Shown here: one piece after another, positions 1 to 64,000 of the stretch | Position numbering within the stretch: the stretch's first letter is position 1 | How the letters are laid out: every line of letters starts with the position of its first letter | Origin: Agromyces soli | GTDB lineage: Bacteria > Actinomycetota > Actinomycetes > Actinomycetales > Microbacteriaceae | Length of the DNA stretch: 64,000 nucleotides | Direction of reading: 5' to 3' | Assembly (NCBI RefSeq): GCF_022811605.1 | Contig: NZ_CP094533.1 | Location: 744,001-808,000 of the forward strand | The notes under the pieces: generated by a model | Databases searched by the model: none | What the model saw: only the letters and a program-made list of their open reading frames with translations | Told to the model about the DNA's origin: nothing | Position numbers and translations under genes: made by a program

Positions 1-714
1 CGCCGCCTCGAGGTAGCTGTCGACATCGCCGGGTTCGACCCAGGCATCCTGCACCCAGGTGACCCCGCGCGCGAGGTAGTACTCGCCGGCCCGCACGAGC
101 GCGCGCATGCGCTGCTCGGCCGGCCGCACGGGGGCGGCGTCGAAGACGAGGTCGACGGCGCCCCACTCGCGGAGGGTGCCGAGCGGGCTGCCGTCGGGGC
201 GGCGGCAGATCTCGCCGAGCACCGGCTCGGGCGTCGACGCGTCGATGCCGGCGAGCTCGAGCGCCCGGGAGTTCACCCACACGGTGTGGTAGTCGTAGGC
301 GCGCAGCACGACCGGACGGTCGGGCACCGCGGCGTCGAGCCAGCGGGCGTCGAAGAGGCCCTCCTCGACGAGGCTCGGGTCGTAGGAGGCACCGAAGATC
401 CACTCCTCGTCGGGGTGCGCCGCGGCGTACTCGCCGACGGCGGCGACGATGTCGTCGACGGAGGTGCGGCCGCGCACGGCGGGGCCCTCCGCCTCGAGCC
501 CGCCGAAGAGCGGATGGGCGTGCCCGTCGCCGAATGAGGGCATCAGAAATCCGCCGTCGAGCTCGACGTGCTCGAGCTCGACGGCGCTCTCGGCCGCGGC
601 GTCGGCCGCGTCGTCGAGCGCGACGATCACCCCGCCTTCGACGAGCAGGGAGTGCGCCGTGGGCTCGCCCGCGCCGCGCCAGATCGTTCCGCCGGAGAAG
701 TGGATCGCCGTCAT
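1..714 (-). CDS. Amidohydrolase, YtcJ-like family (3' end beyond the left edge)
   Basis: The first 238 residues of a metal-dependent hydrolase are visible; the gene runs off the left edge. The N-terminal small beta domain (residues 1-58) leads into the metal site GDGHAHP, with the HxH pair at His65 and His67, as in amidohydrolase family 3 (YtcJ/exoenzyme-regulator-like). Members hydrolyse amide, carbamate or formamide-like bonds in the cytoplasm; the substrate cannot be read from the sequence. The start ATG at 714 is the only good one before the divergent tetR-type gene. The shared intergenic region carries two inverted repeats, so the neighbouring TetR regulator probably controls this gene. 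The family assignment is firm; the substrate is unknown. Confidence 0.85.
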   Translation of the reverse strand, partial: MTAIHFSGGTIWRGAGEPTAHSLLVEGGVIVALDDAADAAAESAVELEHVELDGGFLMPSFGDGHAHPLFGGLEAEGPAVRGRTSVDDIVAAVGEYAAAHPDEEWIFGASYDPSLVEEGLFDARWLDAAVPDRPVVLRAYDYHTVWVNSRALELAGIDASTPEPVLGEICRRPDGSPLGTLREWGAVDLVFDAAPVRPAEQRMRALVRAGEYYLARGVTWVQDAWVEPGDVDSYLEAA

Positions 715-736
715 GCACCGTTGCTTTCACTCGAAC

Positions 737-763
737 GAACAGCGTTCATACGAACACTGTTCG
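737..763. promoter_or_regulatory. Tandem inverted repeats, probable TetR operator
   Basis: Two adjacent palindromes share the same half sites: GAACAGCGTTC (737-747) and CGAACACTGTTCG (751-763). They lie between the divergent amidohydrolase and TetR genes, where an autoregulated TetR repressor would bind. A TACACT box at 781-786 is a plausible -10 for the tetR-type gene and lies just downstream of the sites. Confidence 0.6.
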
Positions 764-819
764 TGTGGGTGTTGAGAGGCTACACTCTCGGCAGGGCTGA
801 CGGAAGGGGGGATGCCGCG

Positions 820-1437
820 ATGGCCACCGTCAACCGCGAGCAGCTCGTCGTCGCCGCCCTCGCGATCGTCGACGAGCAGGGCAGCGAGGCGCTCACCATG
901 CGCTCCCTCGCGGCCCGCGTGCACCGGCAGGTCTCCTCGCTCTACAACCACGTCGGCAGCCGCGACGAGCTGATCGAGCTCGTGCGCGCGCACATCGTGG
1001 TGGGCATCGACACGAGCCCCTTCGCCGACGAGCCCTGGGACGTCGCGCTCGAGGCGTGGGCCCGCTCCTACCTGCGGGTCTTCGCGGCGCACCCCAACCT
1101 CATCCGCATCCTTGCGACGACCCCCATCCGGGACGTCTCGACGTTCGAGATCTACGACGTGGTGATCGGCGCCCTGATCGAGGCCGGCTGGCCGATGCAC
1201 GACGCTGTCGCCGTGATGCGCACCGTCGAGGCGCACGTGCTCGGCTCCGCGCTCGACCTCGTGGCGCCGAGCGACATGCTCGACCAGTCCTCGGTGCCGG
1301 CCGAGCTCGCCCGTGTGCACGCCGCGCTCGACCCCGAGTACGAGGAGTCGACGAGCGCCGCCGCCGCGTTCGAGCTCGGCATCCGCGCCCTCCTCGACGG
1401 CCTCCGCGCCCGCCGCGCCACGGTCGCCCCCACCTGA
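820..1437 (+). CDS. TetR/AcrR family transcriptional regulator
   Basis: A 205-residue repressor-type protein. The N-terminal helix-turn-helix occupies about residues 8-55 (AARVHRQVSSLYNHVGSRDEL resembles the TetR recognition helix and following segment) and the remainder is an all-helical ligand-binding domain resembling the TetR C-terminal class. The start ATG at 820 is chosen because GGAAGG at 802-807 is a suitable ribosome binding site; the frame is open further upstream but that part overlaps the operator and the divergent gene. The most likely targets are its own promoter and the divergent amidohydrolase. Confidence 0.85.
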   Translation: MATVNREQLVVAALAIVDEQGSEALTMRSLAARVHRQVSSLYNHVGSRDELIELVRAHIVVGIDTSPFADEPWDVALEAWARSYLRVFAAHPNLIRILATTPIRDVSTFEIYDVVIGALIEAGWPMHDAVAVMRTVEAHVLGSALDLVAPSDMLDQSSVPAELARVHAALDPEYEESTSAAAAFELGIRALLDGLRARRATVAPT

Positions 1438-1451
1438 CCTCCCCCATCTTC

Positions 1452-1489
1452 CCGACGTGCCCGACGTTCATGAACGTCGGGCACGTCGG
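1452..1489. repeat. 38-bp perfect palindrome, family A
   Basis: The left arm CCGACGTGCCCGACGTTCA is followed directly by its exact reverse complement, centred on 1470/1471. It sits 15 nt after the stop of the upstream TetR gene and may act as a terminator, but the same TTCATGAA-centred core recurs at 1503, 5407 and 9295, so it belongs to a dispersed family. Confidence 0.85.
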
Positions 1490-1502
1490 TTCGGTCGCAT
1501 GA

Positions 1503-1536
1503 GGGTTGCCCGACGTTCATGAAAGTCGGGCAACCC
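1503..1536. repeat. 34-bp near-perfect palindrome, family A
   Basis: Arms GGGTTGCCCGACGTTCA and TGAAAGTCGGGCAACCC are reverse complements with one mismatch. This is the second copy of the family within 100 bp, upstream of the Lrp-type gene. Confidence 0.85.
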
Positions 1537-1623
1537 CGGGGTGGTGCACCCCGTTTGCGAACGATTCCGCAACGACCCGCAGGATTCGCGCGCGACCGCA
1601 CGACGGTGCGCAAGAGTCCCGCG

Positions 1624-1629
1624 TACACT
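1624..1629 (+). promoter_or_regulatory. -10 box TACACT of the Lrp-type gene
   Basis: TACACT ends 8 nt before the ATG at 1638, with no Shine-Dalgarno sequence between. This predicts a leaderless or nearly leaderless mRNA. No clear -35 box. Confidence 0.45.
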
Positions 1630-1637
1630 CGCGTTCC

Positions 1638-2075
1638 ATGGACAACCTGGACCGAGCGATCCTCGATCTTCTGCGGCAGAACGCCCGTGCCGGCTACGGC
1701 GACATCGGCTCCTCCGTGGGCCTCTCCGCCTCCGCCGTGAAGCGTCGCGTCGACAAGCTCGTCGCCGAGGGCGTCATCCGCTCGTTCACGATCCAGGTCG
1801 ACCCGACCGTCGACGGCATGTCCACCGAGGCCTACGTCGAGCTGTTCTGCCGCGGCACCGTCGCCCCCGACGAGCTGAAGCGCATCCTTCAGGAGGTGCC
1901 CGAGGTCGTCTACGCCGGCACCGTGACCGGCTCCGCCGACGCGATCGTGCAGATCCGCGCGCGCGACATCGCCTCCCTCGAGGACGCCCTCGAACGAGTG
2001 CGCATCGCCCCCAACGTCGACCACACCCGCAGCGCGATCGTGCTCTCGCGCCTCGTGAACCGGGTGCGGGACTGA
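1638..2075 (+). CDS. Lrp/AsnC family transcriptional regulator
   Basis: A 145-residue protein of typical Lrp length. The N-terminal winged helix begins MDNLDRAILDLLRQNARAGY, the usual Lrp opening, with the recognition helix around residues 30-45 (LSASAVKRRVDKL). Residues 65-140 form the alpha-beta RAM domain that binds amino acids and makes the octamer. The ATG at 1638 follows a -10-like TACACT with only 8 nt between. It is followed 11 nt later by a GntR gene. The putA gene lies 7 kb away, so a role in amino-acid catabolism is possible but not shown. Confidence 0.88.
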   Translation: MDNLDRAILDLLRQNARAGYGDIGSSVGLSASAVKRRVDKLVAEGVIRSFTIQVDPTVDGMSTEAYVELFCRGTVAPDELKRILQEVPEVVYAGTVTGSADAIVQIRARDIASLEDALERVRIAPNVDHTRSAIVLSRLVNRVRD

Positions 2076-2086
2076 GCGGGCCTCCG

Positions 2087-2464
2087 ATGTCGAAGCCCGG
2101 CGCCGCCCTGTCGCTCACGATCGACCCGTCCGCGGCCGCCGCGCCGTTCGAGCAGCTGCGCGCCGCCGTCGTCGAGGCCGTGCAGTCCGGGCGGCTCGCC
2201 GCCGGCGACCGGCTGCCGACCGTGCGCGCCCTCGCCGAGCAGCTGGGGCTCGCCGCGAACACCGTGGCGAAGGCCTACCGCGCGCTCGAAGCGGACGGCG
2301 TGATCGAGACCCGGGGTCGCAACGGCACCGTCGTCGCCGAGCACGGCGACCCCGCCCGGCGGGCGTTGCAGCACGCCGCGGCCGAGTATGCCGCGCTCGC
2401 GCGCCGCGTGGGCGTCGACGCCGTCGCGGCGCGCGAGATCGTGGACGCCGCCCTGCACGACTGA
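2087..2464 (+). CDS. GntR family regulator, YtrA subfamily
   Basis: A 125-residue protein: an N-terminal GntR winged helix (about residues 15-80, with LPTVRALAEQLGLAANTVAKAYRALEADG) plus a short helical dimerisation tail. This short architecture defines the YtrA subfamily, which usually controls ABC exporter operons; none is adjacent here. It starts 11 nt after the Lrp gene and is probably co-transcribed. Its stop lies 18 nt from the stop of the convergent permease gene. Confidence 0.85.
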   Translation: MSKPGAALSLTIDPSAAAAPFEQLRAAVVEAVQSGRLAAGDRLPTVRALAEQLGLAANTVAKAYRALEADGVIETRGRNGTVVAEHGDPARRALQHAAAEYAALARRVGVDAVAAREIVDAALHD

Positions 2465-2486
2465 GCCGGGCGCGGGCCGCGCTCAG
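2461..2486. terminator. Possible hairpin between convergent genes
   Basis: CTGAGC (2461-2466) pairs with GCTCAG (2481-2486), and an inner GCGCGG/CCGCGC pair is an alternative stem. Both flanking stop codons lie within the arms. There is no T-tract, so function as a terminator is uncertain. Confidence 0.3.
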
Positions 2487-3637
2487 CCCGCCGCGAGCGC
2501 CAGCGCGAGCGTCGCCCCGGCGACCGTCAGCGGCGCGACCAGCAGCCCGAGCGCGACGTAACGCCACCACGAGATCTCGACGCCCATCGCCACGAGCCGC
2601 TGATGCCAGAGCAGCGTCGCGAGCGACGCCCACGGCGTGACGATCGCGCCCGCGTTCACTCCGATCAGGAGGGCCGCGGTGCGCAGCGGCGACGCCGCGA
2701 ACGGCTCGAGCGCGAGGAACGCGGGCAGGTTGTCGATCGCGTTCGCCGAGAGGGCGGATGCCCCGGCGAGGCGCAGCAGTTCGAGCGGCCCCTCCCCCGT
2801 CCCCGCGAGCTCGCCCAGCACGGCGGTCGCGCCGAGCTCGTGCGCCGCCTGCATCGCGAGGAACAGCCCGCACACGAACACGAGCAGCGACCATGGCACG
2901 AGCCCCGGCCGCAGCACCCGGCGCCGCCGCACGGCGTAGACCGCGACGAGCACGAGCGCCGCCCCGCACGCCGGCAGCCATACCGGGAGTCCCGAGACGA
3001 GCAGCGGCACGAGCGCGGCGAGCACGCCGACGGCGGTCCAGAACAGCGGGCGGTCCTCGATCGGGGCGGGCTCGTCGGGGGCGAAGCGGGCCGCGAGCTC
3101 CCGCCGCCGGAGCAGCAGCACGATGACGACCGGCACGAGCACGGCGACGAGCGCGGGCGCTGCCATGAGCGCCGCGAACTCGAGCGGGTGCAGCGCGAGC
3201 CGCTCGGCCGCGAGCAGGTTCGTCAGGTTCGAGACGGGCAGCAGCAGCGAGGCCGTGTTCGCGAGCCACACCGTCGTCAGGGCGAACGGGATCGGCGGCA
3301 GCCGCACGTGCGCCGCGAGCGACACCACGACGGGCGTGAGCAGCACGGCCGTCGTGTCGAGCGAGAGGAAGACGGTCGAGGCGGTCGCCAGCACCACGAC
3401 GAGCAGCCACAGCAGGATGGCCCGACCACCCGCCATCCGCGCCAGCCGTTCGGCGAGCGCCCGGAAGACCCCGGCCTCCGCCGCGAGCTCGGCGACGACC
3501 GTCATCGCGACGACGAAGCCGAGGATCGGCGCGGAGCGCTCCGCGAGCGCGGCGACGGCGTCGAGCGGCAGCACGCCGGTCGCCACCGCGACGAGGCCGA
3601 GCGCGGTGAGCACGGCTCCGACGATCGCGATGCGCAC
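2483..3637 (-). CDS. ArsB/NhaD/SLC13-type (ion transporter superfamily) permease
   Basis: A 384-residue integral membrane protein with about ten hydrophobic segments. It has the paired half-domain layout of the ion transporter superfamily, including a SLDTTAVLLTPVV segment near residue 95 and a second polar loop SANAIDNLPAFLAL near residue 290, which correspond to the conserved re-entrant motifs of ArsB and related anion permeases. It could move arsenite, a dicarboxylate or another anion; no arsR or arsenate reductase gene is adjacent, so arsenic specificity is not supported. The GTG start at 3637 follows AGGGTA on the plus strand (TACCCT read on the gene strand) by exactly 6 nt, which suggests a leaderless mRNA separate from the upstream rimK-like gene. 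Confidence 0.78.
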   Translation of the reverse strand: MRIAIVGAVLTALGLVAVATGVLPLDAVAALAERSAPILGFVVAMTVVAELAAEAGVFRALAERLARMAGGRAILLWLLVVVLATASTVFLSLDTTAVLLTPVVVSLAAHVRLPPIPFALTTVWLANTASLLLPVSNLTNLLAAERLALHPLEFAALMAAPALVAVLVPVVIVLLLRRRELAARFAPDEPAPIEDRPLFWTAVGVLAALVPLLVSGLPVWLPACGAALVLVAVYAVRRRRVLRPGLVPWSLLVFVCGLFLAMQAAHELGATAVLGELAGTGEGPLELLRLAGASALSANAIDNLPAFLALEPFAASPLRTAALLIGVNAGAIVTPWASLATLLWHQRLVAMGVEISWWRYVALGLLVAPLTVAGATLALALAAG

Positions 3638-3643
3638 CAGGCG

Positions 3644-3649
3644 AGGGTA
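3644..3649 (-). promoter_or_regulatory. -10 box TACCCT of the permease gene (leaderless)
   Basis: TACCCT on the minus strand ends 6 nt before the GTG at 3637. No ribosome binding site and no clear -35 are present. Confidence 0.45.
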
Positions 3650-3696
3650 GTCGATCCGAGGCCGCGGGAGCGCCCAGGCGCCGCCGCGCTGCGCGG

Positions 3697-4890
3697 CTAC
3701 TCGCTCGTCGGCATCGCCTGCTTCGGGAGCTTCCGCACCTTCGCGCGGCGGCGACGGCGCTCCGGGATCATCGAGCGCATCTCCTCGAGCTTGCCGAAGC
3801 AGAGCAGCCGGTCTCCCGACTCGAGCAGCACGCCCTTGCGCGGGTTCGGGATGACGTTCGCACCGCGGTGCAGGGTGAGCACCGTGATGTCGCGCTCCCA
3901 GAGGCCGGACTCGCCGAGCGTCTTGCCGACCAGGTCGGCGTTCGTGTGCACGAGCAGCTCGGCGACGCCGTAGCCGGTCGACACGGTGAGCCGCTGGCGC
4001 ACGTCGATCTCGGGGAACGCCACCTGGTTCGCGATGTAGTCGATGATCGCGCCCGCGACGTCGAGGTTCGTCGCGGCTTCGATGCCCTGCAGGCCCGGCG
4101 AGGAGTTGACCTCCATGACGAGCGGCCCGTGCTCGCCCTCGAGCATGTCGACGCCGGCGACCTTGAGCCCCATGATCTGCGCCGAGCGCACCGCCGCCTG
4201 CTCGTACTCGGGAGTGAGCTCGACGGGTTCGACGGTGCCGCCGCGATGCACGTTCGAGCGGAACTCGTCGCCGTTCGCGACGCGGCGCATGGCCGCGACG
4301 ACGCGGTCGCCGACGACGAGGGCGCGGATGTCCCGGCCGCGGCTCTCGGCGATGAACTTCTGGATGAGCACGTTCTGCTTCGTCGAGTGCAGCGTCTCGA
4401 TGATCGCCTCGGCGACCTTCACCTGCGGGGCGAGGATGACGCCGATGCCCTGCGTGCCCTCGAGCAGCTTGATGACGACGGGCGCCCCGCCGACGCGCTC
4501 GATCGCCGGGCGCACGTCGGCGCGGTTGCGCACGAAGGCGGTCGGCGGCAGCGCGATGTTGTGCCGGGACAGGATCTGGTTCGCGCGCAGCTTGTCGCGG
4601 GCGTTCGAGATGCCGTTCGCGGTGTTCGGCGTGTACACGTCCATCTGCTCGAACTGGCGCACCACGGCGGTGCCGAAGTACGTGATCGAGTTGCCGATGC
4701 GCGGCAGGATCGCGTCGTAGTCGCTCAGCTGCCGGCCGCGGAACTGCAGGTCGGGCTCGGGCCCCGCGAGGTCGATCGCGAAGCGCAGCGTATTCAGGAC
4801 CTTCACCTGATGACCGCGCTGCTGGGCTGCGGCCCGGAGGCGCTGGGTCGAATACGCGTGCGGCGCGCGCGAGAGGATCGCGAGTTTCAT
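3697..4890 (-). CDS. rimK: RimK-type ATP-grasp glutamate ligase fused to an RCK_C (TrkA_C) domain
   Basis: A 397-residue protein. Residues 1-300 are a RimK-like ATP-grasp ligase: an N-terminal Rossmann-like part, lid segment PVVIKLLEGTQGIGVILA, and metal/ATP-binding segment MEVNSSPGLQGIE. RimK of Gram-negatives adds glutamates to ribosomal protein S6. Residues about 305-385 form an RCK_C/TrkA_C fold (AELLVHTNADLVGKTLGESG ... LLESGDRLLCFG), usually a ligand-binding regulatory domain of potassium systems. The ATG at 4890 gives MKLAILSR, the normal family start. It is divergent, 26 bp apart, from a RimB-type protease gene, its functional partner in other bacteria. The substrate here is inferred, not shown. 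Confidence 0.85.
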   Translation of the reverse strand: MKLAILSRAPHAYSTQRLRAAAQQRGHQVKVLNTLRFAIDLAGPEPDLQFRGRQLSDYDAILPRIGNSITYFGTAVVRQFEQMDVYTPNTANGISNARDKLRANQILSRHNIALPPTAFVRNRADVRPAIERVGGAPVVIKLLEGTQGIGVILAPQVKVAEAIIETLHSTKQNVLIQKFIAESRGRDIRALVVGDRVVAAMRRVANGDEFRSNVHRGGTVEPVELTPEYEQAAVRSAQIMGLKVAGVDMLEGEHGPLVMEVNSSPGLQGIEAATNLDVAGAIIDYIANQVAFPEIDVRQRLTVSTGYGVAELLVHTNADLVGKTLGESGLWERDITVLTLHRGANVIPNPRKGVLLESGDRLLCFGKLEEMRSMIPERRRRRAKVRKLPKQAMPTSE

Positions 4891-4904
4891 GCTGGGTGCC
4901 CTGC

Positions 4905-4910
4905 CAAGAT
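4905..4910 (+). promoter_or_regulatory. -10 box CAAGAT of the RimB-type gene (leaderless)
   Basis: CAAGAT ends 6 nt before the GTG at 4917, in the 26-bp gap between divergent genes. On the other strand the same bases read ATCTTG and may serve the rimK-like gene. Confidence 0.35.
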
Positions 4911-4916
4911 GGACGA

Positions 4917-5396
4917 GTGAATTCGAGTTCCCATTCAAGCACCATCGCCGGATGGCGCGAATGGGCGAGCCTCCCCGGGCTCGGGGTGGCCTGGATCAAG
5001 GTGAAGCTCGACACCGGCGCCCGCAGCTCCGCGCTGCACGCCTTCGATCTCGAGGAGTTCGAGCGCGACGGCGAGCCCTGGGTGCGCTTCGGCGTGCGCC
5101 CCTGGCAGGGCTCCGACGAGGACGACGTCCGGGTCGAGCTGCCGGTGCACGACCGGCGTCTCGTGCGCAGCTCCTCCGGCCACACCGCCGAACGCATCGT
5201 CGTGCTGCTCGACGTCGTGCTGCTCGGCCGCACGGTGACCGCCGAGGTCACGCTCACGAACCGCGACGAGATGGGGTTCCGTATGCTCGTCGGCCGCGAG
5301 GCGCTGCGGCAGGGTTTCGTCGTCGACTCCGGCCGCTCCTTCGTCGGCGGCCGTGCGCCGAAGCACACCCGCCGCCGCAACCGCGGCCGCGACTGA
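4917..5396 (+). CDS. rimB: RimB-like retropepsin-type protease (DUF785, 'ATP-dependent zinc protease')
   Basis: A 159-residue protein with the retropepsin motif VKLDTGARSSALHA (Asp near residue 30) and the C-terminal family motif MLVGREALRQGFVVDSGRSF. In Pseudomonas the homologue RimB trims RimK-added glutamates together with RimK. The GTG at 4917 is preferred over an in-frame codon at 4896 because the latter overlaps the divergent rimK promoter and CAAGAT lies 6 nt before 4917. The C-terminus is very basic (RRRNRGRD), which would suit rRNA or ribosome contact. Confidence 0.82.
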   Translation: MNSSSHSSTIAGWREWASLPGLGVAWIKVKLDTGARSSALHAFDLEEFERDGEPWVRFGVRPWQGSDEDDVRVELPVHDRRLVRSSSGHTAERIVVLLDVVLLGRTVTAEVTLTNRDEMGFRMLVGREALRQGFVVDSGRSFVGGRAPKHTRRRNRGRD

Positions 5397-5406
5397 CCCC
5401 TGCTTC

Positions 5407-5442
5407 AGGGTTGCCCGACTTTCATGGAAGTCGGGCAACCCT
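5407..5442. repeat. 36-bp palindrome, family A, between convergent genes
   Basis: Arms AGGGTTGCCCGACTTTCA and TGGAAGTCGGGCAACCCT differ from perfect complementarity at one position. It lies 10 nt after the rimB-type stop and 15 nt from the putA stop, and could terminate both transcripts. Confidence 0.85.
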
Positions 5443-5457
5443 TTCGCGCGGCAGCGC

Positions 5458-8400
5458 CTAGATCACGCCCTGGGACAGGGTCGTCGGGTTGCCGAAGCGG
5501 TGGTTCGTGATCGAGATCGCCTGCTCGTGCAGGAACGGCAGCAGTTCCACCCGGCCCGAGGGCGTCACGGGATGCGCCCACACCGCGACGTCCGGGGCGC
5601 CGCCGAGCGCCTGCGCGAGCGCCGAGGCATCCCCGCCGACGAGCCGCACCCGGCTCGCGCCGAGCGCCTTCGCGCCGCGCTTCGCCAGGCGGGCGAGCCA
5701 GGCGGCGTCGTCCTCGCGGGTGATCCGCACCTCGCGGGCGGCGAGCACGGTGCGCACGCCCTTCGGCAGCTCGAGCGCGGTCGACACCTCGAAGCGCGAC
5801 TTCGAGAGCAGGCCGGCGATGATGACCCGGAGGCCCTCGGCGAGCTCGGCGTCGTCGGAGATGCGCACCGTGACGGGCAGCGGTCGGTAGCGGAACACGT
5901 TCCGCTCGACGCCGAGCTGCGAGGCGTCGCGGGCGATGCCGTACTCCTCGGCCCACGCGACGGCGTCGCTCAGCGCGGAGCGGCGCAGCACGTCAAACGA
6001 CTCGTAGTCGAGGGCGGACTGGGATGCCTCGATGACCTCCGTGATGCGCTTGTCGAGGCCGCGCAGGTGCAGCGTCGAGGACTGGCGGCCGTGCTCGGCC
6101 TCCCAGCTGCCGAGCCCGAACAGGTAGTTCGGTCCGCCGGCCTTGGCGCCGGCGCCGACGGCGGACCGCTTCCAGCCGCCGAAGGGCTGGCGCTGCACGA
6201 TCGCGCCGGTGATGCCTCGGTTCACGTAGAGGTTGCCGGCCTCGACCTGGTCGAACCAGCTCGCGAGCTCCTCCGAGTCGAGCGAATGCAGTCCAGCGGT
6301 GAGGCCGTAGTCGACGGCGTTCTGGAAGCGGATGGCCTCGTCAAGGTCCTTGGCGTGCATGATGCCGAGCACCGGGCCGAAGAACTCCGTGAGGTGGAAG
6401 TACGAACCCGGCTGCACCCCCGTCTTGATGCCCGGCGACCAGAGCTTCCCGCTGTCGTCGAGCTGCTTCGGCTCGACGAGCCACTCCTCGCCGATGCCGA
6501 GCTGGGTGAGGGCGTGCAGCAGCTTGCCCTGCGCCGGCTCGATGATCGGCCCGATCTGCGTGCGGGCATCGGCCGGGTAGCCCACCCGCATCGAGCGGGC
6601 GGCGTCGACGAGCTGACGGCGGAAGCGCTCCGACTTCGCGACCGAGCCGACGAGGATGACGAGCGAGGCCGCCGAGCACTTCTGCCCGGCGTGACCGAAG
6701 GCGCTCTTCACGACGTCGGACGCGGCCAGGTCGAGGTCGGCCGAGGGCGTGACGATGATCGCGTTCTTGCCGCTCGTCTCGGCGAGCAGCGGCAGGTCGG
6801 CGCGGAACGAGCGGAAGAGCTCGGCCGTCTCGTACGCGCCGGTCAGGATGACCCGGTCGACGTTCGGGCTCGAGACGAGCTGCGTGCCGAGCTCGCGCTC
6901 GCCGACGTCGACGAGGGCGAGCAGCTCCTTCGGGATGCCGGCCTCCCACAGCGCCTCGACCATGACCGCGCCGGAGCGCTGGGCGAGCCTCGCCGGCTTG
7001 ATCACGACGCCGGAGCCCGCGGCGAGCGCGGCGAGCACGCCGCCGGCGGGGATGGCGACCGGGAAGTTCCACGGCGGGGTGACCACGGTGAGCTTCGAGG
7101 GCACGAAGACGGCGCCCTGCACGTGGTCGAGCTCGCGGGCCCGCTCGGCGTAGTAGTGGGCGAAGTCGATCGCCTCGCTGATCTCGGGGTCGGCCTCGGC
7201 GATGGTCTTGCCCGCCTCGGCGGCCATGACCTCGATGAGCCGGTCGCGGTTCGCGGCGAGCGCGAGGCCGGCCCGGTGCAGCACGGCGGCCCGCTCGGCG
7301 CCGGACTTGCGGCCCCACCCCTCGCCTGCCGCGGCGACGCCCGCCATGAGCTCGGTGAGCGCGTCGGCGTCGTCGACGCGCGCGGCGCGAATCGTGTCGA
7401 GGCCGAGCTCGGAGTCGGGGACCCGCTCGAGGATGCGCCGGCCCCACTCGCGGTTGGCGGCGAGCGCGGGGTCGGTGTCGGGCTCGTTGCGGAAGCCGGG
7501 CGTCAGCCCCGGGCCCTGGCCCGCTGAGCCCGCCTGGTCCGCTGAGCCCGTCGAATGATTCGCTGAGCCCGTCGAATGGTTCGCTGAGCCCGTCGAAGCG
7601 AAGCCCGCCGAAGCACCGCCGCTCGACCCCCGGCTGATCCCCAGCACGACGTTGGTGAGCCCCTCGTCGGCGTGCTCGCTGCCCGGCGCGGGGGCGTCGA
7701 GGCGGGCGAAGGCGGCGTCGAGCGCCCCGCCCTCCCACTCGGTGCGGCGGTTCTGGGTGCGGTTGGGTTCGGGCGCCGCTGCGACGACGGGCTCGAGCGC
7801 GGCGAGGGAGCGCTCGTAGCGGGCGCGCTCGCGGTCGAACAGCCCGCGGTCGTCGGCGAGCTCGAAGACGGCCGACATGAAGTTGTCCTGGCTGGCGTTC
7901 TCCTCGAGCCGGCGGATCAGATACGCGATCGCGACGTCGAACTCGGCGGGGTTCACGACCGGCGTGTAGAGCAGCAGCTGGCCGACATCGCCGCGGACGG
8001 CCTCGGCCTGACCGGTCGCCATGCCGAGCAGCATCTCGAACTCGACCCCCGCCTCGACGCCGCGGGCCTTGGCGGTGAGCCAGGCGTGCGCGACGTCGAA
8101 CAGGTTGTGCCCGGCGACGCCGAGCCGGACGGCGTCGATCCGCTCGGGGGTCATCGACCAGTCGAGCACCCGCTTGTAGTTGGTGTCGGAGTCCTGCTTC
8201 GTCGAGTAGGTGGCGACGGGCCAGTCGTGGATCGCGGCATCCACCTGCTCCATGGCGAGGTTCGCGCCCTTGACGACGCGCACCTTGATCGGGGCGCCGC
8301 CATCGGCGCGCCGGGTCTTCGCCCAGGCCTGCAGCTCCTGCATGGCGCGGAGCGCATCGGGCAGGTAGGTCTGCAGCACGATGCCGGCCTCGAGCTGCTG

Positions 8401-9147
8401 CAGCTGCGGCTGGTCGAGGAGCGCCGTGAAGACCGCGATGGTGAGGTCGAGGTCGCGGTACTCCTCCATGTCGAGGTTGATGAACTTCGGCGCGCCCCCG
8501 GCGCTGCGCTGGGCGGCGAGCTCGTAGAGCGGGGTGAGCTTGTCGACGACCTTCGCGACGGCCTCGTCGAAGGACCACATGGAGAGCTGGCTGACGACGG
8601 AGGACACCTTGATCGAGACGTAGTCGACGTCGTCGCGGGCGAGGAACTCGTAGGTGCCGGAGAGCCGGCGGTCGGCCTCCTGCTCGCCGAGCACGGCCTC
8701 GCCGAGGAGGTTCAGGTTGAGCCGGTTGCCGCCCTCCCGGAGCTTCGCGATGGCGGGGCCGAGCTTCGCCGGGGTGGCGTCGAGCACGAGGTGGCCGACC
8801 ATGGCGCGGAGCACGCGGCGGGCGATCGGGATGACGACCCAGGGCAGCATCGGGGCGAAGGCGCCGCCGACCCGGATGGCCGCCTTCAGGTACCAGGGCA
8901 GGAACTTCGGCGTGAGCTTCGCGACCTGCTCGAGGTTGCGGCCGGCGACGCCGAGGTCCTCCGGGCGCATGACGCCGTCGACGAAGCCGACGGTGAAAGC
9001 GAGGCCGTTCGGGTCCTTCAGCACGCCCGCGAGCCGCTCGGCGGCGGGGTCGACGGGGTGCTCCGCGCTCTCGGCGAGCCAGCGGCGAACGAGGGAGACG
9101 ACGTCGTCGGTGCGCGGGCTGCCGGTGGCTGCGCTGAGGTTCGTCAT
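5458..9147 (-). CDS. putA: Bifunctional proline dehydrogenase / L-glutamate-gamma-semialdehyde dehydrogenase
   Basis: A 1229-residue trifunctional-length PutA-type enzyme that oxidises proline to glutamate. Residues about 20-480 are the FAD-dependent PRODH barrel (QTYLPDALRAMQEL, VRVVKGANLAMEQVD, FEMLLGMA). Residues about 570-1080 are an aldehyde dehydrogenase with the nucleophile in GHAGQKCSAASL. About 140 further residues form the C-terminal ALDH-like tail. There is no N-terminal DNA-binding domain, so it is not a self-repressor. The inter-domain linker contains an in-frame 21-bp tandem repeat. The ATG at 9147 lies 7 nt after TACTGT, inside the palindrome GACAGTACTGTC. The divergent LysR gene is the best candidate regulator. 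Confidence 0.95.
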   Translation of the reverse strand: MTNLSAATGSPRTDDVVSLVRRWLAESAEHPVDPAAERLAGVLKDPNGLAFTVGFVDGVMRPEDLGVAGRNLEQVAKLTPKFLPWYLKAAIRVGGAFAPMLPWVVIPIARRVLRAMVGHLVLDATPAKLGPAIAKLREGGNRLNLNLLGEAVLGEQEADRRLSGTYEFLARDDVDYVSIKVSSVVSQLSMWSFDEAVAKVVDKLTPLYELAAQRSAGGAPKFINLDMEEYRDLDLTIAVFTALLDQPQLQQLEAGIVLQTYLPDALRAMQELQAWAKTRRADGGAPIKVRVVKGANLAMEQVDAAIHDWPVATYSTKQDSDTNYKRVLDWSMTPERIDAVRLGVAGHNLFDVAHAWLTAKARGVEAGVEFEMLLGMATGQAEAVRGDVGQLLLYTPVVNPAEFDVAIAYLIRRLEENASQDNFMSAVFELADDRGLFDRERARYERSLAALEPVVAAAPEPNRTQNRRTEWEGGALDAAFARLDAPAPGSEHADEGLTNVVLGISRGSSGGASAGFASTGSANHSTGSANHSTGSADQAGSAGQGPGLTPGFRNEPDTDPALAANREWGRRILERVPDSELGLDTIRAARVDDADALTELMAGVAAAGEGWGRKSGAERAAVLHRAGLALAANRDRLIEVMAAEAGKTIAEADPEISEAIDFAHYYAERARELDHVQGAVFVPSKLTVVTPPWNFPVAIPAGGVLAALAAGSGVVIKPARLAQRSGAVMVEALWEAGIPKELLALVDVGERELGTQLVSSPNVDRVILTGAYETAELFRSFRADLPLLAETSGKNAIIVTPSADLDLAASDVVKSAFGHAGQKCSAASLVILVGSVAKSERFRRQLVDAARSMRVGYPADARTQIGPIIEPAQGKLLHALTQLGIGEEWLVEPKQLDDSGKLWSPGIKTGVQPGSYFHLTEFFGPVLGIMHAKDLDEAIRFQNAVDYGLTAGLHSLDSEELASWFDQVEAGNLYVNRGITGAIVQRQPFGGWKRSAVGAGAKAGGPNYLFGLGSWEAEHGRQSSTLHLRGLDKRITEVIEASQSALDYESFDVLRRSALSDAVAWAEEYGIARDASQLGVERNVFRYRPLPVTVRISDDAELAEGLRVIIAGLLSKSRFEVSTALELPKGVRTVLAAREVRITREDDAAWLARLAKRGAKALGASRVRLVGGDASALAQALGGAPDVAVWAHPVTPSGRVELLPFLHEQAISITNHRFGNPTTLSQGVI
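7540..7602. repeat. Three 21-bp tandem repeats inside the putA linker
   Basis: Units of the form CGCTGAGCCCGTCGAATGATT start at 7540, 7561 and 7582, with a degenerate 18-bp unit at 7522-7539. Read in putA they encode GSANHST repeats between the PRODH and ALDH domains. The core TTCGACGGGCTCAGCG resembles a word I know as dispersed in intergenic regions of related actinobacteria. Because 21 is a multiple of 3, the array keeps the frame. Confidence 0.85.
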
Positions 9148-9153
9148 GGTCAC

Positions 9154-9165
9154 GACAGTACTGTC
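9154..9165. promoter_or_regulatory. putA promoter with overlapping palindrome
   Basis: GACAGTACTGTC is a 12-bp perfect palindrome. On the minus strand it contains TACTGT (9155-9160), a -10 box 7 nt before the putA ATG, so a protein bound here would block the promoter. Confidence 0.45.
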
Positions 9166-9227
9166 CTTCACTGGAAGCGGGGCCGGGGGAAACGCCGGGC
9201 GTCGACTCAAGTGTGCGGCCGCGCGTT

Positions 9228-9245
9228 CATTCGGTACAGCGAATG
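9228..9245. promoter_or_regulatory. Inverted repeat CATTCG-N6-CGAATG, possible LysR site
   Basis: The repeat lies between divergent putA and lysR-type genes, with further GAATG/CATTC-like words nearby (9241, 9274). Its position fits a LysR regulator binding site, although it is not a strict T-N11-A box. Confidence 0.4.
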
Positions 9246-9294
9246 ATTCCGATGGATACTGTTCATGATTTCCGAATGGTTGAGTTCGCGTTCA

Positions 9295-9330
9295 CGACTT
9301 GCCCGACTTTCATGAAAGTCGGGCAAGTCG
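9295..9330. repeat. 36-bp perfect palindrome, family A, upstream of the LysR gene
   Basis: Arms CGACTTGCCCGACTTTCA and TGAAAGTCGGGCAAGTCG are exact complements. The copy lies only 25 nt before the LysR start, in a divergent promoter region, where a simple terminator role is not expected. Confidence 0.85.
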
Positions 9331-9355
9331 AGAGAGAAGAAGGAGGGATGCCGCG

Positions 9356-10270
9356 ATGCTCGACGTGCGCCGCCTGCGCCTGCTCGTGGAGCTGAGCCGC
9401 CGCGGCACCCTCGCCGCCGTCGCCGAGGCGCTCTCCTACAGCCCGTCCTCGGTCTCGCAGCAGCTCGCCCTGCTCGAACGCGAGGCCGGCGTGCCGCTGC
9501 TCGTGCAGGCGGGCCGCCGGGTGCAGCTCACCCCGCAAGCGCTCGTGCTCGTCCAGCACGGGATCGCGGTGCTCGACCAGCTCGAGGAGGCGGAGGCCGA
9601 GGTCGCCCGCTCCCTCACCGCCGTCGGCGGCACGGTGCGCGTCGCGGTGTTCCAATCGGCCGCGCACGCCGTCGTGCCGCAGGCGCTGACGATCCTCGCG
9701 GCGGAGCACCCCGGGCTGAGGGTCGAGGTCACCGAGCGCGAGCCCGAGGCGGGGCTGTTCGAGGTCGCAGCCCGCGACTTCGACCTCGTCGTCGCCGAGC
9801 AGTACCCGGGGCACACCCGGGCGCACCGCCCGGAGCTCGACCGGGTCGCGCTCGTCGCCGACCCCATCCGGCTCGCCCTGCCCGGCGGCGCCGCCCCCGA
9901 GGTCGCGACGCTGGCGGACGCGGCATCCCTGCCCTGGGTCCTGGAGCCGGCCGGCACCGCCTCGCGCGAGTGGGCGGTGCAGCTCTGCCGCGAGGCCGGC
10001 TTCGAACCCGACGTGCGCTTCGAGACGGCGGACCTCATCGCGCACATCCGGCTCATCCGGGCCGGCCACGCCGCGGGGCTGCTGCCCGATCTCGTCTGGG
10101 CGGGCGAGCCGCCGAGCGTCCGCCTCGCGGAGCTGCCCGGCCGCCCGCAGCGCGAGGTGTTCACGGCGACCCGGCACGCGGCGGCGACCCGTCCGGCGGT
10201 CGTCGCGTGCCGCGAAGCGCTCGCCCGGGCGGCTCGCGCCGCCGCGCCCGCGCCGCGCCACGCCGGCTGA
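9356..10270 (+). CDS. LysR family transcriptional regulator
   Basis: A 304-residue LysR protein. Residues 1-60 are the winged helix (LSRRGTLAAVAEALSYSPSSVSQQLALLE) and the rest is the periplasmic-binding-like effector domain. The ATG at 9356 is preceded by AGGAGGG (9341-9347). It is divergent from putA across 208 bp containing an inverted repeat, so it is a candidate activator or repressor of proline catabolism. That target is inferred from position only. Confidence 0.88.
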   Translation: MLDVRRLRLLVELSRRGTLAAVAEALSYSPSSVSQQLALLEREAGVPLLVQAGRRVQLTPQALVLVQHGIAVLDQLEEAEAEVARSLTAVGGTVRVAVFQSAAHAVVPQALTILAAEHPGLRVEVTEREPEAGLFEVAARDFDLVVAEQYPGHTRAHRPELDRVALVADPIRLALPGGAAPEVATLADAASLPWVLEPAGTASREWAVQLCREAGFEPDVRFETADLIAHIRLIRAGHAAGLLPDLVWAGEPPSVRLAELPGRPQREVFTATRHAAATRPAVVACREALARAARAAAPAPRHAG

Positions 10271-10290
10271 GCCGCGAGGCGCGGCCCGGT

Positions 10291-11073
10291 TCAGCGCCGC
10301 GCGTCGAGCACGCGGGCGAGCCGCTCGGCCATCGCCTCGGGCTCCCAGCTGTGCCAGGCCCCGGCGACGCGCTCGGACGCCCCGGCCGGCGCCGCGGCCG
10401 CGAGCTCGTCGGCCGCCTCGAGCATGCCGGGGAACGTCTCGGTGCCGACCACGGCGAGCACGGGCGCGGTGACGCGGCCGAGGTGCGCCGGGAGCCCGTC
10501 GGCCTCGATCGACGCGAGCGCCTCGCCGTCGGGGATCCAGCTCAGTACGAGCTCCGGGTAGTCGGGCGAGCGGCGCAGCTCCTCCAGCCACTCGGGCGGC
10601 ATGCCGACCATGTACGCGGCGACGGCGTCTTCGAGGCGGTCGTCGGCGACGGCCCGCTCGACCGCCGCCCACCACGCGGGCGCACCGCTCTCGAACTGTC
10701 CGACCGGCGCTTCCCAGAGCACGAGACCGGCGAGCCTGGGCACCCGGGGTGCAGCCCGGAGCGCGATGGCGCACCCCGAGGAGTGGCCGACGAGCACGAC
10801 GGGGGCGCCCGCGGCCTCGGCGAGCTCGGCGATCGCCTCGAGCTCGCGCTCCAGCGCGATCGGGCCGGATGCCGCGGAGTCGCCGCGCCCGACGCGGTCG
10901 TGCACGATCGCCTGGTGCCCGCGCTCGGCGAGCAGGCGCCCGGTCTCGGCGGTCACGGGGTCGTCGGCGCGGGTGGGGCCCGCGCCCTGGATGAAGAGCA
11001 CGGCGGGCCTGCCGGCCTCGCCGTATCGGTCGAAGGCGACGCGGTCGCCGCTCGCGGTGGTGATGGTATCCAT
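10291..11073 (-). CDS. Alpha/beta hydrolase
   Basis: A 260-residue alpha/beta-hydrolase fold protein. The oxyanion region is FIQGAG, the nucleophile elbow VGHSSGCAIAL carries the catalytic serine near residue 97, and the late histidine is in AWHSWEP near the C-terminus. The substrate is unknown. The ATG at 11073 is followed by the well-formed N-terminal strand. The gene is divergent from a TetR gene, with an AGACTG-CT-CAGTCT operator between, so it is probably repressed by that regulator. Confidence 0.85.
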   Translation of the reverse strand: MDTITTASGDRVAFDRYGEAGRPAVLFIQGAGPTRADDPVTAETGRLLAERGHQAIVHDRVGRGDSAASGPIALERELEAIAELAEAAGAPVVLVGHSSGCAIALRAAPRVPRLAGLVLWEAPVGQFESGAPAWWAAVERAVADDRLEDAVAAYMVGMPPEWLEELRRSPDYPELVLSWIPDGEALASIEADGLPAHLGRVTAPVLAVVGTETFPGMLEAADELAAAAPAGASERVAGAWHSWEPEAMAERLARVLDARR

Positions 11074-11091
11074 CGAGGCATCCCCATTTCT

Positions 11092-11105
11092 AGACTGCTC
11101 AGTCT
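11092..11105. promoter_or_regulatory. TetR-type operator AGACTGCTCAGTCT
   Basis: A 6-bp inverted repeat with a 2-bp centre lies between the divergent hydrolase and TetR genes. A TATAGA -10 candidate for the TetR gene follows at 11121-11126, and TAGAAA for the hydrolase overlaps the other side. Confidence 0.6.
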
Positions 11106-11201
11106 TGATTCTCACCAGAATATAGACCCATGAGTATGATGTCTGCAAGGCCCGGCGGATGCCGTGCCGACCGCCAGTCGATCCGATCGGAGGAGACGCG
11201 G

Positions 11202-11858
11202 ATGCGTCCGAGCTCGCTGCAGAAGCGCGAGGCCGCCCTGCGCGCGGCCGAACGACAGTTCCTCGCCACCGGCTACGAGTCCGTCACGATGGACTCGATC
11301 GCCGCCGAGTGCGGCATCGCGAAGCAGACCCTCTACAGCCATTTCGGCAGCAAGCGCGCCCTCTTCCTGGAGCTCGTGACGGCCGAGACGGTCGGCACGC
11401 GGCGTACGGTGCTCTCGCCGCCGCCACGCGTCGACCCGCACGACGAGCCGCGCTCGGCACTCCGCGAGCTGCTCGTCGGCCAGCTCGCCGCAGTGCTGAC
11501 GCCGAACATCGTCGGGCTCCGACGGCTCGTCATCGGTGAGCTGCCCCGTTCCCCCGAGCTCGCCGAAGCCCTCTACGAGCACGGCCCCAAGCGCGCCATC
11601 GCGACGCTCACGGGCATCGTCCGCGAACTGCAGTCCGCCGGGGTGCTGCGCGCCGCCGACCCCGAGCGCGCCGCCGCGCAGCTGAACTGGATGGTCATGG
11701 GCGAGCCGCTGAACCGAGCCATGATGCTCGGCGACGCCGCACTGCCCGACCGCGCCGAGATCGAGGCGCAGGTCGACCTCGCGCTCGAGCTCTTCTTCGA
11801 CGGGCTCGCACCCCGCCCGGCCGCCCCGAGCGCCGCCGGGCACCCGGCCCACGCCTAG
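11202..11858 (+). CDS. TetR/AcrR family transcriptional regulator
   Basis: A 218-residue regulator with an N-terminal TetR helix-turn-helix (residues about 8-55, ESVTMDSIAAECGIAKQTLY then SHFGSKRALF) and a C-terminal domain like the AefR/TetR_C families. The ATG at 11202 is chosen for the GGAGGAGA ribosome binding site at 11189-11196; an open frame from 11130 would extend the protein by 24 residues. It probably represses the divergent alpha/beta hydrolase and itself through the site at 11092. Its TAG stop overlaps the stop of the convergent lipoprotein gene in a shared CTAG. Confidence 0.87.
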   Translation: MRPSSLQKREAALRAAERQFLATGYESVTMDSIAAECGIAKQTLYSHFGSKRALFLELVTAETVGTRRTVLSPPPRVDPHDEPRSALRELLVGQLAAVLTPNIVGLRRLVIGELPRSPELAEALYEHGPKRAIATLTGIVRELQSAGVLRAADPERAAAQLNWMVMGEPLNRAMMLGDAALPDRAEIEAQVDLALELFFDGLAPRPAAPSAAGHPAHA

Positions 11859-13453
11859 CGCCCGAGCAGGCTCCGCGCGAGCGTTGCGGCGAGGGGCTCG
11901 AGCTGCGCGATCATCGCACGATCGGCCTCACCGTCGGCCCCGTCCTCGCGCTCGGGTCGCACGACGAGCTTCACCTCGAGATACCCCGCTTCATCAGGCG
12001 AGCCGAGGGCGATGCGCGCCGTGCGCCGGTACTCGCTCGTCCCGCCTTCGATCTCGCCGAGCTCGGCGCGGTGCCCGCCCAGTTCGACCGCCTCGCCGCG
12101 GGCGGCGGATGGGCGGTCGGCCAGCGCATCGGTCGACGCGCGCAGCTGAAGCACCAGCGAATGACCCGGCTCGACCAGCTCGCAGACGAACGGCGCGTCC
12201 TCGCGGACCGTATCCTGACGCGCGACCAGCGGGGCGCGGAACTGGCCCATCACCGTCGACACCGGGCCCTGCGCCGCCGCGCAGAGGGCGTCAGGGTCGG
12301 CCTCGCCGCGGGCGAGCACCTCCGTCGGAGTGCTCGGCACCGTCACGCCCTCGCGCACCGGCGCGCACTCCCGGGCGACGGCGTCGAGCGCGTCGGCGCA
12401 GCCGCCGAATGCGGCGGTGTCCTGCTCGTCGCCCTTCGCGTAGAGCAGCCGTTCGGGGCCGGGCTCGGCCGGTTCCTGCACCGCCAGCAGCGGCACGAGC
12501 TCGGTCGCCAGCCGCTCGGCGTCCTCGCAGCGATCGACGACGAGGTCGGCGCGCAGCACGAGGCCGGCCTGCCGCGGATCGCTCGCCGGACGCGCGTCCC
12601 AGGACAGCGTGCACCCGCCGTGCCCGCCGGGCTGCACGAGGGCGGGGACGCCGGCGATCGTCACCACCTCGAGCTCCGCTCGGGCGCCGGCCCTGGCCCA
12701 CTCCGCGAACGGGACGAAGGTGTCGAGGGTGAACCCGACGGCCGGGCCGGTGAGCGACTCGGCATCCGAGGCATCCGAGGCATCCGAGGCATCCCAGAGT
12801 CCGCAGCTCGCGAGCGAGTCGAAGCGGCCGGCGAGCGGCCGGGGCTCCGCCCCCGCGGGGGCGGCGGGCGTGCCCGCGACGGCGGCGAGCGCATCGCAGG
12901 CGAGGAGGCCGTCCTCCCCCGCTCTCGCGAGCGAGCGCGGGTCGCTGCGCAGGGCGACGGCGGCGCGGCTCGCGGAGGACTCGGCGAGCGTGCAGTCGTC
13001 GCCGGGCTCGCGAAGCTGGCGGAAGCGGATGGCGTGGCCGAAGTCGACCGGGAGCAGCACGCTGCATCCCTCGACCGCGTCGCGCTGCCGGTACGCGGTG
13101 ATCGCGCCGACGGGCGATCCGCCGACGCTCGTACGATCGGACCAGAACCTCGCGTCGGCGTCGAAGTCGACCAGCAGCTCGACCCGGGCGATGCCCGGCA
13201 GCTCGCAGTCGAAGAGCCCGCCGCTCGGCGTGCCCGTGACGCCGGCGAGTGCCGCCTCGTCCGGATCGATGGCGAGCAGCGCGCAGGGGTCGAGCGCGGC
13301 GAGCGAGCGGCGCACCTCCTCGCTCGGCCGGTCCTCGTTCAGCCGCGGGGCCTCCCGCTCGACCGGCGGCCGCGGCGAGAGCCCGGGCGCGCAGCCGGCG
13401 AGCAGGGCGACGACGGCGAGCGCGCTCAACAGGGCGACGGTGCGGCGTGACAT
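11855..13453 (-). CDS. Large lipoprotein of unknown function
   Basis: A 532-residue exported lipoprotein. MSRRTVALLSALAVVALLAGC is a signal peptide ending in the lipobox LLAGC. The mature protein is acidic, with several spaced cysteine pairs and three loosely similar segments of about 140 residues beginning near DPCALL, CDALAAVAG and DALCAAAQG, which suggests repeated DUF3558-like domains. Near residue 225 a DASDASDASDAES stretch is encoded by a 9-bp tandem repeat. No enzymatic motif is visible; a role at the cell surface is all that can be inferred. The ATG at 13453 starts directly at the signal peptide. Confidence 0.7.
   Translation of the reverse strand: MSRRTVALLSALAVVALLAGCAPGLSPRPPVEREAPRLNEDRPSEEVRRSLAALDPCALLAIDPDEAALAGVTGTPSGGLFDCELPGIARVELLVDFDADARFWSDRTSVGGSPVGAITAYRQRDAVEGCSVLLPVDFGHAIRFRQLREPGDDCTLAESSASRAAVALRSDPRSLARAGEDGLLACDALAAVAGTPAAPAGAEPRPLAGRFDSLASCGLWDASDASDASDAESLTGPAVGFTLDTFVPFAEWARAGARAELEVVTIAGVPALVQPGGHGGCTLSWDARPASDPRQAGLVLRADLVVDRCEDAERLATELVPLLAVQEPAEPGPERLLYAKGDEQDTAAFGGCADALDAVARECAPVREGVTVPSTPTEVLARGEADPDALCAAAQGPVSTVMGQFRAPLVARQDTVREDAPFVCELVEPGHSLVLQLRASTDALADRPSAARGEAVELGGHRAELGEIEGGTSEYRRTARIALGSPDEAGYLEVKLVVRPEREDGADGEADRAMIAQLEPLAATLARSLLGR
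12772..12796. repeat. 9-bp tandem repeat (GCATCCGAG) in the lipoprotein gene
   Basis: The word GGCATCCGAG is repeated head to tail four times, adding Asp-Ala-Ser triplets to the protein. It is a local expansion of a word that is dispersed all over the window. Confidence 0.75.
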
Positions 13454-13523
13454 GGGACCTCGTTTCCCGGCGATGGTATCCCACGGTGGCACAGTGCGCG
13501 GCGCCTGGGCAACCACGGAAGCG

Positions 13524-14504
13524 CTATCTCGCCGCGTCGGCGAACCGTGCCGCCTGCACCGCGAGGAACGCCCGCAGCTCCTCGCCCTCGATGCGGTACT
13601 CGGCGCCGAGCGGCAGCCACATCAGCCCCATCGCGAGTCCCTCGACCGAGTCCGCCTCGATCGGCCAGGCGCAGTGCCCGGCATCCACCGCCTCGAGCTC
13701 GCGCCCCCACCACCCCAGGTGCGCGGCGAGCTCGGCGAGCGGCATCGCGACGACCACACGCGCCCTGACCGAGCTCCGCCGGTACCTGGTCGCCCGCTCG
13801 ACCCGCTCCCGGGCCTCCTCGTCGCCGATCGGCCGCGGCTCGAAGCGCACGCGGGTCTGGAAGACGTGGTCGACCCGGTCGACGCGGAAGGTGCGCCAGT
13901 CGTCGCGGTCCCGATCCCAGGCGAGCAGGTACCAGCGCCGGGCGATTGGCACGAGGCGGTACGGTTCGACGCTCCGCGCCGACTCGCCGCCGGTCGCGTC
14001 GGTGTAGCGGAAGCGCAGCCGCTCGGCGTCGCGGCAGGCGAGCGCGAGCAGGCCCAGGAGTTCCGGGTCGACGGCGGGCACCGGTCGCCCGTCGCGCCCG
14101 CCGAGGGGCGGCGCGCCGGCGGCGGCGTGCGACTGCAGCGCCTCGATCCGGCGGCGGAGCGGCGGCGGCAGCACCTGCTCGATCTTGGCGAGGGCGCTGA
14201 GCGTGGTGTGCTCCGCGCCGCGGAGGCCGGCGGTCGCCTGGGAGCGCAGGCCGACCGCGATCGCGACGCCCTCGTCGTCGCTGAGCAGCAGCGGCGGCAG
14301 GCCGGTGCCCGCCTCCAGCCGATACCCGCCGGCGACGCCGCGGAGCGACTCGACGCCGTAGCCGAGCTCGCGCAGCCGTTCGACGTCGCGGCGCAGCGTG
14401 CGCTCGCTGACGCCGAGGCGGTCGACGAGTTCGTGCGCGGTCCAGTGCCGGTGGCTCTGCAGCAGCGAGAGCAGTTCGAGCGTTCGCGAGGTCGTGGCGG
14501 CCAT
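13524..14504 (-). CDS. WYL-domain transcriptional regulator (HTH_11 + WYL)
   Basis: A 326-residue protein. Residues 1-60 are a DeoR-like winged helix (WTAHELVDRLGVSERTLRRDVERL), a linker region follows, and residues about 150-230 are the WYL domain with the motif RRWYLLAWDRDRDDWRTFRVDR. The C-terminal segment is the WCX extension. WYL proteins sense ligands, often nucleotides or ssDNA. The ATG at 14504 is preceded by GAGGAG. It is divergent from an ABC exporter operon 60 bp away and is its likely regulator. Confidence 0.88.
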   Translation of the reverse strand: MAATTSRTLELLSLLQSHRHWTAHELVDRLGVSERTLRRDVERLRELGYGVESLRGVAGGYRLEAGTGLPPLLLSDDEGVAIAVGLRSQATAGLRGAEHTTLSALAKIEQVLPPPLRRRIEALQSHAAAGAPPLGGRDGRPVPAVDPELLGLLALACRDAERLRFRYTDATGGESARSVEPYRLVPIARRWYLLAWDRDRDDWRTFRVDRVDHVFQTRVRFEPRPIGDEEARERVERATRYRRSSVRARVVVAMPLAELAAHLGWWGRELEAVDAGHCAWPIEADSVEGLAMGLMWLPLGAEYRIEGEELRAFLAVQAARFADAAR

Positions 14505-14564
14505 GCGCCGATTCTCCTCCGATACCGGACAGGAACTGACCGGATGCCTCGAGAAGCTCGGGAT

Positions 14565-15581
14565 ATGACGAAGCACACGCATGCCGGAACCGGCCAGATG
14601 ATCACCGCCCGCGGCTTGACGAAGACGTTCCGCTCGAAGGGGCAGACGGTCGAGGCGGTGCGCGCCGTCGACCTCTCCGTCGCCGCCGGCGAGCTCGTCG
14701 CGTTCCTCGGGCCGAACGGCGCCGGCAAGTCCACGACCCTCCGCATGCTCACGACCCTCCTCCCCGCCACGAGCGGCGAGGCGACGGTCGCCGGCTGCGA
14801 CATCCGACGCGACCCGGCCGGGGTGCGCCGCCGCATCGGCTACGTCGGTCAGGGCAGCTCGGGCGGGCACACCCAGCGCGTCCGCGACGAGCTGCACGCC
14901 CAGGGCGCGTTCTACGGCCTCGGCCGGCGAGAGACCCACGCCCGCGCGGCCGAACTGCTCGACTCGCTCGAACTCGGCGCCTTCGCCAACCGCAGCGTGC
15001 AGTCGCTCTCCGGCGGGCAGAAGCGCCGGCTCGACGTCGCGCTCGGACTCATCCACCGCCCGGAGCTGCTCTTCCTCGACGAGCCCTCGACCGGGCTCGA
15101 CCCGCACAGCCGGGCGAACCTGTGGGAGCACATTGTCGAGCTCCGCCGCACGACCGGGACGACGATCTTCCTGACCACGCACTATCTCGACGAGGCCGAC
15201 CAGCTCGCCGAGCGCGTGATGGTCATGGACCACGGCCGCGTCATCGCCGACGACACGGCCGCCGCGCTCAAGGAGTCGCTCGCGGGCGATCGGGTGACGC
15301 TCGGCTTCGCGGGACGGGCGGATGCCTCGGCCGCCGCCGCCCGCCTCGGCGGCGAGCTCGACCCGGCCGACCCGACCCGCCTCGTGCTGACCGAGGCCGA
15401 CGGTGCGCGAGCGCTCCCCCGGCACGTGCGGGACCTCACCGAGGCCGGGCTCGACCTGCTCACCGCGACGCACCGGCCGCCGACCCTCGACGACGTCTTC
15501 CTCGCCCTCACCGGTCGCAGCCTCCGCGAGGAGTCCGCGCGGGCCGGGGGCGACGAGGCGGCCGAGCAGGCCGCCGCGTGA
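14565..15581 (+). CDS. ABC exporter ATP-binding protein, DrrA family
   Basis: A 338-residue ATPase. Walker A GPNGAGKST near residue 48, signature LSGGQKRRLDVA, Walker B LLFLDEPSTGLDP and switch histidine TTH are all present, and the protein has the roughly 100-residue C-terminal extension of daunorubicin-resistance (DrrA) ATPases. With the permease 52 bp downstream it should form an ABC-2 exporter at the membrane for a drug or lipid-like compound. The ATG at 14565 is the first that leaves a short N-terminus before the domain. Confidence 0.9.
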   Translation: MTKHTHAGTGQMITARGLTKTFRSKGQTVEAVRAVDLSVAAGELVAFLGPNGAGKSTTLRMLTTLLPATSGEATVAGCDIRRDPAGVRRRIGYVGQGSSGGHTQRVRDELHAQGAFYGLGRRETHARAAELLDSLELGAFANRSVQSLSGGQKRRLDVALGLIHRPELLFLDEPSTGLDPHSRANLWEHIVELRRTTGTTIFLTTHYLDEADQLAERVMVMDHGRVIADDTAAALKESLAGDRVTLGFAGRADASAAAARLGGELDPADPTRLVLTEADGARALPRHVRDLTEAGLDLLTATHRPPTLDDVFLALTGRSLREESARAGGDEAAEQAAA

Positions 15582-15633
15582 GCGGCATCCGTCCCACCGC
15601 CACCACCACCACCGCGATCGAAGGAGCACGACC

Positions 15634-16473
15634 ATGAACACCATCGCCGACCCCGCACCGTCCACCGCCACGGGCGCACAGACGCCCGCCTCGCTCGCCG
15701 CCCGCCCCGCCCCGCGCCGCACCGGCTTCGCCCGCGACACCGCCGCGGTCTTCGTGCGCGAGTCCCGCCCCCTCGTGCGCGACCCGTTCAGCGTGCTGTT
15801 CTCGCTCGTGCAGCCGCTCGTCTTCCTGGGCCTCTTCGGCCCGCTGCTCGTCGGTGCGGCCGGCGGCGACGTCGCGGGCACACTGCAGTGGTTCGTGCCG
15901 GGCATCCTGGTCATGGTGGCGCTGTTCGGCACCGCCTCGACCGGGGCGAACCTGCTCTTCGAGATGCAGACCGGCTCGCACGAGCGCACCCTCGTCGCCC
16001 CGCTCTCGCGGAACGCGCTGCTCGTCGGCCGCGCCCTGAAGGAGGTCGTGCCGCTCATGGTGCAGGGCACGATCGTGGTGCTCGTCGCCGTGCCGTTCGG
16101 CTTCAGCGTGAACGTGCCCGGGCTGCTCCTCGGCCTCGTCGTGCTCGCCGTCTTCGGCATCGGCTTCGGCGCGCTGAGCTACACGCTCGCGCTCGGCTGC
16201 CGCAACCGGGACTGGATGTTCTGGATGGTGCACCAGACCCTGCTGTTCCCGCTGATGATCCTCTCGGGCATGCTGCTGCCGCTCGAGGACGGCCCCGAGT
16301 GGATGCGGGTCGCGGCCGCCGTGAACCCGCTCAGCTATCTCGTCGGCGCGGAGCGGGCCCTCCTCGCGGGCGACTTCGGCGCACCGGCGGTGCTCGGCGG
16401 CGCGATCGCGGCGCTCGTCACCTGCGCGATCGGCCTCGTCGTCGGCGTGCGCGCGATGCGTCGGGCCCGCTGA
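15634..16473 (+). CDS. ABC-2 type exporter permease, DrrB family
   Basis: A 279-residue membrane protein with a cytoplasmic N-terminus of about 40 residues and six transmembrane segments, ending in VGVRAMRRAR. The segment MILSGMLLPLEDGPEWMRVAAAVNPLSYLV is the conserved ABC-2 motif. Ribosome binding site AAGGAG at 15621-15626 precedes the ATG at 15634. It partners the DrrA-like ATPase just upstream. Confidence 0.9.
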   Translation: MNTIADPAPSTATGAQTPASLAARPAPRRTGFARDTAAVFVRESRPLVRDPFSVLFSLVQPLVFLGLFGPLLVGAAGGDVAGTLQWFVPGILVMVALFGTASTGANLLFEMQTGSHERTLVAPLSRNALLVGRALKEVVPLMVQGTIVVLVAVPFGFSVNVPGLLLGLVVLAVFGIGFGALSYTLALGCRNRDWMFWMVHQTLLFPLMILSGMLLPLEDGPEWMRVAAAVNPLSYLVGAERALLAGDFGAPAVLGGAIAALVTCAIGLVVGVRAMRRAR

Positions 16474-16489
16474 CCTCCTTCGCGGTGCT

Positions 16490-16520
16490 GCGGCGGCGGC
16501 CGGATCCGGGCCGCCGCCGC
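16490..16520 (+). terminator. Hairpin terminator of the ABC exporter operon
   Basis: GCGGCGGCGGCC (16490-16501) pairs perfectly with GGCCGCCGCCGC (16509-16520) across a 7-nt loop, 17 nt after the permease stop. There is no T-tract, as is common in high-GC actinobacteria. Confidence 0.6.
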
Positions 16521-16537
16521 CGCGCGCCGCCCCGGGC

Positions 16538-16543
16538 TACGCT
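16538..16543 (+). promoter_or_regulatory. -10 box TACGCT (leaderless oxidoreductase gene)
   Basis: TACGCT ends 6 nt before the ATG at 16550, with no ribosome binding site between them. Confidence 0.45.
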
Positions 16544-16549
16544 CGATCC

Positions 16550-18232
16550 ATGCGTGCGCACGACGTCGTCATCCTCGGCGGGGGCCACAACGGCCTGACC
16601 GCCGCCGCCTATCTCGCCCGCGCCGGGCTCGACGTGCTGCTGCTCGAGCGCGACGACCACCTCGGCGGCGCCGCGGTCTCCGCCGAGGCGTTCGAGGGCG
16701 TCGAGGCCCGCCTCTCCCGGTACTCGTACCTCGTGAGCCTGCTGCCCGCCCGCATCGTCGAGGAGCTGGGCCTCGAGCTCGAGCTCGTGCGCCGCCGCTT
16801 CTCCTCCTACACGCCCGACCCGGCGAATCCCGCGCGCGGACTGCTCGTCGACCGCGACGCCGACGGGACGGCCCTCGCCGCCGCCTTCGCCCGGGTCGGC
16901 GCCGAGGCCGACGTCGCCGCCTGGCGCGAGCTCGGCGCCGACATCGCCGGGCTCGCGACGGCGCTCTTCCCCACCCTGACCGAGCCGCTGCCGACCCGCG
17001 AGGAGGCCCGCGCGCTCGTCGGCGACGAGCGAGTCTGGCGGGACGTCGTGGAGCGCCCCCTCGGCGAGACCGTCGACAGCCGCTTCGCGAGCGACCTCGT
17101 GCGCGGGATCGTCGCGACCGACGGCCTGATCGGCACCTTCACCTCGCTCGACGATCCGGCGCTCGACGCGAACCGCTGCTTCCTGTACCACGTGATCGGC
17201 GGCGGCACCGGCGACTGGGACGTCCCCGTCGGCGGCATGGGCGCCGTCACCGGCGAGCTGGAGCGGGTCGCCCGCGCCTCGGGCGCGACCCTGCTGACGG
17301 GAGCCGAGGTGCTCGGCGCGAGTCCCGCCGGCGGGGTGCGGTACCGGGATGCTTCGGGCGAGCACGTCGTCGCGGCGGGCACGATCCTCGCGAACGTGGC
17401 GCCGGCGGTGCTCGACCGGCTGCTGGCCGTGGGCGCGCCCGCCCCCGAGGAGTCCGCGCAGGACGCCGGCGCCGAGGCATCCGCCCCGCGCGTCCAGGCG
17501 CCGTTCGCCGAGGACCGCGTGCCGGGCGTGCCGCCGGTCGTGCTCGAGCGGCTCCGCCACCTCGACACGCCGGAGGGCGCGCAGGTGAAGGTGAACCTGC
17601 TGCTCACCCGCCTGCCCCGGCTCCGCGACCCGGAGGTCGTGCCCGAGCAGGCCTTCGCGGGCACCTTCCACATCAACGAGCTCGAGTCGCAGCTCGAGGG
17701 GGCGTTCCGCGCGGCGGCCCGCGGAGCCATCCCCGATCCGCTGCCCTGCGAGATCTACTGCCACACGCTGAGCGACCCGACGATCCTCTCGCCCGAGCTC
17801 GCCGCGAGCGGCGCGCACACGCTCACCGTCTTCGGGCTGCACGCCGCCGATCGGCTCGGCGAGCGCTTCGGCGCCGACGAGCTGCGCGAGCGGCTGCAGC
17901 AGGCCGTGCTCGACTCGCTCGACTCGGTGCTCGCCGAACCGATCGCCGAGGTGATCGCGAGGGATGCCGCGGGCCGCCCCTGCATCGAGACGAAGACGAC
18001 GCGCGACCTGGAGGCGGCGCTCGCGATGCCCGGCGGGCACATCTTCCACGGGCCGCTGTCGTGGCCGTGGGCGGAGCCCGGCCGCCCGCTCGCGACGGCC
18101 GCCGAGCGATGGGGCGTCGCGACGGCGCACGAGCGCATCCTGCTCTGCGGCTCCGGCGCCGTGCGCGGCGGGGCGGTCAGCGGTGTGGGCGGCCAGAACG
18201 CGGCGATGGCCGTGCTCGAGTCTCGCGACTGA
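16550..18232 (+). CDS. Phytoene-desaturase-like FAD/NAD(P) oxidoreductase
   Basis: A 560-residue flavoprotein. The N-terminal dinucleotide fold VVILGGGHNGLTAAAYLARAG is followed by the acidic ribose-binding residue in LLLERDDHLGG. The C-terminal FAD-contact segment ISGVGG-like (GGAVSGVGGQNAAM) matches the PYROXD2/CrtI-like amine-oxidase superfamily. The substrate is not identifiable; carotenoid genes are not adjacent, so a carotenoid role is not supported. The ATG at 16550 is 6 nt after a TACGCT -10 box, so the gene seems independently transcribed from a leaderless mRNA. Confidence 0.82.
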   Translation: MRAHDVVILGGGHNGLTAAAYLARAGLDVLLLERDDHLGGAAVSAEAFEGVEARLSRYSYLVSLLPARIVEELGLELELVRRRFSSYTPDPANPARGLLVDRDADGTALAAAFARVGAEADVAAWRELGADIAGLATALFPTLTEPLPTREEARALVGDERVWRDVVERPLGETVDSRFASDLVRGIVATDGLIGTFTSLDDPALDANRCFLYHVIGGGTGDWDVPVGGMGAVTGELERVARASGATLLTGAEVLGASPAGGVRYRDASGEHVVAAGTILANVAPAVLDRLLAVGAPAPEESAQDAGAEASAPRVQAPFAEDRVPGVPPVVLERLRHLDTPEGAQVKVNLLLTRLPRLRDPEVVPEQAFAGTFHINELESQLEGAFRAAARGAIPDPLPCEIYCHTLSDPTILSPELAASGAHTLTVFGLHAADRLGERFGADELRERLQQAVLDSLDSVLAEPIAEVIARDAAGRPCIETKTTRDLEAALAMPGGHIFHGPLSWPWAEPGRPLATAAERWGVATAHERILLCGSGAVRGGAVSGVGGQNAAMAVLESRD

Positions 18233-18246
18233 CGCACGGCCGCCGC

Positions 18247-18912
18247 TCAGGCGCCGGGCGTCGCGCCCGTGTAGAAGCCGAACGTGGCGTCGGCGGCCCG
18301 CGCCGCGGTTTCGGCATCCGCGCCGGACGCCCGATGCGCGGCGGCCCACCCGTCGGCGGCGGCGCGGGAGAACGCGCGCCCCTCCTCCGAGAGCATCCAT
18401 TCCATGGCGTCCTCCGGGGCGATCCTCGCGTCCTGCGTGCCGAGGTACAGGGCGAGGCCGAGCAGCGCCTGGTCCCAGCCGACCCCGGTCGCCCCCGGGC
18501 CGAACGTCTGCCACATCTCCTCGGGGATGTCGCCGACGCGCGCGGTGTGCTCGAGCTCGAAGCGGGTGCGCCCGGCGTCGATCGCCGCGAGCCGCACGGT
18601 CACCCACGACATCCCCCCGCCGTACTCCCAGGTGACGCGGTAGCTCGCGCGCCCGTCGGCGGGCGGCGAGCAGGCGAGCACCTCGCCGCCGGCGTTGCCC
18701 TCGAGCTGGTACCGCCCGCCGAGCTCGAGCGAACCCGTCACCGGCAGGAACCAGCGGGCGATGCGCTCCGGCTCGGTCGCCGCGGCCCACACGTCGGCGA
18801 GGTCCGCGGGGTACTCCTGCGCGATGAGCTGGCTGCGCGACGGCTCGCCGTCGAGTTCTTCCGTGCGCAGTTCGCGCGTCACGGCGTCGATCTGCTCGTT
18901 CACGTCGACCAT
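18247..18912 (-). CDS. SRPBCC (AHSA1-like) domain protein
   Basis: A 221-residue protein with a START/AHSA1 fold in residues about 25-160: the opening AQEYPADLADVWAAATEPERIARWF is typical. The last 60 residues are an extra helical part (DAMEWMLSEEGRAFSRAAADGW). Such proteins bind hydrophobic ligands in the cytoplasm. It starts 2 nt after the stop of the ArsR gene and forms an operon with it, a very common actinobacterial pair. The ligand is unknown. Confidence 0.85.
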   Translation of the reverse strand: MVDVNEQIDAVTRELRTEELDGEPSRSQLIAQEYPADLADVWAAATEPERIARWFLPVTGSLELGGRYQLEGNAGGEVLACSPPADGRASYRVTWEYGGGMSWVTVRLAAIDAGRTRFELEHTARVGDIPEEMWQTFGPGATGVGWDQALLGLALYLGTQDARIAPEDAMEWMLSEEGRAFSRAAADGWAAAHRASGADAETAARAADATFGFYTGATPGA

Positions 18913-18914
18913 GG

Positions 18915-19304
18915 TCACTCCTCGTCTCGTGGCGGATCGGCCGGGTCGTCCGCCCGGTCGTGCACGGCGTCGGCGTCGAGCCGCCGGGCCCGCTGGCCGC
19001 GCTTCAGCTCCGTTCCGAGCGCGGCGAGCGGGCCTCGCCAGAAGCGCTCGAACGGGCTGAGCCAGTCGCTGGCCTGTTGGAGGCCGCGGGCGTCGACCGC
19101 GTAGAGCCGGCGCCGGCCGTCGGCGCGCACCGAGGCGAAGCCCTGCTCGCGCAGCACCCGGAGGTGTTGCGACACTGCGGGCTGCGTGATGCCGAACTCC
19201 GCCGACACGATCTCGCAGACCGCGCCGGCGGGCGCCTCGCCCTCGGCGAGGAGTTCCAGGATGCGTCGCCGGACCGGATCGCCGAGGACGTCGAACGCGT
19301 GCAT
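18915..19304 (-). CDS. ArsR family transcriptional regulator
   Basis: A 129-residue winged-helix repressor (HAFDVLGDPVRRRILELLAEG, recognition helix TQPAVSQHLRVLREQG). It has no Cys-rich metal box, so metal sensing is unlikely; this subtype usually travels with an SRPBCC gene. The ATG at 19304 is chosen because a complete promoter lies immediately upstream and would place transcription start at the ATG (leaderless). The promoter is embedded in a 40-bp palindrome, indicating tight autoregulation of the two-gene operon. Confidence 0.88.
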   Translation of the reverse strand: MHAFDVLGDPVRRRILELLAEGEAPAGAVCEIVSAEFGITQPAVSQHLRVLREQGFASVRADGRRRLYAVDARGLQQASDWLSPFERFWRGPLAALGTELKRGQRARRLDADAVHDRADDPADPPRDEE

Positions 19305-19310
19305 GTTCCA

Positions 19311-19350
19311 ATACTTACGCCTCAACTTATATAAGTCAAGGCGTAAGTAT
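19311..19350 (-). promoter_or_regulatory. ArsR operator/promoter: 40-bp palindrome
   Basis: Outer arms ATACTTACGCCT (19311-19322) and AGGCGTAAGTAT (19339-19350) enclose the self-complementary ACTTATATAAGT (19325-19336); the whole is symmetric except for two base pairs. On the minus strand it contains TTGACT (-35, 19334-19339) and TAAGTA/AAGTAT (-10, 19311-19317) with 16-17 nt spacing, ending 6-7 nt before the ArsR ATG. It is a conspicuous AT-rich island. Confidence 0.75.
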
Positions 19351-19355
19351 CGGGA

Positions 19356-19724
19356 TCAGAAGACGAAGAGCTGGCCGAGCACCAGGATCGCGATGACGAA
19401 GAGCGCGACGATCGCGCCGACGATGGCGAGCGAGCGGGCCGAGAGCTTCGCGATGGCGTAGCCGACGAGGATCGGCAGCGCGACGAGGAAGACCGTCACG
19501 AGCCACCAGAACGCCTGATAGGCGCCGGTGCCGACCTCCTCGAGGCGGCCGGCGAAGAGCTGCTGCGAGTGCGGGTGCGTCGCGAAGGCGAACGCGGCCG
19601 ACAGCGGCACCGCGATGAGAGCGAGCACGACGAGACCCGCGAGCCACCCCCACAGCCCGGACTTGCCCTCGGTGATGTCCATGGCGGCTTCGCGCTTGGC
19701 GGCCGACGACCCCTTGCTACTCAT
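19356..19724 (-). CDS. Small membrane protein, unknown function
   Basis: A 122-residue protein with three predicted transmembrane segments (about residues 22-45, 68-90 and 96-120) and a short charged N-terminus, resembling the DUF6264-type small membrane proteins of Microbacteriaceae; I am unsure of the family. The ATG at 19724 lies 7 nt after TAGCAT, which fits a leaderless mRNA. It ends just before the ArsR operator but is probably a separate unit. Confidence 0.6.
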   Translation of the reverse strand: MSSKGSSAAKREAAMDITEGKSGLWGWLAGLVVLALIAVPLSAAFAFATHPHSQQLFAGRLEEVGTGAYQAFWWLVTVFLVALPILVGYAIAKLSARSLAIVGAIVALFVIAILVLGQLFVF

Positions 19725-19731
19725 GGCCACG

Positions 19732-19737
19732 ATGCTA
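19732..19737 (-). promoter_or_regulatory. -10 box TAGCAT (leaderless membrane-protein gene)
   Basis: TAGCAT on the minus strand ends 7 nt before the ATG at 19724. Confidence 0.4.
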
Positions 19738-19791
19738 GTGGTTCCGAGCGCCGAGGGTTAGCCTGGGGAAACGGACGACGAGGGGGTCGAG

Positions 19792-20304
19792 ATGAGCGCC
19801 AAGCCCACCGGTCACTACGAGCTGAAGCCCGACGGCCGCTACCTGCAGTTCGACCGACTGTTCCGCGCCCCCATCGAGGACGTCTGGTACAGCCTCACGA
19901 ATCCGACCGCCCTCCGCTCCTGGATCGGCACGTACACGGGCAGCCCCTCCACCGGCGGCGTCCGCTTCCGGATGACCGCGGAGAGCGAGGACGCCCCGTG
20001 GCAGAACGTCAGCATCCTGCTCTGCGAGGCGCCGCACCGCTTCCACCTCGACGTCGACACCCAGCCCGAGGCGTGGCGGCTGCACTGCCACCTGCGCGAG
20101 GCCGGCGGCATGACGACCCTGAGCTTCGCCCAGCGGCTCGACGACAAGCTCGACGTCGGCGAGATCGGCCCCGGCTGGGACTACTACCTCGACCGGATGA
20201 TCGCCGCCAGGCAGGGGCTCGCGATGCCGGAGTGGAGCGACTACTTCCCAGCATTCGCCGCGCACTATCGAGATCTCCGCGTGCCCGACGCGGCCCGCCC
20301 CTAG
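19792..20304 (+). CDS. SRPBCC (AHSA1-like) domain protein
   Basis: A 170-residue START/AHSA1-fold protein (RLFRAPIEDVWYSLTNPTALRSWIG, then GGVRFRMTAESED and MTTLSFAQRLDD). It probably binds a small hydrophobic ligand; none can be named. The leader contains a GAGGGGG ribosome binding site and a TAGCCT -10 candidate at 19759-19764. The next gene begins 10 nt downstream but has its own -10 box. Confidence 0.8.
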   Translation: MSAKPTGHYELKPDGRYLQFDRLFRAPIEDVWYSLTNPTALRSWIGTYTGSPSTGGVRFRMTAESEDAPWQNVSILLCEAPHRFHLDVDTQPEAWRLHCHLREAGGMTTLSFAQRLDDKLDVGEIGPGWDYYLDRMIAARQGLAMPEWSDYFPAFAAHYRDLRVPDAARP

Positions 20305-20307
20305 ACT
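20302..20307 (+). promoter_or_regulatory. -10 box TAGACT (leaderless AI-2E permease gene)
   Basis: TAGACT overlaps the stop of the upstream SRPBCC gene and ends 6 nt before the GTG at 20314. Confidence 0.45.
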
Positions 20308-20313
20308 GACGCC

Positions 20314-21414
20314 GTGAGAGCGGCAGATCGATTGCGGCGGCGCGAGCCGGCCGCCGGCGGCCCGGGGGGCTCCTTCTTCTCGCAGCACCCGCTGCGCTGG
20401 GGATTCATCGTCACGCTCGGCGTGCTGCTCGCGGTGCTCCTCGCGATCGTCGTCGTGAACCTGCAGAGCGTGCTGCTCTCGGTCTTCATCGCCTCCTTCG
20501 TGGCGCTCGGCCTCGATCCGTTGATCCGCTGGTTCCAGCGGCACGGCCTGAAGCGCGGCCCGGCGATCGTCGTCGTCATCCTGCTGTTCGTGCTCGTCGT
20601 GGTCGGCATCATCTGGGTGCTGATCCCGCCGCTGATCTCCCAGGCCACCTCGCTCGTGACGACGCTGCCGGCGCAGGTGCAGCAGCTGCAGGACTCCGGC
20701 TGGTACGAGCAGGCGAACGAGACGACGAACGGCGTGCTCGCGACCGTGGTGCAGTCCGTCGAGGACATCCTCTCCGACCCGAACGTGTGGGCCTCGATCG
20801 GCGGCGGCGCCCTCGCCTTCGGCGCGGCGGTGCTCGACGCCGTGTCGACCGGCTTCTTCGTCGTCGTGCTCTCGATCTACTTCATCGCCACCCTCGATGC
20901 GACGAAGCGCGCCTGCTACTCCCTGGTGAAGGCCTCGCACCGCGAGCAGGTCGAGGGCTACGGCGAGCGCATCATGCAGTCGGTCGGCAAGTACCTCAGC
21001 GGCATGGTGGTGCTCGCGTTCTTCAACGCGGTGTTCTCGACGATCCTGCTGAGCCTCGTCGGTGTGAAGTACGCCCTCGTCATCGGTGTCGTCGCCCTCT
21101 TCGTGACGCTCATCCCGCTCATCGGTACGGTGCTCACCACGATCCTGATGACGATCGTCTCGCTCTTCGTCTCGCCCACCGCGGCGCTCATCGTGCTCAT
21201 CGCGATGCTCGTCTACATGCAGATCGAGGCGTACATCCTGACGCCGAGGGTGATGGGCAAGGCCGTGCAGGTGCCCGGCACCATCGTGCTGATCTCGGCG
21301 CTCGCGGGCGGCACGCTGCTCGGCCTGCTCGGCGCACTCGTCGCGATCCCGATCTCGGCCGGCATCCTGCTCATCATCCGCGAGATCGTCGTGCCGAGGC
21401 AGGCCCGCAGCTAG
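20314..21414 (+). CDS. AI-2E family transporter (YdiK/TqsA/PerM-like)
   Basis: A 366-residue membrane protein with about eight transmembrane helices and the family segments FIASFVALGLDPLIRWFQRHG and LIPLIGTVLTTI, ending in the conserved GTLLGLLGALVAIPISAGI. The family includes AI-2 exporters, Na+/H+ antiporters and other permeases, so the substrate is open. The GTG start at 20314 has a -10 box 6 nt upstream. Its TAG stop is inside the CTAG shared with the convergent MFS gene. Confidence 0.88.
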   Translation: MRAADRLRRREPAAGGPGGSFFSQHPLRWGFIVTLGVLLAVLLAIVVVNLQSVLLSVFIASFVALGLDPLIRWFQRHGLKRGPAIVVVILLFVLVVVGIIWVLIPPLISQATSLVTTLPAQVQQLQDSGWYEQANETTNGVLATVVQSVEDILSDPNVWASIGGGALAFGAAVLDAVSTGFFVVVLSIYFIATLDATKRACYSLVKASHREQVEGYGERIMQSVGKYLSGMVVLAFFNAVFSTILLSLVGVKYALVIGVVALFVTLIPLIGTVLTTILMTIVSLFVSPTAALIVLIAMLVYMQIEAYILTPRVMGKAVQVPGTIVLISALAGGTLLGLLGALVAIPISAGILLIIREIVVPRQARS

Positions 21415-22874
21415 CGCTGCACCGCATCCGCGAGCTCGGCGCCCTCGGAGTCATCCGACGACGCGCTCGCGGATGCCTCGGCCGAGGCGTCCCGCCCGCC
21501 GCTCCGGCCGAGCGGCAGGAAGAACGCCGCGACGAGCGCGAGCACGAGCCCGGCCGAGCCGACGAGCACCGCAGGCACCGCGGCGTCGACGAAGCCGGTC
21601 GGCGTGAGCTCCCCGCCCGCGCCGGTGAACACGGCGGTGAGCACGGCGACGCCGAGCGCGACCCCGACCTCGCGGAGGGTCGAGTTCGTGCCGGAGGCCT
21701 TGGCGTGGTCGTCCTCCGGCATGCCGGCGAGCACGGCCGTCGACATCGGCGCGAAGACGAGCGACATGCCGACGCCGGCCATCAGGAACGGCCCGATCAG
21801 GGCTCCGTACGCGACGTCGGGATCGAGTTCCAGGGCGAGCCAGGCCAGCGCGGCGGCCTGCAGAGCGAGCCCGGCGACGATGAGGGTGCGGGTGCCGACC
21901 CGCGGCGCGAGCGCACCGGCGATCGGCGCGATGAACATGGGGGCGAGGGTCCACGGCATGGTCTGCACGCCCGCCTCGAGCGGGGTCGCGCCCTGCACGA
22001 CCTGCAGGAACTGGATGAGCACGAACACCGAGCCGAACATGCCGAAGCTGAACCAGAAGCCGACGAGGTTCGCGGCCGTGAACCCTCGGTTGCGGAACAG
22101 GCGCAGCGGCAGCAGCGGCGCGGGCGCCCGCAGCTCCCAGGCAATGAAGGCGGCGAGCAGCACGGCGCCGGCGGCGAGCGAACCGAGCACCTCGGCGCTC
22201 CCCCAGCCCGCGTCGTTGCCGCGGACGATCCCGAACACGACGCCGAGCACGCCGAGGCCGGCGAGCAGGATGCCGGGCAGATCGATGCGCACCCGGGCGC
22301 CGAGCGCGTTCGGCAGGGCGGCGAGGGCGAGCGGGATGGCGATGACCCCGACCGGCACGTTCAGCCAGAAGATCGCCTCCCAGTTCCAGCCCTCGATGAC
22401 GGCGCCGCCGACGAGCGGCCCGAGTGCGACGCCGAGACCGGCGACGCCGCCCCAGATGCCGATGGCCATCGGGCGGCGACGCTCGGGCACGCTGCCGGCG
22501 AGCAGAGTGAGCGAGAGCGGCATGATGCCGGCGGCGCCGACGCCCTGCACGGCGCGGCTCGCGATCACCATCCACGGCTCGGTGCTGAGGGCGACGAGGG
22601 CGCTCGCGGCGGTGAACACGGCGAGCGCGATGAGGAAGACGGTGCGCCGGCCGATGCGGTCGCCGAGCGCCGCGGCGCCCAGGATGAAGGCCGCGAAGGA
22701 GAGGGTGAAGGCGTTCACGAACCACTGCAGCTCCTCGATCGAGGCGCCGAGGTCGACGGCCATCGCGGGGAGCGCGTTCGTGATGACGAGGTTGTCGAGC
22801 GTCGCCATGAACATCGGCAGGGATGCCGCGACGATCGCGAGCCAGACAGGGGTCCGGCGGGCGGTGGAGAACAT
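21411..22874 (-). CDS. MFS drug exporter, DHA2 (EmrB/QacA) family
   Basis: A 487-residue transporter with about 14 transmembrane helices. Motif A is GDRIGRRTVFLIALAVF, motif C-like GVGAAGIMPLSLTLLAGSVPE, and the N-terminal LDNLVITNALPAMAVDLG is the DHA2 hallmark. It exports drugs or metabolites with proton antiport. The divergent TetR gene and two nearly identical operators between them point to inducible repression. The cytoplasmic C-terminal tail (SAEASASASSDDSEG) includes the recurrent word of the window. Confidence 0.92.
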   Translation of the reverse strand: MFSTARRTPVWLAIVAASLPMFMATLDNLVITNALPAMAVDLGASIEELQWFVNAFTLSFAAFILGAAALGDRIGRRTVFLIALAVFTAASALVALSTEPWMVIASRAVQGVGAAGIMPLSLTLLAGSVPERRRPMAIGIWGGVAGLGVALGPLVGGAVIEGWNWEAIFWLNVPVGVIAIPLALAALPNALGARVRIDLPGILLAGLGVLGVVFGIVRGNDAGWGSAEVLGSLAAGAVLLAAFIAWELRAPAPLLPLRLFRNRGFTAANLVGFWFSFGMFGSVFVLIQFLQVVQGATPLEAGVQTMPWTLAPMFIAPIAGALAPRVGTRTLIVAGLALQAAALAWLALELDPDVAYGALIGPFLMAGVGMSLVFAPMSTAVLAGMPEDDHAKASGTNSTLREVGVALGVAVLTAVFTGAGGELTPTGFVDAAVPAVLVGSAGLVLALVAAFFLPLGRSGGRDASAEASASASSDDSEGAELADAVQR

Positions 22875-22911
22875 TTCGGGGCTCCTCGGGAGGCGGTGGA
22901 CGGTGATGGTG

Positions 22912-22927
22912 GTAATCGACTGATTAC
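22912..22927. promoter_or_regulatory. TetR operator copy 1 (GTAATCGACTGATTAC)
   Basis: GTAATC and GATTAC form an inverted repeat with a 4-bp centre, between the divergent MFS and TetR genes. Confidence 0.7.
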
Positions 22928-22945
22928 TTCACGGGAGCGACTGTA

Positions 22946-22961
22946 GTAATCGACTGATAAC
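22946..22961. promoter_or_regulatory. TetR operator copy 2 (GTAATCGACTGATAAC)
   Basis: This copy is identical to the first except one base and starts 34 bp away from it. It overlaps TAACAT (22958-22963), a -10 candidate for the TetR gene that ends 7 nt before the ATG at 22971. Confidence 0.7.
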
Positions 22962-22970
22962 ATGTCAAGC

Positions 22971-23564
22971 ATGGTGTCGAAGACGGACCGGATCCCGGCG
23001 ACCGAGCGCCGCGAGCAGATCCTCGAAGCGGCCACTCGGGTGTTCGGCGAACTCGGCTACGCGGGCGCCACGACCGACCGCGTCGCGAAGGCGGCCGGCA
23101 TCAGCCAGCCCTACGTCGTGCGCATGTTCGGCACGAAGGAGCAGCTCTTCATCGAGGTGCTCGAGCGCACCTGCGAGCTCATCGTCGCCGCCTTCGACCG
23201 CGCGGTCGCCGACGAGGCATCCGACAAACCGGTCGGCCCGCGCATCGGCGAGGCCTACGTGAGTCTCGTCGAGACCGACCGCGGGGTGCTGCTCGCGCTC
23301 ATGCAGGGCTTCATCCTCGGCCACGACCCGAACATCGGGCCGGTCGCCCGGCGCGGCTTCCTGCGCATCTACGACCGCATGCGCGAGGTGATGACCCCCG
23401 ACGAGGCGATGCGCTTCATGGCGCAGGGCATGCTCATCAACACGCTCATCGCGTCGAACCTCACCGTCCGCATCGACCAGGACGAGCGGGTCGACGAGCT
23501 CTTCGCCTGCACCTTCGGCGACAAGCTGGGCATCGTGCTCGAGGGGCTCTCCCGCTCGGCGTGA
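22971..23564 (+). CDS. TetR family regulator of the MFS exporter
   Basis: A 197-residue protein. The TetR DNA-binding part is residues about 10-60 (VFGELGYAGATTDRVAKAAG then ISQPYVVRMFGTKEQLF). The C-terminal domain resembles the TetR families that regulate efflux pumps. ATG 22971 fits a leaderless start after TAACAT; the alternative ATG at 22962 overlaps the second operator and would add three residues. It very probably represses the divergent DHA2 exporter and itself through the twin sites. Confidence 0.88.
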   Translation: MVSKTDRIPATERREQILEAATRVFGELGYAGATTDRVAKAAGISQPYVVRMFGTKEQLFIEVLERTCELIVAAFDRAVADEASDKPVGPRIGEAYVSLVETDRGVLLALMQGFILGHDPNIGPVARRGFLRIYDRMREVMTPDEAMRFMAQGMLINTLIASNLTVRIDQDERVDELFACTFGDKLGIVLEGLSRSA

Positions 23565-23601
23565 GCCGTGCGGCGCGAGCGGTCCGGCTCAGCGGTCCGG
23601 C

Positions 23602-24165
23602 TCAGCTCCAGACCGACGGCGCCTCGGCGCGGGTCGCCGGCAGCGCGACATCCTGGCCCCAGCGCTCGATCCACTCGGGCAGCCCGTCTCCCGGTCCGGC
23701 GCCGAACGCCTCGACGACCTCGGCCATCGGCACCGTGCCGCCGGACTTCTTCAGGAAGCGCCCGCGGATGAACCCCTGCGCGTAGATCTCCGGCCGGCCG
23801 TCGGCGCCCTTCTTCACGAAGCGCTGCTCGACGTAGACCGCCTTGTCGTCGAAGCCGAGCACGCGCGACTCGATCGTGAACCGCTCCCACAGCTGCAGCG
23901 ACTTGCGGAAGGTGATGGTCTCGCTCGCCACCACCGGGTACCAGCCGCGCTCGCGCATGATGCCCCAGACGCCGTTGCGCACGAGCATGTCGAAGCGCGC
24001 GACATCCATGATCGAGAAGTAGACGCCGTTGTTCATGTGCCGGTTGATGTCGAGATCGGTCGGCAGCGTGATGAAACGCGTGCGGGCCACGTCGTAGTGC
24101 CCGAGGTCGGGCCGGCGCCGCGACAGGAACAGCACGTGGAGGAGCGTCCGGAAGAGCATGTGCAT
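23602..24165 (-). CDS. Acyl-CoA thioesterase-like protein (hot-dog fold)
   Basis: A 187-residue protein of the 4HBT/hot-dog type, resembling the THEM6-like thioesterases: FITLPTDLDINRHMNNGVYFSIMDVARFDML carries the Asn/His helix motif and is followed by the beta strands ESRVLGFDDKAVYVEQRF. It would hydrolyse acyl-CoA or acyl-ACP in the cytoplasm or at the membrane face; the N-terminus (MHMLFRTLLHVLFLSRRR) is hydrophobic and may be a membrane anchor. Start at 24165 follows TACGCT by 8 nt; ATG 24159 is an alternative. Confidence 0.8.
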   Translation of the reverse strand: MHMLFRTLLHVLFLSRRRPDLGHYDVARTRFITLPTDLDINRHMNNGVYFSIMDVARFDMLVRNGVWGIMRERGWYPVVASETITFRKSLQLWERFTIESRVLGFDDKAVYVEQRFVKKGADGRPEIYAQGFIRGRFLKKSGGTVPMAEVVEAFGAGPGDGLPEWIERWGQDVALPATRAEAPSVWS

Positions 24166-24284
24166 GAGCACCGAGCGTAGGCGGCATCGAGCGGATGGCG
24201 CGGTCCGTTGAGGGTCGCCACAGCCCGACGGCGGATGCCTCGGCCGGTGCTTGTGCGGATCCGCCAGTGCGGCCCCGAGCCCGC

Positions 24285-25415
24285 CTACTTCGCGGGCACG
24301 TGCCGCTCGTCGACCCCGTTGTAGACCGACAGCGGGCGGATCAGCGCGTTCGAGGCGAGCTGCTCCATGACGTGCGCCGTCCAGCCGACGACGCGGCTCG
24401 CGACGAACAGCGGGGTGAAGGTCGGGGTGTCGAAGCCCATCAGGTGGTACGTCGGGCCGGCGGGGTAGTCCAGGTTCGGCTTGATGTTCTTGCGTTCGCC
24501 CATCGCCTGCTCGAGCGCCACGTAGACCTCGAGCAGCTCGGGGCGGTCGTAGTGCTCGACCATGCGCTCCATCGCGTCGCGCATGGTCGGCACGCGGGAG
24601 TCGCCGTTCTTGTAGACGCGGTGCCCGAAGCCCATGATCTTGCGCTTCTCGGCGAGCGCCGACTCGAGCCAGGCGACCGCGCGCTCGGCACCGCCCTCGC
24701 CAGGGCCGATCTCCGCGAAGGCGTGCATGACGGCCTCGTTCGCGCCGCCGTGCAGCGGCCCCTTGAGCGCCCCGATGGCGCCGGTGACCGCGGAGTAGAG
24801 ATCGCTCAGGGTCGAGGCGATCACTCGGGCGGTGAACGTCGAGGCGTTGAAGGAGTGCTCGGCGTAGAGGATCATCGACACGTCGAAGGCGTTCACGACC
24901 GCGAGCTCGGGGGCCTCGCCGAAGGTCTGCCAGAGGAAGTTCGCCGAGTAGCCGAGGTCGTCGCGCGGCTCCACGAACTCGAGCCCGTGCCGGCGGCGCT
25001 GGTCGTAGGCGACGATCGAGGGCAGCTTCGCGAAGAGCCGCATCGCCTTGTCGAGGTTCGCCTCGGGGGTGTCGACGGGCGTCTCGGGATCGCTCGCGCC
25101 GATCACGCTGACGGCCGTGCGCACGACGTCCATCGGGTGCGCCTCGAGCGGCAGCTCGTCGACGATGCGCTTCGTCTGGTGGTCGAGGCCGCGATGGCGG
25201 CGCTCGAACTCCTCGAACGCGGCGAGCTCGGCATCGCTCGGCAGCTCGCCGTGCCACAGCAGGTACGCCACCTCCTCGAAGGTGCACTGCGCGGCGAGCT
25301 CCTGCACGGGATACCCGCGGTACAGCAGCGAGTTCGACTCGGGGTTCACCTTCGAGATGGCGGTGTAGTCGACCGGCACCCCGGCCAGTCCCTTGAAGAT
25401 CTCCTGCTCGGTCAT
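24285..25415 (-). CDS. prpC: 2-methylcitrate synthase
   Basis: A 376-residue member of the citrate synthase family, of the short PrpC type. It condenses propionyl-CoA with oxaloacetate. Catalytic residues are in GPLHGGANEAVM and MGFGHRVYK (both His) and in NLDYPAGPTY (Asp). It is the last gene of gntR-prpD-prpB-prpC, 76 bp after prpB. In actinobacteria such enzymes often also act as citrate synthases. Its genome context makes methylcitrate synthesis the main role. Confidence 0.93.
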   Translation of the reverse strand: MTEQEIFKGLAGVPVDYTAISKVNPESNSLLYRGYPVQELAAQCTFEEVAYLLWHGELPSDAELAAFEEFERRHRGLDHQTKRIVDELPLEAHPMDVVRTAVSVIGASDPETPVDTPEANLDKAMRLFAKLPSIVAYDQRRRHGLEFVEPRDDLGYSANFLWQTFGEAPELAVVNAFDVSMILYAEHSFNASTFTARVIASTLSDLYSAVTGAIGALKGPLHGGANEAVMHAFAEIGPGEGGAERAVAWLESALAEKRKIMGFGHRVYKNGDSRVPTMRDAMERMVEHYDRPELLEVYVALEQAMGERKNIKPNLDYPAGPTYHLMGFDTPTFTPLFVASRVVGWTAHVMEQLASNALIRPLSVYNGVDERHVPAK

Positions 25416-25491
25416 TCGTGCTGCCCTTCGTTGGGATCGGTCGCCGTGGTGCGGCGCGGTCGACGGCCGGGCGGGTCGCCCGGCCGCTGGT

Positions 25492-26412
25492 TCAGCCGGC
25501 GCGACCGCCGGGGGTGTCGCCGACGGTGAAGTCGAAGATGCCGGAGTCGAAGCGGGTGTAGCCCTCGTAGTCGATGAGCTCGTAGAGCTCGGCCCGGTGC
25601 TGCATCTCGCCGAGCTTGCCGGTGAGCGCGCCCGCCGCCTCGAGCTCGTCGAGCCCGCGCATCGCGGCCCCCATCGCGAGGCGCAGCAGCGACACCGGCC
25701 AGATCACGAGGTTCATGCCCACGTCGCGCAGCTGCGCGACGGTGAAGAGCTCGCTCTTGCCGAACTCGGTCATATTCGCGAGCAGCGGCACGTCGACCGC
25801 GTTGCGCACCGCCTCGAACTCGGCGAGCGAGCGCATCGCCTCGGGGAAGATCGCGTCGGCCCCCGCGTCGACGAGCGCCTTCGCGCGGTCGACCGCGGCC
25901 TGCGGCCCCTCGACCGCGGCGATGTCGGTGCGCGCCATGATCAGGAAGTTCGGGTCGCGACGGGCGTCGACGGCGGCGCGGATGCGCTGCAGCGCCGTAT
26001 GCTCGTCGACGACCTGCTTGCCGTCGAGGTGCCCGCAGCGCTTGGGGTTCACCTGGTCCTCGATGTGCAGGCCGGCGAGGCCGGCGTCCTCCATCTCCTG
26101 CACGGTGCGGGCCACGTTCATCGGCTCGCCGAAGCCCGTGTCCGCATCGACGATGGCGGGCAGCTCCGTCATCCGGGCGATCTGCTTCGCACGCCCCGCG
26201 ACTTCGCTGAGCGTCGTGAGGCCGATGTCGGGCAGGCCGAGATCGGCCGAGAGCACGGCGCCCGAGATGTAGACGCCCTCGAAGCCGCGCTGCTCGATGA
26301 GCCGCGCCGACAGGGGGTTGAACGCGCCGGGGAAGCGCAGCAGCTCGCCCGTGGCGAGCCGGGCGCGGAACGCCTGGCGCTTCACATGGGCGGGGGTGGT
26401 GGCGTAGAGCAT
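25492..26412 (-). CDS. prpB: 2-methylisocitrate lyase
   Basis: A 306-residue isocitrate lyase/PEP-mutase superfamily enzyme that splits 2-methylisocitrate to pyruvate and succinate. The catalytic loop is KRCGHLDGK, with the active-site cysteine, and the metal site is DADTGFGEPMN with HIEDQVNPK. It starts 13 nt after the prpD stop and ends 76 bp before prpC. Length and motifs match PrpB rather than isocitrate lyase, which is longer. Confidence 0.94.
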   Translation of the reverse strand: MLYATTPAHVKRQAFRARLATGELLRFPGAFNPLSARLIEQRGFEGVYISGAVLSADLGLPDIGLTTLSEVAGRAKQIARMTELPAIVDADTGFGEPMNVARTVQEMEDAGLAGLHIEDQVNPKRCGHLDGKQVVDEHTALQRIRAAVDARRDPNFLIMARTDIAAVEGPQAAVDRAKALVDAGADAIFPEAMRSLAEFEAVRNAVDVPLLANMTEFGKSELFTVAQLRDVGMNLVIWPVSLLRLAMGAAMRGLDELEAAGALTGKLGEMQHRAELYELIDYEGYTRFDSGIFDFTVGDTPGGRAG

Positions 26413-26425
26413 CGGCTGACCTCCG

Positions 26426-27964
26426 TCAGAACAGTCCCGTGGGGATCGCGAGGCCGGCCAGGACGCCGGGGCCCGCGGTGATGGTGAGGCCGCCGAGCTC
26501 GTCGGGCGAGAGCTCGGGCAGGCGCTGGGCGAGCTCGAGGAAGCGCTCGATCTCGCCCGGCTCGAGCACGCCGTCGGCGAGCAGCCGGAACTTCTGCACG
26601 TACTGCTCGCGGGCGAACGGCCGGGCGCCGAGCGGATGCGCGTCGGCGACGGCGATCTCGTCGACGATCTCGCCGCCGTCGGCGAGCGTGATGACGACGC
26701 GGCCGCCGAAGGCCTTCTCGGCGATGTCGAGCGAGTGGTAGCGGCGGGTCCACTCGGCATCCTCGACCGTCGAGATCTTGCGCCACAGCGCGACGGTCTC
26801 GGGACGGTGGGCGCGCTCCGGGGAGTAGGAGTGCTCGTGGTGCCAGGCGCCGTCCTGCAGCGCGACCGCGAAGATGTAGGGGATCGAGTGGTCGAGCGTC
26901 TCGCGCGAGGCGTCCGGGTCGTACTTCTGCGGGTCGTTCGCCCCCGAGCCGATGACGTAGTGCGTGTGGTGCGAGGTGTGCAGCACGATCGACTCGATGC
27001 GCTCGGGGTCGTCGAGGATCAGCGGGTACGCCTCGTGCAGCCGGCGGGCGAGGTCGATCCAGGCCTGGGCCTGGTACTCGGCCGAGTGCTCCTTCGTGTA
27101 GGAGTCGAGGATGGCCCGCTTGGCCTCGCCGCGCTCGGGCAGGGGCACCTCGTAGGCGCCGTCGGGCCCGTCGAGGAGCCAGGCGATGACGCCGTCCTCG
27201 CCCTCGTAGATCGGCACGGGGCTCGTCTCGCCGCGCATGGCCCGGTCGACGGCCTCGATCGCCATCTTGCCGGCGAAGGCGGGGGCGTGCGCCTTCCAGC
27301 TGGAGATCTCGCCCTTGCGCGACTGGCGGGTCGCCGTGGTGGTGTGCAGCGCCTGGCCGATGGACTGGAAGATGGTCTCGCGGTCGAGGCCGAGCAGGGT
27401 GCCGATGCCGGCCGCGGCGCTCGGGCCGAGGTGGGCGACGTGGTCGATCTTGTGCTTGTGCAGGCTGATCGCCTTGGCGAGGTCGATCTGGATCTCGTAG
27501 CCGGTCGCGATGCCGCGCACGACGTCGCGCCCGGTGAGTCCGCGGGCGGCGGCGAGGTGCTGCGCGACGGCGACGATCGGGGGGATGTTGTCGCCCGGGT
27601 GGGAGTACTCGGCCGCGAGGAAGGTGTCGTGGTAGTCGAGCTCGCGCACGGCGACGCCGTTCGCCCACGCGGCCCACTCGGGGCTCGTGCGGCGGGCCGG
27701 GTCGGCGCCGAACACGGTCGCGCCCTCGCCGCCGATCGAGACGGGGTGCGCGAACGCCTGGCTGCGCGCCGAGACCACGGGCCGGCGGGTGAGGGATGCC
27801 GCGGCGACCGCCGCATTGTCGATGACCCGGTTCACCACCATGTCGACGACGTCGGCGTCGAGTTCGACGGGGTCGGCGGCGAGCTCGGCGAGCTGCCAGG
27901 CGAGCTGGCCCTCGCGGGGCAGGTCCTCGTCGCTGCGGTGCGTGCGCAGGTGGTGGGTCTGCAT
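26426..27964 (-). CDS. prpD: 2-methylcitrate dehydratase (MmgE/PrpD family)
   Basis: A 512-residue PrpD, which dehydrates 2-methylcitrate in propionate catabolism. Conserved segments include [22 protein letters not shown] near the N-terminus and the [20 protein letters not shown] region. It is the first metabolic gene after the gntR-type regulator, 29 nt downstream of it, and has no operator of its own in that gap, so the promoter upstream of the regulator must drive the operon. Confidence 0.94.
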
Positions 27965-27993
27965 CGGGGGATCCCTTCGGTGTTCGGTCGGTG

Positions 27994-28644
27994 TCAGGCT
28001 ACGCTCCGCCCGCCGATGGAGGCGAGGGCGTGACGAAGGCTCAGGTGCAGGTGGACGTGCGTGGCGTGCGCGGCGAGCGAGGCGTCGCCGTCGATGATCG
28101 CGTCGACGATGAGCAGGTGCTCGTCGGCGGCCCGGCGGAGCCGCTCGGGGTGATGCCTGGCGAGCCGGCGCACGCGCGCGGAGTGCAGGCGGGCGCCGCG
28201 CAGCGCGGCCGTGAGCAGCGGGTTGCCGGCGGCGCGGTCGACGGCCTCGTCGAGCTCGGCGATCGCGGCGTAGTACTCGGTGAGCCCGTCGTCGCCGCCG
28301 TCGAGCCGCTCGGTGGCGGCGACGATGCGCCGGCGCACGGCGCGGAACGGGGCCGGGTCGCGGCGTTCGGCGGCGAGCCGTGCCGCGCGCTCCTCGAGCG
28401 CCTCGCGCAGTTCGTAGAGCGCGGCGATGCTCTCGGGGCTGAGCTCGGCGACGACGAGCACGCGCGCCGAGGCGGCGGTGGCGAGGCCGTCGGCCTCGAG
28501 TCGGGCGAACGCCTCGCGGACGGGGGTCCGCGAAACGCCCAGCCGGGCGGCCTGCTCCACCTCGCCGAGCGGGGCGCCGGGGGCGAGCTCGCCGTCGAGG
28601 ATCTCCTCGCGGAGCCGCTGGTACGCGCGTTCGCTGGCCCGCAT
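27994..28644 (-). CDS. GntR family (FCD/VanR subfamily) regulator of the prp operon
   Basis: A 216-residue protein: N-terminal winged helix ([20 protein letters not shown], then [19 protein letters not shown]) and a C-terminal all-helical FCD domain with the Asp and His ligands that bind metal and carboxylates. The ATG at 28644 is chosen because GGAGGT lies 7 nt upstream; a GTG at 28650 would cut into that site. Two identical palindromes ATGTATACAT lie upstream. It probably represses its own operon until a methylcitrate-pathway metabolite accumulates. Confidence 0.9.
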
Positions 28645-28660
28645 CCGCACCTCCGGCTCG

Positions 28661-28670
28661 ATGTATACAT
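28661..28670. promoter_or_regulatory. GntR operator copy 1 (ATGTATACAT)
   Basis: This perfect 10-bp palindrome lies 16 nt before the gntR-type start. The TGTATACA core is typical of FCD-type GntR operators. Confidence 0.72.
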
Positions 28671-28712
28671 TACGACGCTAGCACAGAGCGCAGACCTCGA
28701 TATCCGGCAGCA

Positions 28713-28722
28713 ATGTATACAT
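28713..28722. promoter_or_regulatory. GntR operator copy 2 (ATGTATACAT)
   Basis: Exact second copy, 52 bp from the first and 43 bp before the sufS-type start, so the regulator may also affect the divergent sufS-sufU transcript. Confidence 0.72.
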
Positions 28723-28765
28723 GCATCCGGGTGCCACCCACGCTGAGCATGGGACGATGGAAGGG

Positions 28766-30082
28766 ATGAGCAGCGACACCCTCGGGGCCCGGCGCGTCGC
28801 CGATCTCCGCCTCGACTTCCCCGCCTTCCGCGACGCCGGCGAGCACGCCCCCGCGTACCTCGACTCCGCCGCGACCTCCCAACGCCCCGCCCGTGTGCTC
28901 GACGCCGAACGCGAGTACCTCGAACACCACCTCGCCCCGGTGCACCGCGGCGCGAGCGCCGCGGTCGGCCGTTCCACCACGCTCTTCGAGGACGCCAGGG
29001 CCACCGTCGCCCGCTTCGTCGGGGCCGGCGAGCGCGAGCTGGTCTGGGCCGAGAACGCCACCGACGCGCTGAACATCGTCGCACTCGGAATGGCGGATGC
29101 CTCGGCCGGGCTCGGCGGCGCCGAGGCATCCCGCTTCGCCCTCCGCCCTGGTGACGAGCTCGTCGTCATCGAGGCCGAGCACCACGCCAACCTCATCCCC
29201 TGGCAGCGGCTCGCCGCACGCACCGGCGCCGTGCTGCGGCCCGTCCGGGTCGACGCGCGCGGGCTCTGGGGCCCGGCCGAGCTCGCCGCCGTGCTCTCGC
29301 CGCGCACCCGCGTCGTCGCGTTCGCCGAGGTGTCGAACGTCACCGGCTTCCTCGCCCCGGTCGCCGAGCTCGTCGCCCTCGTGCGCGAGCGATCGCCCGA
29401 GGCGCTCGTCGTGCTCGACGCCTGCCAGTCCGTGCCGCACCGGCCGAGCGACCTCGCCGCGTCCGGCGTCGACTTCGCCGCGTTCTCCGGCCACAAGATG
29501 CTCGGGCCGAACGGCATCGGCGGCCTGTACGGCCGCGCAGAGCTGCTCGACGCGCTGCCCCCGGCACGCACCGGCGGCTCGACCATCACGCGGGTGACGC
29601 TCGAGCACGCCGAGTTCCTGCCGGCGCCGCACCGCTTCGAGGCGGGCACCCAGCCGGTGTCCCAGGTCGTCGCCCTCGCCGAGGCCGCCCGCTACCTCGA
29701 CGAGCTCGGCATGGCCGAGGTCGCCCGGCACGAGTCCGCGCTCGCCGCCCGCATGGCCGAGGCGGTCGCGGCCCTGCCCGGCGTGCGGCTGATCGGCCCG
29801 CCGCCCGGCGAGGAGCGCGCGGGCCTCGTCTCGGTCGTCGTCGACGACGTGCACGCCCACGACGTCGGCCAGTACCTCGACGAGGCGGGCGTCGTCGTGC
29901 GCGTCGGGCACCACTGCGCGCAGCCGTTGCACCGGGCGCTCGGCGTCACCGCCACGACCCGGGCGAGCGCGCACGTCTACACGACCGAGGACGAGGTCGA
30001 CCGCTTCGTCGACGCCCTCGGCGGGGTGCGCCGCTTCTTCGGCGTCGCGGGCGCCGGCGAGCAGACGGGGGTCGTCGCGTGA
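28766..30082 (+). CDS. sufS: Cysteine desulfurase, SufS-like
   Basis: A 438-residue PLP enzyme that takes sulfur from cysteine. PLP-lysine is in AAFSGHKMLGPNGIGG, and the catalytic cysteine in RVGHHCAQPLHRALG. The substrate loop AAVGRSTTLFEDAR is present. The ATG at 28766 has GGAAGG just upstream. A 15-residue segment after ALGMADASAG (about residues 110-125) is encoded by an inverted pair of the recurrent word (29095 and 29121). It overlaps the sufU gene by 4 nt; no sufBCD genes are adjacent. Confidence 0.92.
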   Translation: MSSDTLGARRVADLRLDFPAFRDAGEHAPAYLDSAATSQRPARVLDAEREYLEHHLAPVHRGASAAVGRSTTLFEDARATVARFVGAGERELVWAENATDALNIVALGMADASAGLGGAEASRFALRPGDELVVIEAEHHANLIPWQRLAARTGAVLRPVRVDARGLWGPAELAAVLSPRTRVVAFAEVSNVTGFLAPVAELVALVRERSPEALVVLDACQSVPHRPSDLAASGVDFAAFSGHKMLGPNGIGGLYGRAELLDALPPARTGGSTITRVTLEHAEFLPAPHRFEAGTQPVSQVVALAEAARYLDELGMAEVARHESALAARMAEAVAALPGVRLIGPPPGEERAGLVSVVVDDVHAHDVGQYLDEAGVVVRVGHHCAQPLHRALGVTATTRASAHVYTTEDEVDRFVDALGGVRRFFGVAGAGEQTGVVA

Positions 30083-30531
30083 GCGGGCTCGAAGGGCTGT
30101 ACCAGCAGATCATCCTCGACCACTCCAAGGCCAGGCACGGCGACGGTCCGCTCGAGCACGCGGTGGCGGAGCACCACGAGTACAACCCGACCTGCGGCGA
30201 CGAGCTGACCATGCGCATCCGCCTCGACGACGCGGGCGAGCGCATCGAGCAGCTCGCCTGGCAGGGCGACGGCTGCAGCATCTCGATGGCCTCGGCGTCG
30301 GCGCTCGTCGACCTCATGGCCGGCCGCACCCTCGAGGAGGCGGGCGAGCGCATCGACGCGTTCCGGGCGATGCTGCGCTCGCAGGGCGCCGGGGAGCCCG
30401 ACGAGGAGCTGCTCGAGGACGCGATCGCGTTCCACGGCGTCTCGAAGTACGTCATGCGGGTGAAGTGCGCGATGCTCTCCTGGGTCGCGCTCGAGGCCTG
30501 CCTCACCGAGGCGCGCGCCGCCCGCGCCTGA
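30079..30531 (+). CDS. sufU: SufU-type sulfur acceptor / scaffold protein
   Basis: A 150-residue NifU_N-fold protein. The three conserved zinc-binding cysteines are in NPTCGDELTM, GDGCSISMASASALVD and RVKCAMLSWVAL, matching SufU, which accepts persulfide from SufS by zinc-ligand swapping. The GTG start overlaps the sufS stop (GTGA, 30079-30082), so the pair is translationally coupled. Confidence 0.92.
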   Translation: MSGLEGLYQQIILDHSKARHGDGPLEHAVAEHHEYNPTCGDELTMRIRLDDAGERIEQLAWQGDGCSISMASASALVDLMAGRTLEEAGERIDAFRAMLRSQGAGEPDEELLEDAIAFHGVSKYVMRVKCAMLSWVALEACLTEARAARA

Positions 30532-30588
30532 TCCCGCCGCCCGGTTCGGACTGCCCGCTCGCGCGGTGCGAGCTGCACACTGAACCGC

Positions 30589-30618
30589 GCGGCGCGCCGC
30601 TGCCGCCGGGCGCGCCGC
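30589..30618. terminator. Bidirectional hairpin between convergent genes
   Basis: GCGGCGCGCC (30589-30598) pairs perfectly with GGCGCGCCGC (30609-30618) over a 10-nt loop. It lies between the sufU stop (30531) and the stop of the convergent hydrolase gene (30673). No T-tract. Confidence 0.5.
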
Positions 30619-30672
30619 GCCGATCGTCGTGCGACTCGCAGCGGCGCACCCCGAATCGGAGCAGGCCGGCGG

Positions 30673-31722
30673 CTAGGCGAAGACGCCGCCGCCCGGCACC
30701 GGGGTCTCCAGCACGCGGCCCGGCAGGTCGAGCGGCACGTCGCGGATCTCGGGCGGGTTCCAGCGCGGGGAGCGGTCCTTGTCGATGACCCGGGCGCGGA
30801 TGCCCTCGTGCAGATCGGGCTGGTCGAGGAACCAGCTGACCGCGCGGAACTCCTGCTCCAGCACGTCCTCGAGCGCGGGCAGCGTGCGCGCCCGGCGGAT
30901 CGAGGCGAGCGTCACGGCGAGCGCCGTCGGCGACAGGGTCTCGAGCTCGTCGGCGGCGGCCGCGGCATCCTCGTGCCCGTGCTCGCGCAGCCGGCGCACG
31001 ATCTCGGCGACCGTCGGCGCCGAGAAGCACGCGTCGACCCAGTCGCGCGCGAGCGCGAGCTTCGAGGGCTCCGGCGTCTCGTCGAAGAGCATGACGATCT
31101 CGGCGGGGCTGCCGGGGTCGGCGCGCTCGGCGAGCGCCTGCACGAGGTGGGAGAGGCGTTCCGAGGGCACGTACGCGTCGGCGAAGCCGGCGTAGAGGGC
31201 GTCGGCGGCGTCCATGGTGCGGGCGTTCAGGCCGAGGTGCACGCCGAGCTCGCCGGGCGCCTTCGCGAGCAGCAGGCTGCCGCCGACGTCGGGGGTGAAG
31301 CCGATGCGGGTCTCGGGCATCGCGATGCGGGAGCGCTCGGTGACGATGCGGATCGCGGCGTGCCCGGCGAGGCCGATGCCGCCGCCCATCGTGATGCCGT
31401 CCATGATGGCGACGACCGGCTTCGGGTAGCGGGCGATCGCAGCATCCAGCCGGTACTCCGTGCGGAAGAAGGCGCGCGCCTCCTCGTGCGCGTCGCTCGT
31501 CGCGTAGCCGTAGAGCTCGCGGATGTCGCCGCCGGCGCAGAAGCCGCGCTCCCCCGCGCCGTCGAGGACGACCAGGCCGACCTCGGTGTCGCGCCGCCAC
31601 GCCTCGAGCACGCCCGAGAGCTCGCGCACCATCTCGTAGGAGAGGGCGTTGATGGCCTCGGGCCGGTCGAGCGTCAGATGGCCGACGCCGTCGGCGACCG
31701 TGGCGGAGATGTGGGGGCTCAC
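30673..31722 (-). CDS. 3-hydroxyisobutyryl-CoA hydrolase-like enoyl-CoA hydratase family protein
   Basis: A 349-residue crotonase-fold enzyme. The oxyanion segments GFCAGGDIRELY and MDGITMGGGIGLAGH and the catalytic region MPETRIGFTPDVGGSLLL, plus the ADAYVP segment, match 3-hydroxyisobutyryl-CoA hydrolases of valine catabolism, which are longer than ordinary enoyl-CoA hydratases. The GTG at 31722 sits 6 nt after TAGCGT, giving a leaderless mRNA facing the leaderless lysE-type gene 30 bp away. Confidence 0.86.
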   Translation of the reverse strand: MSPHISATVADGVGHLTLDRPEAINALSYEMVRELSGVLEAWRRDTEVGLVVLDGAGERGFCAGGDIRELYGYATSDAHEEARAFFRTEYRLDAAIARYPKPVVAIMDGITMGGGIGLAGHAAIRIVTERSRIAMPETRIGFTPDVGGSLLLAKAPGELGVHLGLNARTMDAADALYAGFADAYVPSERLSHLVQALAERADPGSPAEIVMLFDETPEPSKLALARDWVDACFSAPTVAEIVRRLREHGHEDAAAAADELETLSPTALAVTLASIRRARTLPALEDVLEQEFRAVSWFLDQPDLHEGIRARVIDKDRSPRWNPPEIRDVPLDLPGRVLETPVPGGGVFA

Positions 31723-31728
31723 ACCGCC

Positions 31729-31734
31729 ACGCTA
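31729..31734 (-). promoter_or_regulatory. -10 box TAGCGT (leaderless hydrolase gene)
   Basis: TAGCGT on the minus strand ends 6 nt before the GTG at 31722. It is separated by only 6 bp from the opposite-facing -10 of the lysE-type gene. Confidence 0.5.
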
Positions 31735-31740
31735 GCGGAG

Positions 31741-31746
31741 TAGCAT
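31741..31746 (+). promoter_or_regulatory. -10 box TAGCAT (leaderless lysE-type gene)
   Basis: TAGCAT ends 6 nt before the ATG at 31753. Its -35 position would fall on the start codon of the divergent gene. Confidence 0.5.
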
Positions 31747-31752
31747 CCTCGC

Positions 31753-32391
31753 ATGGTCCCCGCCGCCAACCTCTGGGCCTTCGTGGCCGCCTCGGTCGTG
31801 CTCATCGTCGTGCCCGGCCCGAGCGTGCTGTTCGTCATCGGCCGCTCGCTCGCGCTCGGCCGGGTCGGCGGGCTGCTGAGCGTCGTCGGCAACGCGCTCG
31901 GCATGATCCCGCTCGTCGCGGCCGTCGCGCTCGGGGTCGGCGTCGTCGTGGCGCAGTCGGTCGTGCTGTTCACGATCGTGAAGATCGTCGGCGCGCTCTA
32001 CCTCGCCTACCTCGGTGTGCAGGCCATCCGGCACCGGAGGGATGCCTCGGCGGCGATCGCCGGCCGGGTGGCGCGGCGTTCGCCGTGGCGGCTGCTCGGC
32101 GAGGGGTTCCTCGTGGGGGTGACGAACCCGAAGACGATCGCGTTCTTCGTGGCGGTGCTGCCGCAGTTCGTCGACTTCGGCGCGGGCGCGATCCCGCTGC
32201 AGCTCGCGACGCTCGGCGTCGTGTTCGTGGTGCTCGCGCTCGCGTGCGACTCGGTGTGGGCGCTCGCGGCGGGCTCGGCCCGCGACTGGTTCGCCCGCTC
32301 GCCGAAGCGGGCGGAGCATCTCGCCTCCACCGGCGGTGTCATGATGATCGGCCTCGGCGGCGTGCTCGCGCTGAGCGGCGCGAAGCACTAG
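31753..32391 (+). CDS. LysE/RhtB family amino-acid exporter
   Basis: A 212-residue membrane protein with six hydrophobic segments and the family opening FVAASVVLIVVPGPSVLFVIGRSLALG; the second conserved block is LGEGFLVGVTNPKTIAFFVAVLPQFV. It exports amino acids or homoserine-lactone-like compounds by proton antiport. The convergent PEBP gene ends 18 bp downstream. Confidence 0.88.
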   Translation: MVPAANLWAFVAASVVLIVVPGPSVLFVIGRSLALGRVGGLLSVVGNALGMIPLVAAVALGVGVVVAQSVVLFTIVKIVGALYLAYLGVQAIRHRRDASAAIAGRVARRSPWRLLGEGFLVGVTNPKTIAFFVAVLPQFVDFGAGAIPLQLATLGVVFVVLALACDSVWALAAGSARDWFARSPKRAEHLASTGGVMMIGLGGVLALSGAKH

Positions 32392-32409
32392 TCGACCGGC
32401 CCGCCGCGA

Positions 32410-32970
32410 TCAGCCCGCGTCGGCGGGGTTGACGTCGGTGCCGATCAGCAGGCCTCGGGCCAGCCCGTGGAAGAAGCAGTTGAAGCCGAGCACGGCGGGC
32501 GTCGTGACGGCCGGGTCGAGGTCGAGGTGCGCCACGTCGAGCGCGTGCACGGCGAAGAAGTAGCGGTGCACGCCGCTGCCCGCGGGCGGCCCGGATCCCC
32601 GGTACCGCGGCTCGCGGTTCTCGTTCTGCAGCACGAGCGCCCCCTCGGGCAGCGCGCCCGTGGCGAGCGCGTCGGGCGCCCCGGCCCCAGCGGCGAGGCT
32701 CGTGACCGAGGCGGGGATGTTCGCGACCGCCCAGTGCCACCAGCCGGAGCCCGTCGGGGCGTCGGCGTCGAAGCAGGTCACGGTGAAACTCTTCGTCTCG
32801 GCCGGGAAGCCCGACCAGCTGAGCTGCGGCGACACGTCCCCGCCGCCGCGGCCGGCCCCGCGCTGCGCCTCGGCGAGCGGCTGCCCCGGCGCGAGGTCGT
32901 CGCTCGTCAGGGCGAAGGAGCCCATCGGCCGCAGCTTCTGCAGCTGCTCGTACGGGTCGAAATCGAACAT
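32410..32970 (-). CDS. YbhB/YbcL-type PEBP family protein
   Basis: A 186-residue phosphatidylethanolamine-binding-protein fold member: DVSPQLSWSGFPAETKSFTV, then CFDADAPTGSGWWHWAVANIPA (the DPDxP/GxxHW-like site) and YFFAVHALDV. The family binds phospho-ligands; its role in bacteria is poorly known. The ATG at 32970 has a GGAAGGA site. Its leader begins with a hairpin, downstream of a TAGGCT box at 33042-33047. Confidence 0.87.
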   Translation of the reverse strand: MFDFDPYEQLQKLRPMGSFALTSDDLAPGQPLAEAQRGAGRGGGDVSPQLSWSGFPAETKSFTVTCFDADAPTGSGWWHWAVANIPASVTSLAAGAGAPDALATGALPEGALVLQNENREPRYRGSGPPAGSGVHRYFFAVHALDVAHLDLDPAVTTPAVLGFNCFFHGLARGLLIGTDVNPADAG

Positions 32971-33011
32971 CTCTGTCCTTCCGTCGTTCGCCGGGCCATC
33001 CGTCGATCCAC

Positions 33012-33047
33012 GCGGAGGACCCGGCATCCGGTCCTCCGCCCAGCCTA
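33012..33047 (-). promoter_or_regulatory. Promoter and 5'-leader hairpin of the PEBP gene
   Basis: TAGGCT on the minus strand (33042-33047) is followed at about +1 by GCGGAGGACC pairing with GGTCCTCCGC (33012-33021 with 33030-33039), a 10-bp stem with an 8-nt loop, then about 40 nt to the start codon. A hairpin at the 5' end would stabilise the mRNA. Confidence 0.45.
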
Positions 33048-33062
33048 CGTCGCGGCCCCACG

Positions 33063-33068
33063 TAGGAT
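33063..33068 (+). promoter_or_regulatory. -10 box TAGGAT (leaderless trhO)
   Basis: TAGGAT ends 6 nt before the GTG at 33075. Confidence 0.5.
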
Positions 33069-33074
33069 TTCGGG

Positions 33075-33968
33075 GTGGCCGTCGCCAAGATCCTGCTGTA
33101 CTACGTGTTCACGCCCATCGCCGACCCCGAGGCGATCCGCCTCTGGCAGCGCGACCTCGCGGAGTCGCTCGGGCTGCGCGGCCGGCTGCTGATCTCGGGC
33201 GACGGGCTGAACGGCACGCTCGGCGGCGAGCTCGGCGCGCTGAAGCGCTACGTGCGCAAGACCCGCGAGTACGCGCCGTTCCGCGGCATCGATTTCAAGT
33301 GGAGCGAGGGCACCGGCCTCGACGAGGCGGGCGGCAGCCTCGACTTCCCGAAGCTCAGTGTGCGGGTGCGCGAGGAGATCGTCTCCTTCGGCGCCCCGGG
33401 CGAGCTCGTCGTCGACGCGGCGGGTGTGGTCGGCGGCGGGACCCGGCTCGATCCGGAGGCGCTGCACGAGCTCGTCGCCGAGCGCGGCGACGAGGTGGTC
33501 TTCTTCGACGGCCGCAACGCGCTCGAGGCAGAGATCGGCCGCTTCCGCGGGGCGGTCGTGCCGGACACGGAGACCACGCGGGACTTCGTCGAGCTGCTCG
33601 ACCGCGGCGACTTCGACCATCTGAAGGGCCGCCCGGTCGTCACCTACTGCACGGGCGGCATCCGCTGCGAGGTGCTGTCGGGGCTCATGGCGAGTCGCGG
33701 CTTCGGCGAGGTGTACCAGCTCGAGGGCGGCATCGTCCGCTACGGCGAGCGCTTCGGCGACGACGGGCTGTGGCAGGGGTCGCTCTACGTCTTCGACGGG
33801 CGCGGTTCGGTGGACTTCAGCGATCACGCCGAGGTGATCGGTCGCTGCGCGGGCTGCGGCGTCGCGACGAAGCGCACGGCGAACTGCCCGGATGCCTCGT
33901 GCCGGCAGCAGTCCGTGGTGTGCGAGGGGTGCACAGCGGTCCCCTGCGGGGCGCACGCCGGGGTTTGA
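33075..33968 (+). CDS. trhO: tRNA uridine(34) hydroxylase (rhodanese-domain TrhO/YceA)
   Basis: A 297-residue protein. Residues 1-105 are the N-terminal UPF0176 acylphosphatase-like domain ([14 protein letters not shown]); residues about 115-225 are a rhodanese domain with active cysteine in [15 protein letters not shown]. The C-terminus is a cysteine cluster (CAGCG, NCPDASC, CEGC, PC) suggestive of a zinc site. TrhO makes 5-hydroxyuridine at tRNA position 34 using oxygen. The start is a GTG in a leaderless context. It ends just before the iron box of the next operon. Confidence 0.9.
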
Positions 33969-34001
33969 AATTCGCTTCTGATTAAGGTTAGCCTCACCTT
34001 A
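33965..34001 (+). promoter_or_regulatory. DtxR/IdeR iron box overlapping the siderophore operon promoter
   Basis: TAAGGTTAGCCTCACCTTA (33983-34001) matches the 19-bp DtxR/IdeR consensus TTAGGTTAGCCTAACCTAA at 16 positions. TTGAAA (33965-33970) and TAGCCT (33989-33994) form -35 and -10 boxes with an 18-nt spacer, so the box covers the -10. Iron-loaded regulator would block transcription of the uptake operon. Confidence 0.88.
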
Positions 34002-34058
34002 GTCGACGCGACGAGGGGTCGGCATTCCTTGCACACTCCTACGAACGGGGACTTCAGC

Positions 34059-35048
34059 ATGCCCAGACGTCAGTCGATCTTCGCCGCAGCCGGGGCGCTC
34101 GCCGCGGCGAGCCTCCTCCTCGCCGGCTGCGCGAGCGGCACGGCCGAGGCCGAACCGAGCACCGCCGCCGCCACCTCGGTCACGGTCGAGGACAACCACG
34201 GCGAGGTCGAGGTCCCGGTGAACCCGAAGCGCGTCGTCGCCCTCGACAACCACGTCTTCGAGACCCTCTCGGCCTGGGACATCCCGCTCGCCGCCGCGCC
34301 CAAGGGCGTCATGGGCACCGACATCTGGCCCGAGTACACCGGCGACGAGGCGGTGCTCGACGTGGGCGCCCACTTCGAGCCGAACCTCGAGTCGATCGTC
34401 GCGGCGCAGCCCGACCTCGTCATCGGCGGCTACCGCTTCGCCGAGTCCTACGACCAGATCGTGAGCCAGAACCCCGACGCCGCCGTCATCGAGATCGCGC
34501 CGCGCGAGGGCGAGGATCCCGCCGCCGAGCTCGTGCGCCAGGTCGAGATCCTCGGCCAGATCTTCGACCGCGAGGACGAGGCGGCGAAGATCGTCGCCGA
34601 CTTCGAGCAGTCCGTCGCCGACGCCAAGCAGGCATACGACGGCAGTTCGACGGTCGTCAGCCTGATGACCTCGGGCGGCGAGATCTCCTACATCGCCCCG
34701 GTCACCGGCCGTGGCCTCGGCATGCTCTACCCCGCGCTCGGGCTGAAGCCCGGCATCGAGCAGGCCGCCGACGACACCTCGCACGGCGACGACATCAGCG
34801 TCGAGGCGATCGCGGCCGCGAACCCCGACTGGATCGTCGTGATCGACCGCGAGGGCGCCATGACCGACGCCGAGGGCTACGTGCCCGCCAAGCAGCTCAT
34901 CGAGGGCTCGGAGGCGCTCGCCAACGTGACCGCCGTGAAGAGCGGGCAGGTCGTCTACGTCGACCCGGCGTTCTACCTCCGCGAGGACATCCAGACCTAC
35001 ACCGGGGTCTACGAGCAGCTCGCGAAGGCGTTCGGGGCGGCATCCTGA
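34059..35048 (+). CDS. Iron-siderophore ABC transporter substrate-binding lipoprotein
   Basis: A 329-residue class III binding protein (FepB/FecB/FhuD-like). The signal peptide ends in the lipobox LLAGC (cysteine near residue 24). The mature part has two lobes linked by a helix (VEDNHGEVEVPVNPKRVVAL at the start of lobe 1; ANPDWIVVIDREGA in lobe 2). It captures ferric siderophore on the outside of the membrane. It heads the iron-box-controlled operon; the next gene follows two strong hairpins. ATG 34059 starts directly at the basic n-region. Confidence 0.92.
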   Translation: MPRRQSIFAAAGALAAASLLLAGCASGTAEAEPSTAAATSVTVEDNHGEVEVPVNPKRVVALDNHVFETLSAWDIPLAAAPKGVMGTDIWPEYTGDEAVLDVGAHFEPNLESIVAAQPDLVIGGYRFAESYDQIVSQNPDAAVIEIAPREGEDPAAELVRQVEILGQIFDREDEAAKIVADFEQSVADAKQAYDGSSTVVSLMTSGGEISYIAPVTGRGLGMLYPALGLKPGIEQAADDTSHGDDISVEAIAAANPDWIVVIDREGAMTDAEGYVPAKQLIEGSEALANVTAVKSGQVVYVDPAFYLREDIQTYTGVYEQLAKAFGAAS

Positions 35049-35069
35049 GCCTCGACACGTCACACGCTC

Positions 35070-35126
35070 GGGCGGCAGACCCCGCCGCCCGGCCGGAGGC
35101 GCGCGCCGTTCGCGGCGCGCGCCTCC
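35070..35126 (+). promoter_or_regulatory. Two tandem hairpins between the binding protein and permease genes
   Basis: GGGCGGC/GCCGCCC (35070-35076, 35084-35090) is followed by GGAGGCGCGCGCCG pairing perfectly with CGGCGCGCGCCTCC (35095-35108, 35113-35126) around a TTCG tetraloop. The second stem ends 2 nt before the GTG at 35129. Such structures could attenuate transcription or protect the upstream mRNA. Confidence 0.7.
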
Positions 35127-35128
35127 GC

Positions 35129-36067
35129 GTGCTCGCCCTGCCCGCCGCGATCGCGCTCGCGATCGCGCTGCTCGCCGCCTCCCTGTTCGTCGGCGTCTAC
35201 GACGTCGTCGGCGCGGAGGGCGGCGGCGAGATGTTCTGGATCACCCGCGTCCCCCGCACGATCGCGCTCGTACTCTCGGGCTGCGCGATGGCGGTCAGCG
35301 GCCTCGTGATGCAGATGCTCACGCAGAACCGGTTCGTCGACGCCACCACCTCCGGCACCACCGAGTGGGCCGCGCTCGGCCTGCTCGTCACCCTCCTCGT
35401 CGTGCCGACCGCCCCGCTGCCCGTGCAGATGCTCGTCGCCTCCCTCGCGGCCTTCGCCGGCACCCTCGTCTTCCTCGCGGTGCTCCGCCGCATCGCGCTC
35501 CGCTCGACCCTCGTGGTGCCGCTCATCGGCATCATGCTCGGCGCCGTCGTGAGCGCCGTCACCACCTACCTCGCCGCGACGAACAACGCGCTGCAGCTGC
35601 TCGGCACCTGGTTCATGGGCAGCTTCACGAGCGTCGTCCGCGGCCGCTACGAGGTGCTCTGGGCCGTCGCGGTCGTCACGATCCTCGTCTTCGTCGTCGC
35701 CGACCGGCTCACGGTCGCCGGGCTCGGTCGCGACGTCGCGACCACCGTCGGCGTGCGGTACGAGGCCGTCGTGCTGCTCGGCACGAGCCTCGTCGCCGTC
35801 GCGACGGGCGTGACCGTCGTCGTGGTCGGATTCCTGCCGTTCCTGGGGCTCGTCGTGCCGAACATCGTCTCTCTCGTGCGCGGCGACGACCTCCGCTCGA
35901 ACCTGCCCTGGGTCTGCGTCGGCGGCGTCGCGCTCGTGACCGCCTGCGACCTCGTCGGGCGCACCGTGCGGATGCCGTTCGAGGTGCCCGTGTCGATGGT
36001 GCTCGGCATCGTCGGCAGTGCGGTGTTCATCGCGCTGCTCCTCCGGCAGCGGGCGGTGCGCTCGTGA
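35129..36067 (+). CDS. Iron-siderophore ABC transporter permease (FecCD family), first
   Basis: At least 312 residues with about nine transmembrane helices and the FecCD motifs RVPRTIALVLSGCAMAVSGLVMQ near the N-terminus and GFLPFLGLVVPNIVSL late in the protein. The start is uncertain: GTG 35129 begins almost inside the first helix, while the frame stays open back to a CTG at 35045 that overlaps the upstream stop; that would add 28 residues including a basic N-terminus, but this stretch also forms two strong hairpins. It forms the membrane channel with the next gene. Confidence 0.88.
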   Translation: MLALPAAIALAIALLAASLFVGVYDVVGAEGGGEMFWITRVPRTIALVLSGCAMAVSGLVMQMLTQNRFVDATTSGTTEWAALGLLVTLLVVPTAPLPVQMLVASLAAFAGTLVFLAVLRRIALRSTLVVPLIGIMLGAVVSAVTTYLAATNNALQLLGTWFMGSFTSVVRGRYEVLWAVAVVTILVFVVADRLTVAGLGRDVATTVGVRYEAVVLLGTSLVAVATGVTVVVVGFLPFLGLVVPNIVSLVRGDDLRSNLPWVCVGGVALVTACDLVGRTVRMPFEVPVSMVLGIVGSAVFIALLLRQRAVRS

Positions 36068-37101
36068 GCGCCGAGGCATCCGCCCCGACCGTCGGCGCCG
36101 AGGCATCCGTCCGCCCCACCGCCGTGTCCACGCCGCGCGGGCGGCGCGTCCCCCTCGCCGCGATCATCGCCGGAGCGGCCGCCGCGCTCTTCGCCGTGGG
36201 GCTGCTCGTCTGGGGGAACCCGGTGCCGGCCGACCAGCCCGGCTTCTGGGTGATCGTGCAGAGCCGCTCGGTCGCCGTCGCGACGATCGCGCTCGTCGCC
36301 GCCGCCCAGGCCCTCGCGACCGTGCTCTTCCACACGGCGACCGGGAACCGCATCCTGACGCCGTCGATCCTCGGCTTCGATGCGCTCTACACCCTGATGC
36401 AGACGGCCCTCGTCTTCGCGTTCGGGATGGCCGCGACGCAGGTCGAGGGCGTCGGCAAGATCGTCGCGCAGAGCGCGCTCATGGTGCTCTTCGCGACGCT
36501 GCTCTACGGCTGGCTCTTCTCCGGCAGACGGGCGAACCTGCACGTGCTGCTGCTCGTCGGCGTCGTGCTCGGGGTCGGCTTCGGCTCGGTCTCGACCTTC
36601 CTGCAGCGCATGCTCACGCCGAGCGAGTTCGACGTGCTCTCCGCGCGGCTGTACGGCAGCATCGGCCGCGGCAACCCCGAGGTGCTGCCGTGGGCCGCCC
36701 TCGTCGTCGCGGCCATCGCGGTGTGGGCGTGGCGGCGACGCGCGGCGCTCGACGTGATCGCGCTCGGCCGGGATGCCGCGACGAGCCTCGGCCTGCGCTA
36801 CCGGCGCGAGATCGTGGTGCTCCTCGTCGTCGTCGCCGTGCTCGTCTCCGTGTCGACGACGATGGTCGGGCCGATGACGTTCTTCGGCTTCCTGGTGGCG
36901 ATCATGAGCTACCAGTTCGTCTCCTCGGACCGGCACGGCCAGGTGCTGCCCGTCGCCGTGCTGCTCGGGCTCGCGACCCTGCTCGGCGCGTACTTCGTCA
37001 TGCAGCACGTCTTCGCCGCCGCGGGTCTCGTCAGCATCGTCATCGAGTTCGTCGGCGGGCTCGCGTTCCTCATCGTCATCCTCAGGAAGGGGCTGCGTTG
37101 A
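36064..37101 (+). CDS. Iron-siderophore ABC transporter permease (FecCD family), second
   Basis: A 345-residue permease, partner of the preceding one. The GTG start overlaps the previous stop by 4 nt. The FecCD motif GPMTFFGFLVAIMSYQFV and ALGRDAATSLGLRYRRE are visible, with about nine helices. The first 25 residues (SAEASAPTVGAEASVRPTA) are low-complexity and contain two copies of the recurrent word. Confidence 0.9.
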   Translation: MSAEASAPTVGAEASVRPTAVSTPRGRRVPLAAIIAGAAAALFAVGLLVWGNPVPADQPGFWVIVQSRSVAVATIALVAAAQALATVLFHTATGNRILTPSILGFDALYTLMQTALVFAFGMAATQVEGVGKIVAQSALMVLFATLLYGWLFSGRRANLHVLLLVGVVLGVGFGSVSTFLQRMLTPSEFDVLSARLYGSIGRGNPEVLPWAALVVAAIAVWAWRRRAALDVIALGRDAATSLGLRYRREIVVLLVVVAVLVSVSTTMVGPMTFFGFLVAIMSYQFVSSDRHGQVLPVAVLLGLATLLGAYFVMQHVFAAAGLVSIVIEFVGGLAFLIVILRKGLR

Positions 37102-37955
37102 TCACCATCGAAGCGGTCGACAAGCACTACCGCGCGACCCGCGCGCTCGGACCCGTCGACCTCGAGATCGCCTCGGGCGGGCTCACCGCGCTCGTCGGCC
37201 CGAACGGCGCCGGCAAGTCGACCCTGCTCACGATCGTCGGGCGGCTGCTCGACCCCGACAGCGGCCGGGTGCGGGTCGGCGGCCTCGACGTCGTGACGGC
37301 GAAGCCGCGCGAGCTCGCGAAGGTCGTCTCGATCCTGAAGCAGGAGAACCACTTCGTCGCCCGGCTCACGGTGCGCCAGCTCGTGTCCTTCGGCCGCTTC
37401 CCGCACTCCCAGGGGCGACTGACCGCGGCCGACCGCGAGGCGGTGGACCGGGCCCTCGCCTTCCTCGACCTGGAGGGCTTCGAGGAGCGCTTCCTCGACG
37501 AGCTCTCCGGCGGGCAGCGCCAGCGCGCCTTCGTCGCGATGGTGCTCGCGCAGGACACCGAGGTGGTGCTCCTCGACGAGCCGCTCGCGGCGCTCGACAT
37601 GCGGCACGCGGCCGCGATGATGCAGCGACTGCGCGACGCCGCCGACGAGCTCGGCAAGACGATCGTGCTCGTCGTGCACGACGTGAACTTCGCCTCCGCC
37701 TACGCCGACCGGATCATCGCCCTCGCCGAGGGGCGGATCGTCGCCTCGGGCACGCCGGAGGAGATCATGCGGCCCCAAGTGCTCTCCGCCGTGTTCGACA
37801 CCCCCGTCGACGTCGTGCAGCACGGCGGACACCGCCTCGCCGTCTACTACCGCCCCGCCCCCACAACTCAGGAACATGTGGCGGTTATGCCGGACGACGA
37901 TTTCGGGATGCCCCGGAATCACGCGCCTGCCGAGGCATCCGTTCCTGAGTTCTGA
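37098..37955 (+). CDS. Iron-siderophore ABC transporter ATP-binding protein with an element-derived tail
   Basis: A 285-residue FecE-type ATPase. Walker A GPNGAGKST, signature LSGGQRQRAFVAMVLAQ, Walker B VVLLDEPLAALD and the H-loop VVHD are intact. The TTG start overlaps the permease stop (TTGA). The normal fold ends near HRLAVYYRP, about residue 254; the last 30 residues, from TTQEHVAVM to VPEF, are encoded by a 91-bp repeat element (37863-37953) whose end also supplies the stop codon. The tail probably has no transport function. Confidence 0.92.
   Translation: MITIEAVDKHYRATRALGPVDLEIASGGLTALVGPNGAGKSTLLTIVGRLLDPDSGRVRVGGLDVVTAKPRELAKVVSILKQENHFVARLTVRQLVSFGRFPHSQGRLTAADREAVDRALAFLDLEGFEERFLDELSGGQRQRAFVAMVLAQDTEVVLLDEPLAALDMRHAAAMMQRLRDAADELGKTIVLVVHDVNFASAYADRIIALAEGRIVASGTPEEIMRPQVLSAVFDTPVDVVQHGGHRLAVYYRPAPTTQEHVAVMPDDDFGMPRNHAPAEASVPEF
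37863..37953. repeat. 91-bp terminal-inverted-repeat element, family B copy 1
   Basis: It begins ACAACTCAGGAAC and ends GTTCCTGAGTTCT (one mismatch to the inverse). The first 40 bp, including TGGCGGTTATGCCGG, match copy 2 read in reverse. It lies within the 3' end of the ATPase gene. Confidence 0.85.
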
Positions 37956-37991
37956 GACGCTGAACCGACCGGCCCACCGAAAGGACCCGCA

Positions 37992-38807
37992 ATGCCCTTC
38001 ACCCTCGACCGCGTGCCCCGCGAGCTCGTCTTCCGCCCCGTCACGCTGACCGCCCGCGAGCGCCTGGCCCCGCACTACCTGCGCCTGCGGCTCGAGGGCG
38101 AGGCGCTGCGCGGCTTCGACTCGCTCGGCAGCGACGACCACATCCGGCTGTTCTTCCCGGGCGAGCGACCGGCCGACGGCACCGGTGACGGCACCAGCGA
38201 CGCGGCCGTCGACCTCGCGGCGCTCCGCGAGTCGCCGAGCCGCGAGTACACCCCGCTCGCCTGGGACGCCGAGGCCGGCGTGCTCGACGTCGAGTTCGTC
38301 GTGCACGGCGAGCACGGCATCGCCGGGCGCTGGGCCGACCGCGCCCCGATCGGCTCCGTGATCGGCGTCGGCGGGCCGCGCGGCTCGATGGTGATCACGG
38401 GCGAGCCCGACGGTTGGCTGCTCGCGGGCGACGAGACGGCGCTGCCGGCGATCCGCCGCTTCCTCGCCCGGCTCTCCCGCGAAGGCGACGCGACCCCGCG
38501 CGGGATCGTGCTCGTCGAGGTGCCCGACGCCGCGCACCGCCCCGCGTTCGAGGCGCCCGCGGGCACCGAGCTGCGCTGGGTGCCGCGCGACGGGCGCCTG
38601 CAGGGCGAGGCGCTCGTCGCCGCCCTCGACGCGCTCGGCGTCGAAGACCGGCCCGCCGGCGAGGTGTTCGCCTTCGTCGCGGCCGAGCACGCCGTCGTGA
38701 AGCCCGGGCGCGCGCTCGTGCTCGACCGCTGGGGGCTCTCCCCCGAGCAGGTCGTCGTGAAGGGCTACTGGCGCCGCGACGAGGCCGAGTACCACGCGCC
38801 GCACTGA
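37992..38807 (+). CDS. Siderophore-interacting protein (FAD-dependent ferric-siderophore reductase)
   Basis: A 271-residue SIP-family protein. The flavin-binding motif SREYTPL is near residue 80; the N-terminal beta barrel precedes a C-terminal NAD(P)H-binding part ending VVVKGYWRRDEAEYH, the SIP signature. It reduces ferric siderophores in the cytoplasm to release iron. It follows the ATPase by 36 bp with an AAAGGA site, in the same iron-regulated operon. It is bracketed by two inverted copies of the 91-bp family B element. Confidence 0.9.
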   Translation: MPFTLDRVPRELVFRPVTLTARERLAPHYLRLRLEGEALRGFDSLGSDDHIRLFFPGERPADGTGDGTSDAAVDLAALRESPSREYTPLAWDAEAGVLDVEFVVHGEHGIAGRWADRAPIGSVIGVGGPRGSMVITGEPDGWLLAGDETALPAIRRFLARLSREGDATPRGIVLVEVPDAAHRPAFEAPAGTELRWVPRDGRLQGEALVAALDALGVEDRPAGEVFAFVAAEHAVVKPGRALVLDRWGLSPEQVVVKGYWRRDEAEYHAPH

Positions 38808-38848
38808 GCCGCCCTCCGTCGCCGTCCGCCCCTCCGTCCCGCCGTCAC

Positions 38849-38939
38849 ACAACTCAGGAACGCCCCTCGCGCGATCCGCGTCGCGCCGCGGAATCCGAGA
38901 ATCCTCGGCCGGCATAACCGCCAGATGTTCCTGAGTTGT
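38849..38939. repeat. 91-bp terminal-inverted-repeat element, family B copy 2 (inverted)
   Basis: ACAACTCAGGAAC (38849-38861) and GTTCCTGAGTTGT (38927-38939) are perfect inverse repeats. The length equals copy 1 and the orientation is opposite. Its outer edge abuts the stop codon of the convergent LssY_C gene (38941). Confidence 0.85.
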
Positions 38940-38940
38940 G

Positions 38941-40371
38941 TCAGGGCTCGGCGCGGGTCGGGGCGCGGCGGCGGGCGTAGGCGCGGGCCGAACGGCTCGA
39001 GAGGGCGAGCAGCACCAGGATGTCGACGGCGAGCGTCAGCAGGGTCGTGCGGATCGTGATCTCGGCGTCGCCGCCGAAGTAGTCGACCGCCGACACGAGC
39101 GTGCTGAGGATCGCGACGACCATCACGGTGATCCGCGCCCAGTTGCTGCCGCGGAACACGAGCCACGCGAACACCAGCTCGGCGAGCAGCACGATCACGC
39201 CGACGACGACGATGGTCCAGAGCACGAACGCCGACACCTCGCCCTCCGAGACGCCGTCGGCCACGAGGTCGAGCTCGCGCACGACCGTCGGCCACTGCAC
39301 GTACAGGCCGATCAACCAGATCACGCCGAGCAGCACGCGGACGACGATGAGCAGCGCCCCGAGCGAGGTCGCCACCGGTCGGCGCTGCACGCGGGCGAGG
39401 GCGGCCCGCTCCGCATCCCGATCGGCGAGGCGGGCGAGCGGTTCGAACGCCGCGCGCTTCGCCGTCGCGAGGTGCTCCGCGGGCGCGAGCTGCGCTGCAC
39501 GCGCCGGGGCGCGGGATCCGGATGTCGCGGCGCCCGCCGCCTCCGCCGCGCCGACCGCGGAGCCCAGCGCGAGCACCGGCAGGTCGCCGTCGGTCGTGAT
39601 GGTGTCGCCGCCGCCGTTGCGCGAGTGGTAGCCGGTCGAGAAGTCCCGGATCACGTCGACCGCGGCAGGCACGCCCGACTCGACGACACTGCGCACGATG
39701 TGGTCCCGCTCGACGTCGGTGTCGGCGTCGATCTTGTGCGTGATCTGCAGGGTGAACAGCGAGAAGCCGACGGCCCGGTCGAAGGTGCCGGCGGCGAGCC
39801 AGTCGACGCGGCGACCGCCCGGGAGGAGCCATCCCTCCGGCGTCCGCCAGAAGCGCACGTGGTGCCGCTTGGCCGGATTGCCCTCGACCTCCTGCTGGTA
39901 GGCGAAGTCCTGCATCTGCCCGAAGAGGAAGAGCGGACTCACCGGCGCCTCGTCGTAGCTGCGGCGGGTGATGGTCGAGAGGATGATCCGCCAGCTGGAT
40001 GCCGCGTCGACGTCATCGGCGCGTGTCCATCCCGCCCGGCGCATCGCCTCGTGCACGGCGGCCTCCTCGCCGAGGAGCGCGAGGTTCACGGGGTCGCCGA
40101 GCAGGCCGTCGCTCGTGCGCGCGCGGCCGATGAAGTAGTCGGGCACGTAGATCGTCGTGAGGATGCGATGCAGGCGGGGCAGCACGAGGTACGCGAGCAG
40201 CAGCCAGAAGGCGACGAAGAAGAGGATGCCGAACCAGCCGAAGCCGAAGGACTCGCCGAGCACGAGCCAGGCGAGCCAGATCGCCGCGATGCCGGCGTAG
40301 ACGAAGACCGCGCCGTCGAGCAACGCGTTGACGGAGAGCCGCCTGCCCCCGGTCGCCGTCGTCGCCCCCAT
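38941..40371 (-). CDS. LssY_C domain membrane protein
   Basis: A 476-residue membrane protein. Two N-terminal helices (about residues 18-65) precede a soluble LssY C-terminal domain (about residues 80-250) with the typical segment SPLFLFGQMQDFAYQQEVEG followed by NPAKRHHVRFW. A linker rich in Ala follows, then four C-terminal helices. LssY_C is usually fused to PAP2 phosphatases or DedA proteins; here it stands alone, so its function is unknown. The ATG at 40371 is 6 nt after TAGCAT (leaderless). The stop touches a family B repeat. Confidence 0.75.
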   Translation of the reverse strand: MGATTATGGRRLSVNALLDGAVFVYAGIAAIWLAWLVLGESFGFGWFGILFFVAFWLLLAYLVLPRLHRILTTIYVPDYFIGRARTSDGLLGDPVNLALLGEEAAVHEAMRRAGWTRADDVDAASSWRIILSTITRRSYDEAPVSPLFLFGQMQDFAYQQEVEGNPAKRHHVRFWRTPEGWLLPGGRRVDWLAAGTFDRAVGFSLFTLQITHKIDADTDVERDHIVRSVVESGVPAAVDVIRDFSTGYHSRNGGGDTITTDGDLPVLALGSAVGAAEAAGAATSGSRAPARAAQLAPAEHLATAKRAAFEPLARLADRDAERAALARVQRRPVATSLGALLIVVRVLLGVIWLIGLYVQWPTVVRELDLVADGVSEGEVSAFVLWTIVVVGVIVLLAELVFAWLVFRGSNWARITVMVVAILSTLVSAVDYFGGDAEITIRTTLLTLAVDILVLLALSSRSARAYARRRAPTRAEP

Positions 40372-40377
40372 GCGGTC

Positions 40378-40383
40378 ATGCTA
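40378..40383 (-). promoter_or_regulatory. -10 box TAGCAT (leaderless LssY_C gene)
   Basis: TAGCAT on the minus strand ends 6 nt before the ATG at 40371. Confidence 0.48.
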
Positions 40384-40459
40384 GCGATCGCACGCCCGCG
40401 CCCGCGCTCCCGCGCGTCCGCCGAGGGCCCGCGCGGCCTGATCCGTCACCGGCCCCGGC

Positions 40460-40465
40460 TACCCT
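40460..40465 (+). promoter_or_regulatory. -10 box TACCCT (leaderless PEP-mutase-like gene)
   Basis: TACCCT ends 6 nt before the ATG at 40472. Confidence 0.48.
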
Positions 40466-40471
40466 CGCCTC

Positions 40472-41284
40472 ATGACCTCCACCCCGCACGACCACGCCGC
40501 CCACCTCGCCGAGCTCACCGTCGCCCGCGCAGAGCGCCTGCGGGAACTGCACGCGGCGCCCGAACTGCTGCAGGTGGTGAACGTCTGGGACGTGGTGAGC
40601 GCCCGCGTCGTCGCCGCACTGCCCGGCACCACCGCGCTCGCCACCGCGAGCCACTCCATCGCGGCCACCTTCGGCTACCCCGACGGCGAGCGCATCCCGG
40701 TCGAGCTCATGCTCGACATGGCCGGCCGCATCGCCCGGGCGGTGGAGGTGCCGGTGAGCGCCGACCTCGAGGCCGGCTACGGCGCCCCGGGCGAGACGAT
40801 CCGTCGGGCGATCGGCGAGGGCATCGTCGGTGCGAACCTCGAGGACGAGCTGAAGCCCCTCGCCGATTCGGTCGCCGCGGTCCGGGCCGCGGTGGCGGCT
40901 GCCGAGGCGGAGGGCGTGCCGTTCGCGCTGAACGCCCGCACCGACGCGTGGCTTCGCGGCCACGAGCGTCCGCGCGAGGTGTGGCTGACCGACGCGATCG
41001 AGCGCGGCCGGGCCTACCTCGACGAGGGGGCGACGTGCGTCTTCGTGCCCGGCGCCCTCGACGAGACCGACCTCGCCGAGCTCGTCGACGCGCTCGGCGA
41101 GCGCCGGCTGAGCGTCATCGGCCTGCCGGGGGTGCCGGCGCCCGCGCGCCTCGCCGAGCTCGGCGTCGCGCGGATCTCCTACGGCCCGTACACGCAGCGA
41201 GTGGCGCTCGGCGCGCTCGAGGATGCCGCGGCGGAGCTGTACGCCGGCGGCGTGCTGCCGTCCGACCTCCGCCCACTGAACTAG
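40472..41284 (+). CDS. Isocitrate lyase/PEP mutase family protein
   Basis: A 270-residue TIM-barrel enzyme of the PEP-mutase/isocitrate lyase superfamily. The metal site SADLEAGYG and the segment VGANLEDEL are present, but the KxCGH catalytic loop of lyases is absent (position occupied by LKPLADSV), so it is probably not an isocitrate or methylisocitrate lyase; oxaloacetate decarboxylase or phosphonate-type chemistry are possibilities. It has its own leaderless promoter and a strong downstream hairpin. Confidence 0.82.
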   Translation: MTSTPHDHAAHLAELTVARAERLRELHAAPELLQVVNVWDVVSARVVAALPGTTALATASHSIAATFGYPDGERIPVELMLDMAGRIARAVEVPVSADLEAGYGAPGETIRRAIGEGIVGANLEDELKPLADSVAAVRAAVAAAEAEGVPFALNARTDAWLRGHERPREVWLTDAIERGRAYLDEGATCVFVPGALDETDLAELVDALGERRLSVIGLPGVPAPARLAELGVARISYGPYTQRVALGALEDAAAELYAGGVLPSDLRPLN

Positions 41285-41322
41285 CGCGGCGGGCGCGCAG
41301 GGCGGCCGCCCTTCTCCCCCGC

Positions 41323-41352
41323 GCGACGGATGCCTCGAACGGCATCCGTCGC
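41323..41352 (+). terminator. Hairpin terminator built from the recurrent word
   Basis: GCGACGGATGCC (41323-41334) pairs perfectly with GGCATCCGTCGC (41341-41352) over the loop TCGAAC, 38 nt after the stop at 41284. The arms contain GGATGCC and its complement, the word repeated through the window. Confidence 0.6.
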
Positions 41353-41404
41353 TAGGGTGATGGCAGGCGGCAGCGTCCGCCGGCACGCCACGTGAGGAGA
41401 GCGC

Positions 41405-42301
41405 ATGACAGGCGGCATCCCCATCGAGGTCTCGGGACTCGGCAAGCGGTTCGGCCAGGTCGCCGCGGTCGATGATCTGAGCTTCACCGTGCGCCCGGGC
41501 GTCGTGACGGGCTTCCTCGGCCCGAACGGCGCGGGCAAGACGACCACCCTGCGCATGCTGCTCGGCCTCGTTCGTGCCGATTCCGGCACCGCGACCTTCG
41601 GCGGCACGCCGTACGCGAAGCTCGAGCGCCCGCTCGAGACCGTGGGAGCCGCGCTCGACGCCAGCTTCCACCCCGGCCGTACCGGGCGCGACCACCTGCG
41701 CGTCTACGCGACCGCCGCGGGACTCCCCCGCCAACGGATCGACGCCGTGCTCGAGCAGGTCGGCATGAGCGAGTACGCCGGCCGACGTGTCGGCGGCTAC
41801 TCCCTCGGCATGCGCCAGCGCCTCTCGCTCGCGACCGCCCTGCTCGGCGATCCGGGCGTGCTGGTGCTCGACGAGCCGATCAACGGTCTCGACCCCGAGG
41901 GCATCCGCTGGATCCGCGGCTTCCTGCAGCAGCTCGCCGCCGACGGCCGCACGGTGCTGATCAGCTCGCACCTGCTGAGCGAGGTGCAGCAGTCGGTCGA
42001 CGAGGTCGTCATCATCGCGCGCGGCAAGCTCATGCGCACCGGCACGCTCGCGAGCCTGGAGCTCGACCGCGCGCCGCGCACCATCGTCGACTCGCCCGAC
42101 CGGCCGGCGCTCGCGGCCGCGCTCGGGGCAGCGGGCCTGGCCTACGCCGAGGGCCGCAACGGCTTCATCGTCGACGAGCCGGAACCGGGTCGGGTCGGGC
42201 ACGCCGCGTTCGTCGGCGGGGTGGAGCTCTCGGAGCTGCACCGCATGAAGTCCGAGCTCGAGGACGCCTTCCTCGCGCTCGTCGGCGAGGGTGAGGGGTG
42301 A
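41405..42301 (+). CDS. ABC-2 exporter ATP-binding protein
   Basis: A 298-residue ATPase of the CcmA/bacitracin-exporter type: Walker A GPNGAGKTT, signature YSLGMRQRLSLATALLG, Walker B VLVLDEPINGLDPEG and H-loop SSHLLSE. The C-terminal 70 residues are a variable regulatory part. GAGGAG precedes the ATG. It overlaps the permease gene by 4 nt, forming a two-gene exporter of unknown substrate. Confidence 0.92.
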   Translation: MTGGIPIEVSGLGKRFGQVAAVDDLSFTVRPGVVTGFLGPNGAGKTTTLRMLLGLVRADSGTATFGGTPYAKLERPLETVGAALDASFHPGRTGRDHLRVYATAAGLPRQRIDAVLEQVGMSEYAGRRVGGYSLGMRQRLSLATALLGDPGVLVLDEPINGLDPEGIRWIRGFLQQLAADGRTVLISSHLLSEVQQSVDEVVIIARGKLMRTGTLASLELDRAPRTIVDSPDRPALAAALGAAGLAYAEGRNGFIVDEPEPGRVGHAAFVGGVELSELHRMKSELEDAFLALVGEGEG

Positions 42302-43131
42302 ACGGCATGCGCGTCCTGGCATCCGAGTTCCTGAAGGTCACGACCACGCGCATGTGGTGGCTGCTCGCCATCATCATGTTCGCCTACCTCGCATTCATCG
42401 CAGGGGGCCTGGCGGCGCTCTTCGGCTTCACCATCGCGAACCCCGACGCCGCCGCAGCGACCGGCGCGTCGGCGCCGTCGCTCGGCGACATGCCGCTGGC
42501 GCCGCTCGTCTACAGCTTCGCGACCTCGATGGGCTACGTCTTCGCGGTGATCATCGGCGTGCTCGCGGTGACCGGCGAGTTCCGGCACCGCACGCTGACG
42601 GCGACGTTCCTCGCGACGCCGCAGCGCACCACGGTGCTCGGGGCGAAGCTCCTCGCGCAGCTGCCGATCGGCGCCGGGTTCGGTGTGATCGCGTTCCTCG
42701 CCTCGGTCGGGGCGGGGGCGGCGATGCTCGCCGTCTTCGGGCTCGACACGATGCTCGACCAGAGCGACACCTGGGCGATGATCGGCCGCGGCATCCTGGC
42801 GATGGCGCTGTGGGCCGCGATCGGCGCGGCGCTCGGCTCGGTCGTGCCGAACCAGGTCGCGGCGATCGTCATCGTGCTCGCCTTCACCCAGTTCGTCGAG
42901 CCGCTGCTGCGCCTCGCGACCTCCTTCTCCGACGCGACCGCCGCCATCGGCAAGTTCCTGCCCGGCTCGGCGAGCGATTCCCTCGTCGGCGCCTCGTTCT
43001 ACGCGCTGGCGACGCCGGGCGGCGCCGGGGAGATGCTCGTGTGGTGGCAGGGCGGCCTCGTGCTGCTCGGCATCGCCGTCGTGCTCGCCGTGATCGGCGG
43101 GGCCACGAGCTGGCGCCGCGACGTGTCCTGA
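42298..43131 (+). CDS. ABC-2 exporter permease
   Basis: A 277-residue membrane protein with six hydrophobic segments; the N-terminal SEFLKVTTTRMWWLLAI and the later GVLAVTGEFRHRTLTATFLATP are typical of bacitracin-resistance-type ABC-2 permeases. The GTG start overlaps the ATPase stop (GTGA). It is convergent with the large signalling operon. Confidence 0.9.
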   Translation: MNGMRVLASEFLKVTTTRMWWLLAIIMFAYLAFIAGGLAALFGFTIANPDAAAATGASAPSLGDMPLAPLVYSFATSMGYVFAVIIGVLAVTGEFRHRTLTATFLATPQRTTVLGAKLLAQLPIGAGFGVIAFLASVGAGAAMLAVFGLDTMLDQSDTWAMIGRGILAMALWAAIGAALGSVVPNQVAAIVIVLAFTQFVEPLLRLATSFSDATAAIGKFLPGSASDSLVGASFYALATPGGAGEMLVWWQGGLVLLGIAVVLAVIGGATSWRRDVS

Positions 43132-43203
43132 CCACGGCAGGATGCCGCGCCGGGCGTCGTCCTGAGCGGCGCCTGCACCGAGGCTCGCGAGCCGCGGCGC
43201 GCG

Positions 43204-43863
43204 TCAGCCGAAGAGCGACCGCCAGAGGATCGAACCGACGGCGATGAGGCCGGCGAGCCCGAGCGCCCCGGCGACCACGACGGCGACGAGCGCCCCGACG
43301 GCCGAGCGTCGGCTGCGGCGGGCGACGGAGGGCAGCGGGGCGGCCGCGTCCCGGGTCGGGCCCGGGCCCTCGCCGAGTTCCGGGATCGGCATCCGCAGCG
43401 GCTCGCCGGTGCGGGCCGGATAGCGGTCGAGCACGCCGACGCCCGGACCCTGCTCGGCGGTGCGCAGCACCTCGTCCGAGACCGGCGCGGGCGCGGGCTC
43501 ACGACGACGGCGACGCCGGTCCGGAGTCTTCAGCACGGGTTCCGCGGGGGTCACGACCGCTTCGGCCGCCGTGCCGGGCTCGGCGCGCTCGGCGGCCTCG
43601 GCGCGCTCGGCCGAGGCGCCGCGGTCGACGACACGGGTCTCGTCGACTTCGCCGCCGCCCGTGCGGTCGACGACGACGGTCGCCTCCTCGGGCCGGTCGG
43701 CCGTGTCGGCATCGGCCGGGTCCCAGTCCGGTTCCGGTTCGAGCGAGGCGCCGGCGAGGCGCTCGGCGGTGCGCTCGACGATGACGGTCGCGTCCTCGAC
43801 CTCGTCGTGCGCGTCGACGCCGCCGAGCGGAGTCGCCTCGCTCCGTGCGCGCTCCTCGCTCAC
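43204..43863 (-). CDS. Tail-anchored protein with repeated threonine motifs, last gene of the kinase/MoxR operon
   Basis: A 219-residue protein of no family I recognise. The N-terminal half is acidic and contains three similar motifs: EDATVIVERT (Thr26), EEATVVVDRT (Thr62) and DETRVVDRG (Thr76). These resemble phosphothreonine sites read by FHA domains and recur in the FHA protein of the same operon. A basic RRRRRR cluster follows near residue 107, and a single C-terminal transmembrane helix (about residues 187-212) leaves almost no outside residues. The GTG start overlaps the PP2C stop by 4 nt. A kinase substrate and membrane docking protein is a reasonable inference. Confidence 0.7.
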   Translation of the reverse strand: MSEERARSEATPLGGVDAHDEVEDATVIVERTAERLAGASLEPEPDWDPADADTADRPEEATVVVDRTGGGEVDETRVVDRGASAERAEAAERAEPGTAAEAVVTPAEPVLKTPDRRRRRREPAPAPVSDEVLRTAEQGPGVGVLDRYPARTGEPLRMPIPELGEGPGPTRDAAAPLPSVARRSRRSAVGALVAVVVAGALGLAGLIAVGSILWRSLFG

Positions 43864-44696
43864 GAGGCCGCCCGACGCACCGGGATCGTCGTGTGGTCGT
43901 CGGCCTCCTCGCCGTCCGCCGCGGGGCGGATCGAGGTGGTGCCGTCGCCGAGTTCCTCGATGCCGCCGGAGATGACGTCGACGACGACGACCGTGATGTT
44001 GTCGCGGCCGCCCGCCTGTCGGGCGCGCTGCACGAGCGCCTGCGCGGCGGATTCGGGCCGACCGCTCATGGTCAGCGTCGCCCGGATGCCCTCGTCGCTC
44101 ACCTCGGCGGTGAGCCCGTCGGAGCAGAGCAGCAGCCGCTCGCCGTTCACGACGGGCAGCAGCCAGCTGTCCGCGGTGCTGTCCGGGGCGCCGATCGCCC
44201 GGGTGATGACGTTGCGGCGGTCGAAGCTCGCGAGGTCCTCGCGCCTCATGGCGCCGCGGTCGATGAGCTCCTGACCGAGGGAGTGGTCGACGGTGAGCTG
44301 CTCCAGCTCCGTGCCGTGGTGCCGGTAGACGCGCGAGTCGCCGACGTTGAACACGAGCCACGCGGGCTCGCCCTCGTCCTCGATGAGCACGACGCCCGTC
44401 ACCGTGCTGCCCGCGCCCCGGTCGGTCTCGGCGGCCACCTTCGCGACCTCGTCCGCGGCCGCGGTCAGCGCGTCGCGCACGGCGCCCACGGTCGCAGCGG
44501 GCCGGCCGGCCACGTGGCGACGGAACGCCTCCACGACGGCGGCGCTCGCCCGGTCGCCCGCCTCGTACCCGCCCATCCCGTCGGCGACGAGGAAGACCGG
44601 CCACTCGGCGAGGGCGGAGTCCTCGTTCGCGCGTCGGACGAGGCCGACGTCGGTGGCGACGGCGGCGGCGACGGTGACGGCGTGCGGGTCGGTCAT
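43860..44696 (-). CDS. PP2C-type Ser/Thr protein phosphatase
   Basis: A 278-residue PPM phosphatase with all metal-binding segments: VRRANEDSALAEW, FLVADGMGGYEAGDRAS, LLLCSDGLTAEVSDE and GGRDNITVVVVD. It removes phosphate from Ser/Thr proteins in the cytoplasm and should oppose the operon's kinase. It overlaps the FHA gene by 4 nt upstream and the small tail-anchored gene by 4 nt downstream. It has no transmembrane segment, unlike PstP. Confidence 0.93.
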   Translation of the reverse strand: MTDPHAVTVAAAVATDVGLVRRANEDSALAEWPVFLVADGMGGYEAGDRASAAVVEAFRRHVAGRPAATVGAVRDALTAAADEVAKVAAETDRGAGSTVTGVVLIEDEGEPAWLVFNVGDSRVYRHHGTELEQLTVDHSLGQELIDRGAMRREDLASFDRRNVITRAIGAPDSTADSWLLPVVNGERLLLCSDGLTAEVSDEGIRATLTMSGRPESAAQALVQRARQAGGRDNITVVVVDVISGGIEELGDGTTSIRPAADGEEADDHTTIPVRRAAS

Positions 44697-46192
44697 ACGG
44701 GGCCGGTCCTCTCGGCCTCGGCGCGAAGGATCCGCAGGCCCAGCGTGCCGAGCACGAGCCGTTCGGCGACCGGCGTCGGGACGCCGGGGTCGATGAGCTG
44801 CTCCTCGCCGAAGCGGTCGGGCACGAGGACGCCGTTCGTCGAACCGAGATCGACGACGGTCCACTGCTCGCCGTCGCGGCGCAGCTCGGCGTGCGTCTTC
44901 GAGAGCGTGCGGCTGGAGTCGGGCACGATGAGCCGCTGCTCGCCGTCGCCGACCTGGCGCGGGTTGCGGCCGAGCACGACGAGCGCGGCGTCGAGGGGCA
45001 GGCGGGCGCCCTCATCGGTGACGAGGATCCAGGTGATGCGCGGGCGCCGCTCGACGACGACGGTGCGGTCGATCGGGTCCTCTTCGGCCGGGGCGACCAT
45101 GATGGTGGCCGCGTCGGCGATCTCGTCGTCGGCCGGCGGGCTGAAGGCCGGCTCGGCCCGGGCGGATGCCGCGAACGCGGAGGCTGCTCCCGCGAACATC
45201 GAGGCCGAGTCGGCGAAGGCGGAGGCGGACTCCACGAAGGCCGGCCCGGGCGGCATCGGCTCGATGCGGTTCGGCTCGGCGGGCGGGGCGGGCGCGGCCG
45301 GGGCGGGCGCGGCCGGGGCGGGCGCGGCCGGCGACGCGGCCGGCGCGACGGGAGCCGCCGGCGGCGCAGCGGGCGCAGCGGGCGCAGCGGGCGGCGCGAA
45401 CGCCGGAGCGGCGGGCGGCGCCGCCGGAGCAGGCGGCTGCACCGGGGCGGCGGGCTGCGCGACGGGCGCGGCCGGCTGCTGCGGCGGCGGAGCCGGCGGC
45501 AGCGTGCCGCCGGCGGGCGGAGCGACGGGCGGCACGGCGAAGCTCGGCGGCACGATGGGTGCGGCGGCCGGAGCCGCGGGGGCCGGGCGGGCGGTCGCCG
45601 GCGCGGGCGCCGAGAACGGCGCGTGCGCGGGAGCCTGCCCCGATGCACCGTGTCCCGGTGCACCGGCCACGAAGGGCTCCTGCGACGGCAGGAACGCGGA
45701 GCCCTGCGGGGCGACGGGCGGGATGGCGCCTGGCTGGCCCGCCGCGAGCGGCCCCTGGGCGACGGGCGAGGGTCCGGTGTTCGTGCCGAACGGCTTCGGC
45801 AACCGCCCGCGCTCGGGATCGGGCGCGGCGCCGAGGGCCAGCATCGTCGCCCACACCGGGGGCAGCAGGATGCCGACGACCGTCGTGCCGACCCCGCGCC
45901 AGCACTGCGTCGTCACCCGGTGCACCGCGAGGATGCGGAAGTACAGCCCGACGAGCTGCACGATCGGCACGTACAGCAGGATGGCCGCCCACTTGGGCTG
46001 CCCGCCGAGGCCGAAGAGCTGCATCTCGTTGTAGACCGGCACCCACGCCGACCAGGCGGGAAGGCCGAACTTCTGGAAGACGCGGGCGAGCATCGCGGCG
46101 TACCAGACGTAGAGTCCGAGCGCGACGACGAACCAGACCAGCGTCGTCACGAGCATGACGACGGCGAACTGCTGGGAATCGGCGGGGGTCAT
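44693..46192 (-). CDS. DUF5684 membrane domain - Pro/Ala linker - FHA domain protein
   Basis: A 499-residue protein. Residues 1-115 have three transmembrane helices and match the DUF5684 pattern (FGLPAWSAWVPVYNEMQLF). Residues about 130-340 are a Pro/Ala-rich low-complexity linker. Residues about 360-380 carry two threonine motifs (AATIMVAP, DRTVVVERR). Residues about 388-490 are an FHA domain with the phosphothreonine contacts LGRNP, SRTLSKTHAEL and DLGSTNG. It should be the membrane-bound reader of phosphorylation by the operon's kinase. The ATG overlaps the stop of the upstream transglutaminase-like gene. Confidence 0.88.
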   Translation of the reverse strand: MTPADSQQFAVVMLVTTLVWFVVALGLYVWYAAMLARVFQKFGLPAWSAWVPVYNEMQLFGLGGQPKWAAILLYVPIVQLVGLYFRILAVHRVTTQCWRGVGTTVVGILLPPVWATMLALGAAPDPERGRLPKPFGTNTGPSPVAQGPLAAGQPGAIPPVAPQGSAFLPSQEPFVAGAPGHGASGQAPAHAPFSAPAPATARPAPAAPAAAPIVPPSFAVPPVAPPAGGTLPPAPPPQQPAAPVAQPAAPVQPPAPAAPPAAPAFAPPAAPAAPAAPPAAPVAPAASPAAPAPAAPAPAAPAPPAEPNRIEPMPPGPAFVESASAFADSASMFAGAASAFAASARAEPAFSPPADDEIADAATIMVAPAEEDPIDRTVVVERRPRITWILVTDEGARLPLDAALVVLGRNPRQVGDGEQRLIVPDSSRTLSKTHAELRRDGEQWTVVDLGSTNGVLVPDRFGEEQLIDPGVPTPVAERLVLGTLGLRILRAEAERTGPV

Positions 46193-48738
46193 CTGGCGGG
46201 CTCCTCCGTGAGAACACGTGCGGGTCGGATTGTACGCAGGAATGACGCGAACGACAGCATCACGCCGAGACGGCGGGGGGCGCCGTCTCGGCCGCGCAGG
46301 GCCTCGGTCTCCTGGTCGACGATGGCCCACGCGGCATCCGCGTCGGCCGGGCTCGGCGGGTCGCCGGCGAAGACGGCCCGCTCGACGAGCGCGGCGAGCG
46401 CGGCGGCGGCCGGCCGGCCGCTGGCCCGCGCGGTCGCCGAGCGGGTGCCGGCCTCGCCACTCAGGACCCCCTCGTCGACGTAGCGGTCGACGAGCTCGTC
46501 CCAGGCGCCGACGATCCGGACCTCGGGCGCGGGCTCGCGTCGGCGCGCGGCGCGGCGCCAGCGCTTCGCCGCCAGCAGCACGAGCACCGGCAGGAGCAGG
46601 CAGAGCAGGGCCGCGAGCCCGAGGCCCGTCCACTTCAGCACGGCGAAGAGCAGGGACAGGTCCGGCCCGCCCTCCTCGACGGGCGCCGCCTCCGATTCAC
46701 TGGCGTCGCTCTGCGCGGGCGGCGGGTCGAGCGTGTCGGTGTCGGGGCGCTCGGGGCGGGTGGGATGCTGCGGCAGCTGCTCGCCCTCCTTGATGAAGCT
46801 CGGCGCCACCTCGTGCTGCGGCGTGACGTCCACCGTCGCCCAGTCGCCGTTCGGCGAGCGCACCTCGACCCAGGCGGCGAGCGCACCGCCCGGGCAGACC
46901 TCGGTGCAGCGCTCGACGCCGTCGACCTCCTCGGCGCCCGCGAGCCGAAAGCCGAGCACGACCCGCGACTCGAAGCCGAGGTAGCGGGCGAGCAGCGCGA
47001 CGGCGGCGGCGAACTGCTCGTCGTCGCCGACGCCGGCGACGAGCTCGGCGTCGCCGGCCTGCTCCCCCGCGAGCCGTTGCTGATCCACGAGCTGCGTGAA
47101 CAGGGCCTCGACCCGCGCCGTCGAGTGGCCGGAGTAGCTCGGCAGGAACGCGTAGCCGGAGCCCATCCGCTCGATCCAACCGGCCGCCGCCTCGCCGTCG
47201 CCGGCCGCGTGGCTGAGGTACCCGCGCGCCCGAAGCCGTTCCGCGAGGGTCGCGAGGCCCTCGGCGGACCGTGGCTGCGCCTGCAGCTCGGCCCAGGCGG
47301 TGAGCGCGGGATAGCGCTCCTCGTCGATGCCCGACTGCGTCGCCGGGCTGCCGAGCGTCTCGAGGCCGCGGAGCTCGTCGGCGTCCGCGACGACGCGGTA
47401 GCGGTCGCCGGCGATGAGGCCGCGCTCGGCGTCGCGCCCCGTGGCGCCCGGGAGCGGAGCGATCGTGATCGCGGTGGCGCCGTCGGCCGAGCGGTGGAAG
47501 CCGTCCTCGAGCGCGACGGCGCGGGGGCCGGAGAAGTCGGGTGCGGCCTGCAGCCCGGCGGGCGCCGGCACCCAGAGCCCGCGGTAGCCGTCGCCGACGG
47601 TCAGCTCGAACTCGGCGTCGCCCGCTCCCGCGGCGCGGGGCAGGCGGGTGAAGCGGGTGCTCGGGTCGGCGGGGTCCGCCGCGACCTGGAACACCTCGCC
47701 GTCGAACTCGTCGAGGGTCGCGATGCGCACCCGTTCGACGCCCGTCGTCTCGCCGTCGAGCTCGAGCCAGGGCTCGTCGATGCGCTCGCTCGTGAAGGCG
47801 GCTCGGTAGCCGGACAGCGGCGACGGCGCCTGCCGCACGGCGAGCTCGGGCTCGATGCGGTCGCGCAGCGCGCTGCGGTCGGCGAGCTCCGCGGCGGCGG
47901 GCGCGACGGCGGCGCCGGCGATGAGCGCGACGGCGACGAGCCCCGCGGCGACCGCACGGCGTCGCACCGCGACCCAGCCGGAGAGCCCGGCCCGCTGCAC
48001 GGTGCCGGCGGTGGCCCGCTGCAGGGCGATCCGGCGTGCGGAGCGCGAGCGGAGCAGCAGCCAGCCGACCGCGGCGAGCAGTCCGCCGACGCCGACGAGG
48101 AGCTCCCTGGGCGCCGGCACCTGCACGGGGCCGAGCACGAGCGGGGCGCTCAGCGCGCTCGAGCCGAAGACGATGCCGAACGCCGTCATGCCGAAGCCGA
48201 CGAGCACCGCGAGCGGCGACCAGCCGCGATCGGGCAGGACGAGCAGTCCACCGACGAGCGAGCCGAGCAGGATGACGAGCAGGAACGGCACGAGCACCGC
48301 CTGGTACTCGCCGAGCGGCAGCGCGAGGGTGAGCAGCTGCTTCCAGCCGACGATCACGCCGACGAAGCCGTCGCGGACGCCCTCGACGATGCGCAGCGGG
48401 CTGCCGAGCGCCGAGGGGATGGCCACGGGGACCACGACGAGCGCGTAGCCGACGACGGCGAACGCGGCGACGAGCAGCGCGCCGACGACGCCGCGCCAGC
48501 GCAGCAGCCGGGCGACGACCGCGAGACCGAGGCCGAGCACGAGGCCGACGGCGGCGACGACGATCATGCGCGGGGAGCCGTAGACCGGCCACGCCGCGAT
48601 CGTCGCCAGCACGACGGCCACGACGACGTAGCCGAGGCCGAGCAGGCTCCGCTCGTCGAAGGGCGAGGGGCCGCGATCGAAGCGCTCGGGCCGGTCGGCG
48701 CGACGGCCGCGGGCCGGCACGGCCTCCTGCGCGCTCAT
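46189..48738 (-). CDS. TgpA-like transglutaminase-fold membrane protein lacking catalytic residues
   Basis: An 849-residue protein: about seven N-terminal helices (residues 35-270), a large outside region with the transglutaminase core (about residues 500-650), one C-terminal helix (about residues 700-735) and a cytoplasmic tail. The core aligns with TgpA, but the nucleophile Cys is Asp573 (GDDEQFAAAVALLARYLG) and the His is Ala621 (ALAAWVEV); only Asp637 (TVDVTP) remains. It is therefore predicted to be a pseudoenzyme acting by binding. The ATG at 48738 overlaps the DUF58 stop by 4 nt. Confidence 0.88.
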   Translation of the reverse strand: MSAQEAVPARGRRADRPERFDRGPSPFDERSLLGLGYVVVAVVLATIAAWPVYGSPRMIVVAAVGLVLGLGLAVVARLLRWRGVVGALLVAAFAVVGYALVVVPVAIPSALGSPLRIVEGVRDGFVGVIVGWKQLLTLALPLGEYQAVLVPFLLVILLGSLVGGLLVLPDRGWSPLAVLVGFGMTAFGIVFGSSALSAPLVLGPVQVPAPRELLVGVGGLLAAVGWLLLRSRSARRIALQRATAGTVQRAGLSGWVAVRRRAVAAGLVAVALIAGAAVAPAAAELADRSALRDRIEPELAVRQAPSPLSGYRAAFTSERIDEPWLELDGETTGVERVRIATLDEFDGEVFQVAADPADPSTRFTRLPRAAGAGDAEFELTVGDGYRGLWVPAPAGLQAAPDFSGPRAVALEDGFHRSADGATAITIAPLPGATGRDAERGLIAGDRYRVVADADELRGLETLGSPATQSGIDEERYPALTAWAELQAQPRSAEGLATLAERLRARGYLSHAAGDGEAAAGWIERMGSGYAFLPSYSGHSTARVEALFTQLVDQQRLAGEQAGDAELVAGVGDDEQFAAAVALLARYLGFESRVVLGFRLAGAEEVDGVERCTEVCPGGALAAWVEVRSPNGDWATVDVTPQHEVAPSFIKEGEQLPQHPTRPERPDTDTLDPPPAQSDASESEAAPVEEGGPDLSLLFAVLKWTGLGLAALLCLLLPVLVLLAAKRWRRAARRREPAPEVRIVGAWDELVDRYVDEGVLSGEAGTRSATARASGRPAAAALAALVERAVFAGDPPSPADADAAWAIVDQETEALRGRDGAPRRLGVMLSFASFLRTIRPARVLTEEPAR

Positions 48739-50123
48739 CGGGCCGCTCCTCTCGCGAGCAGCTGGCCGAGGTCGGCGAGCTCGGCGATCGTGAGCACGGC
48801 GAGTTCGCGCGAGCGCCGGAGTCCGGGCTCCGCGCCCGGCTCGCAGCGCACCGCGACGATCGCGATGCCGGGCGGCAGAGCCACGGCCGCGCGGCGCAGC
48901 CGAGCGGTCGGCACGTCGGCACCGGTCACGAGGTAGGCGATCGACAGATCGGCGAAGGAGCGCGCGACGAGCGCGGCGAGCGACTCGAGGCGGATGACCC
49001 GGGCGTCGGCGCCCTCGGCGGAGCCGCCCTCGATCGCGGAGCTCGCGTCGAGCAGCACGCGCGGCGAGACGGTCGGCAGGGAGCGCATGGCCTGCACGCT
49101 GCCGCGGTCGGCGGGATCGAGCTCGGCGCTCACGCCGACGAGCACGTCGCGGCCCTCGCGGACGCCCTGCACGCCGAGCGAGGCGGCGGCGCTGACGGCG
49201 AGCTCGAACTCGTCCTCGTCGCGGTAGCCGTCGAGGTCGAGGTCGAGGAGCACGGCGATGCGGGCGTGCCGGGACTCCTCGTACTGGCGCACCATGAGGG
49301 TGCCGGTGCGGGCGGTCGCCTTCCAGTGGATGTGCCGCTGCGAGTCGCCGGGCTCGTACTCGCGGACGGCGTGGAAGGAAAGGTCGGCGTCGACCAGCTG
49401 GCTCGACGGTGCGCCCTCGAGGTCGCGGATGAGTCCGGCGCTCGAGGGCGGCAGCTGCGCGGTCACGGGGTGCACGTACACGCGCTGCACCTCGGGCCAG
49501 CTGAGCTCGCGGCGGAGGATGCGCAGCGGGTCGCCGCGCGAGACCGTCATCGGTCCGACGTCGATGACGCCGCGACGCTGCGCGGCGATGACGAGCTCCT
49601 CGTGGTGGTGCGCGCCCGCGCGCAGCAGCGGCACGTGGGCCTCGACGAGGCCCCGGCCGACGGGGAGGTCGACGACGCCGGGCAGCGCCAGCCGGCGGCC
49701 CTCGTTCACCAGGTCGAGACCGCCGCGGATCTCGGAGCCCGCGACCACCCGGTCGCGGTCGAGCTCGAGCCGCACCCGGTAGTCGTGCGCGCCGAGCAGG
49801 AACGGCACGCAGGCGAGCAGCAGCACGCCGGCGATGGCCGCGACGACCCACGCCTCCATCCAGCCGAACGCCCACCCCGCGGCGACCCCGCCCACGGTGA
49901 TCGCGGCGAGCAGCACGCCCGCGGGCGACACCGTCTCGCGCACCCAGCGCACGGCTCGGCCCGCGGCATCCCCCGCGCGCCGCCAGCCGCGGCGCAGGCG
50001 CACCGCGCCGCCCGTGATGCCACCGAGACGGGTCGCCGAACGACGCGTGACGCTGGCGCCGCGCGTCGAGGTGACGGTGTCGTGGCCCGCGGGTTCGCGG
50101 AGCAGGCGTTCGGGTGCGCTCAC
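48735..50123 (-). CDS. DUF58 (VWA-like) protein
   Basis: A 462-residue protein with two helices near residues 65-110 and the DUF58 signature YEPGDSQRHIHWKATARTGT followed by MVRQYEESRHARIAVLLDLD. The metal-ion adhesion site expected in VWA folds is degenerate (DLDLDG instead of DxSxS). DUF58 proteins are the usual partners of MoxR ATPases. The GTG start overlaps the moxR stop by 4 nt. Confidence 0.92.
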   Translation of the reverse strand: MSAPERLLREPAGHDTVTSTRGASVTRRSATRLGGITGGAVRLRRGWRRAGDAAGRAVRWVRETVSPAGVLLAAITVGGVAAGWAFGWMEAWVVAAIAGVLLLACVPFLLGAHDYRVRLELDRDRVVAGSEIRGGLDLVNEGRRLALPGVVDLPVGRGLVEAHVPLLRAGAHHHEELVIAAQRRGVIDVGPMTVSRGDPLRILRRELSWPEVQRVYVHPVTAQLPPSSAGLIRDLEGAPSSQLVDADLSFHAVREYEPGDSQRHIHWKATARTGTLMVRQYEESRHARIAVLLDLDLDGYRDEDEFELAVSAAASLGVQGVREGRDVLVGVSAELDPADRGSVQAMRSLPTVSPRVLLDASSAIEGGSAEGADARVIRLESLAALVARSFADLSIAYLVTGADVPTARLRRAAVALPPGIAIVAVRCEPGAEPGLRRSRELAVLTIAELADLGQLLARGAAR

Positions 50124-51085
50124 GCCACCCCGTTCTCCCTCGGTGCGGGCACGTCGAGCAGGATCTGGTTGACGACCGCGTTCTGGGTGACCCCGTCGAA
50201 CTCGGCCTCCGGCTCGAGCACGAGGCGGTGGGCGAGGGCGGCGACGGCGAGCTCGCGCACGTCGTCGGGGGTCGCGTAGCTGCGGCCCGCGGCGGCGGCC
50301 CAGGTCATCGCGAGGCGCGACAGGGCGATCGCCCCGCGCACGCTCACGCCGAGGCGCACCTCGGAGGCGCGACGGGTCGCGTCGACGAGCCGCATGATGT
50401 AGTCGGAGACGAGCGGGTTCACGTAGACGCTGCGCGAGAGCTCCGTCATCGCGACGATCGTGTCGGTGCCGACGATGGCCTCGAGCTCGCCCTTCGGTGT
50501 GCCGACGCCCTGGAGGATGCGCATCGTCGCGGCCTCGTCGGGGTAGCCGATGGAGGTCTTGATCGAGAAGCGGTCGAGCTGCGCCTCCGGCAGACGGTAG
50601 GTGCCGCCCTGCTCGATCGGGTTCTGCGTCGCGATCACGAGGAAGGGGGTGCCGACCGGGCGGGTGACGCCGTCGATCGTGACCTGCCCCTCCTCCATCA
50701 CTTCGAGCAGCGCCGACTGCGTCTTCGGGCTGGCCCGGTTGATCTCGTCGGCGAGCACGATGTTCGCGAACACCGGCCCGGCGTGGAACTCGAACTCGCC
50801 GGACTTCTGGTCGAACACGGTGATGCCGGTGACGTCGCCGGGCAGCAGGTCGGGCGTGAACTGGATGCGCGAGCTCGTGCCGTGGATCGTCTGCCCGATC
50901 GCCCGCGCGAGCGCGGTCTTGCCGGTGCCCGGCGCGTCCTCGAGCAGCACGTGGCCGCCCGAGACCGCGGTCGCGAGCACGAGCTCGATCACGTGGCGCT
51001 TGCCGAGCAGCGCCTGCTCGACGTTGTCGGCGATGAGCCCGAACGTCTCGTGGAACCAGGCGGCCTGTTCCGGGGCGATGGTCAT
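50120..51085 (-). CDS. moxR: MoxR family AAA+ ATPase
   Basis: A 321-residue ATPase: Walker A EDAPGTGKTALARAIG, Walker B IVLADEINRASPKTQSALLEVMEEGQ, sensor segment IATQNPIEQGGTYRLPEAQLDRF. MoxR proteins are chaperone-like and act on VWA-type partners, here the DUF58 product. The ATG lies 46 nt after the giant gene's stop, the only clear gap inside the operon besides the leader. Confidence 0.94.
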   Translation of the reverse strand: MTIAPEQAAWFHETFGLIADNVEQALLGKRHVIELVLATAVSGGHVLLEDAPGTGKTALARAIGQTIHGTSSRIQFTPDLLPGDVTGITVFDQKSGEFEFHAGPVFANIVLADEINRASPKTQSALLEVMEEGQVTIDGVTRPVGTPFLVIATQNPIEQGGTYRLPEAQLDRFSIKTSIGYPDEAATMRILQGVGTPKGELEAIVGTDTIVAMTELSRSVYVNPLVSDYIMRLVDATRRASEVRLGVSVRGAIALSRLAMTWAAAAGRSYATPDDVRELAVAALAHRLVLEPEAEFDGVTQNAVVNQILLDVPAPRENGVA

Positions 51086-51131
51086 CGGTGGTCCTCTCGG
51101 CGGGGATCGGTGCTGGGGAAGGCGGGGCGGG

Positions 51132-54100
51132 TCATCCGCCCGTCTCCGGGTCGGGGCCGGTCGGCGGCTCGGGGTCCGGCGGATCTGGTGCCGGGCAGAC
51201 GTCGATGTCGCGGGTGATGTCGGCGAGATCGCCGTAGGCCCCGTCGAAGCCGACGACGACGGTCGCCTTCGTCGGCGAGTTCGCAGCGTCGCGGCTCCAG
51301 CTGCGCAGCACGGCCGAGCCGGCGCCGGCGCTCGTCACGGTCACGCCCGCCTCGGCGAGCGAGACGTTCGACTCGTTCGCCGGGATCGCCACGCAGGAGC
51401 CGCTGAAGTCGACCGACACCGGGGCCGGCGCGGTGGTCGCCGACACCTCGATGCGGTTCGAGCAGTACAGCCCGCCCCAGGTGTTGTGGCACTGGCGCGC
51501 GAAGACCTGCCCCGGGTTCGACCAGTCGTTCACGGCGGCGCCGAAGTCCGTGGTCCAGTTCGTGCTGCTCGAGGAGTACTCGACGTGGAAGTCCTCGATC
51601 GCGGCGAGGCTCGGGCCCGTCACCTCGTAGCGGTAGTGCCGGCCGCTCTGCGCCGGCGACGTCGCCACGGTGTAGCTCGCCTCGCCCGTCGGAGTGTCGG
51701 CGCTCGTGTAGACGCGCACCTCGCCGACGCTGGAGGCGACGACGCCGAAGCCGTTCGAGCCGCAGGCCTTGATCAGGTAGCGCTTGCGCTCGTCGAGGCC
51801 GTCGATGTCGGGCGAGGTGGACACCTTCGCCGAGCCGGCGCTGTACGTGAGCGCCCCGCTGCCGTCGGCCGAGCACTGCGGCTCGCTGCCCGAGCGCCAC
51901 GCGAAGTACACCATCTCGGCGGCCTTGGCGCTGTGGTTCTGCTGCAGCCCGACGCCGGAGATGCGGATGGAGGAGTTCGTCGTCGCCGTGGCCGCGATGC
52001 CGTTCGGGTCGAAGAACGGGGCGCCGGCGACCGTCACGGGCGTCGCCGTCTGCCCGCCCTCGTTGTTGCCGCGGCCGGTCGGCGGCGTGTAGACGCTGAT
52101 CGGCACGAGCGTGATCGTCTGCGGGCCCGGGGCGAGCGTCAGATCGGCCGTGGTCTGCTTGCCGGTGCGGTCGATGGTCTGCCCGGTCTCCTGCACGCGG
52201 AACGAGCGGGCGTCGGCATCCGCCGTGATCGTGAGCTGCACCACACCGGTGCCCTGCGAGGTCGTGCCGGGCCGGTAGACGGGCGTCGCGACGACGCCGT
52301 CGACGGTCGGCGCCTCGTAGGCCCAGGCCTCGACCGAGCTCGTCGCCGCGGAGGCGCCGACGCCGTTCACGGCGCGCGCCGAGTACGAGTGGCGCTCACC
52401 GGGCACGAGGCCGCCGACGACGCACAGCCAGACCCCGGGGGCGCCGGGGCGGCAGTCGGCGCCGACGGAGCGACCGCCCTCGAGGATCTCGACGCCCGTC
52501 ACCGCCGGGTGGGCCCGCAGCGCCTCGCCGAGCGAGACCTCCATCGTCACCGAGTTCTTCGTGTAGTCGGCGGTCGCGATCGACGCCGGCGCCTGCGGCA
52601 GCCCGAGCAGGTCGACGGTCACCCGCCCCTCGCCGGTGCGGCCCTGCGCGTCGGCCACCGTGAACGGCACCACGCACTCGCCGCCGTAGGCGTTCTGGCC
52701 GCTCGGCCAGGTGACCGTGATGGCGGTGTCGCCCTGCATGCCGATCCCCGCGACGGGGCACGAGGTCGAGCCGATCGAGCGGAGCTTCAGGCCCGAGCCG
52801 GTCTTGCCCGCGAAGGGATCGTACTCGCCGGAGACCCCGACGACCGGGATCGAGCAGGAGCTGCCCTGGTCGACCGAGCACTGCTTCGTGAACACCGCGC
52901 CGCGCGGCTGGTCGGCCGGCGCCTGCCCCACGACGAGGGTGATCGCGGAGGTGAGCCCGCCGAAGGCGCTCACGCCGATGGTGACAGTCTCGCGGGTGCC
53001 CGGCCGGGCATCCGCCCTGGCCTCCGCGGTGACCTTCGAGCCCTGCTGGGTGACCGTGAAGGCGCTGCCCTGGTAGGTCACGGCGTAGTCGAGCTTGCTG
53101 CGGTCGCCCTCGCGGCCGCCCTCCCAGCTCGTCATCTCGTCGTAGAGGCGCACGGTCTCGCTCGCGCCGGGCGCGACCGTGCGGGAGACGGCGGAGAGGA
53201 TGGCCTGCGGGTCCTTCGGGATGACGGCGACGGGCACGGCGACCTGCGACCACTCGCGCTGCCCGGGCAGCCGCACGCCGACGAGGCAGAGGTCCGACCA
53301 GGGGGCGCCGGCGCCGGCACGGTACTCGACGCTCGTGCCGCCCGCGGGCGTGCAGCTCGCGGCCTTGCGCTGCACGGGGAACTCGCCGTCGCCGGCCACC
53401 TCGACGGCGTCGCCCGAGGCGAGGTCGAGGAGCTTCGCGACGTCGAAGGTCTTCGAGCCCTCCTCCTTCACCTCGACGGGGCTGACGTCGCCGCGCAACT
53501 GCACGCGCAGCTCGTCGGCCGCGGGCACGATGAGGAAGCCGAACGCCTCGACCTCGCCGCCGGCGGTGTTCTTGCCGCTCAGGCGGAACGGCACGAGGGC
53601 CCCGTCCTTCGGCATCGGGCCCCGGATGCGCTGGCCCTCGACCGTGTAGCCGGCGGACGCCGCGGCCTTGCCCCACAGTTCGAGCTTCAGCGTGCGGGCG
53701 TCGCCGGAGGCCCAGACGACCCGGCCGCTGACGACGTCGAGGCCGCGCTGCTCGAGGTCGAGCCGCGTGCGCGCGGTGACGACGGTGTCGTTCACGACCG
53801 GCACGTCGGTCGAGGCGGCCTCCGTGACGTTCACCACGATGAGCCCCTCGGCCGTCGAGGAGGTGCGCTCGGAGGCGACGGTGTAGCGGTAGGAGTTCGT
53901 GCCCACCACGTCGCCGGCGCGCAGCACCACGCGGCGGTCGCCGAGGGAGGTCTGGTCGTCGATGAGCGCGAGGAGGCGCTGGTACTCGGGCGTGCCCTCC
54001 GGCGCGTTCGGCACGAGCTTGACGAGCCGCAGCGCGCCCTGCGCCGGGTCGAGGTCGTTGCCGGCCGGGTCGACGGTCACCGGGGAGTCGGAGGAGCGCT

Positions 54101-57100
54101 GCACGCGCACGTAGTCGCTGAACGTCACGGGCGCCGCGTCGGTGACCGCGGCGGTCAGCACGCCGACGCGCACGGCCGCGCTGCCGGTGGCGCCCGAGGC
54201 ATCCCGCACCGTGTACTCGAAGCTCGGCTGCGTGTCACCGGTGCCGTCGGCCGGGGCGGTGTAGACGATCGCGTCGCCCTCGGCGGAGATCGTCGCGACG
54301 CCGAGACCCTTGCCCGGCTGCGTGACCGAGGTGAGCACGGTGCGATCGCCGTCCGGGTCCATGCCGGCGGCCGGCACGGGAATCGACACGCTCTGCCCGC
54401 TCAGCACGCGGGCGACGAGCGAGCGCGGCTGCGGGGCGCGGTTCGCGCCGTCGGGCAGCACCGTCACGGTCACCGTGGAGTGGTCGAGCCGATCGGGCGC
54501 CTGCTCCAGGCCGACGGCGTAGCCGAGCTCGTAGGTGCCCGGCGTCTTCGGCGCCAGGTAGCGGATGCTGCTGCCGGAGGCGAAGACGAGCTCGCCCGCG
54601 GTGCCGGAGCCGGTGACCTCGGGATGGACGACGAGCCGCTCCGCGCGGGGGCTGACGTCGTTCGCGGTCACGGGGATGCTGACGAGCTCGCCCGCGCGCA
54701 TCGTCACGGTATCGGGCATGGCGATCGGGCTGAGCCCGGCCGTGCGGGCGACGAGGAAGACGCTGAGGTCGCCCACGGCGGTGCCGCCCGCGCCGTCGGA
54801 CACGGTGACCCGTGCGCGGCCGACGAGCCCGGGCTGGCCGTCGCGCGTCGCCCCGGCCACCCGCACCTGGGACTGGCCGACGAGGCCGATGTTCAGCTCG
54901 GGCGAGACCGAGACGGCGTCGGTGACCATGAGCACCCGACCGCCGGTGTTCTGCACGGCGCCGAGCACGTCGACCATGGTGTCCTCGCCCTGCCGGACGA
55001 AGGCGGTCATCGGCGCGATCGCGATCGGCGCGCCCGGCGGGGCCACGGTGACGCGGATGGTCGCGGCCTGCTCGGCGCGCGTCACCAGGTCCTGCACCGT
55101 GAAGGTGGCGGTGTACGCCCCCGGCTCGGCCGCGCGCAGCTCGACCTGGCCCGCCGCGGCGTTCGGCACGACCTCGAGGCCGGCGCCCTCCGCCGAGGCG
55201 GTCGGCACGGCGTCGAGGAGGCGCAACGAACCGGAGCCGCCGGAGGCGTGGTCGGCGATCGAGACGATGGCGGTGCGCCCGGCGCCGGCGGTCACCGCGA
55301 CCGGCGAGACGTCGAGGGCGGCGCTCGAGGTCACCCGCACGTCGAGGGTGGCCTCGGCGCTCGCGCCGTGCACGTCGGCGACGGTGATCTTGACCGGCAC
55401 GGAGGTGCCTGCGGCGTTCGGGTCGGTGTGCCGGATGGCGACGCGGCCGTTGCCCATGGGCACGACCGTGACCGGGGCCGCCGGGTCGAGCGGCTCGGCG
55501 CCGGCGAGCACGAAGGCGTCGCCCTCCGGGTCGACCCAGCCCGACAGCACGTCGACGATCGCGGTGCCGCCCGGCATCAGCTGCGGCGACGGCCACTGCT
55601 GCACGCACCCCTCGACGCCGCACCAGACGGGCGCAGAGTTCTGGTCGTCGGGCACCACCGTGAGCGTGACGGTGACGGGCGCGGAGCTCGCCTGCCCGTC
55701 GGTGACGGCGTAGCTGAAGGTGGTCGAGCCGCTCGTCGCCCGCACCCGCACGGTGGGCGTCTGGTCGTTCGCGACGAGCGAGAGCTCGCCGAAGCCGGGA
55801 TCGGCGAGGCCGCCGGCCATCGACGCACGGTCGACGGTGAGCACGTCCTTCGAGTTGGGATCGTGGTCGTTCAGCAGCACGGGCAGTTCGACCTGCTGGC
55901 CCGCACGCACCCCGAAGGAGTCGGCGACGGCGACGGGCGGCTCCTGCCGCGCGAGGTCCTCCACCTGCTGGGTGCCGACCTTGTCCTCGACCTCGTCGTC
56001 GAGGTCCCACTGCTCGAGCGGCACGAGCCGGCCGTCGGGCAGCGTCCAGAGCAGGCCGCCCGCGGTCTCGTTCAGCACCGCGCGGTCGCCGTTCGTGCGC
56101 AGCACGGGCGAGAGCGAGGCGGAGGCATCCGTCTCGCCGGCGGGCATGGCGAGCGCCACCGACTCGCCCGTGTCGCTGAACCAGGCGCTGCCGCCGTCGG
56201 GCGCGAGCCAGGCCGCCACGACGGTGCCGTCCGCCACGACGGGGCGCGCCGGCGTGCCCGCGTCGCTCGCGACCCGCTCCGGGTCGGCGCCGTCGAGCGG
56301 GATCGACAGCAGCCCCTCGGCGTCGGCGAGGTAGGCGGTGTCGCCGGACGCCGCGCTCTGCTGCAGCAGGGCGTCGGCGCCGACGTCGAGCTGCGCGGGC
56401 GCGCCGCCGTCGACCCAGACCCGGCCGTCGGCCGCATCGACGAGAAGCCAGTGCTCGCCGACGACCGCGAGCTGCACCCCGGCGTCCGCCGCGGGAGGGG
56501 ACTCGATCGGCGTCGGGTCGGTGAAGCGGCCGCGCTCGGCGTCGTAGCCGCGCACCGCGCCCTCGCGGGCGGAGTACATGACGAGCTGCCCCTCCGGCGA
56601 GATGCCGATGGCGTTGGCCGCGTACGTCTCGTCGTCTGCGGCGCCCTGCTCTTCGCCGGCGAACGGGTCGACCGGCACCGGCTGCTCGCTCTCGATCCGG
56701 CCGACGTGCACCGTGCCGGTGTCGGTGCGGTACGCGATCCAGTCGCCCGCCGACTGCACCTCGCGCGTGCCGACCGGGGTCGGGGTGCCGCCCACGCCCT
56801 CGTCGCCGACGAGGTCGACGGGATCGGCCACGTTCACCGGCCAGCGCTGCCCGAGCCCTTGACTGTAGACCGAGGCGCGCGGGCCGGACTGCACGATCGC
56901 GCTGGGGTCGTCGACGTCGCGCACGACGTCGATCTCGGCGAGGTCGGTGTTCACCCGGGCGTACTGGCCCGCGTCGCGGCTCACCCACACCGAGGTCTCG
57001 AGCCGGGGCACCTGCTGCGCCTCGTACCCGCTCGCGGTGACCGCGAGGGTCACCACGGTCGCGACGGCGGCGACGCCGGCCACGGCGCCGATGATCGCCC

Positions 57101-57146
57101 CACGGGAGGGTCGGCGCGCGGTGCGATCGCGCTGCGCGGGGGCCAT
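51132..57146 (-). CDS. Giant Ig/cadherin-like surface protein with N-terminal membrane anchor
   Basis: A 2004-residue protein. A cytoplasmic basic N-terminus of about 18 residues is followed by one transmembrane helix (about residues 19-41) that should act as a signal anchor. Residues about 45-395 look like a beta-propeller-type region. From about residue 400, successive cadherin/Ig-like units appear with PPVAVADSF, VLLNDHDPN, PVTANDVSP and DPAGNDLDP motifs. FN3-like segments occupy about residues 1510-1850, and the C-terminus is Pro/Asp-rich without a sortase motif. The start overlaps the kinase stop. It is probably the exported output or sensor of the operon. Confidence 0.88.
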   Translation of the reverse strand: MAPAQRDRTARRPSRGAIIGAVAGVAAVATVVTLAVTASGYEAQQVPRLETSVWVSRDAGQYARVNTDLAEIDVVRDVDDPSAIVQSGPRASVYSQGLGQRWPVNVADPVDLVGDEGVGGTPTPVGTREVQSAGDWIAYRTDTGTVHVGRIESEQPVPVDPFAGEEQGAADDETYAANAIGISPEGQLVMYSAREGAVRGYDAERGRFTDPTPIESPPAADAGVQLAVVGEHWLLVDAADGRVWVDGGAPAQLDVGADALLQQSAASGDTAYLADAEGLLSIPLDGADPERVASDAGTPARPVVADGTVVAAWLAPDGGSAWFSDTGESVALAMPAGETDASASLSPVLRTNGDRAVLNETAGGLLWTLPDGRLVPLEQWDLDDEVEDKVGTQQVEDLARQEPPVAVADSFGVRAGQQVELPVLLNDHDPNSKDVLTVDRASMAGGLADPGFGELSLVANDQTPTVRVRATSGSTTFSYAVTDGQASSAPVTVTLTVVPDDQNSAPVWCGVEGCVQQWPSPQLMPGGTAIVDVLSGWVDPEGDAFVLAGAEPLDPAAPVTVVPMGNGRVAIRHTDPNAAGTSVPVKITVADVHGASAEATLDVRVTSSAALDVSPVAVTAGAGRTAIVSIADHASGGSGSLRLLDAVPTASAEGAGLEVVPNAAAGQVELRAAEPGAYTATFTVQDLVTRAEQAATIRVTVAPPGAPIAIAPMTAFVRQGEDTMVDVLGAVQNTGGRVLMVTDAVSVSPELNIGLVGQSQVRVAGATRDGQPGLVGRARVTVSDGAGGTAVGDLSVFLVARTAGLSPIAMPDTVTMRAGELVSIPVTANDVSPRAERLVVHPEVTGSGTAGELVFASGSSIRYLAPKTPGTYELGYAVGLEQAPDRLDHSTVTVTVLPDGANRAPQPRSLVARVLSGQSVSIPVPAAGMDPDGDRTVLTSVTQPGKGLGVATISAEGDAIVYTAPADGTGDTQPSFEYTVRDASGATGSAAVRVGVLTAAVTDAAPVTFSDYVRVQRSSDSPVTVDPAGNDLDPAQGALRLVKLVPNAPEGTPEYQRLLALIDDQTSLGDRRVVLRAGDVVGTNSYRYTVASERTSSTAEGLIVVNVTEAASTDVPVVNDTVVTARTRLDLEQRGLDVVSGRVVWASGDARTLKLELWGKAAASAGYTVEGQRIRGPMPKDGALVPFRLSGKNTAGGEVEAFGFLIVPAADELRVQLRGDVSPVEVKEEGSKTFDVAKLLDLASGDAVEVAGDGEFPVQRKAASCTPAGGTSVEYRAGAGAPWSDLCLVGVRLPGQREWSQVAVPVAVIPKDPQAILSAVSRTVAPGASETVRLYDEMTSWEGGREGDRSKLDYAVTYQGSAFTVTQQGSKVTAEARADARPGTRETVTIGVSAFGGLTSAITLVVGQAPADQPRGAVFTKQCSVDQGSSCSIPVVGVSGEYDPFAGKTGSGLKLRSIGSTSCPVAGIGMQGDTAITVTWPSGQNAYGGECVVPFTVADAQGRTGEGRVTVDLLGLPQAPASIATADYTKNSVTMEVSLGEALRAHPAVTGVEILEGGRSVGADCRPGAPGVWLCVVGGLVPGERHSYSARAVNGVGASAATSSVEAWAYEAPTVDGVVATPVYRPGTTSQGTGVVQLTITADADARSFRVQETGQTIDRTGKQTTADLTLAPGPQTITLVPISVYTPPTGRGNNEGGQTATPVTVAGAPFFDPNGIAATATTNSSIRISGVGLQQNHSAKAAEMVYFAWRSGSEPQCSADGSGALTYSAGSAKVSTSPDIDGLDERKRYLIKACGSNGFGVVASSVGEVRVYTSADTPTGEASYTVATSPAQSGRHYRYEVTGPSLAAIEDFHVEYSSSSTNWTTDFGAAVNDWSNPGQVFARQCHNTWGGLYCSNRIEVSATTAPAPVSVDFSGSCVAIPANESNVSLAEAGVTVTSAGAGSAVLRSWSRDAANSPTKATVVVGFDGAYGDLADITRDIDVCPAPDPPDPEPPTGPDPETGG

Positions 57147-58276
57147 CAGAGCACGCCCGCGAGGTTCAGGGCGACGGCGCCGGCGAGGAGGACCCCGAGG
57201 CCGGCGCCCACGCCGATGAGCGTCGGCTTCAGCCAGCCGTTGCGCGCCGGGGCGGCGGCGAGCCCGCCGTCGTCGACGATCCGCCCGCGGGGCGTCGCGG
57301 CGGACGCGGTGCGCGCGGCGAGCCGGCCGTCGGGCTTCACGGTGGAGACGACGGGTCCGCGGGTCGAGGCGTCGGCGAAGTCGATGGGAGCGGCGGCGGC
57401 CCACTCGGGGGCCGCGACCTCGAGCGTCGTCGGGGTGAGGCCGAGCTCGTACTGCGCCCAGCGCAGCTGCTCGCCGAACTCGTTCATCGAGGCGTACCGT
57501 CGCGAGGGGTCGCGCTGCATGGCGGTCGCGAGCACCGCATCGATGCGGGGCGGCACCCCGCGCGGGGAGAGCGGCGTGTACCTCGCCGAGAGCACCCGGC
57601 GGGAGAGCTGGTCGACCGTGTTGCGGGCGCGATCGGGCAGCTCGAAGGGGCTGTGGCCCGCGAGGAGCGTGTAGAGGGTCGCGCCGAGCCCCCAGATCTC
57701 GGAGGCGACGGTGCCGGTGGTCTGCTCGCCGAGCACCTCCGGCGCGCTCCACGGGATCGACATGGCGAACGCCTCGCCCTGGCCGTCGCCGATCGCGGCG
57801 GCGATGCCGAAGTCGGCGAGCACGGGGGCGCCGAGCGAGTTCAGCAGCAGGTTGCTGGGCTTGATGTCGCGGTGCAGGAGGCCGGTGCGGTGCGCGGTCT
57901 CGAGGGCGCCCGCCATCCGTACGCCGATGTCGAGCACCTCGTCGTACGGCATCGGCCCGCGTTTGGCCTTCGCGCCGAGCGAGTCGGGGCAATACTCCAT
58001 CACGAGGTACGGGCGGCCGTCCGCGGAGATCGAGGCCTGATGGATGGTGACGATCGAGGGGTGCGCGCTGAGCCTGGCCATCGCGTCGGCCTCGACCGTG
58101 AACGAGCGGCGCGCCTCGGCGTCGACGACGTCGGCGAGCAGCACCTTCACGGCGGTGACGCGGCGCGGCAGGTCCTGCTCGTAGAGGAACACGTCGGCGA
58201 AGCCGCCGGTGCCGAGCGGGCGCACGTAGCTGTAGCCCGCGAGGACGGGCGGCGCAGAGGGCAATCGCTTCGCCAC
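57146..58276 (-). CDS. Membrane Ser/Thr protein kinase (PknB-like catalytic domain)
   Basis: A 376-residue kinase: glycine loop LGTGGFADVF, lysine in AVKVLL, catalytic loop HRDIKPSNLLL, DFGIA and APE are all intact. The juxtamembrane linker carries several Thr/Ser. One C-terminal helix (about residues 350-372) ends with almost no outside domain, so it lacks PASTA-type sensing. The GTG at 58276 has GGAGGGG upstream. It is the first gene of the operon, and its stop overlaps the start of the giant protein gene (TGATG). Confidence 0.93.
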   Translation of the reverse strand: MAKRLPSAPPVLAGYSYVRPLGTGGFADVFLYEQDLPRRVTAVKVLLADVVDAEARRSFTVEADAMARLSAHPSIVTIHQASISADGRPYLVMEYCPDSLGAKAKRGPMPYDEVLDIGVRMAGALETAHRTGLLHRDIKPSNLLLNSLGAPVLADFGIAAAIGDGQGEAFAMSIPWSAPEVLGEQTTGTVASEIWGLGATLYTLLAGHSPFELPDRARNTVDQLSRRVLSARYTPLSPRGVPPRIDAVLATAMQRDPSRRYASMNEFGEQLRWAQYELGLTPTTLEVAAPEWAAAAPIDFADASTRGPVVSTVKPDGRLAARTASAATPRGRIVDDGGLAAAPARNGWLKPTLIGVGAGLGVLLAGAVALNLAGVL

Positions 58277-58371
58277 GCGGCCCCTCCCTGCCAGCTCGTC
58301 ATCGGACCGCCGACAGGCGCACCCCGTTCCGTTCTCCGAGCCCGGCCGCCGTCGTCGCGGCCCCCGGATCC

Positions 58372-58408
58372 CGCGGACACCTGCCTGCGGCGTCCGCGAG
58401 TCATCCTA
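58372..58408 (-). promoter_or_regulatory. Promoter and 5'-leader hairpin of the kinase operon
   Basis: TAGGAT on the minus strand (58403-58408) would start transcription near 58396, where CGCGGAC/GTCCGCG (58372-58378 with 58392-58398) forms a 7-bp hairpin. About 95 further nt lead to the kinase GTG. The -10 lies within the inverted repeat GTCAT-CCTAG-ATGAC (58400-58414), a possible operator. Confidence 0.4.
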
Positions 58409-58439
58409 GATGACCCGCGCTCGGGTGACGAACCCGCGG

Positions 58440-58838
58440 TTACTCGCCCGGTGCGGCGGGCTCCGCCTCGTCGGACGCGGCCGCGGTGAGCCGCAGCGAT
58501 TCGATGAGCTGCGCCGCGTGGTTCGTGGAGACGATGAGCCGGGCGAACTCGCCGCCGGACAGCTCGAGCACGACGGCCTGGCGCTTGCCCTTGACGATGA
58601 CGAAGTCGCTGCCGCCGTGGTACTTCCACACGCCGACCGCGACGACGAGCGGGACCTCGGTGCCCCGGCGGCGGATGCCCCGGATCCAGATCCACGGGTC
58701 GTCGGTGATGATGGCCGAGCGGATGTCCCCCTGCTGCACGACGATGTCGTCGCCGCGCAGGGCGAGCGACTTCTCGGTCGGGGTGAGCTGCACCTCGACG
58801 CGGTCGCTGTGCACGCGGAGCTTCGCCATGCCCTCCAT
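58440..58838 (-). CDS. Small conserved-looking protein of unknown function
   Basis: A 132-residue, mainly beta protein with a strand-rich core (VEVQLTPTEKSLALRGDDIVV, WIWIRGIRRRGTEVPLVVAV, DFVIVKGKRQAVVLEL) and a C-terminal helix (FARLIVSTNHAAQLIESLRL). The pattern suggests a small PH-like or similar beta barrel closed by a helix; this is inference. It has no signal or membrane segment. Start ATG 58838 or 58829 (MAKLRVHS) cannot be decided. It lies upstream of the kinase operon on the same strand. Confidence 0.65.
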   Translation of the reverse strand: MEGMAKLRVHSDRVEVQLTPTEKSLALRGDDIVVQQGDIRSAIITDDPWIWIRGIRRRGTEVPLVVAVGVWKYHGGSDFVIVKGKRQAVVLELSGGEFARLIVSTNHAAQLIESLRLTAAASDEAEPAAPGE

Positions 58839-58856
58839 CCTGCCCGATCACCCCTG

Positions 58857-58932
58857 ACAATTCAGGAACAATCCGGCGCCGAGGCATCCGGTTCGCGGCT
58901 CGCACCGGCAGGGCGGGGCGTTCCTGAGTCGT
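58857..58932. repeat. 76-bp terminal-inverted-repeat element, family B copy 3
   Basis: It begins ACAATTCAGGAAC and ends GTTCCTGAGTCGT, each one mismatch from the ends of copies 1 and 2, and contains the word GCCGAGGCATCC. It is 15 bp shorter than the other copies and lies between the small 132-residue gene and hemL. Confidence 0.78.
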
Positions 58933-58953
58933 GTGAGGGGGTGGCGGCGCAGC

Positions 58954-60276
58954 TCAGGCGGGGCGGGCGGATGCCGCGGCGCGCGCCGCGGCGGGCAGCG
59001 CGTCGAGGATGCGGCCGATCGCCGCCTCGTCGTGCGCGGCGGTGACGAACCACGCCTCGAAGACGCTCGGCGGGAGGGAGACCCCGGCGTCGAGCATGGC
59101 GTGGAAGAACGGGGCGTAGCGCCACGCCTCCTGCCGCTGCACGGTCGCGTAGTCGTGGGCGCCGGCCGCGAGCTCCTCGCCGAAGACGAAGCTGAACAGA
59201 TTGCCGGCCCGCTGCACGGCGTGCGCGACGCCCTCGGCGGCGAGCGCCTCGGACACGGCGGCAGAGATCGTCGCGGCCGTGGCGTCGAGCCGCCCGTACA
59301 CCTCGGCGTCGGCGGCACGGAGCGTGGCGATGCCCGCGGCGACGGCGACCGGGTTCCCGGAGAGGGTGCCCGCCTGGTAGACCGGGCCGAGCGGGGCGAG
59401 CTGCTGCATGAGCTCGGCGCGACCGCCGAGGGCGGCCACCGGCATCCCGCCTCCGATGACCTTGCCGAAGGTCATGAGGTCGGGCGTGTACGCGGTGTCG
59501 GCCGTGCGCGCCTCGAGGCCCCACCAGCCGGCCTCCGAGACGCGGAAGCCGGTGAGCACCTCGTCGCTGATGACGAGCGCGCCGTGCGCGTGCGCGAGCT
59601 CCACGAGCGCCCGGTTGAAGCCCGGTCGCGGCGGCACGACGCCCATGTTCGCGGCGGAGGCCTCGACGATGACGGCGGCGATGCGCTCGCCGTGCTCGGC
59701 GAAGACCGCGGCGAGCGCGTCGAGGTCGTTGTACGGCACGACCAGGGTGAGCGCGGCGATGTCGGCGGGCACGCCCGCGGAGCCGGGCAGCGCGAAGGTC
59801 GCCAGACCGGAGCCGGCCTCGGCGAGCAGGCCGTCGGAGTGGCCGTGGTAGTGCCCGGCGAACTTCACGAGCACGTCGCGGCCGGTCGCCCCGCGGGCGA
59901 GGCGGATGGCGCTCATGGTGGCCTCGGTGCCGGTGGACACGAGCCGCAGCTGCTCGACGGGGGCGACGCGGGCCTCGACGAGTTCGGCGAGCTCCGTCTC
60001 GGCGGGGGTCGAGGAGCCGAAGGAGAGACCGCGGGCGGCGGCCGCCTGCACCGCCTCGACGACGCGCGGGTCGGCGTGGCCGAGGATGGCGGGGCCCCAG
60101 CCGGCGACGAGGTCGACGTAGTCGCGGCCCTCGGCGTCGGTGACGTACGGCCCGCGGGCGGAGACGAGGAAGCGGGGCGTGCCGCCGACGGAGCGGAAGG
60201 CGCGCACGGGCGAGTTCACGCCGCCCGGGATCGCGGCCTGCGCGCGCGCGAACAGCTCGGCGTTGGTGGCGCTCAT
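58954..60276 (-). CDS. hemL: Glutamate-1-semialdehyde 2,1-aminomutase
   Basis: A 440-residue PLP enzyme that makes 5-aminolevulinate for haem synthesis. The PLP-lysine is in [41 protein letters not shown] near the start and [10 protein letters not shown] are HemL signatures. The ATG overlaps the hemB stop by 4 nt, so the two enzymes of consecutive parts of the pathway are translated together. Confidence 0.96.
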
Positions 60277-61265
60277 CCCTCGTCTCCGTTCCGGATCCAG
60301 GTGGCGAGCTCGCTCGCCCAGTAGGTGAGCACCGCGTCGGCGCCCGCACGGCGGATGGAGCGCACGGACTCGACGATCGCGCGGCGGCGGTCGATCCAGC
60401 CGTGCATGGCGGCGGCCTCGATCATCGCGTACTCGCCGGACACCTGGTACGCCCAGACCGGCACCTCCGAGACGGCGGCGACGTCGGCGAGCACGTCGAG
60501 GTAGCCGCCCGCGGGCTTCACCATGACGACGTCGGCGCCTTCCTCGATGTCGATGGTCGCCTCGCGCAGGCCCTCGCGACGGTTGCCGGGGTCGAGCTGG
60601 TAGCTGCGGCGGTCGCCCTCGAGCGTCGACTCGACGGCATCGCGGAACGGCCCGTAGAACGCCGAGGCGTACTTCGCGGAGTAGGCGAGGATCGCGGTGT
60701 CGGCGAAGCCGGCCGCGTCGAGCGTGTGCCGCACGGCGGCGACCTGGCCGTCCATCATGCCGGAGAGGCCGAGCAGCTGGGAGCCGGAGGCGGCCTGCAC
60801 GAGCGCCATCTCGCGGTAGCGGTCGAGGGTGGCGTCGTTGTCGACGGCGCCGGAGGGGTCGAGGACGCCGCAGTGGCCGTGGTCGGTGAACTCGTCGAGG
60901 CAGAGGTCGGTCTGCACGACGAGCGCGTCGCCGGCCTCTTCGCGCACGATGCGGGTCGCCACGTTCAGGATGCCGTCGGCGTCGGTCGCGCCCGAGCCGA
61001 TCGCGTCGCGGGTCTCGGGGACGCCGAACAGCATGACGCCGCCGACGCCGGCCGCGGCCGCCTCGGCGACGGCGCCCTTGACGCTCTCGAGGGAGTGCTG
61101 CACGACGCCGGGCATCGAGGCGATCGGCACGGCCTCGGACACGCCCTCGCGGACGAAGATCGGCAGCACGAGGTCGGCGGGGTGCAGCCGGGTCTCGGAG
61201 ACGAGGCGGCGAAGCGCGGGACTCTGCCGCAGACGACGGGGGCGGATGGCTGGCGCGGAGCTCAC
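60273..61265 (-). CDS. hemB: Delta-aminolevulinic acid dehydratase (porphobilinogen synthase)
   Basis: A 330-residue enzyme joining two aminolevulinates. The two Schiff-base lysines are in [16 protein letters not shown] and [12 protein letters not shown]. The metal loop reads [14 protein letters not shown], with two of the three cysteines of zinc-type enzymes, as in other actinobacterial HemB. The GTG at 61265 is 6 nt after TAGGCT, a leaderless promoter for hemB-hemL; the earlier genes of the pathway are not in the window. Confidence 0.96.
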
Positions 61266-61271
61266 CCGTCA

Positions 61272-61277
61272 AGCCTA
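61272..61277 (-). promoter_or_regulatory. -10 box TAGGCT (leaderless hemB-hemL operon)
   Basis: TAGGCT on the minus strand ends 6 nt before the GTG at 61265. Confidence 0.5.
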
Positions 61278-61361
61278 CGCGGGCCCGGCTGGACGTCGCC
61301 TGGCCCCGGGTTCCCGTCCTCGCGATGGGACTGCGCCGACGGCTGCAGCCGATCGGGCCGA

Positions 61362-62435
61362 CTACCGATCTTTGAAGTAGCGGAACAGGTGCCGCTCTCG
61401 CACCGTTGCCATGCCGCAGGCAGTCCCCGCGAACGCGGCGACCGCTCCGCAGTAGAGGATCCTGAGGCCCAGGACGAGCACGGGCATGCTGAGTCCATCG
61501 GGCGCGGCGCTCGCCGCAAGCGTGCTCACGGTGAGTGCGACCAGACTCGCGGGGACGATCCAGAAGGCCGCTTCAAGAAGGAGCATGCCCGTCAACGCCC
61601 CTCGCCGGACACCGCTGTGCAGAGCGGAGGCGAGCTCGAGCCGGCGCAGCCGCACCGACAGCCAGCCGACGGCGAACCCGAGGGTCCCCGCCAGCAGTGC
61701 CGAGAAGCCGGTCAGGCGAGCGGCGAACCGGCTCGGCCCGTCGAACGTGTCGCCCATACGGGCGTTCAGCCTGCTCAACTGCGGCGGCTCCCCAGACTCC
61801 GCCGCGGAGGGCTGGACCGCCGTCAGCAGCAGGTTGTCGAGGCCGTCGAGCGGAGGCCACGCGTCGACCCAGCATTCGTCGAACGCCCGCTCGTCGCTCG
61901 ACGGCTCGAGGGCTGCGAACGAGTAGCCGATTCGCCTCCCGTCGACTGGGTAGGCATACGTCTCAGCGACGATCGCACCGCCCTGGAGGGAATCGACCGA
62001 ATCCCCGGGCCCGACCGCGAGCGCGGTCGCCGCGTCTTCGCCCAGGGTGAGACCCCCGATGGTCGGATCATGACGAGTGAGCAGCGATGGGAATCCCGGG
62101 CTCACCTCGTACAACGGGATCGGCGAATCCGGCAGAGTGAGTACGATCAGCTTCTCGTCCGCCTCTCGGATCGCCCCGGCGGCTCGCACCCCATCGATGT
62201 CGGCGAGTTGCTCGCAGAGGGATCCGGAGATCTGGCCTTCCGCGGTGACGATCAATACTGAAGCGCCGGAATCGCGGTACCGCTCCGAGGCCTCGAGGAT
62301 CGCCAGGACGGTCGTGACCTCTGCTGCGCACAGGCCCGAGATGAGCGCAGCGGACACGCCGAAGAGCAGACCCACGCGAGTGGTTCCCGAGCGGAGGTTG
62401 CGGAACGCTTCACGGACAAGAGCTGAGAGCCTCAT
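61362..62435 (-). CDS. FtsX/MacB-like ABC transporter permease
   Basis: A 357-residue permease with one N-terminal helix (about residues 20-42), a soluble outside domain of about 200 residues and three C-terminal helices, the type VII (MacB/FtsX) layout. The ATG overlaps the ATPase stop by 4 nt. With the ATPase and adaptor it forms a tripartite-like efflux or envelope-stress system. The outside domain is divergent, and I cannot name a substrate. Confidence 0.8.
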
Positions 62436-63070
62436 GCCGTCGCCGTCCTCGACGCCTCCGTGGTTTCGGTGGCGAAGTGACCGAGGTCGATGTGGTCGGT
62501 GCACGCCTCACGCGTCTGCGCGTCGTGGGTGGCCACCACGACGATGCTGTGCTCCTGGGCTGTCGCGGCGAGCACCTCGTTCACCGTTGCTCCGCTCAGA
62601 CGGTCCAACTGCGCGGTCGGTTCGTCGATGAGGAAGAGATCAGGTTTCGCAGCGACTCCGCGAGCCAGCATCAGTCGCTGCGCCTCTCCGCCGGAGAGTT
62701 CCCTGAATCGCCGGTCCGCGAGATGCTCGAGCCGGAACCGGCTGAGCAGCCCACGTGCGATCTCGTCGGCTTCCTGCGGCGTTCGCCCTTGTGCGAGGAG
62801 CGGCAGAGCGACGTGATCGAGCGCACGCCGTTTCGGCACGCCGTGGGGGTTCTGGAAGACCCACGTCACCCGGTCGATGGAGTCTCGTTCGACGGCCCCT
62901 TCGGTCGGGCGGATCCAGTCGGCGAGAATCCCGAGCAGGGTGCTCTTCCCCGATCCGGAAGGCCCGGTCAGCGCGTACACGTGTCCGGGTTCAAGGGTGA
63001 CGGAGACAGCTCGGAAGAGCCAAGGGCCCGAGGCGAAGCGATGCCCCACCGCATCGACGGTCAGCCGCAC
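62432..63070 (-). CDS. MacB/LolD-type ABC transporter ATP-binding protein
   Basis: A 212-residue compact ATPase: Walker A GPSGSGKST, signature LSGGEAQRLMLARGVA, Walker B LFLIDEPTAQLD and H-loop ATHD. The Q-loop is VFQNPHGVPK. The GTG start overlaps the adaptor gene by 10 nt. It powers the FtsX-like permease downstream. Confidence 0.9.
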   Translation of the reverse strand: MRLTVDAVGHRFASGPWLFRAVSVTLEPGHVYALTGPSGSGKSTLLGILADWIRPTEGAVERDSIDRVTWVFQNPHGVPKRRALDHVALPLLAQGRTPQEADEIARGLLSRFRLEHLADRRFRELSGGEAQRLMLARGVAAKPDLFLIDEPTAQLDRLSGATVNEVLAATAQEHSIVVVATHDAQTREACTDHIDLGHFATETTEASRTATA

Positions 63071-64000
63071 GTGACGTCGTCCCCTGGCCGGACGTCGACC
63101 TCGCCGGGGAGCTCGCCGTTGATCGCACGGACCAGTGTCTGGCCAAGCTTCGAACCGAGAATCTCCACCGCGACCGCGCTGTGATCGGCCGCCACGATGC
63201 ACCCCGTGCCGGGACCGACGTTCACGAGCGCCGACGGGGGCACCGACGCCGCTTCGACGGGTTCGACCAACGACATCGTCACGTTCAGGCTCGACGCGCC
63301 GTCGGCGAGCGCGTCCCGGTACGCGGGCGTGCCGACGATCCGCGACAGGGCCTCAGGATCACGAATTCGGCTGTCCTCGTCCAGCGGGAACGACTCGCCC
63401 GAGACGCTGATTTCGCGTGCTCCCGGGAGGAGTTCCTGACCACGAAGGTCCACATCGGCGCCGCGAAGTCCGCCCGCAACCGTCGCGACTTCGGTGCCGG
63501 CTGCGACCGCCTGGCCGAGGGCGGCGGAGCACTTGGAGACCGGGGCCCCCTCGTATGGAATCCAAAGCAGCGCCGCCCGCTGAACCGTGGTCGTCGACGG
63601 ATCCGGCTGGCCCGCGGCACGAGCGAGCCTCACCAGCTCCGCAATCGTTCGCAGGCCTGCGGTCCCGTCGGCGGTCAGCTCGCCCCCGCGGCCGTTGAGG
63701 AAGTCTTGCACGCCTTGGACGTCGGCGCCCGTGTCGCCCGGCGAGATATCACGCCACAGCGGCGTCGGTGTCGCGATGGTGAGAAGCGGCATCCCGTCGA
63801 TCGACAACGAGCTGGAAGAGGAGTCGAGCGCGCCGTTCGGCGTGCACCGGAATGCGGTCACGACGCCATCGACAGGTGAGGTGATCTGAACCGGCGCGTT
63901 GAACGTCAGTTGCAGCTCGACCGGCCGCTCATCGGCGAACGGCACCGTCGCCACCGGCACGGTCTTGACGGCCGTAGGATCCGCCAGGGCGGGTGGCGTG
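63061..64000 (-). CDS. Efflux periplasmic adaptor-like protein with peptidoglycan-binding domain (5' end beyond the right edge)
   Basis: At least 312 residues, entering from the right edge without a visible start. Near the visible N-terminus VPVATVPFADERPVELQLTF and VQITSPVDGVVTAFRC are a lipoyl/adaptor half-motif. A peptidoglycan-binding domain 1 unit follows (SPGDTGADVQGVQDFL with DGTAGLRTIAELVRLARA), then the second half of the barrel (PYEGAPVSKCSAALGQAVAAG). This inserted PG-binding layout is typical of Gram-positive adaptors next to MacB-like ABC transporters. Confidence 0.78.
   Translation of the reverse strand, partial: TPPALADPTAVKTVPVATVPFADERPVELQLTFNAPVQITSPVDGVVTAFRCTPNGALDSSSSSLSIDGMPLLTIATPTPLWRDISPGDTGADVQGVQDFLNGRGGELTADGTAGLRTIAELVRLARAAGQPDPSTTTVQRAALLWIPYEGAPVSKCSAALGQAVAAGTEVATVAGGLRGADVDLRGQELLPGAREISVSGESFPLDEDSRIRDPEALSRIVGTPAYRDALADGASSLNVTMSLVEPVEAASVPPSALVNVGPGTGCIVAADHSAVAVEILGSKLGQTLVRAINGELPGEVDVRPGDDVTCG

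Follow-up and report, generated by a model that had tools for sequence, protein, structure and literature searches.

The locus analysed here raises the question of why a set of proteins for writing, erasing and reading threonine phosphorylation should be encoded together with a MoxR/DUF58 module and a giant surface protein. It lies in Agromyces soli, in a window (the whole stretch of DNA that was analysed) of 64,000 nucleotides. Eight contiguous minus-strand genes, free of internal stops and of the sizes first described, are joined from the kinase to the last gene (gene 8) at junctions of -1, +46 and then five times -4 nucleotides, as the initial annotation had read them; the nearest gene upstream lies 163 nt away from the kinase (Table 1). 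Writer, eraser and reader are all present with their key motifs intact. Between positions 43000 and 59400 no sigma-70-like promoter was found, and two terminator-like sites were counted versus 1.2 expected.

Table 1. Genes and features of the operon; positions are those of the window.
Feature	Position	Strand	Evidence
Hanks-type Ser/Thr kinase, 376 aa	57146..58276	-	Pkinase 1.2e-39; VAIK/HRD/DFG motifs; TM 351-376
Giant membrane-anchored surface protein, 2004 aa	51132..57146	-	Big_9 8.4e-34, Cadherin_4, Cadherin_5
Beta-propeller domain of giant, residues 49-375	56022..57002	-	
MoxR AAA+ ATPase, 321 aa	50120..51085	-	AAA_3 4.6e-61; Walker A and B motifs
DUF58 membrane protein, 462 aa	48735..50123	-	DUF58 1.8e-12; no DxSxS MIDAS
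Putative pseudo-transglutaminase, 849 aa	46189..48738	-	Transglut_core 1.9e-8
Dead active site GDDEQFA, residues 571-577 of pseudo-transglutaminase	47008..47028	-	
DUF5684-FHA reader, 499 aa	44693..46192	-	DUF5684 1.2e-9, FHA 3.3e-8
Thr motif in FHA-reader linker, PIDRTVVVERRP, Thr377	45041..45076	-	32 residues before FHA Arg
PP2C phosphatase, 278 aa	43860..44696	-	PP2C_2 2e-11; Stp1_PP2C_phos 8.7e-56, below curated cut-off
Thr motif at PP2C C-terminus, DDHTTIPVRRAAS	43863..43901	-	similar tails in relatives
Tail-anchored comb protein (gene 8), 219 aa	43204..43863	-	hydrophobic segment 186-215; comb family
Comb region of gene 8 (three copies: EDATVIVER, EEATVVVDR, VDETRVVDR)	43621..43800	-	

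As had been proposed from the window, the kinase and the giant do not lie beside the MoxR module by accident. Across 83 regions, chosen for having the giant in genomes hand-picked for spread over families rather than at random, the giant, moxR, duf58 and the transglutaminase-fold gene (tgm) occur together in 74 regions from 15 families; the kinase immediately precedes the giant in 59, the giant precedes moxR in 77, moxR precedes duf58 in 76 and duf58 precedes tgm in 79. Genomes with weak partial matches only (for example G381, G391, G395, G401, G408, G430, G447 and G516) were left out of this set. Since this grouping of genes is seen again in further families, including some beyond the class of the window, the arrangement is not due to chance. 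MoxR is not adjacent to the giant in six of the regions (L110, L119, L122, L124, L143 and L169), and tblastn found no MoxR in any of these six, of which L119 is possibly cut by the region edge. At L149 and L154, the giant is split over two open frames. Of 60 genera sampled in the window's family, 52 have the giant, as do 257 of 396 genomes sampled in the order (18 of the 257 with matches weaker than 1e-80); it is also present in genomes outside the class. The MoxRs of the operon form one clade of 31 rows, which includes the window MoxR, against 17 other MoxRs (support 96/98), in a tree from which a motif filter had dropped three of 30 loci (L277, L290 and L294) and from which four further of the 35 MoxR matches over the cut-off, those without a locus, were left out.

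The coupling of these genes had been thought undescribed, but the eight-gene set is already published for Bifidobacterium (PMC8430577). There the PFNA operon (PMC8430577, PMC6803598, PMC10688814) has the gene set pkb2-fn3-aaa-atp-duf58-tgm-prpC-x-fha, is reported to be co-transcribed in B. longum GT15 (PMC8430577), and is described in the available text as restricted to bifidobacteria. Seven of the eight window proteins are homologous to proteins of B. saguini. Because the named Bifidobacterium loci are clearly homologous to window-type loci, the operon type, as judged by homology, is not restricted to bifidobacteria and is widespread in Actinobacteria; by the same comparison, the window carries one form of an envelope operon that is old in this group. 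Both share the core order kinase-giant-MoxR-DUF58-TGM, MoxRs of a single clade, and giants of near-equal length (1994 aa reported for B. longum, PMC10688814; 2004 aa in the window). PP2C and FHA genes lie downstream in both (in PFNA, in some species only), although their order is swapped in the window, where DUF5684-FHA precedes PP2C. Unlike the PFNA kinase, the window kinase lacks an ectodomain, and no counterpart was seen in the window of PFNA gene 7, an LRV_2 protein (PF25591, 6e-37 in B. colobi) present in some species only.

The PFNA giant has two fn3 domains, whereas the window giant has no Pfam fn3 match at 0.01, and for this reason we call the window operon a homologue of PFNA and not the PFNA operon proper. 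fn3 domains are present in the giants of L105 and L174; the L105 giant is non-bifidobacterial and carries fn3 near the same place (1.1e-13). This bears on the proposal made for PFNA of communication with the host, with the giant as a binder of host cytokines and the kinase as a sensor of host signals; the proposal draws on a B. longum FN3 fragment that binds TNF-alpha and on PFNA genes that are reported to rise after TNF-alpha (PMC8430577, PMC10688814). As an account of the operon, host communication seems to us highly improbable, given the wide distribution of the giant in the family and order, and outside the class, and the fn3 of the L105 giant. On the same two grounds a host-specific origin is unlikely; later use of the operon in the gut is possible.

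Known MoxR-DUF58-transglutaminase (TgpA) modules resemble the window in their three-gene order, TgpA fold, MoxR Walker A/B motifs and DUF58 domain, but differ in that the operon transglutaminase domain lacks the catalytic Cys, so that the Cys-His-Asp triad is incomplete. The fold assigned by the initial annotation is upheld by the Transglut_core match; the catalytic Cys is absent and its position is occupied by Asp. The protein has an N-terminal TM bundle, a TgpA-like ectodomain, a further TM segment and a helical C-terminus. None of the 149 aligned operon members having a residue at the catalytic position has Cys there, and among 150 the catalytic His is kept in 11 and the Asp in 48, while a stand-alone MoxR-DUF58-TG set of the Agromyces soli genome keeps both Cys and His. 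From these alignments the operon protein looks like a pseudoenzyme, which appears to be new. One could imagine a catalytically active enzyme that, controlled by the kinase, builds the giant into a cross-linked surface layer, but with the catalytic Cys gone from every aligned sequence and retained in the stand-alone MoxR-DUF58-TG set, we regard such cross-linking as extremely improbable. The DxSxS MIDAS is likewise absent from all 154 operon DUF58s; its loss is not taken as a special trait of the operon, since one of the two stand-alone DUF58s of the genome also lacks DxSxS. MoxR-vWA ternary conflict systems, which also pair a MoxR with a vWA-like partner, were rejected as the identity of the operon because the components differ: the window MoxR matches bpMoxR at 1.8e-10 and fits AAA_3 far better (4.6e-61), and the conflict systems have a propeller fused to the vWA, with 'DUF58' absent from the available text of their description (PMC7159879).

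How such a kinase might sense its surroundings is less evident, as its chain ends inside a single TM segment and has no extracellular domain. PASTA kinases (PknB/Stk1) carry extracellular PASTA domains; in agreement with the initial annotation, no PASTA match was listed for the window kinase, which scores 152 bits with the PknB_PASTA_kin model against a cut-off of 450. The giant has an N-terminal TM segment followed by a membrane-proximal beta-propeller and Ig/cadherin repeats, and its propeller could be the sensor for the ectodomain-less kinase. Consistent with such a split receptor, the two genes are adjacent in most regions, A-type kinases end 1-8 residues past the TM segment, and the propeller profile matches the PknD sensor 1rwi (9.5e-4) and the Pizza designs (3.6e-7), which presumably derive from PknD. 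However, other versions of the operon keep both the kinase ectodomain and the propeller, and a weak sequence match of this kind is obtainable from any repeat propeller. The PknD propeller has six blades, whereas the best matches of the modelled window propeller are other propellers, many of them eight-bladed; no Pfam propeller family scored above cut-off over residues 49-375. As other propellers, several with eight blades, head the fold list and the PknD-type six-bladed NHL match is weak, a PknD-like sensor was set aside as an identification and kept only as a rival, and we consider the split receptor quite unlikely.

Gene 8 has no Pfam match. The initial annotation saw its tail anchor and missed its repeats: by its sequence, it is a comb of phosphothreonine-like motifs, of a kind also found in the reader and the eraser. 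Gene 8 and its relatives look like a new group of tail-anchored combs of an acidic-Thr-hydrophobic-Arg motif. In 29 tail proteins we counted 157 motif sites against 26.5 in shuffles, and 162 of 410 Thr have Arg at +5 (3.8-fold), the motif having been defined in part on the counted sequences themselves and related sequences not being independent. Taken alone under a loose motif, the three copies of the window comb are not significant (p 0.06), three other combs give p 0.054-0.091, and the giant, which is outside the cell, also exceeds its shuffles in loose sites (277 versus 177). When 158 loci and the window were scanned in six frames, 15 of 17,348 ORFs matched, 12 of them the comb gene; the scan missed two listed combs, L094 (repeats ending in Gln or Lys) and L109 (a frame without C-terminal TM). 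A search beyond Bifidobacterium and the A-type loci turned up five weak ORFs but no consistent gene and no clear comb, and hence the machine can do without one. At loci that allowed comb gene and kinase both to be classed, the kinase found with a comb gene is one lacking an extracellular domain, a pairing that appears new; no comb was found beside the sensorless kinases of L095, L097 and L099.

The comb of Bifidobacterium sits on MoxR, as an extension of its N-terminus, whereas in the window it is a separate tail-anchored gene. Among 73 distinct extension sequences (from 82 Bifidobacterium loci, with some genomes present in a second copy), there are 199 sites against 7.6 expected, with Thr and Ser acceptors at 199:3. 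Pkb2, the kinase of the PFNA operon, is reported to phosphorylate MoxR in B. longum (PMC8430577). The tail-protein combs likewise have Thr rather than Ser as acceptor (142 versus 4 sites, from 443 Thr and 388 Ser available), although the same pattern with other acceptor residues still counts 32 Val and 16 Ala, partly explained by VVV runs. FHA domains prefer phospho-Thr over Ser, so this bias is as expected for FHA reading; the kinase, and not FHA, could also be its source.

The reader is embedded in the membrane by hydrophobic DUF5684 segments at its N-terminus, and its FHA domain has the GR...SxxH and NG patterns of phosphopeptide binding; its best PDB sequence matches are GarA/Rv1827 (E 0.002). 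Of 27 readers encoded at comb loci, 26 carry a copy of the Thr motif in the linker, 19-32 residues ahead of the FHA Arg; at the remaining locus, L093, such a copy is in the other FHA gene. In Bifidobacterium, 46 of 47 FHA proteins carry the linker [DES]W[DE][SG]T[VI]L[SA] 34-36 residues before this Arg. The linker copy resembles the comb of its own locus more than other combs (15.37 versus 12.17, p 0.0002; within groups, p 0.012, 24 loci). The PP2C C-terminus also carries a comb-type Thr motif. GarA and OdhI share with the window reader a Thr site on the stretch before the FHA domain, and phosphorylation of Thr14, together with a phosphatase, is reported to switch OdhI (PMC9769921), but the window differs in its hydrophobic DUF5684 segments and in repeating the motif in a partner protein. 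Sequential phosphorylation of a partner, as we suppose for the window, drives FHA binding in the ArnA(FHA)-ArnB(vWA)-ArnC(kinase) system of Sulfolobus, which differs in regulating archaeal motility and whose available description mentions no MoxR, giant or comb (PMC12852372).

Taken together, we think it probable that a multivalent phosphothreonine comb, written by the kinase, erased by PP2C and read by FHA, gates a MoxR-DUF58-pseudo-transglutaminase machine that serves the giant. The kinase would phosphorylate the comb threonines and PP2C would dephosphorylate them; once it carries several phosphates, the comb would be bound by the FHA domain, competing there with the linker site of the reader itself, by analogy with the switching of OdhI/GarA by an N-terminal Thr. 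The docked state might then assemble or activate the machine, which would remodel, place or pull on the giant, with the TgpA-like domain as a putative non-catalytic coupling part across the membrane. For the fuller proposal that the multivalent comb, whether tail-anchored or on the MoxR N-terminus, is a tunable docking strip, with repeat number setting the response and the comb gene replacing lost kinase-borne sensing, we see about an even chance. The comb might otherwise be a kinase sink or an acidic disordered spacer, phosphorylated as a threshold-setting buffer while FHA reads something else. The pattern partly fits Ser/Thr kinase preferences, since mycobacterial PknA sites favour acidic residues at -1 and -3 to -6, Leu/Val at +3 and Lys/Arg at +4 (PMC7164672), and FHA-comb binding is deduced from sequence. 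We judge the sink unlikely, in view of the matching motif at nearly fixed spacing in the FHA linker, its subtype match to the comb of its own locus, and the Thr:Ser biases of 142:4 and 199:3, which follow FHA preference. The gating of the machine by an FHA-read comb, which we prefer, offers a hypothesis of how kinase, phosphatase and FHA may act on a MoxR module, through a comb of repeats that is open to site-by-site mutation. Where the regulation and clients of MoxR-DUF58 systems are at issue, this operon brings together a regulator, a reader and a candidate client.

Coordinates and lengths of the eight minus-strand genes were recomputed, as were their junctions (-1, +46, followed by five of -4), and all agree with the initial annotation. 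Pfam and NCBIfam assign the domains: a kinase, a giant surface protein, MoxR, DUF58, a transglutaminase-fold protein (TGM), a DUF5684-FHA protein and a PP2C phosphatase, followed by gene 8, for which there is no Pfam match. The motifs of the kinase, PP2C, MoxR and FHA proteins are present, and the transglutaminase (TG) site of the operon TGM is dead. In the giant, residues 1-420 are predicted to form a transmembrane (TM) helix and a beta-propeller (structure model, pLDDT 88.8), with WD40 and other propellers as best fold matches; we take several of the top matches to be eight-bladed. Beyond this part the giant is Ig/cadherin-like. A 132-aa gene located 163 nt upstream of the kinase is without Pfam or NCBIfam match. 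Elsewhere in the genome (3.81 Mb, one contig) we found a second operon copy near 2.62 Mb, in which PP2C and FHA precede the kinase (B-type gene order). A MoxR-DUF58-TG set that stands alone, its Cys/His site intact, lies near 2.646 Mb.

Coordinates of the operon and of features in its genome and in relatives
Feature	Location	Strand
Eight-gene operon	window 58276-43204	-
132-aa gene	window 58440-58838	-
Second operon copy, same genome	G000:C1:2617800-2633000 (L035, L036)	
Stand-alone MoxR-DUF58-TG set, same genome	L036:10465-17910	
Non-bifidobacterial giant with fn3 domains	L105:3977-9862	
Seventh PFNA gene, Bifidobacterium	L174:22552-23295	
tgm of B. saguini	L173:18396-20884	

The initial annotation is partly right: the gene unit is confirmed, but this operon type is already published for Bifidobacterium as PFNA (PMC8430577, excerpt). 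As described in that excerpt, PFNA consists of pkb2, fn3, aaa-atp, duf58 and tgm, joined in some species by prpC, a hypothetical gene and fha; in B. longum GT15 all eight are transcribed together. MoxR is phosphorylated by Pkb2. When named genomes were scanned with nine giants of family f68, 204 stretches were confirmed, and the best 80 represented 75 loci. All of these are titled Bifidobacterium; B. saguini and B. aesculapii are among them, both belonging to the four species that carry all eight genes according to the same excerpt. The core gene order of the B. saguini PFNA is identical to that of the window operon, and the window proteins match their B. saguini counterparts at 56% for MoxR (2e-120), 40% for the kinase (7e-58), 30% for FHA (1e-5), 29% for DUF58 (4e-54), 28% for PP2C (4e-15), 24.5% over 1412 aa for the giant (9e-37) and 24% for TGM (1e-16). 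The B. saguini tgm is in two overlapping open frames, reflecting a frame break or sequencing error, and the "hypothetical" seventh PFNA gene encodes a Leucine Rich Repeat Variant protein (LRV_2, 6e-37). In the non-bifidobacterial L105 giant, fn3 domains (1.1e-13; best over 1579-1654) lie close to the position of the B. colobi fn3 (1515-1587), about where cytokine-binding FN3 domains occur in Bifidobacterium giants. The open-licence literature yielded no record of the operon outside Bifidobacterium; the mycobacterial moxR operon has been likened to PFNA (PMC12067865, excerpt).

A translated search of 60 genomes in the window's family, one per genus, found the giant in 52, often in 2-3 copies. 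Among 396 genomes of the order, an 18-row profile (A1) detected it in 257 (1e-20; 18 of these rows are weaker than 1e-80); among 296 of the phylum, in 16 (1e-30). Outside the window's class, matches were long in four genomes (G188, G255, G153 and G164) and short in four further rows. Synteny was evaluated in 83 regions around giants, 80 picked for spread and strong matches and three fetched earlier. In 74 of these the four core genes (giant, moxR, duf58, tgm) lie on a single strand, with at least one such region in each of the 15 families, and the expected next gene was found for giant-moxR in 77, moxR-duf58 in 76, duf58-tgm in 79 and kinase-giant in 59. The kinase shares the giant's strand in 67 regions, FHA in 60, PP2C in 47 and all three in 37; these genes sit upstream or downstream of the core, some beyond the region's edge. 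Some giants lack the other operon genes (L110, L169), others form tandem pairs (L111, L115, L116, L119, L160), and two are split over consecutive open frames, and so broken or mis-sequenced (L149, L154). In a 48-row MoxR tree (three loci dropped, four matches left out), a branch with support 96/98 separates all 31 operon MoxRs from the 17 others, which come from the nine genomes searched. The window clusters within the operon clade with L090, L093, L099, L145 and L291 (family f73), at support 99/98.

The gene after PP2C in relatives encodes a tail-anchored protein of tandem motifs (the "comb"), for example DERTVIVDRG (L090), DDETVVTGRP (L096), EEATVFVARR (L093, 802 aa) and DDHTVMSTRR (L148). 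Around Thr, the motif has Asp/Glu in -3 to -1, a hydrophobic residue in +1 to +3 and Arg in +4 to +6. The 29 collected combs contain 157 sites vs. 26.5 in shuffles; single-protein p is <0.05 in 25 and 0.054-0.091 in the other four, including the window's (3 sites, p 0.06). Arg occupies +5 of 162 of the 410 Thr with full context. The acceptor is Thr at 142 sites vs. Ser at 4, the same place being filled elsewhere by Val (32), Ala (16), Gly (3), Gln (3) or Pro (2). Motif density per 1000 aa is 21 in 12 combs, 1.4-1.5 in PP2C and FHA, and 0.2-0.9 in the kinase, DUF58, TGM, MoxR and giant; sites exceed shuffles in FHA (66 vs. 19.8), PP2C (37 vs. 20.0) and also the giant (277 vs. 177). We scanned 158 loci and the window in six frames (17,348 ORFs) for three or more strict sites combined with a C-terminal TM. 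This returned 15 hits: the comb gene of A-type operons in 12 cases and three others (L155, L193, L234). In searches of the open-licence literature we found no account of a comparable phosphothreonine comb in bacteria, and nothing on DUF5684.

In 26 of 27 FHA proteins from comb loci, a motif copy also precedes the conserved FHA Arg by 19-32 residues (30-32 in 23); in the window it is PIDRTVVVERRP, 32 residues before the Arg. The one protein that lacks it is from L093, where the other FHA gene carries a copy. This linker is more like the comb of its own locus than those of other loci (15.37 vs. 12.17; p 0.0002, 0.012 within groups; 24 loci, relatedness partly controlled). PP2C tails often carry a similar motif (without chance control).

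Kinase ectodomains were classed in 57 of 84 loci (the 83 regions plus the window). The chain ends 1-8 residues past the TM in 17, extends >15 residues outside (mostly about 90-150) in 36, and has no TM found in 4. Twelve of the 17 loci with ectodomain-less kinases are on the comb list vs. none of the 36, the adjacency search behind that list covering selected loci and the six-frame scan all loci. The latter agrees, except for an FHA ORF in L155. Among other ectodomain-less loci, L091 has a comb by six-frame scan and L145 a two-motif tail, while a comb was looked for in L095, L097 and L099 and none was found. In comb loci L248-L267 the kinase is outside the fetched stretch.

In Bifidobacterium, MoxR itself bears an N-terminal extension (mean 151 aa vs. 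4-67 in other families) with repeated DxTxLS, as in L225. Across 73 distinct extensions there are 199 sites vs. 7.6 expected (p<0.05 in 58), with Thr:Ser at 199:3. Thr repeat number varies strongly among species, and very dense repeats (L239, L232, L137) each occur in a single species. The linker form [DES]W[DE][SG]T[VI]L[SA] is present 34-36 residues before the FHA Arg in 46 of 47 FHA proteins, the strict form DW[DE][SG]TVLS in 35, and a loose motif at the PP2C tail in 45 of 46 (without chance control). At 35 loci where FHA was not found the extensions are still present, at lower site density. Because the published in-operon kinase substrate is the Bifidobacterium MoxR, its comb is a good candidate for Pkb2 phosphosites.

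The basis for a model is gene order, homology, the kinase, PP2C, MoxR and FHA motifs, the dead TG site and a Thr motif repeated in comb, reader (FHA) and eraser (PP2C). Comb threonines would be phosphorylated and then docked by FHA, for which the linker may compete, by analogy with OdhI/GarA (PMC9769921, excerpt). Docking could be coupled to MoxR work, with the giant as the machine's putative client; ArnA-ArnB offers a comparable FHA-vWA logic (PMC12852372, excerpt). What is new is the breadth of the operon, its pseudo-transglutaminase and a comb code with two placements.
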